Shown: in pieces, positions 1 to 33,711 of the stretch
Layout: every line of letters begins with the position of its first letter
Numbering within the stretch: the stretch's first letter is position 1
Assembly: GCF_023256435.1 (NCBI RefSeq)
Contig: NZ_JAGDXM010000012.1
Coordinates: 1-33,711 of the forward strand
DNA from: Thermoplasma sp.
GTDB taxonomy: Archaea > Thermoplasmatota > Thermoplasmata > Thermoplasmatales > Thermoplasmataceae
Reading direction: 5' to 3'
DNA: 33,711 nt
The notes under the pieces: model-generated
Database searches by the model: none
Told to the model about the DNA's origin: nothing
The model's input: the letters and a program-made list of their open reading frames with translations, nothing else
Translations under genes and position numbers: made by a program

Positions 1-1173
1 AGCCAGAATTCCCATACCTCTGCCGCGAAATTCAGTAGGCAGCGTCTCTCCCTGCAGGACCCAGCCCACACCACCTACGCCTATGTGGAAGAATAACAGG
101 AACAATGTCATCGCAGAGAATATGAAGACGACGGCCAGGAATATGACATGAGAATTGAAGTAATTGATACCGACAAGCATCAGAATTAATGAACCTACCA
201 AACCGGAATATCCAACTACACCGAGTCTTCTGCGCCCCCATTTGTCAATAAGCATGAAAGATATTGCATATTCTATGGCACCGAGCGACTCTGAAATTGC
301 CGTATTAAGGATTGCCCTTGGGCCGGTAAGTCCTATATATTTATATATTGCTGGACCAAAATAAAGTATAATGTTGACCCCGGTGATCTGCTGGAATGCT
401 AGCCAGAACCCTACGAGTAGGATGGCCGTCCTCACAGATTTATTTGCCATTAGCTCTCTGAAACCCTTTTCGCGTATGGGCGTGGCAATATCTTCCTTTA
501 TATCAAGCCCAAATCGCTTGAGTGCAGCTTTAGCCTCATTGACCTTACCCTGTATGAGCAACCATCTTGGAGACTCAGGAAGATAAAACCTGAGGCCAAG
601 AAGTACGACTGCCGGTATGGCTCCCAATCCATACATCCATCTCCAGTTTGCAGAGAAAGACAGGAAATATCCAGCCCAGAAGGCCGCGGTGAAGCCTGAA
701 AAGATCATCAGCTGTTGCGTAATTCCAAGTCTTCCTCTTACCTTGGTAGGTGAAAACTCGGATATGTATCCCGTAGCTATCGCGGTGTCTGCACCGATAG
801 AGAAGCCTATCAGAGTTCTCCATATGATGAGCAGCAAGCCAGTTGTGGAAAGCGCTGTCAGCACTGCAAAGACGAAGTACATGATACCGTCAGCTATCAG
901 CATTTTCTTCCTTCCATATTTATCCACGATTGGGCCAGCCACAAGAGCGCCTATTGCAGCAAGTGCCGATTCTCCGGCAACCAGAAATGAAACTGCTGCA
1001 GTTCCAAGGTGGAATATTGGTTCGACGAAGATCAGTGTCGTACTGATGATGGCTGTATCGTAACCAAAGAGAAACCCTCCCAGCGCGGCAATTATTGTAG
1101 CAAGTACGTAGACTTTATTCACCTTGCTTACGTTCATTCTTTCTATAACTTCTTCATAGGTGATTGTCATCAT
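1..1173 (-). CDS. MFS sugar porter, C-terminal part missing (window edge)
   Basis: The reading frame runs off the left edge after 391 codons, so the last part of the protein is missing. It is a 12-helix-type major facilitator of the sugar porter family, probably a proton-coupled sugar importer of the cytoplasmic membrane. Visible signatures are GGFLFGYD in helix 1, DKYGRKK in loop 2-3, PESPRWL before the central loop, QQITGVN in helix 7, DKWGRRR in loop 8-9 and PTEFRGRGMG in loop 10-11. PTKVRGR fits the loop 4-5 motif. Start: ATG at 1173, or the adjacent ATG at 1170. A strong TATA box about 25 nt upstream implies a leaderless mRNA. The nearest upstream gene, a glycosidase on the same strand, suggests the substrate is a released sugar; that is inference. 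Confidence 0.9.
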   Translation of the reverse strand, partial: MMTITYEEVIERMNVSKVNKVYVLATIIAALGGFLFGYDTAIISTTLIFVEPIFHLGTAAVSFLVAGESALAAIGALVAGPIVDKYGRKKMLIADGIMYFVFAVLTALSTTGLLLIIWRTLIGFSIGADTAIATGYISEFSPTKVRGRLGITQQLMIFSGFTAAFWAGYFLSFSANWRWMYGLGAIPAVVLLGLRFYLPESPRWLLIQGKVNEAKAALKRFGLDIKEDIATPIREKGFRELMANKSVRTAILLVGFWLAFQQITGVNIILYFGPAIYKYIGLTGPRAILNTAISESLGAIEYAISFMLIDKWGRRRLGVVGYSGLVGSLILMLVGINYFNSHVIFLAVVFIFSAMTLFLLFFHIGVGGVGWVLQGETLPTEFRGRGMGILA

Positions 1174-1188
1174 TGAGCAGATCATTGT

Positions 1189-1198
1189 TTTATATAAA
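1189..1198 (-). promoter_or_regulatory. TATA box of the sugar porter gene
   Basis: Minus-strand TTTATATAAA is centred about 21-25 nt before the paired ATG codons at 1173 and 1170. This spacing in archaea places the transcript start at the start codon, so no leader is expected. Confidence 0.7.
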
Positions 1199-1281
1199 TA
1201 GATTTCGATTTCATTATATCATAAGATGTTTTTCTTGGAGTTATTTAATATACATCGTTTAAGCAATGTAATTATATATCT

Positions 1282-1297
1282 TATATGAATTCATATA
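1282..1297. promoter_or_regulatory. 16-bp perfect palindrome, operator candidate
   Basis: TATATGAATTCATATA is a perfect 16-bp palindrome about 90 bp upstream of the sugar porter TATA box. It also contains a TATA-like core readable on the plus strand, about 25 nt before the structured element at 1318. It could be a regulator site, a promoter for a plus-strand RNA, or chance in AT-rich DNA. Confidence 0.35.
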
Positions 1298-1317
1298 TCG
1301 GATCTGACGACACATAA

Positions 1318-1398
1318 AAACAATCGGGCTATCACTTTTGCCAAGGCAAAAGATAAAGAAATGGCCTCGGTTGTTTGGTTATGTTAACCGATGTTTTC
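1318..1398 (+). ncRNA. Candidate structured RNA (nested and adjacent hairpins)
   Basis: Bases 1318-1328 pair with 1366-1376 over 11 bp, including two G-U pairs. Nested inside, 1335-1341 pairs with 1346-1352. Immediately after, GGTTA (1377-1381) pairs with TAACC (1385-1389) around a 3-nt loop, followed by a T-rich run near 1394. The two wobble pairs are G-U only on the plus strand; on the minus strand they become A-C mismatches, so a plus-strand RNA is favoured. A TATA-like sequence centred near 1295 would start transcription near 1320. Alternatives are a terminator or 3' UTR of the glycosidase, whose stop lies at 1466 on the minus strand, or cruciform DNA. No known RNA family is recognised. 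Confidence 0.35.
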
Positions 1399-1465
1399 TG
1401 GCTGCATGTATTATCATAGAAATATAACTTATATTATGCAAATATTATTTTTATATTGAGATAAT

Positions 1466-3523
1466 TCAGAATGTAAGGCTAGTTCTTTCTGCTTTCAGTG
1501 CTTCGGTAACGTTCATCGGGTTTCCTTTAGCTATTTCTATCTTGGATCCCGCCTTTACGAAAACTGCCACTTCATCCAAATCTTTTCTGACCTTTATCCA
1601 TCTTCTGCCTTTTACTCGTTTTCCGCTATCAAAGAAGGCCCACATGCCTCTAGGTAAATAAACATACCTCTCCTCACCCTCATGCGTTATTGGACACACA
1701 AGCAATTTGTTACCAAGGATAAACTCGTCATCTATATCAAATACTGCTGGATCTTCAGGATAGTCGAACACAAGTGGTCTGACAAACGGAATTGATTCTT
1801 CTAAACATTCCCGAGCTGACTCTATAATATACGGCATCAGATTATAGCGCAATTTGACTATTTTTCTGAAAATTTCGACACTTCTCGTACCATAATACCA
1901 AGGCTCCCTCGGGGTGGTTCCATGTATCTTGAAATGAGAAAAAAGGGCTCCAAGCGCCACCCAGCGCAAATAGAGATCTTCATCAGGCTTTCCAGCGAAA
2001 CCACCAGTGTCAAAGGCATTGAAATATACTCCGCTCATAGAAGCAGACAGAGCAGCTCTGAGGGCAGTTCTCATACCTTCCCATGTTGAACTCGAATCTC
2101 CTCCCCACTGAACCGGACATGTCTGTGACAATAGCGATCCAGATCTCCCCCAGACAATCCCCCGACCTGTACCACTTTTCACTCCTGTATAGGCCGAAAT
2201 TTGATAGAGATCCCCAACTTTGTTCCTCAGAACGAAACCCATATGATTATTATCGTCAACCGCTTCTGGTGGGACAGTTTCCCCGAAGTCAGTCATAACG
2301 GCGTCTGCTTTAGATCGCTTCATCAAATCGGCGATGAGATTTGAATAGAGATCAAAGCATTCTTTCCTAGTAAAATCGAACATTCCCCTATCCGGTTTAT
2401 TCGGATTTTTATCCTGATTAGGAACTAAAGCTACTTTTCCGCTGGCATCTTGGAAAAGACATTTTTCTGCAGTTTTATAAAAACGATCGTTCAGAGCAAC
2501 ATATGGATTAACCCAGAGACAGAGCCTCTTTCCCTCAGACCTCAGGTAAGTTCCCAGTTCATCATCGCTATTGAATCTGCTTCTGTCCCATCTGAAATTA
2601 CAGGCCTGAGTTACACCTGCAATGTAATTATCAAGCCACTGAGGATCCATGCTGATAACATCCATCGGTATATCTTCATTCTTGAATTTCTGGACAATAT
2701 CTTTTACTTCATTTGTATCACGATATCCTATTCCTGCCCATCTGCTAATCCAAAGCCCAAACGACCATTCCGGAGGCATTTCTGGTTTTCCGAACATATC
2801 AGAAAGGGTTTTTGTGAAATCCTTTGGTCTACCAATTACTATATAAAATGAAAAAGCCTTTGAAGGTATAGTTATATTAACGAGACCGTGCATTTTGGTT
2901 CCGAAGTCAAATTCTATTGGGAGATATTCGGGGAAAATAATCCCTATGCCAGATGCGGTTATGAAGACGGGCCTTGATTTGTAAACCTCATATGAATTCA
3001 GAGCATAATTATCAAATGGAAACGTGATAACGCTTGTTCCCCATTTGTTGAATCTGTTAAATGTTTCTCCAACTCCGTATATACCGTAATCAGTTGATAA
3101 TCTGAATGAAACTGTAGTGACATCGCCGGAATTATCAGGATTTAACATCTCAAAAAGTTCGCTTCCTATATTTAAAAAGCCTATAGAGTCCTGATTTGAG
3201 AAGGGAGACATTAATGTTTCCTCCCCCCTCTTTATTGTCACATTGAACCGATCACCGGCATCAGGCAGTATGAATTTGTATCCCAGGATTTTTCTCACCA
3301 AAGCTGGTTCCCTGTGAGGAACAATAAGATCCTTGTCTATACTTTCTGGATTGAATTCTATCTTCAGACCTCCTGAACCGATTTCCTTAACAATAACCGT
3401 ATTTTCAGAAAACTTGAATATTGTATTTCTATCTGATATCAGTTTTTCCTTTATCTGGCCTATACCCGTCGGATTTTTGTTCATTAATATTTCTGAGATG
3501 TTGAAATCTCTAAGATCACGCAT
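1466..3523 (-). CDS. GH31 glycoside hydrolase, alpha-xylosidase/alpha-glucosidase
   Basis: This is a 685-residue GH31 retaining alpha-glycosidase without a signal peptide, so it probably acts in the cytoplasm on imported oligosaccharides. The nucleophile is predicted as D412 in MTDFGE and the acid/base as D476 in WGGD. Their spacing and the DFGE context (E. coli YicI: KTDFGE) resemble the YicI/XylS alpha-xylosidase group more than alpha-glucosidases, which usually show D-x-N-E at the nucleophile. An N-terminal beta domain (about 1-240), the (beta/alpha)8 barrel (about 250-590) and a C-terminal beta domain are apparent. Start: ATG at 3523, with TATA TTTTTTAAC about 25 nt upstream. It is divergent from the ABC ATPase gene across 89 bp, so the two are probably co-regulated. 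Substrate by motif only: alpha-xylosides likely, alpha-glucosides possible. Confidence 0.9.
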   Translation of the reverse strand: MRDLRDFNISEILMNKNPTGIGQIKEKLISDRNTIFKFSENTVIVKEIGSGGLKIEFNPESIDKDLIVPHREPALVRKILGYKFILPDAGDRFNVTIKRGEETLMSPFSNQDSIGFLNIGSELFEMLNPDNSGDVTTVSFRLSTDYGIYGVGETFNRFNKWGTSVITFPFDNYALNSYEVYKSRPVFITASGIGIIFPEYLPIEFDFGTKMHGLVNITIPSKAFSFYIVIGRPKDFTKTLSDMFGKPEMPPEWSFGLWISRWAGIGYRDTNEVKDIVQKFKNEDIPMDVISMDPQWLDNYIAGVTQACNFRWDRSRFNSDDELGTYLRSEGKRLCLWVNPYVALNDRFYKTAEKCLFQDASGKVALVPNQDKNPNKPDRGMFDFTRKECFDLYSNLIADLMKRSKADAVMTDFGETVPPEAVDDNNHMGFVLRNKVGDLYQISAYTGVKSGTGRGIVWGRSGSLLSQTCPVQWGGDSSSTWEGMRTALRAALSASMSGVYFNAFDTGGFAGKPDEDLYLRWVALGALFSHFKIHGTTPREPWYYGTRSVEIFRKIVKLRYNLMPYIIESARECLEESIPFVRPLVFDYPEDPAVFDIDDEFILGNKLLVCPITHEGEERYVYLPRGMWAFFDSGKRVKGRRWIKVRKDLDEVAVFVKAGSKIEIAKGNPMNVTEALKAERTSLTF

Positions 3524-3540
3524 ACATTAGTATTCAAATA

Positions 3541-3595
3541 TAGTTAAAAAAGTTTATGCTTCTGAAATTTCAGTTACATAATGTTTTTTAATATG
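3541..3595. promoter_or_regulatory. Divergent promoters with central palindrome
   Basis: The minus-strand TATA (3541-3552, for the glycosidase) and plus-strand TATA (3584-3595, for the ABC ATPase) each lie about 25 nt before their start codons at 3523 and 3613, so both mRNAs should be leaderless. A perfect 12-bp palindrome, CTGAAATTTCAG (3562-3573), is centred at 3567.5, almost exactly midway between the two TATA centres. This is the geometry expected of a shared operator. No regulator gene is present nearby. Confidence 0.55.
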
Positions 3596-3612
3596 ATTTA
3601 ATTAGAGTAACA

Positions 3613-5454
3613 ATGAAATTTAATCGCTCACCAATAATAGAAGTGGAGAATCTTTCATTAGTATACGAGGGAGAAACTGGCAATACAGTTGCAATAGATA
3701 ACATTTCTTTTTCTATATATATAGGATCTATACACGCCATAGTAGGAGAATCCGGATCTGGTAAGTCAACTCTCGCAAATGCACTCATCGGTTACATCAA
3801 ATATCCAATGAAGAGGCTTTCTGGCCTCATAAAATTTAATGGAAAAGATATCTTTGAGATGGATGATGAGCAGCTCACCAAAATAAGAATGAAAGAAATC
3901 TCTTATGTTCCACAGGCAGCTATGAACTCGTTAAATCCAGTCATAACAATCAGGCAGGAAATGCATGATATAATATCGGCGCACGCGGAAATAGATAAGG
4001 CCACCGAAGAAAATATGATGAGGGAAGCGATTAACCTCGTAAACTTACCAGAGTACGTTCTTGAAGCTTATCCACATCAGCTAAGCGGAGGAATGAGGCA
4101 GCGCGTTATGATTGCCATAGCCTCAGTCTTAAAACCATCGGTTATTATTCTGGATGAACCTACTACCGGACTGGACGTTATAGTCCAGAAAGACATCCTG
4201 GATGTTATTAAGAAAATAAATGAAAAAACAGGAACCACCATAGTACTGATCACCCATGACCTTCCTGTTGCGTTCTATACCTCTAATAGATGTTCAATTA
4301 TTTATTCAGGAAAGATCGTTGAGCAAGGAGATACCACAGACATCATCAATAAAAGATATCACCCATATACGAACATGCTCATATCGGCTATTCCCTCGGC
4401 TAAATCCAAAGAGTCCAAACTAAATATAATACCTGGTGAAACGGAGACCAGGAAGGAATTGGATGAAAGATGCCATTTTGTGAATAGATGCCCATATGCA
4501 GTGGAGGTGTGCAGAACCACACCTCTTAGACCCATTGATTTCGACTCGGATCATTCCGTACTCTGCTTGAAGTATGATGATAGCTATTCCGATCTTTTCA
4601 GCCAAGGATCTTCTTCGGATAAGATTTACATTGGTTCTAAACGACTCAATATAGTTTCAAGACTCAGAAATGATACTAAACATACAATAGAGCTTAAAGA
4701 TGTGCAAAAAGATTATATTGTAGGCCGGGGGAACAAAAAAAGAATAATAAACGCAGTCAGGGGCATAGATTTAAAAATAGAAAATGGGATGGGGATAGCC
4801 ATAGTTGGATCCTCCGGCAGCGGAAAGACGACCATAGGCAAGATTATGTTGTATGACGAAACTATGACTTCAGGCAAATACCTCTTCGATGGTAGGGATG
4901 TAACTTCGCCTACCAAAAAGAATGTGGCGTTTATGAGGAAGGCTGTTCAGATGGTCTTCCAGGATCCCTTCTCCTCCCTCAGTCCATTGCATAAGATAGG
5001 ATATCAAATAGCCAGACCGCTATTGATAAATGGCGTTAGCAAACGAGAAACCATTGATGAAGACGTCATGGAAATTCTTTCACTGGTCGGATTGAGACCA
5101 GCTGAAAATTTTGTGAATAAATATCCCCATGAGCTATCTGGAGGCCAGCGGCAGAGGATATGTTTCGCCAAGGCCATATCAGTTGCACCCAAATTCCTAG
5201 TTGCAGATGAACCTGTGTCCATGCTGGATGCTTCTGTAAGGGCTGAGATTCTTAACCTGATGAACGATCTTAAGAATGAGCTAAATTTAGGCTTGATATA
5301 TATAACACATGATCTATCGACCGTCAGATATGTGGCTGAGGAGGTCTATGTAATGCATCAGGGAAGATTCGTGGAACACGGCACATGGGAAGATATAATA
5401 CAGACTCCTTCAGAGGAATACACTAAAAAACTTTTAGAATCAATAATTTGGTGA
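3613..5454 (+). CDS. Fused double ATPase of Opp/Dpp-type ABC importer
   Basis: This 613-residue protein is an OppD-like and an OppF-like ATPase in one chain. It would drive import through the two permeases encoded next to it. Domain 1: Walker A GESGSGKST (45-53), signature LSGG (157-160), Walker B ILDEP (179-183), switch His H215. It is followed by the oligopeptide-transporter extension with cysteines C287, C293, C300 and C318. Domain 2: Walker A GSSGSGKTT (399-407), LSGGQ (508-512), ADEP (531-534), H566. The four-Cys pattern in this extension binds a [4Fe-4S] cluster in a characterised dipeptide-importer ATPase, so a cluster here is plausible. The ATPases are usually separate genes. The gene converges on the permease operon with 3 bp between stop codons. 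In archaea this transporter family often carries oligosaccharides, and the neighbouring glycosidase favours that over peptides. Confidence 0.93.
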   Translation: MKFNRSPIIEVENLSLVYEGETGNTVAIDNISFSIYIGSIHAIVGESGSGKSTLANALIGYIKYPMKRLSGLIKFNGKDIFEMDDEQLTKIRMKEISYVPQAAMNSLNPVITIRQEMHDIISAHAEIDKATEENMMREAINLVNLPEYVLEAYPHQLSGGMRQRVMIAIASVLKPSVIILDEPTTGLDVIVQKDILDVIKKINEKTGTTIVLITHDLPVAFYTSNRCSIIYSGKIVEQGDTTDIINKRYHPYTNMLISAIPSAKSKESKLNIIPGETETRKELDERCHFVNRCPYAVEVCRTTPLRPIDFDSDHSVLCLKYDDSYSDLFSQGSSSDKIYIGSKRLNIVSRLRNDTKHTIELKDVQKDYIVGRGNKKRIINAVRGIDLKIENGMGIAIVGSSGSGKTTIGKIMLYDETMTSGKYLFDGRDVTSPTKKNVAFMRKAVQMVFQDPFSSLSPLHKIGYQIARPLLINGVSKRETIDEDVMEILSLVGLRPAENFVNKYPHELSGGQRQRICFAKAISVAPKFLVADEPVSMLDASVRAEILNLMNDLKNELNLGLIYITHDLSTVRYVAEEVYVMHQGRFVEHGTWEDIIQTPSEEYTKKLLESIIW

Positions 5455-5457
5455 TCC

Positions 5458-6366
5458 TCACATTTCTTCGCCCGCTTTGAGGATTTTATTTGAATTTTTC
5501 TTCTGGCTCCCTTTGGCCTTTTTGAAAACCCTAAGTGACGGGTTAGCGATTACATCCAATCCCAGACTTATCAGACCAAACCCAACACCGAGGAACGCTA
5601 TTGTCAGACCTGGAGGAATGAACCACCACCATTCTCCCAGAAGTATCGCAGAGTAGCTATTGGCGTAATATAGGATAGAACCTAGTGAGATTATCGTCTC
5701 GTTGCCGAGGCCAAGGAATAGCAGACTTGTCTCCAGAATGATCGAGAAAACAACCAAGTTGGTGAAAATGTAGCCAACATATGAGAGTAGTGAAGGTAAG
5801 ATCTCTCTGAATATTATATTCAAATGAGACTCACCTGTATGTTTGATGAATGTTATATAATCACGACTCGATAATGAAAGTACCTGTGATCTTATGGTAC
5901 GAGCTCCAGTAGCCCAACCTGTTATCGTTATCACGAGTATAAGGGCAAGATTGCCGAGATTCGCATGCGATGCCTGTAGATCAGAGGAGATGACGATTGC
6001 GAGCGGCAATCCAGGTATCAGCAGAAACACGTTGATGAAAAAGGTGAGTATCTCATTCTTTAGACCTCTTGCATATCCGCTTAGCAACCCAACAAATAGA
6101 GCGACTACCATCCCAAGAAGAGCTCCTGCTAAGCCTATTTCAATCGTTGGTAATATCCCGACAAGGTACTGAGACCATATGTCGTTTCCAAAAAAATTCG
6201 TACCCAATATATGAAGCCTGGAAGGTGGCAGATTTGATGCGAATGAAGCCATAGGATTATATGGATGATAGAAGAAACCGATCACGCCCAGCAGGGTTAT
6301 GGCAGATACGATCAATGTTCCAGAGAATATATATTTATTGTTCCAAAAAATCCTCAGTCCGCTCAT
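5458..6366 (-). CDS. ABC importer permease, OppC/DppC type
   Basis: This 302-residue integral membrane permease (binding-protein-dependent transport family) has about six hydrophobic segments. A cytoplasmic coupling (EAA-type) loop is seen around SRDYITFIKHTGES, followed by an Ile/Leu-rich segment before LPSL. It pairs with the upstream OppB-type permease. Their genes overlap by 4 bp (ATGA), so translation is probably coupled. The N-terminus is short and basic, followed by the first helix at about 15-33. It is the last gene of the binding protein-permease-permease operon. The substrate cannot be read from the sequence; the oligosaccharide assignment rests on context. Confidence 0.92.
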   Translation of the reverse strand: MSGLRIFWNNKYIFSGTLIVSAITLLGVIGFFYHPYNPMASFASNLPPSRLHILGTNFFGNDIWSQYLVGILPTIEIGLAGALLGMVVALFVGLLSGYARGLKNEILTFFINVFLLIPGLPLAIVISSDLQASHANLGNLALILVITITGWATGARTIRSQVLSLSSRDYITFIKHTGESHLNIIFREILPSLLSYVGYIFTNLVVFSIILETSLLFLGLGNETIISLGSILYYANSYSAILLGEWWWFIPPGLTIAFLGVGFGLISLGLDVIANPSLRVFKKAKGSQKKNSNKILKAGEEM

Positions 6367-7352
6367 GTTCTATCATCTCTTATTCTGGGATCGAGTCTAT
6401 AATAAAGAATATCCATTATGAAATTGGCTATCAGTACGGCTATAATTATAAGAAGAAAAGCCGTCTCAAGCGTGGGGAAATCCTCATTTATCACTGCATT
6501 GTATATATCAAAGCCTAGCCCAGGATAGGAAAAAACCATTTCCACCAATATGCCTCCTCCAATGATGTTACCGAATGCGAGCGCAAATGCTGTCAGGTTT
6601 GGAAGAATTGCATTCATCTTGGAGTATTTCATTATCTTGCTTCTTGGCAATCCAGCAATCTCTGCATATTTCAGATAATCTTCATTTATTGTCACTATTG
6701 CATTATTTCTCATTCCAAGATACCATGAACCATACGATGCTATGACAAGAGTCAAAAGTGGCAGTATAATGTGCGTGATGGAAGAGGCGAAGAATTCCGG
6801 GGTATAGAGTGGGTATATATTATTATAGGCCCCAGCCTCTGGAAATATATGAAACTGAATCGCAAAGAAAAATAGAAACAACAGAGCTAGCCAGAAATAT
6901 GGAAATGAGTAAAGAAAAAGAGAAACTGCAGACAAAACAGAATCTTCCTTGCTGCCTCTTCTGAATGCGGATCTCAACCCGAGATAATTCCCGAGATAAA
7001 AGCTGATTATGAGGGCCGCACCAAATAGCAATATTGTCCAACCGATACTCTGATCGATCACGTTCAATACCGGGGTGGGATAGTACTGTATGGATACGCC
7101 AAATTTTCCCCGAAATACGTTCTCCACAAATTTAAGAAATTCCACAGGGATAGGCCCGCTTGTGTAACCTAGTGATGATTTAAGAGATGCTATCTGTTGA
7201 GGGGTAAGCGTTGTGGTCTGTGAAAGGGAACCTATGACCGCGTCGACAGGGTTGCCAGGCATAAGATGAGGTATCAAAAAGTCAAGGAAAAGAACGAACC
7301 AAAATGAGAAGAAATAGAATATAATTTTCCTTATTATATATTTAGGTATCAT
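6363..7352 (-). CDS. ABC importer permease, OppB/DppB type
   Basis: This 329-residue membrane permease has the family N-terminus: a first helix followed by PHLMPGNPVDAVIG, an OppB/DppB hallmark. A periplasm-facing stretch (about 45-95) precedes the remaining five helices. The coupling loop lies around NEDYLKYAEIAGLPRSKI, and the C-terminus ends in the typical DPRIRD. The start is 1 nt after the stop codon of the binding-protein gene, and the end overlaps the second permease by 4 bp, which makes a compact three-gene operon. It forms the heterodimeric channel with the OppC-type partner. Confidence 0.93.
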   Translation of the reverse strand: MIPKYIIRKIIFYFFSFWFVLFLDFLIPHLMPGNPVDAVIGSLSQTTTLTPQQIASLKSSLGYTSGPIPVEFLKFVENVFRGKFGVSIQYYPTPVLNVIDQSIGWTILLFGAALIISFYLGNYLGLRSAFRRGSKEDSVLSAVSLFLYSFPYFWLALLFLFFFAIQFHIFPEAGAYNNIYPLYTPEFFASSITHIILPLLTLVIASYGSWYLGMRNNAIVTINEDYLKYAEIAGLPRSKIMKYSKMNAILPNLTAFALAFGNIIGGGILVEMVFSYPGLGFDIYNAVINEDFPTLETAFLLIIIAVLIANFIMDILYYRLDPRIRDDRT

Positions 7353-7353
7353 C

Positions 7354-9168
7354 TTACGCCTTTTTTCTTCTGTTAACCAAGAACGCAGCAGCAGCTACAA
7401 TAACTATAATCACAGCAATTATGCCTATTTCAAGCGGAGAGATCGGCGACGTGGAGGTGGTACTTGTTGTACTGTAGACAGTGGTCAATGGTACAGCTAT
7501 TGAAACCAGCCCGAAACTGTTGGCATACAGCGCATCCTTAAAGGAAGTCTCATTTATTCCAGCAAATCCGTAGGTGTTGAATTCGTTTTGTGAAATTGTC
7601 ATGGCGATGGGGACTGATGGTGTGAGGTTGTAGAGTATAGAAAGAGCTTTCGCTATGTAATATCTTTGCATTGTTATGTTTGGCTGGGACGCCGCTTCCG
7701 TGATGTATTGTTCAAAGGTGGTGTTATTGAACCTGGAATAGTCTCCGTTAGCTGCTACTCCAATTGGCTTGTACCAGTAGTATGAGAACGACGTATTAAG
7801 CGCCCCTATAGGGTTAATGGAACTCGGTAGATAGGCAAGGCCTGCACTGTAGTTTCCATCATATACATTAGCATAGAATATGGCGCCACTTGGGGTGTAT
7901 ACATTTGTCTTAATGCCAAAATTGTTGAGTTCCTGCTCCATCGTATTAAGATTGGCAACAACATTGGACGCCGCTCCGTTACCTGAAAGGGTTAACGAAA
8001 CCACAGTTCCATTTGACGCTGTCCAGTAACCGTTTTTGAGTGTAAATCCTCCCTTTTCCATCAATTCCGTTGCATATGTAAGATTGTAATTATAGTATGT
8101 TCCATTTGGATGCGAGGCTAAGAATCCCGGTTCAAAGTAATTGCTGAGGGCTGGCATTATATAGTTTCCAGCTGGTGGCTGAAGAGATTCGTTGGAAAGA
8201 ACCTGCCTGTTGACCGCATATGCTATGGCGGCACGTACGTCAGGGTTGCTCAGAGGCCACTTCAGATTATTCAGGTATAACATCAGGAAACCGGAGGGCG
8301 GGGTAAAATAGAAGTGGTAAGGACTCTGAGTAGCCCATGTGGGTGCATCAGCATCAAACGCGCCAGACAACCAGTTTATGTTACCGCTTGCAAGAGCGTT
8401 AGCCTCAGCCGTGACTGTAGGATATGAAGGAATTATTATTTCGCTGAGATGCTTGCCCGTATAGTTGTAGTATGGATTCCATTTCAAAACAAATTCGCTC
8501 GAAGTAATTGAAGTGGCCATAAATGGGCCACTGCCAATTGGGTTCGTTAGAGTTATTCCTCCAGGATTGCTAACTCCCTTCCACTGTGGTGGGTATATTA
8601 TAGGCTGGGACATTATATTATAGAGGTCTGTGTACTGCGTGTTCTTCAGATAAAACGATATCATGTTAGGTCCGGTCATAGCGACCCCCTTCACAAAAGA
8701 ACTAAGACCGTGCGTATCAATAACACTATTGGAAAGTATGTAATTGAACGTAAACAGAACATCGCTTGCATTCAGTGGCTGACCATTGCTATATCTTAAA
8801 CCAGTTTTTATAGTAAAGGTCAAATTGGTCAAATTTGCGCTGTAATGGTATGAAGATGCGACGGCCGGTACGGGCGATTCTCCATTCATTAGATACATTA
8901 GAGGCTGATATATAAGAGACAGAGCTGTGGTTTCATATGGGGCTGAAGCTATCCCGCTAAATGGATTAAGGTCTGGGGTGAATGATCCATAGCTATCTAC
9001 CGCAAGATAGAACGCCTGGGAAGTGCTGGTATTGTTCGTGGAGGAGCTTGGAGTGAAAATCTTAGCGCTACTGTTCTGCGATACTGTGGCTGTTGGTACA
9101 GCGAATAAAAGAATTACCAGCAAAACCATTATCACTGTGGAAGATCGAAATGCTTTTGTTTTAAGCAT
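7354..9168 (-). CDS. Extracellular solute-binding protein (family 5), membrane-anchored
   Basis: This 604-residue family 5 substrate-binding protein is the receptor of the ABC importer. An N-terminal export signal (about residues 10-30, IMVLLVILLFAVP) is followed by a Ser/Thr/Asn linker. The binding core covers about 50-560, with family features such as an LNPF/ALSLIYQPL segment and GLRYSNGQPLNASDV. The C-terminus is a Ser/Thr-rich stalk (STTSTTSTS) and a helix (about 580-598) ending in RRKKA, so the protein is anchored by its tail with the binding domain outside. There is no lipobox cysteine. Many N-x-S/T sites suggest surface glycosylation. It is the first gene of the operon; ATG at 9168 sits about 25 nt after a TATA box. 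Family 5 proteins bind peptides or oligosaccharides. Confidence 0.93.
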   Translation of the reverse strand: MLKTKAFRSSTVIMVLLVILLFAVPTATVSQNSSAKIFTPSSSTNNTSTSQAFYLAVDSYGSFTPDLNPFSGIASAPYETTALSLIYQPLMYLMNGESPVPAVASSYHYSANLTNLTFTIKTGLRYSNGQPLNASDVLFTFNYILSNSVIDTHGLSSFVKGVAMTGPNMISFYLKNTQYTDLYNIMSQPIIYPPQWKGVSNPGGITLTNPIGSGPFMATSITSSEFVLKWNPYYNYTGKHLSEIIIPSYPTVTAEANALASGNINWLSGAFDADAPTWATQSPYHFYFTPPSGFLMLYLNNLKWPLSNPDVRAAIAYAVNRQVLSNESLQPPAGNYIMPALSNYFEPGFLASHPNGTYYNYNLTYATELMEKGGFTLKNGYWTASNGTVVSLTLSGNGAASNVVANLNTMEQELNNFGIKTNVYTPSGAIFYANVYDGNYSAGLAYLPSSINPIGALNTSFSYYWYKPIGVAANGDYSRFNNTTFEQYITEAASQPNITMQRYYIAKALSILYNLTPSVPIAMTISQNEFNTYGFAGINETSFKDALYANSFGLVSIAVPLTTVYSTTSTTSTSPISPLEIGIIAVIIVIVAAAAFLVNRRKKA

Positions 9169-9184
9169 GCAACCAAAATCTAAA

Positions 9185-9239
9185 ATATAATATTTAAATC
9201 TTTTCTAATTGAAATAATATCAAACATAATGTTTGATAT
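9185..9239 (-). promoter_or_regulatory. Promoter of the ABC importer operon with upstream inverted repeat
   Basis: The minus-strand TATA (TTTAAATATTATAT, 9185-9198) is about 25 nt before the ATG at 9168, with a purine-rich stretch (BRE-like AGAAAAGA) just upstream. Beyond it, 9217-9239 is a perfect 10-bp inverted repeat around TAA: ATATCAAACA / TGTTTGATAT. This is the best regulator site in the window. Its place upstream of BRE/TATA suits an activator, although a repressor is possible. Confidence 0.6.
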
Positions 9240-9510
9240 AATATTGATATGCATAGAATTTTTTAAATTTATAATAATTAAGTGTAAATTCCAATATATA
9301 TCATTCTCGACATTTATCACAAATTTGCTCTCTGGTTAATCCTATGGATCAAGCGAAATTATTGAATAAATTAATGCACAGATCATAAGACAAGAAAGAG
9401 CCCTCATCAAGCTGAGCCTAAGGATCACCAGCTGGCTGATGATGTATTCCGATAAACTCTTTAGCTAACGTACTAACAAGAGATGTTCAGAATTTGCTTG
9501 CATATATGTC
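9240..9510. other. Non-coding gap with a terminator-like hairpin
   Basis: No convincing gene is present. The first part is very AT-rich. Around 9403-9441 a hairpin can be drawn (CATC/GATG outer stem, AGCC/GGCT inner stem, palindromic CCAGCTGG inside). Read on the minus strand it is followed by the pyrimidine run TCTTTCTTGTCTT, which suits a terminator for the minus operon ending at 9511. GAGCCCTCAT (9398-9407) is the inverse of ATGAGGGCTC (9525-9534) inside the end of the upstream gene. A 32-codon open frame without ATG/GTG/TTG start at its head is not called. Confidence 0.35.
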
Positions 9511-10458
9511 CTATCCGATTATGTATGAGGGCTCCTTTCCATATATTAGCAGATTTATCAGATTTTCAGTACAGATCCTATCGATCTCATCGAACGCATC
9601 CTCTGCGAATGCAGCAATATGCGGGGTACATACCACACGATCATTAAGGATGAATTCCATATTGGTGGGCGGCTCAATATCGTAGACATCGGTGGCAACA
9701 GAACTGATGTGACCTGATCTTATATGCTTCAGAAGGGCCTTATAATCAATTATTTCTCCCCTTGACACATTGATCAGGTAGCTCCCTTCCTTCATCATCG
9801 AAAGAATCCTGTCGTCAACAAGCTTTCGTGTCTCAGCTGTCAACGGTGCGTTTATGCTCACAACATCCGAATTGGAGAAAAGATCCTCGAGAGTCACCTT
9901 CATAAACTGATCGTCGTTGACATATGGATCATAATAGATGACTTTGACTCCGATCTTTTGCAGAAGCTTTGCAAGCGCATGTCCTGTGTTTCCAAAGCCC
10001 AATATTCCCACGGTCAGCTCTTCCAGCGATTTTCCCAGGAAATCGGCTCTTTTCCATGAACCTGATTTAAGGGAAATGCAGGATCTCGTTATATTTCTTG
10101 TTGCATCTAGGATAAGCCCAAGGGCAAATTCCGCAACTGCCCTGTGTTCAATATCTATTGGTGTGTTCGTGACTATTATATTTTTTTTACTGCAGTATTC
10201 CAAGTCGATGTTGTCTACTCCTATGCCCCTCCTTGCTATGATCTTCAGGTTTCTAGCCTTTTTTAATACGTTTTCGGTGAATGGATCCAATCCAGCGATT
10301 ATGCCATCATAATCAGATATAATCTTTGAGAGTTCGTCCTCCGTATACCATCTCTCCATCTTATTTGTATCAACTATGAAGTGCTTCCTGAGAGTGTTTA
10401 GATATTTATCAGTGAACCATGGTGCCGTGATCAATATTCTGGCTCTATGTTCTTCCAC
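9511..10458 (-). CDS. D-2-hydroxyacid dehydrogenase (SerA/glyoxylate reductase family)
   Basis: This 315-residue NAD(P)-dependent oxidoreductase interconverts a 2-keto acid and a D-2-hydroxy acid, or glyoxylate and glycolate, in the cytoplasm. The Rossmann motif is GFGNTG (154-159). The catalytic set is R233 (VSRG), E262 (DIEPP) and H280 (TPHIA). It lacks the ACT domain of long phosphoglycerate dehydrogenases. It is the last gene of the four-gene sugar-acid operon, overlapping the aldolase gene by 14 bp. In context it could handle glycolate/glyoxylate or hydroxypyruvate formed after aldol cleavage; that role is inferred. D173 at the end of beta-2 (YYDPY) would prefer NAD if it is the usual acidic residue. 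Confidence 0.9.
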   Translation of the reverse strand: MEEHRARILITAPWFTDKYLNTLRKHFIVDTNKMERWYTEDELSKIISDYDGIIAGLDPFTENVLKKARNLKIIARRGIGVDNIDLEYCSKKNIIVTNTPIDIEHRAVAEFALGLILDATRNITRSCISLKSGSWKRADFLGKSLEELTVGILGFGNTGHALAKLLQKIGVKVIYYDPYVNDDQFMKVTLEDLFSNSDVVSINAPLTAETRKLVDDRILSMMKEGSYLINVSRGEIIDYKALLKHIRSGHISSVATDVYDIEPPTNMEFILNDRVVCTPHIAAFAEDAFDEIDRICTENLINLLIYGKEPSYIIG

Positions 10459-11311
10459 TTTTCAGTACCTCCATAACCTCCCTTGATAAGGCCTCCTCAG
10501 CCTTCTGATCGAGAGGATAGATCGGTGGCCTGGGCTTGCCTGGATCATATTTACCTATTATCTTTACCAATGAATAATTCGCTGCCCACTGGCCATATTT
10601 GCGCGCTATCATGGCAAGCCTAGTCAGAATCCGCTGATCAATGACGCCCCTATCATTCTGATAGTTCTCAAATAGTGATCTTGCTATCTTAGGTGCATAA
10701 TTTCCAGATCCCGGAATTGCACCATCCATCCCCATCCTTAGCGACGCGAGTACCAGCACATCTGGTCCGCAGTAGACCTTGAAATCATTACCGAATTCCC
10801 ACTTGAAGTTGAGAAGATGATCCAGATCCGGTACAGTATCTTTTATTCCAACTATATTTCCGCCGCTTTTGTTTATTTTAGTTACGAGATCTGGTTTTAT
10901 ATCGTAGTTAGTGGTCAGCGGGAAATTATAAACTAAAGTTGGGTATATCTCAGAAATTTCCTTGAAGAACCTGATGTACCATTCCTCCGGTATCCTAGGA
11001 TAATAATAAGGGGGAAGGGAGGCTATGTATTTTACCTCATTTCTCTTCCCGAGTCTGGCAAGTTCCCTGCTTTCCTCCAGATCAAGGGATCCGACCTGGA
11101 ATATGATCTTGTCCTTTAGATGATGAAGATCATTCAAGATCTTTGCCTTTTCCTCCATTCTCAACGATGGGCCCAGTCCAGTACTCCCTGATACAAGCAG
11201 GTAATCAACACCGTTCTTAATCAAATATTCAGCATGAGTGAGAAGTCTCTCAGTATCTATTGTGTTGTTATCGGTAAACGGCGTTATCATCGGTACTATA
11301 AGATCACTCAT
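10445..11311 (-). CDS. kdgA: 2-keto-3-deoxy-(phospho)gluconate-type aldolase
   Basis: This 288-residue class I aldolase of the DHDPS/NAL superfamily cleaves 2-keto-3-deoxy sugar acids to pyruvate and an aldehyde. The Schiff-base Lys is K157 (GIKDT) and the catalytic Tyr is Y128 (VYNFP). GSTGLGPSL (42-50) and the tail PRPPIYPL match the Sulfolobus KDG aldolase pattern closely. That enzyme is promiscuous for C5 and C6 keto-deoxy acids. The gene overlaps the MBL gene upstream by 8 bp and the dehydrogenase gene downstream by 14 bp. It could also serve the organism's general non-phosphorylating Entner-Doudoroff route; the operon suggests a dedicated sugar. True dihydrodipicolinate synthase is unlikely given the KDGA-specific motifs. 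Confidence 0.88.
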   Translation of the reverse strand: MSDLIVPMITPFTDNNTIDTERLLTHAEYLIKNGVDYLLVSGSTGLGPSLRMEEKAKILNDLHHLKDKIIFQVGSLDLEESRELARLGKRNEVKYIASLPPYYYPRIPEEWYIRFFKEISEIYPTLVYNFPLTTNYDIKPDLVTKINKSGGNIVGIKDTVPDLDHLLNFKWEFGNDFKVYCGPDVLVLASLRMGMDGAIPGSGNYAPKIARSLFENYQNDRGVIDQRILTRLAMIARKYGQWAANYSLVKIIGKYDPGKPRPPIYPLDQKAEEALSREVMEVLKSGRT

Positions 11312-12041
11312 GAAATACCACCGGCTTTTCAGCTGGCTTCATATAAATATCCATTACCGTGTTTGTTTCGTCCCTGTTTCTAAGTATTATATCAACGGCA
11401 TCTCTTTCAAGGTAGCCATTTGCACAGAACGGCGGATCATGCCCAGGGTATATAACATCCGGCTTCAGATCCTTTATTTTAGCTATGCTCTTCTTGGCCT
11501 GTTCCAGATTGTAGAAAATCAGATCCGGCACTCCTCGATCATAGGCTCTCAGATTTGGTACCGCATCACCTGCAATTACAATTTTCTTTGATCCGTCTAT
11601 AACTAAGACAGATATATGCCCGGGCGTGTGGCCTGGAGTTGTTATGATCTGTACATTTTCTGACAGCCTATGATCCTCCTTTATGAGTGTCAGATCCATG
11701 CCTCTTAGGATCTCTTTGAATTTATCTGAGATACCGTCTTTGACACCGCTTAGCGTTCCGTTCTTCAATTCTTCTTCTCCAAGAATTATCTTCGCGGAAT
11801 CGAAGAGATCCACGTTAAGGCAGTGATCCCAGTTCAGATGGGTCAGCACAACCACATCTATATCTGAGGGCGAAAGACCTGATACCTTAAGGTTTGCTAT
11901 GAGGTTATCCCGGTTTCCGAAATGCCCCACATCTACCAGGATTCTGTCATCACCATCTTCTATTAAGGTGGAGGCCGAAGCCCCCATTGTACCGTATGAG
12001 CTCCTTATGCCGGCACCCTTCAGAATCCTGGCGATCTTCAT
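11304..12041 (-). CDS. MBL-fold hydrolase, putative sugar lactonase
   Basis: This 245-residue metallo-beta-lactamase-fold protein is of the AHL-lactonase-like type. Between dehydrogenase and dehydratase functions in a sugar-acid pathway, a lactonase opening the aldonolactone is the likely role; this is inference. Metal-ligand motifs: H68-L-N70-W-D72-H73, H138 in PGHTPGH, D159 in AGDA and H201 in PGHDPP. The usual H-x-H-x-D-H has Asn (codon AAC) in place of the second His, which may alter metal 1 binding. The gene overlaps the dehydratase gene by 4 bp and the aldolase gene by 8 bp. Other MBL hydrolase functions, such as another ester or lactone substrate, remain possible. Confidence 0.8.
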
Positions 12042-13180
12042 TTGATATCACCATGGTACTTGTATTCGTTGCTGAAGTATTCAAGATGCATCTTCTTGTA
12101 TGGATACTTTGTCAGCGCTTCTTCATTTATCTCTATTCCAAGGCCTGGTTTATCACGCGGATATATATAGCCGTCTCTGACATCGAAATATTCCTTTATC
12201 AGATCGTGCCTGACGGTTTCAGCATCAAGCCAGAATTCCAGAATCAATGCATTTGGCATGGTGACAAGCGCATTTAGGCTCGCTGCAGTAGCAATTGGGC
12301 CGTTCGGATTATGTGGTGCAACAGTGACGTAATTTACGTTGGCCATTGCGCCGACCTCAACAAGAGGCATGATTCCACCCATATGACAGACATCCGGCTG
12401 TATTATATCGACGGCCCTCTGTGAAAGGAGCTCCCAGAATCTGTTTCTTGAAATTATCCTCTCACCGGCTGCTATTGGAACGCCAGAGGCTTTCCTGACC
12501 TCGCTCATTGACACTATGTCTTCTTCTGGGACGGGCTCTTCCAACCAGAATGGATCGTATCTCTCTATCTCCTTTGCTATCTTTATGGCCGTCCTGGTGT
12601 TGAATCTACCATGCGCCTCTATCATGAGATCGATATCGCTTCCGACCGCATCTCTGATCGCCCCTATCCTCTGCTTGGCCATATCCAGATCGGCCCTCGT
12701 TATGTTTGGCCCGGCACCGCCAAACGGATCGAATTTCAGTGCTTTATATCCTTTTTCAACAGTTTTCACAGCCGCTGATGCAAATTCCTCGGGTTTCGCC
12801 CCACCTGAAATGAAGCCGTTGGCATACACCTTTACCCTGTTTACCGCTTTTCCACCAAGCAGTCTATAAACGGGCTGCCTAACGGTCTTTCCGACAGCAT
12901 CCCATAGGGCCTGTTCTATGGCGCTCTGTGCGGTGGAGAGTATGGGGCCGTTCCTCCAGAAGAAATTTCTTAGAAAGAAATTGGTGATCTCGTTTATTTC
13001 AATGTCTCTGTTGATGAGGAATGGCTTCAAATCATTTACCGCAGCCTCAATGGTCTTTTCAAAGTCTCCGAGCGTACCTTCACCGTATCCCTTTATGCCC
13101 TCGTCCGTAGTGACTTCAACTATTACAAAATTCCTCCAGACTGCTGCTGCAAAATAGGTCTTTATCTCCTTTATCTTCAT
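12038..13180 (-). CDS. Sugar-acid dehydratase, enolase superfamily (galactonate dehydratase-like)
   Basis: The protein has 380 residues from ATG 13180 (MKIKEIK). An upstream in-frame start at 13315 would overlap the divergent gene and add 45 unlike residues, so it is rejected. The TATA about 25 nt upstream fits 13180 and leaderless translation. It dehydrates an aldonate to its 2-keto-3-deoxy acid. Predicted Mg ligands are E188 (IEAHGRF), E214 (LEEP) and E240 (AGER), with H190 and H290 (APHNP) as acid/base candidates. The spacing equals that of E. coli DgoD, where the first ligand is Asp rather than Glu. K147 and K149 (KALKFDP) close the barrel side. It is the first gene of the minus operon. 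The exact substrate (galactonate, xylonate, arabinonate, rhamnonate or other) is undetermined. Confidence 0.88.
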
Positions 13181-13191
13181 AGAATAAGAAT

Positions 13192-13260
13192 TTAACACTA
13201 GTATTAATTTTTTGTGAGAGGATTTTTGATAAAATATTAAATGAGGAAAGCATTTATATC
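13192..13260. promoter_or_regulatory. Divergent promoters of the two sugar-acid operons
   Basis: The minus-strand TATA-like CAAAAAATTAATAC (about 13201-13214) serves the dehydratase gene. The plus-strand TTTATAT (13252-13258) lies about 30 nt before the ATG at 13287. TTAACACTAGTATTAA (13192-13207) is a 16-bp palindrome with one mismatched pair, overlapping the dehydratase TATA and initiation region. A protein bound there would block transcription of the catabolic operon, so a repressor site is plausible. Confidence 0.5.
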
Positions 13261-13286
13261 TTTCTCTGATTAACATAGCGGAGGAG

Positions 13287-14729
13287 ATGGATTTGAAAGG
13301 CGCTATTATAGGCAAAGAGATATTTTCTGATGCAAAGAGTGAAGTCTACAACCCGTCCACGGGAGAAATACTGGATTATGTGCCCGTGCTGAGCAGAGAA
13401 CAGGTGAAAGAGGCGATAGACCTTGCTTACGAAACATATCAAAAATATTCACAGTACACTGGAAGTCAGAGGAAGAAATTGCTCATCCAAGCGGCTGAGC
13501 TGATCAGGCAGAATAAGGATGAGCTAGCAAAGACCATGTCCCTTGAGATGGGTAGGCCAATAAAGAGCTCCAGAGCGGAAATAGATAGAACTGCAGCAAT
13601 ATTTGAGGGTAGCGCTTGGGAATTGCAGAACGTTCTCAGAGGGGAGTTCATTCCTCTGGATGTATATGAAACACCCGCTGGGAACGAGAATAGGATAGCC
13701 ATTACTGCAAGAGAGCCTATGGGCGTTGTTGCTGCGATAACTCCATTCAACTTCCCAGGAGCCAGCTTTGCCCACAAGGTGGCAACCGCGCTTGCGGTGG
13801 GCAATACGGTTGTTCATAAGCCCACCAAGAACGCTCCGCTTACTCAGATAGAACTCGCAAAGCTGCTCCTGAAGGCGGGATTCCCTGAGGGTTCCATAAA
13901 TGTGGTGACCGGGAATTCCAGCGAGATTGGGGATGAATTCAGCTCCAACAAAAAAGTAAGGCTGATAACGTTTACGGGATCACCGGGAGTCGGCCTGGAA
14001 TTAGCCTCCAGGGCAACAAAGAATGGTATAAAGTCCATCATGGAGCTCGGAGGCAGCGATGCACAGATAGTGCTGGATGATGCGGATATAGAGTTGGCTG
14101 TCGAAAAGGCAGTCTTTGGACGTTATGATTACTCTGGGCAGTTTTGCAATGCGACAAAACGTGTGCTTGTATCAAGCAGTATCGCTAAGGAATTCGAAAA
14201 CCGCGTTGTAGAGAGACTGAAGAATTTGAAGATAGGCGATGCGCTGAACGAGGAGACAGATATGGGCCCATTGATATCCAAGGAAGCAGTAAGGAATATG
14301 GAGTCTTTCGTGAAAGATGCGGTTTCAAAAGGATCTCAGGTCATTTATCGCGGGAATGCTCCCAATAGGGGATTCTTTTATCCTCCGACACTCATAGAGG
14401 TGAAAGATCCAAATGCACAGGTCATGAGCGATGAGGTGTTCGGCCCAGTTTTGCCCATAAAGATATTTGAAACAGATGAAGAGGCCGTGGCCATTACAAA
14501 TTCATCACGCTATGGACTCGATGCATCGGTGTTTTCGAGGAATTTTTCAAGGGCGTACAAGGTTGCCAGGAAACTGAATGTCGGAACGGTGATCATAAAC
14601 GATACAACGAGGCTGAGGTGGGATTACCTTCCGTTTGGAGGCCCAAAGGAAAGCGGCATAGGTAGGGAATCCATCAGGGATACTATGATGGAGATGACCG
14701 AGGAAAAGGTCATAGCATACCGGCTATAG
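13287..14729 (+). CDS. Aldehyde dehydrogenase (lactaldehyde/glycolaldehyde/GAPN-like)
   Basis: This 480-residue NAD(P)-dependent aldehyde dehydrogenase of the main ALDH superfamily oxidises an aldehyde to a carboxylate. Active-site residues: N155 in PFNFP, K178 in HKPTKN, E253 in ELGG and C287 in [10 protein letters not shown]. In this operon its likely substrate is the aldehyde released by the KDG-type aldolase (glyceraldehyde, glycolaldehyde or L-lactaldehyde); inferred. Start: ATG 13287 fits leaderless transcription from the TATA at 13252. A GGAGG (13280-13284) lies only 2 nt before it, but 8 nt before TTG 13293, so a two-residue shorter form is conceivable. It is followed by the SDR gene after 14 nt. 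Confidence 0.92.
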
Positions 14730-14743
14730 ATGGGGTGAACAGC

Positions 14744-15523
14744 ATGATCGAACTGAATGGAAAAAACGTGATCATAACCGGAGGCACCCATGGCATTGGA
14801 GAAACAACAGCAGTTCTTTTCAGCAAACTTGGTGCCAGCGTCTGGATAGTTGGAAGAAATGAATCGAAGGGTAGGGAAATAGAATCAAAAAGCCCAGATG
14901 GACGTATAAAATTTTTGAAATGCGATCTTTCAGTCAGGTCTCAGGTTGAGGATCTGGGTAGATGGATAGAGAGCAGTGATGTTGTATTCGATGTACTGAT
15001 CAACAACGCGTCTAGGAATTCAAGGTTCAATGTCCTGAATATACCTATGAAGGAATGGGACGAAATGATCGAGCTCAATCTCTCCTCGGTTGTTGTGCTG
15101 TCCAAAAACGTTGCAAGCAAAATGATAAAGAATAATAAAAAAGGCAAGATAATAAATATTGGTGCAATACAATCATTCTATCCGCTTGATTCCTCGCTAG
15201 CCTACTCTGCAGTAAAGGGTGCACTTAGATCGATGACTAAGAGCATGGCAGTAGATCTCGGCAGATATGGGATTCTTGTGACGCTTGTGATGCCCGGGCC
15301 AATATACGCCAAGGCAGACGAGGAGGATGTACCTGAGGATCTGGATAAACGCGCCGCAACTCTCATTGGCAGAATGGGAAGAAAAATAGAGGTGGCAAAA
15401 CTGCTTGCATTCCTCTCTTCCGACGACAACACGTTTATGACGGGAAACGAGATAATCATAGATGGTGGAAGGTCAATATCCAGAAAGCCTGATCCGGAAG
15501 AGATAGAGAAAAATATCATATGA
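14744..15523 (+). CDS. SDR-family sugar/alcohol dehydrogenase
   Basis: This is a 259-residue classical short-chain dehydrogenase. Cofactor motif TGGTHGIG (12-19), NNA at 88-90, and YSAVK giving Y154 and K158. The position 13 residues before the Tyr, normally the catalytic Ser (NISS), is Ala (N-I-G-A); a Ser occurs three residues later (S144). D/E after beta-2 is replaced by GRN, suggesting NADP. Start: ATG 14744 is preceded by GGTGA at 5 nt spacing. A GTG at 14735 in frame is itself part of that ribosome-binding site, so it is rejected. In operon with the aldehyde dehydrogenase it is a candidate sugar 1-dehydrogenase feeding the divergent lactonase/dehydratase/aldolase operon. Gluconate-5-dehydrogenase-like or ketoreductase activity is an alternative. 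Confidence 0.85.
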
Positions 15524-15603
15524 ATTTATATTGCATATTATTTTATTGCGCCCTGCATAACTGCATTTTCCATCCCATATTTTTATAGATCCCAAGTAAA
15601 GAC

Positions 15604-15713
15604 CTTTTATATAAGAGCGGATTAAATCGCGCGATACGTGCACAAATATATTTCAATGGAATAATAGATTACTACTCCACAACTTATCATGATATCTAAA
15701 ACTACATATATGC
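15604..15713 (+). promoter_or_regulatory. Two possible promoters upstream of acyl-CoA ligase
   Basis: CTACATATATG (about 15702-15712) is about 25 nt before ATG 15733, so leaderless expression from that ATG is expected. A stronger-looking box, TTTTATATAAG (15604-15614), would start a transcript near 15636, giving a leader of about 100 nt. It may be an alternative promoter. The gap 15524-15717 contains no gene that I can see. Confidence 0.45.
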
Positions 15714-15732
15714 AATTATGTTATTTTATAAC

Positions 15733-17394
15733 ATGAACCCTACTAACGTATGGTATAGATGGTGGCCTATAGGGCTTCCATACAGTCTTGAATATCCAAG
15801 AGCATCACTTTACAAGATATTTGAGCACCGCGCAGAGGAACATTCTGATAGAGATTTCATAGTATTCTACGATAGGAGACTTAGATATGCTGACGTCCTG
15901 AAGGAGGTAAAATCGCTGTCAAGCACTCTTATGGATCTCGGAATACAGAAGGGTGATAGGGTAGGCATCTATCTTCAGAATTCGCCCAATTTCGCCATAT
16001 CTCTGCTAGCTATTTCAAGATCCGGAGGAATAGCAGTATTCATGAACCCAATGCTCAAGAGAGACGAGATAAGGAATATACTTGAAGATTCAAAGCCGAA
16101 GATCATAATAACCTCTGGCGAACTCCTTAACAATCTGTCGGAAGCAAGGGAAATGGGCATAAAGATAATAGCCGGAAATCTCAATTATTATCTGCCTGAG
16201 AAAAGTTCGGTGAATGTCCCAGATTTCATGAAACAGACCTATGATCTTGCGAATGCCATAAGATGGGATGAGGCTGTTTCGACCAGAAACATACATGAAG
16301 AGGTCGCCACCGGGCCGGATGATCCGCTGATAATAGCCTATACCTCCGGTACAACTGGTATACCTAAGGGATGCCTCCACACAAACAGATCAGTCATAGC
16401 AAATGCAATGGCTTCATCTTACTGGAGGAACACAACACCATCCACAGTAGAGCTGGCGGTGGCGCCTTTCTTCCATGTTACCGGCCTGTCGTTCTCGCTG
16501 CTTTCTCCAATATATTCAGGCAGCGAACTGGTCATAATGACAAGATGGAATAAATTCACATTTCTTGATATGATAGAGAAGTACCATGTTACGCATGTTA
16601 TAGTTATCTCCACGATGATAGCCGATCTCCTCACCGTGGAAGGCCTTGAAAAACGTGATTTCAGTTCTCTTAGGTTCATAGGCGGAGGTGGCACACCAAT
16701 TCCGAAAGCTCTTGCCGAGAAATTCGAGAGGATAGTCGGACTGCCATTTGTGGAGGGTTATGGAATGACGGAAGCCATGGGGCAGAGCCACGTCAATCCT
16801 CCAGGAAGGAGGAAGCTCCAGTGCATTGGAGTGCCGCAGTTTGGCTATGATGCGAGGATAATTGATGTTGAGACAGGTCAGGACATAACCGGGAAAGGAA
16901 CTGGAGAGATCGTCATAAGCGGGCCATCGCTTTTCTCAGGATACTACAATAAACCTGATGAAACTGAGAAAGCAACGATAATACTTGACGGAAAGAAGTT
17001 TGTGAGAACTGGGGATATCGGCTATATGGACGATGAGGGTTATTTCTTCGTCGTGGACAGGCTGAAGAGGATGATAAACAGATCCGGATTCAAGGTCTGG
17101 CCCATGGAGGTGGACAGCCTCCTCTACAACCATCCGGCCGTGAAGGAGGCATGCGTTGTAGGGGTACCCGATGAGAGGGTGGGCGAAGAGGTCAAGGCCC
17201 TGGTCGTTCTGAAGCCAGATTACCGCGGGAAAGTCCGGCCGGAAGAGATAATTGAATGGTCCAAAAAACAGCTTGCCTCATACAAGTATCCAAGGATCGT
17301 GGAATTCGTGGACGAACTTCCCAAAACTCCATCAGGAAAGATAGATTGGAGATCAATTCAGGAGGCTGAGAAAAACAGAGTCAGAATGCCCTAG
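15733..17394 (+). CDS. Fatty acyl-CoA ligase (AMP-forming)
   Basis: This ANL-superfamily acyl-CoA synthetase activates a carboxylic acid with ATP and CoA through an acyl-adenylate. It has 553 residues from ATG 15733, chosen from the TATA spacing; ATG 15718 would add five. Motifs: P-loop YTSGTTGIPKG, A5 motif GYGMTEAMGQS, RTGDIGYMDDEGYF with the hinge region VVDRLKRMI, and the C-terminal catalytic Lys in TPSGKIDWR. It resembles medium- or long-chain fatty acyl-CoA ligases. Its 3' end overlaps the convergent acyl-CoA dehydrogenase gene by 14 bp. Together with that gene and the downstream hydratase and dehydrogenase it supplies beta-oxidation; the chain length is not readable. Confidence 0.9.
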   Translation: MNPTNVWYRWWPIGLPYSLEYPRASLYKIFEHRAEEHSDRDFIVFYDRRLRYADVLKEVKSLSSTLMDLGIQKGDRVGIYLQNSPNFAISLLAISRSGGIAVFMNPMLKRDEIRNILEDSKPKIIITSGELLNNLSEAREMGIKIIAGNLNYYLPEKSSVNVPDFMKQTYDLANAIRWDEAVSTRNIHEEVATGPDDPLIIAYTSGTTGIPKGCLHTNRSVIANAMASSYWRNTTPSTVELAVAPFFHVTGLSFSLLSPIYSGSELVIMTRWNKFTFLDMIEKYHVTHVIVISTMIADLLTVEGLEKRDFSSLRFIGGGGTPIPKALAEKFERIVGLPFVEGYGMTEAMGQSHVNPPGRRKLQCIGVPQFGYDARIIDVETGQDITGKGTGEIVISGPSLFSGYYNKPDETEKATIILDGKKFVRTGDIGYMDDEGYFFVVDRLKRMINRSGFKVWPMEVDSLLYNHPAVKEACVVGVPDERVGEEVKALVVLKPDYRGKVRPEEIIEWSKKQLASYKYPRIVEFVDELPKTPSGKIDWRSIQEAEKNRVRMP

Positions 17395-18499
17395 AAACCT
17401 TTTTTCCATATTTGCTGCGCAGAAATCTGTATATGACAAGCCGCTCTATTTCAGACGAGCCCTCCCATATCTCCATTATCTTTGCATCCCTGAAGAACTG
17501 TTCCATATCCGATTCCATACCATATGTTCCGGTCAGAAGTACGCCCAGTCTGGACGAATCGACCGCTACCTCGGAAGCAAACGCCTTTGCCTCGCTGGTG
17601 AGCACCGGATCAGTCCTGCCCGTATGAATGGAATTGACAGCCTCGTAGGTGAGCATCCTTGCGGATTCTACCCTCGCCGCAAGATCGGCGATTGCAAACT
17701 GATGCCTCTCCTCCATCTTATTTTCTGGATCGCTGTAGAAAGCCATCAGCCTCCTTATTATCCCCTCCGCTATTCCAACGGAAAGCGCCGCAACATATGT
17801 CCTGCTTACGTCAAAAAAATTCATGACGTAGTAGAAGCCCATTCCAGGTTTGCCTATCATATCGCTGGAATCCACATGGACGCCGTCAAGGGAGATGATA
17901 GTGGTATCTGTCCCACGCACACCAAGCTTTCCCTGGATCTTACTTATTTTGACCCCTGCAGCATGCGGATTCAACACAAACAGCGAATGAGACTGCTGCG
18001 GCTTTACGCCGTTCTCTGTTCTCGCAAGTACCAGAAGGAAATCCGCAATGTCACCGTTTGTGATGAACATCTTCGATCCGCTGATCACGTAATGATCGCC
18101 TTCCCTGACAGCGGTCGTCTTAAGATTAGCCAGATCGCTTCCTCCGCCGGGCTCTGTGAGCGCCAGCCCCATCTTCTTCTTTCCATGGATAACCGGTTCA
18201 TACAGATCTGATATCTGTTTCTGGGTTCCGTAGAACCTCAGTATTTCATTGCCGAAAAAGGGAACAGCCATCGATATTCCAAGATTTGGATTTACAGAAG
18301 ACATTTCTTCAAGCGCTATTATGAATTTCCATATGTCTTCCGGATGCAGTATATCTGATGCAACTGCTTTCCGGAAAAGTTCCTCTGGAAACTCCTCCAT
18401 CTCATCCGATCTCTTTGAGTATACTGGAAATTCCCTCAATGAGAAATTCCTTACGCGATCCCTGAATCTCTCAATATCCTCAGAAAGAGTGAATTCCAT
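17381..18499 (-). CDS. Acyl-CoA dehydrogenase
   Basis: The protein has 372 residues from ATG 18499. GAGGAGG at 18506-18512 gives ideal spacing for this start, while the upstream in-frame start at 18514 overlaps that site. This FAD enzyme makes the first oxidation of beta-oxidation, acyl-CoA to trans-2-enoyl-CoA, passing electrons to ETF (not in the window). Motifs: GLALTEPGGGSDLANL, MFITNGDIADFLLV, and the C-terminal catalytic Glu E346 in EIWEGSSEIERL, at the MCAD E376 position. It lies 128 bp after the 3-hydroxyacyl-CoA dehydrogenase gene on the same strand, probably co-transcribed. Isovaleryl/butyryl versus medium-chain specificity is open. Confidence 0.92.
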   Translation of the reverse strand: MEFTLSEDIERFRDRVRNFSLREFPVYSKRSDEMEEFPEELFRKAVASDILHPEDIWKFIIALEEMSSVNPNLGISMAVPFFGNEILRFYGTQKQISDLYEPVIHGKKKMGLALTEPGGGSDLANLKTTAVREGDHYVISGSKMFITNGDIADFLLVLARTENGVKPQQSHSLFVLNPHAAGVKISKIQGKLGVRGTDTTIISLDGVHVDSSDMIGKPGMGFYYVMNFFDVSRTYVAALSVGIAEGIIRRLMAFYSDPENKMEERHQFAIADLAARVESARMLTYEAVNSIHTGRTDPVLTSEAKAFASEVAVDSSRLGVLLTGTYGMESDMEQFFRDAKIMEIWEGSSEIERLVIYRFLRSKYGKKVSRAF

Positions 18500-18627
18500 A
18501 TAGATCCTCCTCAAGATTCGATAAATAACGTATGAACATCATTTCCGCCATGCCCAGCCCATTTGCCTGTTGTCCTTTCAGGATTGGCAGCGTATCTCAA
18601 ATTGAATCTACCTTCATAACGCATGAT

Positions 18628-19734
18628 CTATGCCCTGGACAAAAGCTCAGATGGCCTGTACCAGCTCTTCCCGTATCTGTCGTAGAGATCTTGGAGTTCT
18701 GCGATTACTGCGGCTCTTCCAAACCTATCAAGGTATGCGAATGGCCCGTATGGCCAGTTCATGGCTAGCTTCATAGCTTCGTCTATCTCATTTTGGCTAG
18801 ATACCCCGTTATCTGCAAGCCACGCGGCCTCATTTATAGCTCCAGCTATGATCCTCAGCGGATCCACCTTTCTCTTTATATCTGCTTCGTTCAAGTTGAT
18901 CTTTCTGTACCTGCCAGGAGCATCGTACTTGTAGAATCCATATCCCGTTTTAACGCCCCATCTTTTCTCCTTGAACATCCCTTCAAGGGATCTGTTCATC
19001 TCTGTGTTGAAGCCACGATCCATCAGTTCCCTTGTCCCATAATATATCACGTCAAGCCCTACGAAATCTATAAGCTCGCACATTCCCATGGGAAAACCGA
19101 GCACATTTCTGGTTGCGAAATCTATCTCCTCGGGACTGTATCCTTCATCTATCAGGGAGAAGGTTTCGTAAAATGCCCTTGCGTTGATGCGGTTAACTAT
19201 GAAGCCAGGCACCTCCTTGCTTATCACCACATATTTCTTTCCTATATCCGACATCAGCCTGGTTGTAGTCTGTAAGGTGTCATCCGACGTGTTTCGACCA
19301 CGCACTACCTCAACGAGCGGCATTATTATCGGTGGATTGAAAAAATGGGTTCCGATCAGCCTCTCCTTCTTGGAAAGCGAATCGGAGAGATCCGATATTG
19401 GGATCGTTGACGTGTTAGATGCAAATATTGCGCTGACAGGCACTATATTCTCAAGATCCCTATACACCTCTCTCTTGATCTCCAGCACCTCCGGCACAGC
19501 CTCAACGATGAAGCTGCAACCTGAGAGATCCTTCATAGACGATGTGAATATGAGATTGGATGATGTATCTTCCATCTTAAGTCTTGAGAGGCTCTTCAGT
19601 GCATTATTTTTTCCTCTTTCGAGCGCTTCAGCGTTATTATCATATACGAACGTCCTGAAACCGCGTGAGGCAAAGAGGGCACCGATGGAATTTCCCATGG
19701 TTCCTGCACCGATGACGCCTATTATTTTCTGCAT
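18628..19734 (-). CDS. 3-hydroxyacyl-CoA dehydrogenase
   Basis: The protein has 368 residues from ATG 19734. The TATA (TTAAATATAA, near 19760) lies about 26 nt upstream, whereas the ATG at 19746 would be too close. It oxidises L-3-hydroxyacyl-CoA to 3-ketoacyl-CoA with NAD. N-terminal Rossmann GVIGAGTMGNSIG, then GTHFFNPP with the catalytic His, and GFIVNRI. Two C-terminal 3HCDH repeats follow: GLDVIYYGTREL... to GVKTGYGFY, and about 280-368. The length resembles the dehydrogenase half of archaeal fused hydratase-dehydrogenases, but here the hydratase is a separate gene at 20281. First gene of the minus pair with acyl-CoA dehydrogenase. Confidence 0.92.
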   Translation of the reverse strand: MQKIIGVIGAGTMGNSIGALFASRGFRTFVYDNNAEALERGKNNALKSLSRLKMEDTSSNLIFTSSMKDLSGCSFIVEAVPEVLEIKREVYRDLENIVPVSAIFASNTSTIPISDLSDSLSKKERLIGTHFFNPPIIMPLVEVVRGRNTSDDTLQTTTRLMSDIGKKYVVISKEVPGFIVNRINARAFYETFSLIDEGYSPEEIDFATRNVLGFPMGMCELIDFVGLDVIYYGTRELMDRGFNTEMNRSLEGMFKEKRWGVKTGYGFYKYDAPGRYRKINLNEADIKRKVDPLRIIAGAINEAAWLADNGVSSQNEIDEAMKLAMNWPYGPFAYLDRFGRAAVIAELQDLYDRYGKSWYRPSELLSRA

Positions 19735-20280
19735 ATGTGATATCATACCTTGCTGTTATATTTAACTACTGATCAAATGATCCTTATCTTCAAAATCTTG
19801 ATACGCAGCGGAGATTTCAAAGAATGATATACAGATAATTATGATGCACCTCAGCTATATATTTCAACATACACCATAAACAACATTATTATTGATCACA
19901 TTTGTTTTATGGCAACATTGGAAGTTTGTGGGAAGCTGTAAAACTCCCTCTTCTGAAATGAGATACGCTTACTTACCTCGATGGATATATTTATAAATTA
20001 TCTTCTCATGTTCTCTGGTATACTCCACGATACCAAATGATGTGATATTCGAATAAAATAGCTGAAATCCGAATTCACGCCTGTGGATATCACGATATGG
20101 GGCTTGTCCGGATGTTCGGAAAGACATAGGGCTCTTAGCTGAAAGCAAGTTCGAAGATTCAGTTGAAGGGTAGCTCACCACGCCGATCTAGACCATGCAT
20201 ACACGCAGCCGGATCTGTAATGTTATATTGAATTAGTAGATCTATGCCATGGCTCATGGCAGTGGAATGAAGGTGATCAT
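19735..20280. other. 546-bp gap without a recognised gene
   Basis: It holds the promoter of the minus-strand dehydrogenase (near 19760) and the leader of the plus-strand hydratase. Between them no open frame looks coding. A 70-codon minus frame at 19969-20181 has an unlikely composition and no ribosome-binding site. A plus-strand TATA-like ATATATTTATAAA (about 19984-19996) precedes a small hairpin GGTAT/ATACC (near 20018-20035). The stretch 20000-20190 has intermediate base composition and may be a decayed gene or a small RNA. I cannot identify it. Confidence 0.4.
20218..20279 (+). promoter_or_regulatory. Promoter and hairpin leader of enoyl-CoA hydratase gene
   Basis: TAATGTTATATTG (about 20218-20230) can serve as TATA with initiation near 20250, giving a leader of about 30 nt. 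That leader carries the ribosome-binding site GGTGATC (20272-20278) before ATG 20281. GCCATG-GCT-CATGGC (20246-20260) is a perfect 6-bp hairpin with 3-nt loop at the predicted 5' end. The presence of a leader is unusual among the mostly leaderless first genes here. Confidence 0.45.
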
Positions 20281-21021
20281 ATGGAGAAAGTAACGATCGA
20301 AAAAGAAGGCAGCACGATGATCATAGGAATAAACAGATCCGAGAAGAAGAATGCCATAGACAGCGAGACGGCTGCAGCGCTGAATGATGCATTCACAGAG
20401 TTTGAATTTTCAGACAGCAGGGTGGCCGTGATAACTGGCATAGGCGATTCATTTTCCGCGGGTGCCGATCTGAACGATGCGGATGCCCTGTCCAGAAGAG
20501 TTTCAGACGGAAATGGCCCGCTAGGCATAACAAGGAGATTCATAAGTAAACCTGTGATAGCAGCCATATCCGGCTACTGCGTTGCCGGAGGCTTAGAATT
20601 AGCGCTGTGGGCTGACATTCGCGTCGCAGATGAAACCGCAAAATTCGGCTTTCTCGAGAGAAGGTACGGTATCCCGCTGATAGATGGTGGAACGCAGAGG
20701 CTACCGCTGATAATAGGACTGGGAAGGGCGCTTGATCTGATCATGACTGGGCGCTTGATACAGGCAGACGAGGCATTCAACATCGGCCTTGTCAATTACA
20801 TTGTGAAAGGATCTGATCTCCTGAAAATATCCATTGAGATCGCTGAAAAGATTTCATCGTATCCATGGAAGACGCTGTTAAGGGACAGATGGTCTGTCTA
20901 CCTGGGATTGGGAAATAACCCATATGGATCGCTGACCACAGAGGCTGTGTTCGGCAGGGAGACCGTGGACGAGGGTATAGTGAAGGATGGATCTGAAAAA
21001 TTCAGATCAGGAGTAAGATGA
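20281..21021 (+). CDS. Enoyl-CoA hydratase/isomerase
   Basis: This 246-residue crotonase-family protein hydrates trans-2-enoyl-CoA to 3-hydroxyacyl-CoA. Oxyanion-hole segments are FSAGADL and SGYCVAGGLELA. Both catalytic glutamates of true hydratases are present: E106 in GGLELAL and E126 in KFGFLERRYG. The family signature GGTQRLP follows. The start at ATG 20281 is supported by GGTGATC at the right distance. It stands alone as a plus-strand unit, divergent from the 3-hydroxyacyl-CoA dehydrogenase/acyl-CoA dehydrogenase pair across the 546-bp gap. These together cover all beta-oxidation steps except thiolysis. Confidence 0.92.
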   Translation: MEKVTIEKEGSTMIIGINRSEKKNAIDSETAAALNDAFTEFEFSDSRVAVITGIGDSFSAGADLNDADALSRRVSDGNGPLGITRRFISKPVIAAISGYCVAGGLELALWADIRVADETAKFGFLERRYGIPLIDGGTQRLPLIIGLGRALDLIMTGRLIQADEAFNIGLVNYIVKGSDLLKISIEIAEKISSYPWKTLLRDRWSVYLGLGNNPYGSLTTEAVFGRETVDEGIVKDGSEKFRSGVR

Positions 21022-21153
21022 TATGAAATATTTGAATTGCGCGTTATCTTCTCGATCTCTGGCAAACCATCCGATCACATCATAAACGCATTGGCCCGCA
21101 ATGGCGCAATGTTTGGTTATACCTTCATTGGGGGATGTCTCATGCAACATAAA

Positions 21154-22848
21154 TCAGCTTTTGGATCGCTGCCTTTCATCCCTATGTTTGGTGGACAATC
21201 TCCTTGAGATATAATCAGTCATTTCAACTGCAGCCGACTTATCCATTTCTCTTATCCTGTATTTTTCAGTTCTGCCAGTTGGTGTTTTCGGTAGAGCGTC
21301 AAGAAACATTATATAATTCGGTATCCAGAATGCCGGCATATTCTCTATGCAATAATCTATGATTTCCTCCGGACGAAGATCGTTAGATGCTGGAACTATA
21401 ACAGCCATGACTTCCTCGTCCGAACCTTTCTTAACAGGAATTACAGCTGCATCCTTGATCCTGTCATACTTCAGGAGTATCTGCTCAACTTCAAACGATG
21501 ATATATTCTCACCCTTCCTTCTTATTGCGTCTTTAGCCCTGTCCACAAAATATATATTGCCATTTTCATCATATTTTCCAAGATCTCCAGTATGGAACCA
21601 CAGATCCCTGAATGCATCCAGCGTTTCTCTCTCCATTCCATAATATTCCTTAAAAGTGACCCATGGTAATTTTGGCCTTATAAGTATCTCGCCTGTCTCT
21701 CCAGGCTTTACAGGCCGATCCTCTTGATCCACGATGGTGACCTCAAAGGGAGGGGCTGGCCTTCCGCAACTCCCGGGCGGATTTCTGCCTTCTACAACAT
21801 CGCTGTAGGGCGAGGTCACAGGGATACCTGCTTCGGTACCTCCATAACCGCCAGTTATACGTATATCAAATCGTTTTACGCACATATCCCATATTTCCTT
21901 TGATGAATAGGCTATTGCGATAAGTTTGCCATGGCGTCTCTCCTTCTCATGCGGCTTCTGCTTGAGTAGTATCTCAAATATCGGCCCTACAGCATGAAAA
22001 TGTGTTATGCCGTAGTTTGAGATGTCATCCCAGAATGTGGCAGGATTCAGTCTTTCCACGAGAACCATGCTTGCATTCGCAAGCATTGATGAAATTGTTG
22101 CAAGATCAAGTGCCATGATGTGGAAGAGAGGTAAATAGACATAGATCCTGCTTTCAGGGGTGACTCCACCCGCATCGATCATATCAAGCGCTGTTGCGAT
22201 GAACTGTGCATTGGTCTCAACGACAACCTTTGACTTGCCCGTTGTGCCAGATGTGAGTATCATGGCTGCGGGATCTTTCCATTTTTGATCCAGATAGATC
22301 TCGGCACCGGAAGGCTCCTTCAGCAGATCTTCATATGAAAATACTTTGACGTTGCCAAATTTCAACCTATCTGTGTTTGCAGTCCCTATGACTATCACAA
22401 CCCTGATCCTTGGCAGCTGATCAGCAACCTGCAGAAACTGATCAAGGAGCCTTGAATCGAGGAAAAGCCCTGTTACTTGCGGACGATCAAGATTGTACAC
22501 CAATGGATCTTTTATAAAAGCAGTATTGACTGTAACTGGTATGGCTCCAGCCTTAAGAATTGAAAAATAGGAGATTATCCATTCTGGAGAATTGTAAGCA
22601 AAGATCCCTACCCTTTCTCCCATGCCGATTCCAGCCCTGATGATTGCACTTCCCATTCTATCACTGAATCTATCAACATCAGAATAGGTGAATCTTCTAC
22701 CGTCCTGAAATGTGATCCAGATTTTTTCTCCGTTCTCAATGGCTTTTTGCTTTACCATGTTTGCCACGGATTTATATCTTTCAAGTGCCTCCTGATAAAC
22801 AGAAATATCATAGAAACCTACCTTCCTAGTAGGATCTGGCGGAAACAT
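21154..22848 (-). CDS. Acyl-CoA ligase, CaiC-like
   Basis: This is a second AMP-forming acyl-CoA synthetase, 564 residues from ATG 22848. A TTG start at 22857 would add three residues and is less likely. Motifs: ILTSGTTGKSK, GGYGGTEAG, WFHTGDLGKYDENGNIYFVDR and KDAIRRKGENISSFEVE. The last is typical of crotonobetaine/carnitine-CoA ligases and their relatives. The C-terminal catalytic Lys position (TPTGK in most ligases) is Arg here (TPTGRTEKYRIR), with a Lys three residues on. The substrate is unknown: carnitine-like, or another short/branched acid. It converges on the enoyl-CoA hydratase gene across 132 bp. An AT-rich TATA region lies near 22885-22905, giving a short leader. Confidence 0.88.
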   Translation of the reverse strand: MFPPDPTRKVGFYDISVYQEALERYKSVANMVKQKAIENGEKIWITFQDGRRFTYSDVDRFSDRMGSAIIRAGIGMGERVGIFAYNSPEWIISYFSILKAGAIPVTVNTAFIKDPLVYNLDRPQVTGLFLDSRLLDQFLQVADQLPRIRVVIVIGTANTDRLKFGNVKVFSYEDLLKEPSGAEIYLDQKWKDPAAMILTSGTTGKSKVVVETNAQFIATALDMIDAGGVTPESRIYVYLPLFHIMALDLATISSMLANASMVLVERLNPATFWDDISNYGITHFHAVGPIFEILLKQKPHEKERRHGKLIAIAYSSKEIWDMCVKRFDIRITGGYGGTEAGIPVTSPYSDVVEGRNPPGSCGRPAPPFEVTIVDQEDRPVKPGETGEILIRPKLPWVTFKEYYGMERETLDAFRDLWFHTGDLGKYDENGNIYFVDRAKDAIRRKGENISSFEVEQILLKYDRIKDAAVIPVKKGSDEEVMAVIVPASNDLRPEEIIDYCIENMPAFWIPNYIMFLDALPKTPTGRTEKYRIREMDKSAAVEMTDYISRRLSTKHRDERQRSKS

Positions 22849-23156
22849 GACATGCAATATGTAATCATGCTTAAATCCATTACGATAAATTATATAATAT
22901 ATACATGTCTTAAGCTAGAGATATATGATCGATAGATGGATCAATCTAGGATCCTTAAAACAACCTTCAGTTGAAGTATCTTATCTTCTGCACATACAAA
23001 TACGATTACTTCGAATCGCATACCACATAAAGCAATGCTGTATTCACGACCGTATATTAAATAAGCGCTGCGTATATTAAGATAATCTCCTAATTTTCAT
23101 ATCAGACTAATTCAAACAGATATTACTTGGTTTCGTAGATTTCATACGGCAGGCGT
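22849..23156. other. 308-bp non-coding gap with direct repeats
   Basis: No gene is visible. CGTATATTAA occurs twice, at 23051-23060 and 23071-23080, exactly 20 bp apart (about two helical turns). An imperfect palindrome CTTCAGTTGAAG lies at 22965-22976. The promoter of the minus-strand ligase is near 22885-22905. The direct repeats could bind a regulator or act as tandem TATA elements, but no gene starts close downstream on the plus strand. Confidence 0.4.
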
Positions 23157-23393
23157 TTAATCCTCTATTAATATTGTCTTGGTGGTGCTGGTTTTCCCGC
23201 GCTGTATCCTGATCTTTGATGGATCTGCATTGAAATAGCGGGATAGCTGTCTTATGACGTCAGCGTTTGCCCTGCCATTCTCCCTTGGCTCTTCTGTGAA
23301 TACCACAATATAATCGCCATCCTTCCGTATATCCCCTCTGCCATGCCTGACCTTAACCATAACAATCAAGCGATCCCGGTTGAGAAGATCCAT
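23157..23393 (-). CDS. DUF167 (YggU-family) protein
   Basis: This 78-residue DUF167 protein belongs to a small alpha/beta family of unknown function found in bacteria, archaea and eukaryotes. Family features are EEPRENGRANADVIRQLSRYF followed by IRIQRGKTSTTK, the R-G-x-x-S/T-x-x-K signature. The start is either ATG 23393 or ATG 23360 (MVKVRHGRG). The shorter form fits the usual family N-terminus, and a TATA near 23405 fits a transcript start near 23380, so both remain open. It is divergent from the flavin-binding protein gene at 23468. Confidence 0.85.
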   Translation of the reverse strand: MDLLNRDRLIVMVKVRHGRGDIRKDGDYIVVFTEEPRENGRANADVIRQLSRYFNADPSKIRIQRGKTSTTKTILIED

Positions 23394-23467
23394 TTAGGGT
23401 ATAATATTTACGATTTTGTAATCTTTGGATCGCCATAGATTTATGCCAGCCTAGGTCATATTTAGGC

Positions 23468-24094
23468 ATGAATGATGAAGGGATAAAGAATAGGGTCAAG
23501 AGATATCCAGAAAGGGCCTCATATAATTTAGAAGATCTGAGATCGATTCTGTCAAGAAACTTTGTGTGCACAGTCTCCTTTGTCGATGAGGGCGTTCCCT
23601 ATGCTATACCCATGATGTTTGCAAACAGAGGTGAGACTATATACCTGCACGGTTCGATGGAGAGCAGGATATACAGTGTGATGAGATCAAGCCAGTTGAT
23701 CGCCATTTCACTGATGGAGCTGAACGGCATCGTGCTCGCCTCCGAGATCAAAAACAATTCAGTCAACTACGTTTCAGCTCTGATCTTCGGAAGGCCTGTG
23801 GAGGTCGAGGACATCGCTGAGAAGCTGCAGACGTTCAGAATGCTAACCGCGAAAATAGCTCCTGGCCGCTGGGAAGATTCCATCAAACCTTCGGTAGATG
23901 ATCTGGATGGGGTCTTTGTTTTCTCGGTCAAACCTGAAACGTTTTCGATGAAGATGAGGACAGGGCCGCCGCATGATCCATCGCAATCCGGCATATGGTC
24001 CGGCGTCATACCCATACTTCACTCCTATGGAAACGCTGGAGAGGATGCACCGGAATACATCAAATCGCTGTACGGAAAGTATCTGTTCAGATGA
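23468..24094 (+). CDS. FMN-binding split-barrel protein (NimA/pyridoxamine oxidase-like)
   Basis: This 208-residue protein belongs to the pyridoxamine 5'-phosphate oxidase-related family. Its features resemble the nitroimidazole-resistance (NimA-like) branch: YAIPMMFANRGETIYLHGS, MESRIYSVMRS, SVNYVSALIFGRPVEVED, and the closing MRTGPPHDP...WSGVIPI. Such proteins bind FMN or a related flavin and act as reductases; the natural substrate is unknown. Start: ATG 23468, with TATA-like AGATTTATG about 26 nt upstream, leaderless. It converges on the next MFS gene with 4 bp between the coding ends. Confidence 0.85.
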   Translation: MNDEGIKNRVKRYPERASYNLEDLRSILSRNFVCTVSFVDEGVPYAIPMMFANRGETIYLHGSMESRIYSVMRSSQLIAISLMELNGIVLASEIKNNSVNYVSALIFGRPVEVEDIAEKLQTFRMLTAKIAPGRWEDSIKPSVDDLDGVFVFSVKPETFSMKMRTGPPHDPSQSGIWSGVIPILHSYGNAGEDAPEYIKSLYGKYLFR

Positions 24095-24098
24095 CGGA

Positions 24099-25232
24099 TC
24101 AGGCATGAACTGCCCTGTGCGATTTTATTGCCTGAATGTAGGCTGATGCCAGAAATGCCATCAACCCAGATATTATGCATACCACAGCTATGCCGGAGGC
24201 AAGTGAAGATGGATCAATAAGCGCCGCTATGAATGGGGAAAATCCACCAATGATCCTGCCGGAGAAAAACACTATATTTGTAGCCAGCGCTCTTGAACCT
24301 GGTGGATAATTTTCACTGACCCATATACCGCTGAATGAGAAGAAACCGGAAGATATGTATATCGCGGCGAGAATGGCAAGAAAGTAAGCATCCACATGCA
24401 ACAGTATAAGTGCCAGTGAGAACAGAACACCAGATCCCGCAAAGGCCATTGCGACATGTCCTCTCCTGTATCTGTCCGATAGAAAGCCGGCTATCACGAA
24501 TCCGGAAAACCCCGCGAGAGACAGCACAGTTACAAATATGGGGCTGACCTTCAGATCAGAAAGGAGAGTCGGCACATCCGCCATGAGCGGTATGCTGAAC
24601 ATGAATGCACCTATTACAACTAAGGAGAACGCAATCGTATAGCGCATGAAATTGGGATCCTTTTCATGCACACCCACGATCCGCCTGCCACCGGTCTCCA
24701 TGATCATGGCAGCTGACGGTATGGAAAAGAGAAGCGCTATGAGGCCGGCAACCATAAGGTATGTACGCCAGTAATGGAAAAATACGAAGAGAACAGAATC
24801 CAGCATGAAACCAAGGAAATAGAGGCTCTGCATTATACCCCCTATCGTACCCGATGAACGCCTGAGCGTTTCAACGACCACTGGATAGGATACGCCGTTC
24901 TGGGCGTTCACTCCAAGTCCTATGAGGAACCAGAAAGCGTATATCATGTATATGGACACCGAAAATGATGATGCCAGGGTAAATAAGCCGAAAATGGCAG
25001 AGGATATAAGCATTATCAACCTTCTCCCGTACCTGTCCGCAGCGTACCCAAGCAGGAGCCCTCCGATGGCCCCGCCTATGAAGTCCAGAGGTATGGCAAG
25101 AAGCACCGATGAAATTGGAACAGCAAATTGACCGGCGATCTGCGGTACGACCATGGAGATGGAGAAGACAGAAAAGGCTGAGAAGAGAAAAGGTATCATA
25201 ACCCCGGGTATGTTCCGAAGTCTATCCACCAT
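24099..25232 (-). CDS. MFS transporter
   Basis: This is a major facilitator of 377 residues from ATG 25232. The TATA TTTTATTTAAC about 25 nt upstream favours it over the GTG at 25238. About 12 hydrophobic segments are seen. The loop 2-3 motif is GYAADRYGRRLIM, and its second-half counterpart is GFLSDRYRRG. The family resembles metabolite/proton symporters or sialic-acid-type carriers, but no substrate can be assigned. An 8-bp inverted pair, AATGATCA (25264-25271) and TGATCATT (25309-25316), flanks the upstream region and could be an operator. Confidence 0.88.
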   Translation of the reverse strand: MVDRLRNIPGVMIPFLFSAFSVFSISMVVPQIAGQFAVPISSVLLAIPLDFIGGAIGGLLLGYAADRYGRRLIMLISSAIFGLFTLASSFSVSIYMIYAFWFLIGLGVNAQNGVSYPVVVETLRRSSGTIGGIMQSLYFLGFMLDSVLFVFFHYWRTYLMVAGLIALLFSIPSAAMIMETGGRRIVGVHEKDPNFMRYTIAFSLVVIGAFMFSIPLMADVPTLLSDLKVSPIFVTVLSLAGFSGFVIAGFLSDRYRRGHVAMAFAGSGVLFSLALILLHVDAYFLAILAAIYISSGFFSFSGIWVSENYPPGSRALATNIVFFSGRIIGGFSPFIAALIDPSSLASGIAVVCIISGLMAFLASAYIQAIKSHRAVHA

Positions 25233-25397
25233 GCCCACACATATGCTGATGTTAAATAAAATTAATGATCATGGTAAAACTATTTCACAATTGGTCGGTT
25301 GGCAATCCTGATCATTTTGGAACTTACGTCAAGGTATGGATGAAGAGAACCATAAGGATGATCCACTTCAGTATAGAGAATTAGATCGAGAAAAAAT

Positions 25398-25664
25398 TCA
25401 GTAAACATCGGCTATATGCCTCACGTCCACCATCGCAACATCGTATATATCATCGCACACGTTGAGCTTGAACTTTATGAATGTGCGCTCAACAGGCTTT
25501 CCGTTTTCAGTGGATCCTATACGCACCATCTCGCTGAGGTTGGCGTATATCAGATCGCCATTATCCAGCCTCACCCTCCTTATCAGGTTGACATCAAGTT
25601 TCGGCACATAGGATGTCCTGGTGAGGCAACCATTCCATTTCATATAGAAATCGTCGGAATTCAT
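25398..25664 (-). CDS. Small hypothetical protein
   Basis: This 88-residue protein is taken from ATG 25664, which is preceded by GGGGTGG as a ribosome-binding site. A GTG at 25673 would add three residues and overlaps that site. I do not recognise the family. It is soluble, acidic/basic mixed and probably beta-rich: VNLIRRVRLDNGDLIYANLSEMVRIGS then FIKFKLNVCDDIYDVAMVDV. An AT-rich TATA region lies just upstream (near 25685-25700). There is no signal or membrane segment. It stands alone between an MFS gene and a DUF309 gene, so context gives no function. Confidence 0.65.
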   Translation of the reverse strand: MNSDDFYMKWNGCLTRTSYVPKLDVNLIRRVRLDNGDLIYANLSEMVRIGSTENGKPVERTFIKFKLNVCDDIYDVAMVDVRHIADVY

Positions 25665-25952
25665 AAACACCACCCCATAATATTATTACAATTGTATAAA
25701 GCATGTAAAAAGATAAAGTATTCGATCTGAATGCTAAAACCGCAATTTCATGTGCTGAATTTAACAGAATTTGCATTGAACCATCGATGGGATATCGCAT
25801 AATATCTTCGCAAAGGCATGTCCGATACACCTCAAAATCCGTAAATATCCAGAAAGACTGCTATACCGTTAATGAATGTCAGATGCATACTTTTCTGCCG
25901 CAATTATCATGGGAAAATAAGGCGAGATGCTATCGTGAGGAGGCATTCCGAT

Positions 25953-26363
25953 ATGGTCGAGATCTCGTTTTTTGCCGAGGAATCGGATCTGTATCGCATT
26001 ATGGATGAATCATGCAGCTATGCCGTGGTCATATGCCCTGAATGCGATGGTATTCGGACCGCAGATCTGGATTCAGCCTTCAGGAATGCAAGGTACCTCA
26101 TATCGGAGGAGAGATTCTGGGAGGCCCACGAGGCTCTGGAGGATGCCTGGCATAGCCTATCCGGAAAGAGAAAGACTGTGGTGCAGGCCATGATCTGGAT
26201 CGTCGCTGCCCAGGTTCACTGGCAGATGATGCATGCCGATACGGCACTGATCATGCATGAGAGGGGAATTCGAGAGATCAGAGCAGACATGCGTTTTCAT
26301 TATCCAATGACCGCTGAGGATTTTGACTCACTCCTGAATAACATCCGATGTGCTGGCGAATGA
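25953..26363 (+). CDS. DUF309 protein
   Basis: The protein has 136 residues from ATG 25953, preceded by GAGGAGG (25937-25943) at 9 nt spacing. An in-frame ATG at 25872 would add 27 residues unlike the family and lacks a clear site. The DUF309 signature is FWEAHEALEDAWHSLSG followed by a helical region with QAMIWIVAAQVHW. The family is all-alpha with conserved His/Glu that suggest metal binding or a buried charged network; its function is unknown. An N-terminal C-x2-C (CPEC, about residues 28-31) is present, not obviously part of the family core. It converges on the exonuclease gene. Confidence 0.78.
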   Translation: MVEISFFAEESDLYRIMDESCSYAVVICPECDGIRTADLDSAFRNARYLISEERFWEAHEALEDAWHSLSGKRKTVVQAMIWIVAAQVHWQMMHADTALIMHERGIREIRADMRFHYPMTAEDFDSLLNNIRCAGE

Positions 26364-26370
26364 ATGCGCC

Positions 26371-26937
26371 TCAGACCTCGCGCATGAATATAATGTCCAG
26401 ATCACTCTGCGGGAGCAAACTGCGTTTTTCCACGAGCCTAGCGTAGGCCTCTGCCTCGGCAAGGGCACCGTTGAGCGCGTTGTGGGGCCTCCTCTCGATA
26501 CCCAGCCCCAGCGCCGTGATCAGATCGTCAAGCCTCCTCCTTCCGCCCTTATAGATATCCGATGTTTCGAAGAGGTATTTCAGATCGATCCTCCTGTCTA
26601 TCCGGATCATACGAATCGAATTGATTATGCATTCCTGCCCTATGAACGCTATATCGAAGTCTATGTTATAGCCGGCAACCGTGTAATCCTTTGAGTTATC
26701 GGCATACCATTCGGTGAACGCTGTAAGCATATCATACATGGCGCTTCCTATGGAGGCCAGATAATCCCTTGTGAAGCCGTTGACCGAGAGCGCTCCGTCC
26801 TCTATCAGCGCCTCAGGATCCGGCCTCGCCTCCATGTAGAAACGGACCGACGGATTCTCATAGACCACGCACCCTATGCTAATGATGCTGCATTTCAACG
26901 GATCGAGGCCGGTTGTCTCGGTATCTATGAATATCAA
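26371..26937 (-). CDS. DEDDh-type exonuclease homologue, one catalytic Asp replaced
   Basis: This protein of the 3'-5' exonuclease family (DnaQ/RNase T-like) has 188 residues from TTG 26937. That start directly follows the TGA of the upstream MFS gene (TGA-A-TTG), suggesting re-initiation. The only upstream ATG, at 27033, would place 32 residues inside the MFS gene. Motif I is IDTETTG (D and E), motif II GYNIDFDIAF (D). Motif III reads PHNALNGALAEAEAY: the His is kept, but the Asp expected five residues after it is Gly (codon GGT). Loss of this fourth acidic ligand should cripple two-metal catalysis, so the protein may be inactive, use another residue, or act as a binding domain. Confidence 0.8.
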   Translation of the reverse strand: MIFIDTETTGLDPLKCSIISIGCVVYENPSVRFYMEARPDPEALIEDGALSVNGFTRDYLASIGSAMYDMLTAFTEWYADNSKDYTVAGYNIDFDIAFIGQECIINSIRMIRIDRRIDLKYLFETSDIYKGGRRRLDDLITALGLGIERRPHNALNGALAEAEAYARLVEKRSLLPQSDLDIIFMREV

Positions 26938-26938
26938 T

Positions 26939-28084
26939 TCAATCCCTGAACCAGCGGTATTTAACGTAGAGAGATATGTCGTATATGATCTTTGTTGCAC
27001 CCGCGACGTACAGAAGCGAAGGTGGCATTGCATCTATGAGAAATCCCCCTATGGCAGGCCCAGGCACCTGCCCCAGTGTCCGGACCGTTGTGAACACGGA
27101 GTTGCTGTTCACCCTGTAGTCTGCGGGTATGATCGTGTTGGTGAAGCTGTCCCTCGCCGGAACGTCCATCTGGCTCGTCGTCTGCCTCAGATACAGGAAT
27201 ACCTGGCTCGCTATCAAGTTCGGGATCACCGGCATGAGTATCAGGAAAAAGTTGCTTATGACATGGGTGTAAACCATGGTGCGTATCAGCCCTATCTTTC
27301 CAGATATGCGGGATGATATCAGTATCGATATGGCCGTCACGATATTGACTATTATGAATATGAAGCCAGCATATCCAAGCGATATATGGTAAACCACCTT
27401 GAACCAGAGCGTGATCATAGACGTGGTAACGAAGCCCCCTCCAAATGCATCGATCGAGAACAGTGCGGACAATGATGAAATGTGCCTCCTCACCTCGCCA
27501 GGTATTTCGCTGGCTGCCGATGGCCTGCTGTACTCAGGGAATGAGATCGCAAGGTATATCATGAGCTGGGCCAGAGCGAACACCAGTAGAACCATGAATA
27601 TGTAGGAAAAAACGTAGTGCACGTAAAGAAAGAGAAAAAGCGATGCTATGGCTGCGCTTCCATAGGATCCGAAGTTGTAAACCGAAAACGCCGTGTTCTT
27701 GCTCTTCTGGTTCTGCTCATACCTGCTTATTGTGTACTGTTCAACGGGCTGATAGGCTGAGAAATCGCGGCCCGTAAGCGAGATGCCGCCTATGAATATC
27801 GCTAATATGAAGACGTATACGTTCCGCGTGAATATGAGTATGAGGAATGCCAGCACCATGAGTCCGGATAACAGTATCATCTTCGGCTTCAGCTTCATTT
27901 TCACCCTTGGATAGAGAAGGATGAATACCGCGCCGGAGACCAGACTTATAAATATCACGATCGATGTGTAGACTGCGTTGATGCCCAGCGACGACAGGTA
28001 ATAGGGGACTATGATGGCCATGGCCGCAAATATGAAGGAACGAAAGGCCTTTGCTACCGTCAGAAGGAGGGTGTAGGCATGCAT
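26939..28084 (-). CDS. MFS transporter, divergent family
   Basis: This 381-residue integral membrane protein has about 11-12 hydrophobic segments and an MFS-like layout. It lacks the strong D-x-x-G-R-R loop of sugar carriers: loop 2-3 is PRVKMKLKPKM, and the second half has SSRISGKIGLIRTM. The segment VPARDSFTNTIIPADYRVN resembles drug or metabolite exporters of the MFS_1 type. ATG 28084 follows TATA-like TTTTTTATCAT (minus strand, about 28095-28110) inside two tandem ATGATAAAAA repeats. The exonuclease gene follows after 1 nt, so they are one transcription unit. The substrate is unknown. Confidence 0.82.
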   Translation of the reverse strand: MHAYTLLLTVAKAFRSFIFAAMAIIVPYYLSSLGINAVYTSIVIFISLVSGAVFILLYPRVKMKLKPKMILLSGLMVLAFLILIFTRNVYVFILAIFIGGISLTGRDFSAYQPVEQYTISRYEQNQKSKNTAFSVYNFGSYGSAAIASLFLFLYVHYVFSYIFMVLLVFALAQLMIYLAISFPEYSRPSAASEIPGEVRRHISSLSALFSIDAFGGGFVTTSMITLWFKVVYHISLGYAGFIFIIVNIVTAISILISSRISGKIGLIRTMVYTHVISNFFLILMPVIPNLIASQVFLYLRQTTSQMDVPARDSFTNTIIPADYRVNSNSVFTTVRTLGQVPGPAIGGFLIDAMPPSLLYVAGATKIIYDISLYVKYRWFRD

Positions 28085-28129
28085 GAAAATGTATGATAAA
28101 AAATGATAAAAAATTGTGCTTTCGAATGT

Positions 28130-28825
28130 TCAGTGCCTCCTGAGCAGGGCCACTACAACGACCGATCCAACGATTAGCCCTGCAACGGCACCTATCACCA
28201 GGTATTCAAACACAACGCCGGAAGGTACAGCTTTGACTGGTTTCGAGACTTCGAAGGTCACCGTAGTTTTCGCATGCTGTCCATCAGGGCTTGTTACAAG
28301 CAGCGTCACTGTATAGCTGCCGGGAGACGTGGCCTGGAATGACGCATAGTTTGTGCCGGTGACGTTCTTTGTGATCACGTTGCCTGATGAGCTGTTGACG
28401 AAAAGCACAGCGTCTGCGTCATAGCCCGTGTAAGAGAAGGAAACGTTGACACTTCCGTAGATCGTGGTGTTTGAAGCAGGTGTGTATATTGTCGCCGTTG
28501 GATAGAACTGCGATGCCGGAACGTTGACCACATTTATGGACGTGTAATTGTATGATCCGGTTGCCGTCACCTCCGTAAGATTGAACGTCAGAGTGCCGTA
28601 TGGAAGCATCGATCCATTGACTGTTATGGTTCCAGACTGAGCCGTCGGCTGTATTGTCGTCACCGCATTACCATTGTAATAAACCGTGATCGAATATGCA
28701 GACGTCAGGTTCAGGTTCACGCCGGATGAATATGCAACGTTGAATGTGCCATAGGCAAATGACGGCGCGCTGAGGGCCACAGACGGGGATGGCACGGATG
28801 TGGCATTATTGTGATCAAACATCAT
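28130..28825 (-). CDS. Ig-like surface protein with C-terminal membrane anchor
   Basis: The protein has 231 residues from ATG 28825 (MMFDHNNAT), chosen because the TATA TTTTTTAAACG (minus strand, 28846-28857) lies about 25 nt upstream. An ATG at 28885 would add 20 residues with no signal-like character. Two tandem beta-sandwich (Ig/PKD-like) units are apparent (about 15-110 and 112-200), rich in Ser, Thr, Tyr and N-x-S/T glycosylation sites. A C-terminal helix (VVFEYLVIGAVAGLIVGSVV) ends in LLRRH. The topology implies an outside domain, yet neither start provides an N-terminal export signal. It may be truncated from a larger surface-layer-like protein, or inserted by its tail. Possibly in operon with the MFS gene 45 bp downstream. 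Confidence 0.75.
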   Translation of the reverse strand: MMFDHNNATSVPSPSVALSAPSFAYGTFNVAYSSGVNLNLTSAYSITVYYNGNAVTTIQPTAQSGTITVNGSMLPYGTLTFNLTEVTATGSYNYTSINVVNVPASQFYPTATIYTPASNTTIYGSVNVSFSYTGYDADAVLFVNSSSGNVITKNVTGTNYASFQATSPGSYTVTLLVTSPDGQHAKTTVTFEVSKPVKAVPSGVVFEYLVIGAVAGLIVGSVVVVALLRRH

Positions 28826-28845
28826 GAAACTTTTATTAAAATTTT

Positions 28846-28997
28846 CGTTTAAAAAATAGATACTCAACTCATCGTTCCATAGCACATTATAGTTTCTTCG
28901 TATGATTCAAAGCATGCATGCCCTGTTCGATCCGAGCGATCGATTTACAATATTTATATTGTATGATATTTTTTAGACATAAATGCTTATATAATAT
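28846..28997. promoter_or_regulatory. Divergent promoters: Ig-like protein and APC permease
   Basis: The minus-strand box at 28846-28857 serves the Ig-like gene. The plus-strand CTTATATAATATG (28985-28997) is centred about 25 nt before GTG 29016. The region between them contains no gene. Confidence 0.6.
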
Positions 28998-29015
28998 GTA
29001 CATATCACATATTTT

Positions 29016-30407
29016 GTGAATAATCAAGGATATTCATCTCTAAGAAAAAATGCGATAGGACTTAAGGAAAACATGTTTCAGGGCGTTGCCGGTTCTGCAC
29101 CCGCTGGTGCTGCCGTTGCAACGCTGACGGGGGCCGCGGCCTATGCGCTTGGATCGCTTCCTCTGGCCGCATTCATCGCCTTCCTTGTTGTGTTCCTGAA
29201 TGCCTTCATAATAAGCCGTCTTTCAACCAGGATAGCCGGTGCTGGGGGCTACTATTACTACGTCAGAAGCGGCCTGGGAAGCCGCCCCGCAAGGTTCACC
29301 GGCTTTCTATACATGTTCTATCAGGTGATGGCGCTGGCCTTCATATCGCTCAGCGTTGGAGTCTTTGTTCCAGCAGTCCTCGGATCTGTATTCGGCATAG
29401 CGATACCTGGATATCTGATGTATGTCCTGATTATCGCTGTGCTTGCCTCCGGTTTCCTTATATCCTATAGTGGTGTGAAGGAATCTACAAGATACACGAT
29501 GTACATGGCCATAGCAGAGATGGCGATAGTGGCCGGCATGGGCATCGTCATCCTGGCCATGAGGCCGTCCATAAACACAGCATCCGTTTTCACCCCAAAG
29601 TTCGCCTACGGCGGACTCTCGGGTGTTGGAATAGGCGTTCTGCTGATGTACACCGCCTTCTCCGGCTTCGGTGCATCAACCCCGCTGGGGGAGGAGTCCA
29701 GGGAGGCTGAGAGAACAATATCGAAGTCTGTGCTCTTCACCGTTATAGTATTAGGAGCATTCTTCGTCTTCACCTCCTACTACTTCACGGTTGCATGGGG
29801 CCCGGCAAACATGGCTAGCTACGCCAGCCCGGACAACCTGGCTCCAGGCATCACCATGATCAGGAGCTATCTCGGTACCGGAGCGGCAATACTAATAACG
29901 GTGCTGTTCATAAACAGCCTTCTCACCGGTACGGTTGTCGTGACCAACAGCACGTCGCGAGTCATGATGGCCATGTCCAGGGACGGGATAATACACGGTG
30001 CCTTCAGCGGTGTGAGCCACAGAAAGACACCGCATATATCCGCAGCATTCATATCAGCCATGGCAGCAGCCATAGCCATAATATCTGCCGCTGTGATGGG
30101 CGGGTTCGGGGCATTCATAATGACTGCAACGGCAGCAACGCTAGGAGTCCTGCTGGTTCATGCGCTGATAAATGTCTCACTGCCGGCTTCTGACATACGA
30201 CTTCACCGATACCCCTACGGCAGCATAACGATCTCGGTTGTGTCAATAGCTGTGCTAGGCTTCATATTTTACAGCACGTTCATGTCCATAAGCACACCGG
30301 TCATCGTTGGATCGGCAGCATTCGCGATCTTCTCTGCCGCAGTATTGATCCACTCCATCAGGAATCCTGCTGGTGGATCTGGTATAGAAGCATCAGTCGA
30401 ATCATGA
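29016..30407 (+). CDS. APC-family amino acid permease
   Basis: This is a 463-residue amino acid-polyamine-organocation transporter with about 12 helices. The first helix region GVAGSAPAGAAVATLTG corresponds to the broken substrate-binding helix 1. GAGGYYYYVRSGLG is the conserved loop after helix 2. SGFGASTPLGEESREAERTISKSV is the helix 6/loop motif seen in this family. Start: GTG 29016, because TATA spacing puts the transcript start on that codon (leaderless GTG). The substrate is an amino acid or related amine, not further resolved. The gene is more GC-rich than the left of the window. Confidence 0.9.
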   Translation: MNNQGYSSLRKNAIGLKENMFQGVAGSAPAGAAVATLTGAAAYALGSLPLAAFIAFLVVFLNAFIISRLSTRIAGAGGYYYYVRSGLGSRPARFTGFLYMFYQVMALAFISLSVGVFVPAVLGSVFGIAIPGYLMYVLIIAVLASGFLISYSGVKESTRYTMYMAIAEMAIVAGMGIVILAMRPSINTASVFTPKFAYGGLSGVGIGVLLMYTAFSGFGASTPLGEESREAERTISKSVLFTVIVLGAFFVFTSYYFTVAWGPANMASYASPDNLAPGITMIRSYLGTGAAILITVLFINSLLTGTVVVTNSTSRVMMAMSRDGIIHGAFSGVSHRKTPHISAAFISAMAAAIAIISAAVMGGFGAFIMTATAATLGVLLVHALINVSLPASDIRLHRYPYGSITISVVSIAVLGFIFYSTFMSISTPVIVGSAAFAIFSAAVLIHSIRNPAGGSGIEASVES

Positions 30408-30440
30408 TGATCGATGGAAAAACACGATATATGACTGAAT

Positions 30441-30456
30441 ATTAAAAATTTTTAAT
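30441..30456. terminator. Bidirectional terminator-like palindrome
   Basis: ATTAAAAATTTTTAAT, a perfect 16-bp palindrome, lies in the 54-bp gap between two convergent genes (ends at 30407 and 30462). It gives T-runs on both strands, which suits archaeal termination in both directions. Confidence 0.5.
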
Positions 30457-30461
30457 TTTAT

Positions 30462-31895
30462 TCATGCTTTAACTGTATACCTCTTCTCTCCAGACGTTTC
30501 CTCGAGGTTTCTTCCCTTTGTCTCAGGAAGCAACACCAGCGTCAGTATGAAGGCTACGATTGCGAATATAGCTAGGATTGTGAAAAGCAGTGGAAGGTGT
30601 GCTGATGCGTCTGTCCCAAGTATTATCGCGTCGACGAACGTACCTATGAATGCTCCTGTCTTACCGCCCGCCGCTGACATCCCGGTTCCGAGACCCCTCG
30701 TGGTGACAGGGAAAACCTCGGGCGGATATACAAACGTTGTGACGTTTGGCCCGAACATTATGAAGAAGTAGCTAACACCGTAAAGCCCCAGGAAGAGGCT
30801 GAGGTTCCCTATGATGGAGTGGTAGCCTATCGCTATTATCGCATACGTCGCCGCCATCACGGCGAAGCCCGTTAGCTGTATCGTTTTCCTGCCTATCCTG
30901 TCGATTGTGAACGTGGCTATCCAGTAGCCTGGAAACGCTGCAACCGCAAATATCAAAAGTGTGTACTCAGTGGATTTTATAAGTGCAGGCATGCCCTTTA
31001 TTGTTGATGGTACAAGCGCTGAGAGTATCGTTGTGGACATTATCGAGTTTCCGTACAGTGCCCAGTCCATAAGGAACCAAGCCCCCATTGTTCCTATCAG
31101 CGTCAGAAGGAACGTCCTGTCCCTGAAGAGCGTTGACCACTTGGCCTTAACAACGTACTTCTCGTCATCTGAAACGCTCACATTTATGCCGGTGTATTCC
31201 TTAAGATCTCTGGCAGCTTTATTCACATCGCCCCTGGCAGCTGCGGTGTATCTGGGAGGCTCGGGCATCTTCAGCCTGAAGTATATGACTATTGCCGCAG
31301 GTATCGCTCCTATGGCAAGCAGCGCTTTCCATGTTATGGCCGGCGATACGCCGTGCAGCATGAATGCAAGCGCTATGAGAGGCCCGGCTATGAGGCCGAA
31401 GCTCTGCATGGAGAGTATGCTTCCTATGAATTTGCCGCGGCTCTTCGTGTTGGAATATTCCGCCATTATAGTTGAGCTGGCTGCGTAATCCCCGCCTATA
31501 CCTATACCAAGCAGAAACCTCCATCCTATAAGAGCGATGGCGTTGTTGTAGGGCGTCAGAAATGCGCTGCCCAAAGCTCCGATTATCAGTATGGCCAGTT
31601 CAAGGCCGTATATCCTCTTCCTTCCCAGATAATCGAGCAGCCTTCCGAACAGGATCGCGCCGATCACCGCAGATATGAGCGATGTGGAGCTTATCAGACC
31701 CTTGTAAAACGTATCTATAGTGGTCCATCCCGAGAGGGAAAGTAGCGATACAACAACACCTATTATGAACAGGTCGTAGGCATCGGTGAAGAAACCGAGG
31801 CCAGATATCAGAAGGGTTTTGATGTGGAAACTTCCCTGAGATCTGTTCAGGGCTTCGTTTATGGCATCCAAACCACCATTGTTCTCTGTCATCAT
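30462..31895 (-). CDS. MFS transporter, phosphate:H+ symporter-like (Pho84 type)
   Basis: This is a 477-residue MFS protein with 12 helices. Diagnostic segments of the Pho84/PHS group: GLGFFTDAYDLFIIGVV (helix 1), LLDYLGRKR (loop 2-3), GWRFLLGIGIGGDYAASS (helix 4), MDWALYGN (helix 7) and PPEVFPVTTRGLGTGMSAA (loop 10-11/helix 11). The family imports inorganic phosphate with protons. Some relatives carry organic acids or sugar phosphates, so phosphate is likely rather than certain. Start: two ATGs at 31895 and 31892. The minus-strand TATA near 31929-31942 gives a short leader of about 15 nt. It is divergent from nreA. Confidence 0.86.
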   Translation of the reverse strand: MMTENNGGLDAINEALNRSQGSFHIKTLLISGLGFFTDAYDLFIIGVVVSLLSLSGWTTIDTFYKGLISSTSLISAVIGAILFGRLLDYLGRKRIYGLELAILIIGALGSAFLTPYNNAIALIGWRFLLGIGIGGDYAASSTIMAEYSNTKSRGKFIGSILSMQSFGLIAGPLIALAFMLHGVSPAITWKALLAIGAIPAAIVIYFRLKMPEPPRYTAAARGDVNKAARDLKEYTGINVSVSDDEKYVVKAKWSTLFRDRTFLLTLIGTMGAWFLMDWALYGNSIMSTTILSALVPSTIKGMPALIKSTEYTLLIFAVAAFPGYWIATFTIDRIGRKTIQLTGFAVMAATYAIIAIGYHSIIGNLSLFLGLYGVSYFFIMFGPNVTTFVYPPEVFPVTTRGLGTGMSAAGGKTGAFIGTFVDAIILGTDASAHLPLLFTILAIFAIVAFILTLVLLPETKGRNLEETSGEKRYTVKA

Positions 31896-31928
31896 CTATT
31901 TATAGGCCGCGGTTATTTTACGTTTTTC

Positions 31929-31998
31929 TATATAATATATTTGTAATACATATATCTATATATTCTATATAAAAAATCAGATCTTTAACCTTAAATAC
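31929..31998. promoter_or_regulatory. Divergent promoters: phosphate-type symporter and nreA
   Basis: TATATAATATATTT (31929-31942) faces the symporter gene on the minus strand. CCTTAAATAC (31989-31998) is centred about 25 nt before ATG 32020 and implies leaderless nreA mRNA. The DNA between them is almost pure AT. Confidence 0.55.
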
Positions 31999-32019
31999 GC
32001 TCAGGCATTTGTTAAAAGT

Positions 32020-33273
32020 ATGCCTTTCAGGGCGAAGATGAAGATACCTGCATCCCTCTGCATGAGGTGCAGGGGCGCAAAGAGGCTCTGCGGCCTCTCA
32101 TACTGCCCCATAGAGATCGAGCTGATCACGAGATCGAAGGTCGGGGTCCAGGGCAGCGTGAGGGAGATCGAGGGATCTTCGCCACCATCCGTGTTCGTGG
32201 GCCGCTATGGATATCCGAAGGTATCCGTTTACCCGTCCGCACCGCCGATTAAGGGCGATACAAGCAGTTTAGCCGTGAGCGCTGCATGGATCGACATGCC
32301 GCTGGAGGAGTTCATATCGCAGAGGCTGTCGATGCTGAGGGGATCCACCGAGTTCAGCGTGAATGCGGCCGTGGATCCTGATAAATTGCTCCAGAGGATA
32401 CAGGAGATATCGTTATCGAAGGGATCGGTTGACGTCGACATACTGCTGGAGAAGCCAATCGATACTTCCAGGATCGAGATAGATGACCATGTGACGCCAA
32501 TGGGCCCGGCCTCTCCAATGAAATCGTTCACGCTTGATTCCACAAAGACGGATCAGCACATAGAGAAGGTGTATTACGATACGGATCTTAAGGCCAGGGA
32601 TGCAGTCATAGCATTATACGAGAACAAACTGGATGTTGAGAGGATATCACAGTCGCTGAGCGTCGGGATCATGGGTGAAGGCAGGAGGAGAAAGATAGTG
32701 CCCACGAGATGGTCGATAACGGCCGTGGACACGATGATATCCGATGATCTCGTCGAAGATATCAAGGATATGCCGTCAATCGATAAGTTCCTGGCCTACA
32801 GGATGAGGGTCAACGGTAACTACTTCATGGCCATACTCACGCCGTCGAACTGGATATACGAGTGGGGCGAATCGTGGTTCCCTGGAAGCACCTGGAACAT
32901 GTGGGGAGACGAGGCCGAGGTCGAGATAGACTACGAGGGCTACTACGGCCGCAGGACATATCCGGACATCGGCGGATGCTACTACTCCAGCAGGGTTGCA
33001 GTTGGCGAGGCGTTCAAGAGGATGGGGAGGAGTGGCGGAGCGATAACATGGCGCGAGATATATCCCGGTTTCAACATACCGGTGGGCGTCTGGTTCGTCA
33101 GGGAAAACATGCGTAGGCTCTTCTCACAGAAGCCTGAGGAGTTCGATACAATCGATGAAGCCATAAAATACGTTTCTGAGTGGATGAAGGTGCCTCCGGA
33201 TAAATGGAAGTCTAACTCCTACGTGTACAGAACGCTTAGGTACAACAACCTGGAGAGGTTCTTCAGCATATGA
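32020..33273 (+). CDS. nreA: Archaeal DNA repair protein NreA
   Basis: This 417-residue protein of the archaeal Nre family (DUF650 then DUF651) is linked in haloarchaea to repair of DNA damage together with PCNA. The N-terminal zinc-type motif has C14, C17, C24 and C29 (CMRCRGAKRLC...C). Conserved blocks include FVGRYGYPKV near 57-66, WSITAVDTMIS, the Trp-rich GESWFPGSTWNMWG and the Gly/Tyr-rich region before YYSSRVAVGEAF. The C-terminus NNLERFFSI resembles the PCNA-interacting box (Q-x-x-h-x-x-F-F), but the Gln position is Tyr. ATG 32020 is leaderless by TATA spacing. The end overlaps the next gene by 4 bp, so the two are translated as a pair. Confidence 0.92.
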   Translation: MPFRAKMKIPASLCMRCRGAKRLCGLSYCPIEIELITRSKVGVQGSVREIEGSSPPSVFVGRYGYPKVSVYPSAPPIKGDTSSLAVSAAWIDMPLEEFISQRLSMLRGSTEFSVNAAVDPDKLLQRIQEISLSKGSVDVDILLEKPIDTSRIEIDDHVTPMGPASPMKSFTLDSTKTDQHIEKVYYDTDLKARDAVIALYENKLDVERISQSLSVGIMGEGRRRKIVPTRWSITAVDTMISDDLVEDIKDMPSIDKFLAYRMRVNGNYFMAILTPSNWIYEWGESWFPGSTWNMWGDEAEVEIDYEGYYGRRTYPDIGGCYYSSRVAVGEAFKRMGRSGGAITWREIYPGFNIPVGVWFVRENMRRLFSQKPEEFDTIDEAIKYVSEWMKVPPDKWKSNSYVYRTLRYNNLERFFSI

Positions 33274-33711
33274 GGATAATTGAGATCGATGTGAAGAGCG
33301 CGCTGCAGAATTCCGGACTCATGGAGCTGGATTACAGCCTCAATCCGTACCTTGGGTGCATGCACAGGTGCCTGTACTGCTACGCAATGGATATGACGAA
33401 GGACAAGCGTGCAGCGGATGACTGGGGCAGTACGATAATAGTGAAGAGGAATATACTGGATGTTCTGAGAAGAGAGCTTCCGCATAAGAGGCGCGGTGTA
33501 GTTGGCGTCTCCACCATCACAGATCCGTACCAGCCCGTCGAGTTCCGGTACAGGCTCACCAGGCGATCCATGGAGATGCTGCTGAAGGAGGGTTTCCGTG
33601 TATCTGTTCAGACCAAATCGCCGCTTGTGGCCAGGGATCTGGATCTTTTCGCAAGGTATCCTGAAAGGGTGGACGTGGGCATAACGATCACCACGGTGGA
33701 TCCGGAGAAGG
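33270..33711 (+). CDS. Radical SAM protein, spore photoproduct lyase-like (3' end outside window)
   Basis: 147 codons are visible before the window ends; the frame is open. The radical SAM cluster motif is GCMHRCLYCYA with C30, C34 and C37 (C-x3-C-x2-C). The preceding SLNPYLGC and the following TDPYQPVE belong to the SplB-related group of radical SAM proteins. In bacteria the named member repairs UV-induced spore photoproduct, but most archaeal relatives have no assigned role. The ATG overlaps the nreA stop (ATGA), so a shared function in DNA repair is suggested; this is inference from gene order only. Confidence 0.88.
   Translation, partial: MRIIEIDVKSALQNSGLMELDYSLNPYLGCMHRCLYCYAMDMTKDKRAADDWGSTIIVKRNILDVLRRELPHKRRGVVGVSTITDPYQPVEFRYRLTRRSMEMLLKEGFRVSVQTKSPLVARDLDLFARYPERVDVGITITTVDPEK

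Follow-up and report, generated by a model that had tools for sequence, protein, structure and literature searches.

A candidate archaeal sulfosugar-degradation pathway of Entner-Doudoroff type in a Thermoplasma gene cluster

Which sugar is degraded by a cluster of six adjacent genes in Thermoplasma sp.? The cluster lies at positions 9511-15523 of the window, by which we mean the whole 33,711-nucleotide stretch of DNA analysed. A preliminary description had named the enzyme families and proposed a dedicated route for a pentose or a 6-deoxyhexose. We consider it likely that the cluster instead encodes an archaeal sulfosugar-degradation pathway of Entner-Doudoroff (ED) type, with sulfofucose as the most likely substrate and sulfoquinovose as the next.

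Two divergent operons and their conservation

All six open reading frames were present, and their Pfam assignments (2-Hacid_dh, DHDPS family, Lactamase_B, MR_MLE, Aldedh and adh_short) agreed with the families named.

9511..10458, minus strand: D-2-hydroxyacid dehydrogenase (PF02826/PF00389); candidate (S)-sulfolactate dehydrogenase, SlcC-like role
10445..11311, minus strand: KDGA-type (DHDPS family) aldolase (PF00701); candidate 2-keto-3-deoxy-sulfo-sugar-acid aldolase
11304..12041, minus strand: metallo-beta-lactamase (MBL)-fold hydrolase (PF00753; HxNxDH metal motif); candidate sulfo-aldonolactonase
12038..13180, minus strand: enolase-superfamily acid-sugar dehydratase, DgoD-like (PF02746/PF13378); candidate sulfogalactonate/sulfogluconate dehydratase
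13181..13286, no strand: 106-bp intergenic region separating the two divergent operons
13287..14729, plus strand: aldehyde dehydrogenase (ALDH; PF00171); candidate sulfolactaldehyde dehydrogenase
14735..15523, plus strand: SDR dehydrogenase (PF13561/PF00106; C-terminal motif); candidate sulfosugar 1-dehydrogenase, SfcH-like role

The genes form two divergent, tightly packed operons, four genes on the minus strand and two on the plus strand. We measured the same minus-strand overlaps as had been described: 14 bp between the hydroxyacid dehydrogenase and KDGA genes, 8 bp between KDGA and the MBL-fold hydrolase, and 4 bp between the hydrolase and the dehydratase. The ALDH and SDR genes are spaced by 5 bp. 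For the dehydratase we preferred the ATG at 13180, the start used in all orthologues, which sets the length of the divergent intergenic region. A Sigma-70/terminator scan, which is ill-suited to archaea, gave results at chance level.

The families also agree with the earlier proposal of a dedicated non-phosphorylating route, which would proceed through oxidation, lactone hydrolysis, dehydration, aldol cleavage and aldehyde oxidation. A second KDGA, 44% identical to that of the cluster, is encoded elsewhere in the genome, and one KDGA is also found in its four congeners. The cluster route is thus predicted to be separate from the housekeeping ED route.

The preliminary description had suggested looking for the cluster in related genomes, and we found it in 9 of 121. 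Synteny was kept at 46–86% identity, which argues that the arrangement is not due to chance, and the divergent gene order was retained in five genomes (G036, G020, G066, G021 and G049). The dehydratase was conserved in eight further relatives as well as in AcS4-109, HS-7 and Thermocladium, and the MBL-fold hydrolase co-occurs with it in related genomes. In G021 and G049, a UxuA-family gene occupies the usual place of the hydroxyacid dehydrogenase. A search of viral contigs returned one distant DgoD-like match.

Linkage to sulfolactate sulfo-lyase

In five of the nine carriers (G019, G020, G021, G049 and G066), SuyAB, the sulfolactate sulfo-lyase, lies no more than about 6 kb from the cluster. 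In Sulfolobales archaeon HS-7, a member of another phylum, SuyAB is 85 bp from a dehydratase-SDR operon, and the SDR gene of G045 lies next to its SuyAB locus. The window's genome has SuyAB on a separate contig (G000:C14), and no SuyB match was found in three carriers (G036, G047 and G025, the last two of which are incomplete). SuyB was present with the dehydratase in 6 of 9 genomes versus 11 of 121 overall (Fisher p = 9e-6, for genomes that are not independent). SuyAB also occurs where the cluster is absent, in T. acidophilum and four further genomes, so the lyase also serves other sources. A shared operator, sought by comparing the divergent promoter with SuyAB upstream regions, yielded AT-rich words and nothing else.

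Archaeal SuyAB is split into an SAF subunit and a GD_AH subunit, of 94 and 386 amino acids. The archaeal SuyB proteins are 53–60% identical to reference SuyB and 36–39% identical to a UxaA paralogue, and archaeal and bacterial SuyB form a single clade in the tree (100/100; branch 0.85). From tree and context, we assign the archaeal proteins the predicted function of SuyAB, (2R)-sulfolactate sulfo-lyase. One reference SuyAB belongs to the hpsRNOUPsuyAB cluster of Cupriavidus pinatubonensis (PMC11382572), and others sit in loci with SlcC, ComC and a sulfate exporter. No ComC homologue was found in the window's genome. TauE is present there in four copies and is uninformative, since the family occurs in all 14 control genomes (14/14).

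The enzymes and the choice of substrate

A C-terminal motif, GGRxISRKxDP, is shared by the cluster SDR and its counterpart in the sulfofucose locus of Sinorhizobium mexicanum; none of the eight control SDRs had it. Sulfo-locus SDRs from archaea and bacteria grouped together (81/95). The cluster SDR has Ala in place of the usual catalytic Ser.

These observations bear on the substrates first proposed, a pentose leading to glycolaldehyde, glycolate and glyoxylate, or a 6-deoxyhexose leading to lactaldehyde and lactate; on that reading the proximity of SuyAB would be coincidental. The enzyme families suit any aldose, and such routes are used by Thermoplasmatales. Moreover, the SDR weakly matches the L-rhamnose dehydrogenase model Rham_dhyd_Thplmales (124 versus a cut-off of 450), the best model for the ALDH is lactaldehyde dehydrogenase (473 versus 650), and a GH31 glycosidase upstream is related to the alpha-xylosidase YicI. 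However, SuyAB, the genomic partner of the cluster, plays no role in these routes, its linkage recurs across two archaeal phyla, and the cluster SDR shares its motif with sulfofucose-locus SDRs. A pentose or 6-deoxyhexose is therefore unsupported, and we consider it unlikely.

The dehydratase scored 297.8 bits against the galactonate dehydratase model PRK14017, near the cut-off of 311, and also matched a bifunctional gluconate/galactonate dehydratase model. With the KDGA-type aldolase and neighbouring GH31 and ABC transporter genes, which could supply alpha-glucosides, the cluster might be a second, ordinary De Ley-Doudoroff pathway for glucose or galactose. Such a copy would be superfluous, given the housekeeping KDGA in this genome and its congeners and the presence of further dehydratase paralogues. 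In addition, the usual glycerate-kinase ending of that pathway has no aldehyde and 2-hydroxyacid dehydrogenases, and the SuyAB linkage would be left unexplained. We regard this explanation as very improbable. The NCBIfam equivalog cut-offs were missed for gluconate/galactonate dehydratase, arabinonate dehydratase and archaeal KDG aldolase, and scores for rhamnonate dehydratase and L-rhamnose dehydrogenase also fell below the curated cut-offs, so that named substrates are not readable from the families.

We rejected the dehydratase as an orthologue of SfcF, the corresponding enzyme of Paracoccus, because in the tree SfcF groups beside DgoD and outside the archaeal clade. The dehydratase thus gives no direct substrate evidence, and it is, to judge from the tree, an analogous recruitment relative to SfcF. 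The models closest to the MBL-fold hydrolase are AHL- and pyridoxo-lactonases. The best PDB relatives of the aldolase are Sulfolobus KDGA; it retains the Arg of YYYPR (Sso Arg106), a putative anion-site residue, where housekeeping Thermoplasma KDGAs have Gly. In sulfolactaldehyde dehydrogenases, the sulfonate pair is Arg171/Arg289 in RlGabD and His/Asn in B. megaterium (PMC10599462); the cluster ALDH has His at the Arg171 position and Asp at the Arg289 position. The hydroxyacid dehydrogenase shares its Pfam family with SlcC but is only 30–33% identical to it over 237–251 residues, and we did not accept it as a clear SlcC orthologue. It had been explained by glycolate/glyoxylate metabolism; a sulfolactate dehydrogenase in an SlcC-like role fits better than a glyoxylate or lactate enzyme, sequence alone being indecisive.

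Upstream of the cluster, the window encodes a glycosidase and a transporter.

1466..3523, minus strand: GH31 alpha-glycosidase, YicI-like; candidate sulfoglycosidase, not of the YihQ sulfoquinovosidase type
3613..5454, plus strand: fused ATPases of an Opp-type ABC transporter; relatives carry homologues beside the cluster
5458..6366, minus strand: Opp-type ABC permease, OppC-like (neighbourhood in relatives)
6363..7352, minus strand: Opp-type ABC permease, OppB-like (PF00528; neighbourhood in relatives)
7354..9168, minus strand: family 5 solute-binding protein, SBP_bac_5 (PF00496); orthologue adjoins the cluster in relatives

GH31 adjoins the cluster in G019 and G025 and is near it in G020. 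Opp ATPase homologues are beside the cluster in G019, G025, AcS4-109 and Thermocladium, as are SBP_bac_5 orthologues in G019 (64%) and G025 (40%). The GH31 and the transporter probably belong to the cluster pathway. The cluster GH31s keep the catalytic Asp405 and Asp472 of E. coli YihQ; its Gln288, Arg301, Trp304 and Tyr508, which we take to define the sulfoquinovosidase family, are not conserved, and we rejected GH31 as a sulfoquinovosidase. A GFO/IDH/MocA neighbour in G020 and G036 was likewise rejected as a GH188 sulfoquinovosidase; its match to 8qc2, presumably a GH188 enzyme, was weak and far behind those to glucose-fructose oxidoreductases.

These residues matter for the possibility that the same sulfosugar pathway serves sulfoquinovose (6-deoxy-6-sulfoglucose), derived from plant or algal sulfolipid or from Sulfolobus N-glycans, rather than sulfofucose. 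Both sulfolipid and the N-glycans of Sulfolobus contain sulfoquinovose (PMC12890257), the core genes occur in HS-7, itself a member of the Sulfolobales, and the match to the bifunctional dehydratase model would accommodate it. However, the GH31 is without the sulfoquinovosidase residues, and bacterial sulfogluconate dehydratase belongs to PF00920, whereas sulfogalactonate dehydratase is of the enolase family, as here (PMC12421959). We view sulfoquinovose as possible but doubtful. As for sulfofucose, 6-C-sulfofucose occurs in the N-glycan of T. acidophilum (as cited by PMC12421959 and PMC12448462); this species, G001 in our set, is of the same genus as the window's genome.

Proposed pathway and comparison with known systems

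From the observed gene content, synteny, SuyAB orthology and SDR motif, we infer every reaction and the substrate. The Opp-type transporter would import a sulfo-oligosaccharide from which GH31 would free the sugar, the weakest step of the scheme. The SDR would oxidise the 6-deoxy-6-sulfo-hexose to a lactone, the MBL-fold protein would open it, and the DgoD-like enolase would dehydrate the sulfo-aldonate. The KDGA-type aldolase would then cleave the 2-keto-3-deoxy acid to pyruvate and (S)-sulfolactaldehyde, which the ALDH would oxidise to (S)-sulfolactate. The D-2-hydroxyacid dehydrogenase would interconvert (S)-sulfolactate and sulfopyruvate, and SuyAB would split (R)-sulfolactate into sulfite and a second pyruvate. 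Because the window's genome has no ComC homologue, we propose that the S-to-R switch before SuyAB may use a SuyAB-linked protein of the mandelate-racemase family, the candidate being the enolase-family protein at 5435-6553 of contig G000:C14.

Pseudomonas putida SQ1 degrades sulfoquinovose by a sulfoglycolytic ED pathway that ends at sulfolactate; its dehydratase (IlvD/EDD-type, PF00920), lactonase (SMP-30) and aldolase (HpcH-type) belong to other families than those of the cluster. Its series of steps and its products, sulfolactaldehyde and pyruvate, resemble those proposed here (PMC12421959, PMC12133307). The non-phosphorylative ED pathway of Sulfolobus and Thermoplasma has the KDGA-type aldolase and enolase-type dehydratase families in common with the cluster; its housekeeping paralogues lie elsewhere and are widely kept, whereas the cluster is accessory and SuyAB-linked.

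A matching series of steps has been demonstrated for sulfofucose in Paracoccus, whose pathway (2025) comprises an SDR, a lactonase, a galactonate-dehydratase-family enzyme, an aldolase, a 2-hydroxyacid dehydrogenase, SuyAB and an ABC importer (PMC12421959). In Paracoccus wurundjeri this route runs as a tandem of sulfofucolytic ED and sulfolactate sulfo-lyase reactions (SfcH, SfcD, SfcF, SfcE, SlcC, ComC, SuyAB; PMC12421959), in an order like that which we propose. Both have an enolase-superfamily galactonate-type dehydratase, a D-2-hydroxyacid dehydrogenase, an ABC importer and SuyAB linked to the locus, and the SDR motif extends the likeness via S. mexicanum. In contrast, the lactonase is MBL-fold PF00753 here and SMP-30 PF08450 in Paracoccus, the aldolase is KDGA/DHDPS-type PF00701 rather than HpcH/HpaI PF03328, and the dehydratase is an independent branch. 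The cluster also differs in its archaeal host, the accompanying GH31 and the lack of ComC. Its operon contains a candidate aldehyde dehydrogenase, whereas the Paracoccus sulfolactaldehyde dehydrogenase is still to be named. A DHDPS-family aldolase also occurs in a bacterial sulfo-type locus, that of Arthrobacter YA7-1.

These comparisons suggest that archaea and bacteria put sulfo-ED chemistry together with dehydratases, lactonases and aldolases of different families. According to a 2026 review, every sulfoquinovose degradation pathway characterised so far comes from bacteria, with no characterised example in archaea (PMC12890257). The ALDH is a candidate for the sulfolactaldehyde dehydrogenase step left open by the 2025 sulfofucose paper. 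That paper also found no candidate for a sulfofucosidase, and the GH31 is such a candidate. We tentatively speculate that this may be the first archaeal sulfosugar pathway, built from archaeal ED enzymes independently of the sulfofucolytic pathway of bacteria, by which Thermoplasmatales would recycle the 6-C-sulfofucose of their neighbours' cell-surface glycans, with GH31 as a previously undescribed sulfofucosidase and the mandelate-racemase-family protein of the SuyAB locus as a sulfolactate racemase replacing SlcC/ComC. Acidophilic archaea make sulfosugars, sulfofucose in Thermoplasma and sulfoquinovose in Sulfolobus, and an archaeal consumer has not yet been characterised; if the sulfosugar reading is true, the cluster would close the archaeal organosulfur loop.

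Layout, families and residues of the cluster

The six genes that the preliminary description placed at 9511-15523 are all present at exactly those coordinates, and its six enzyme families agree with our domain assignments: a D-2-hydroxyacid dehydrogenase (HADH), a KDGA-type aldolase, an MBL hydrolase and a dehydratase on the minus strand, and an aldehyde dehydrogenase (ALDH) and an SDR on the plus strand. Its minus-strand overlaps were confirmed, at 14, 8 and 4 bp. The ALDH-SDR spacing is 5 bp, and the two operons lie 106 bp apart when the dehydratase start is taken as the conserved ATG at 13180. Cluster proteins scored under the curated cut-offs of the functionally nearest NCBIfam equivalogs (gluconate/galactonate, arabinonate and rhamnonate dehydratases, archaeal KDG aldolase, lactaldehyde dehydrogenase and L-rhamnose dehydrogenase); thus, the families give the chemistry, not the sugar.

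Six of seven cluster aldolases retain the YYYPR Arg (Arg106 in Sulfolobus), a residue that binds the phosphate of KDPG; the housekeeping aldolases of Thermoplasma carry Gly instead. In place of RlGabD Arg171 the cluster ALDH has His, like B. megaterium SlaB (PMC10599462), but its second position is Asp. The MBL hydrolase (11304-12041) reads HxNxDH rather than HxHxDH, as do the Thermocladium protein and every other cluster copy from Thermoplasmatales; the Thaumarchaeota MAG AcS4-109 and genome G035 keep HxHxDH.

Distribution and gene order

The genome that contains the window (as contig C23) measures 1.55 Mb, is 98% complete and falls in the same GTDB genus as T. acidophilum (G001). G001 was recognised as T. 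acidophilum by its XPD helicase, which matches PDB 4a15 (TA0057) without a difference across 620 residues. The dehydratase was found in 9 of 121 genomes searched (E <= 1e-90) and the MBL protein in a largely overlapping 9 (E <= 1e-30); both are absent from all four congeners. A second KDGA in the window's genome, 44% identical, has homologues kept in all four, which marks the cluster as an extra, dedicated pathway.

Conservation in related genomes, proposed earlier as a check, was borne out: among the compared genomes, several of them MAGs, G020, G036, G066, G021, G049 and the fragment G047 retain the gene order, and G019 and G025 retain part of it. Conservation is highest in the dehydratase (66-86% identity). 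In G019 and G025 the window's GH31 gene and Opp transporter are found next to the cluster, and GH31 is near it in G020 too, so both are probably members of the system. The GH31 protein is YicI-related, and the YihQ sulfoquinovose residues were not found in it; it could represent a new type of sulfofucosidase, or else an ordinary enzyme that trims glycans. The fatty-acid/beta-oxidation block at 15718-22857 (acyl-CoA ligases, acyl-CoA dehydrogenase, 3-hydroxyacyl-CoA dehydrogenase, enoyl-CoA hydratase) does not accompany the cluster in related genomes.

Several local variations were seen. A UxuA (mannonate dehydratase) family gene is present in the cluster of two genera (L026:6955-7932, L027:6824-7810, L028:1419-2411), and in one of these (G021, G049) it occupies the HADH position of other genomes. 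A GFO/IDH/MocA oxidoreductase adjoins the cluster in G020 and G036 (L024:13007-13966, L023:5806-6771), with a paralogue (49%) on contig C13 of the window's genome. Around its active site the G066 ALDH (L025:10687-12000) is missing ~46 residues, and the dehydratase gene of Thermocladium (L129:10001-11140) is spread over several frames; assembly errors or decay would account for both.

In one genome-contig search, the dehydratase turned up at 59-63% identity in Sulfolobales archaeon HS-7, AcS4-109 and Thermocladium modestius. The AcS4-109 cluster includes a DUF4432 protein, possibly a mutarotase (L127:8921-9904), and the Thermocladium cluster a GH116-family protein (L129:4629-7073).

Sulfolactate sulfo-lyase beside the cluster

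After the KDGA operon, G021 and G049 carry in turn the UxuA-family gene and a GntR gene, and then genes for SAF (93 aa) and GD_AH (383 aa) proteins; in G066 such a SAF/GD_AH pair begins 193 bp after the SDR. Tree and locus context identify the pair as SuyA and SuyB, the subunits of sulfolactate sulfo-lyase. Against plasmid records the large subunit gave 13 matches at 55-60% identity, the next being 43% and below. The top matches lie in sulfonate loci: that of Cupriavidus pinatubonensis, with the order hpsNO...suyAB (so named in PMC11382572), those of Paracoccus seriniphilus, Methylobacterium and Rhodococcus with SlcC/ComC-type pairs, the first two also with sulfate exporters, and that of Sinorhizobium mexicanum. 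Archaeal and bacterial SuyB form one clade (100/100), separated from UxaA-type proteins by a branch of 0.85, and the SuyB-type protein shares only 36-39% identity with a UxaA paralogue encoded by one of these archaea.

The large subunit also lies just past the ALDH in G019, with a GntR gene in between, and ~5 kb from the SDR in G020. In the complete HS-7 genome, 85 bp separate the start of SuyA from an operon in which a GH170-like gene joins those for the dehydratase and SDR. The product of this gene (L128:8896-9993; MupG/GH170-like, 6-phospho-N-acetylmuramidase family) is a candidate glycosidase for a C6-anionic sugar. In G045 the SDR adjoins an enolase-family gene and SuyAB, and the cluster dehydratase is absent. 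The window's genome has its own SuyA and SuyB on a different contig (G000:C14). Six genomes have both the dehydratase and SuyB, against 0.8 expected (Fisher p = 9e-6, a guide only, as the genomes are related); adjacency in several genera and two phyla, including single-contig genomes, is the stronger evidence. T. acidophilum has a SuyB-clade protein with GntR and an enolase-family partner (G001:C1:1439762-1440907, L057), without the Entner-Doudoroff (ED) cluster.

The published sulfofucose route yields (S)-sulfolactate, and SuyAB takes the R form, reached via SlcC and ComC (PMC12421959). A search of the window's genome found no ComC family member. HADH could perform the SlcC half of this switch, and a mandelate-racemase-family protein (G000:C14:5435-6553, L053) is a candidate sulfolactate racemase in place of ComC. 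Its gene occurs in nine genomes, all with SuyB (p = 5e-12): the window's own and G001, G002, G020, G021, G045, G048, G049 and G066. In most it adjoins SuyAB or lies within a few kb. The protein keeps K-x-H, D-x-N, E, E, D and an opposite His, with all metal ligands present.

Comparison with bacterial sulfofucose loci

We infer the substrate and every reaction from sequence and context, which favour an ED pathway for sulfofucose. Such a pathway was shown in 2025 in Paracoccus wurundjeri, with SDR SfcH, lactonase SfcD, galactonate-dehydratase-family SfcF and aldolase SfcE; its proposed ending runs from sulfolactaldehyde to sulfolactate, SlcC/ComC and SuyAB, with an ABC importer; S. mexicanum is a listed carrier (PMC12421959). 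The ~15-kb S. mexicanum locus holds SfcF-, SfcE-, SfcD- and SfcH-type genes, an aldose epimerase, an ABC transporter, SuyB, a sulfate exporter and SlcC.

Archaeal SDRs share with the S. mexicanum SDR a C-terminal GGRxISRKxDP, with a single change in the G036 protein and another in that of G025. The motif was not found in any of eight control SDRs, a Haloarcula control being partial (GGRLVSRM); the archaeal and bacterial sulfo-locus SDRs and the Haloarcula protein group at 81/95. In the P. putida SQ dehydrogenase, the neighbouring subunit's C-terminal tail reaches the sulfonate-binding Arg (PMC12133307), and the Arg-Lys of the archaeal tail may likewise act on the sulfonate. The SDR (14735-15523) and its archaeal orthologues have Ala at the usual catalytic Ser, 13 before Tyr; this position is Ser in S. 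mexicanum SfcH and Thr in the SDR of Arthrobacter.

A locus of Arthrobacter sp. YA7-1 resembles a sulfofucolytic one in which the aldolase is of another class. It encodes an SDR (tail GGRSLSRKTDQ), a DgoD with 59% identity to the SfcF of S. mexicanum, an aldolase of the DHDPS family, SMP-30, a semialdehyde dehydrogenase and TauE. This suggests that a DHDPS-family aldolase can serve in a pathway of this type. GFO/IDH/MocA and ABC genes are also present (L152, plasmid pYA7-1a, 4263-16877).

The proposed chemistry is already known in bacteria; the archaeal version is assembled from different enzyme branches (lactonase, dehydratase and aldolase) and adds a glycosidase. A 2026 review lists no characterised archaeal sulfoquinovose pathway (PMC12890257), and we found no characterised archaeal pathway of this kind in the open-licence literature. 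6-C-sulfofucose is reported in the T. acidophilum N-glycan (Vinogradov 2012, as cited in PMC12421959 and PMC12448462), and sulfoquinovose is present in Sulfolobus N-glycans (PMC12890257). Therefore, sulfonated archaeal glycans are a plausible food source in these communities.
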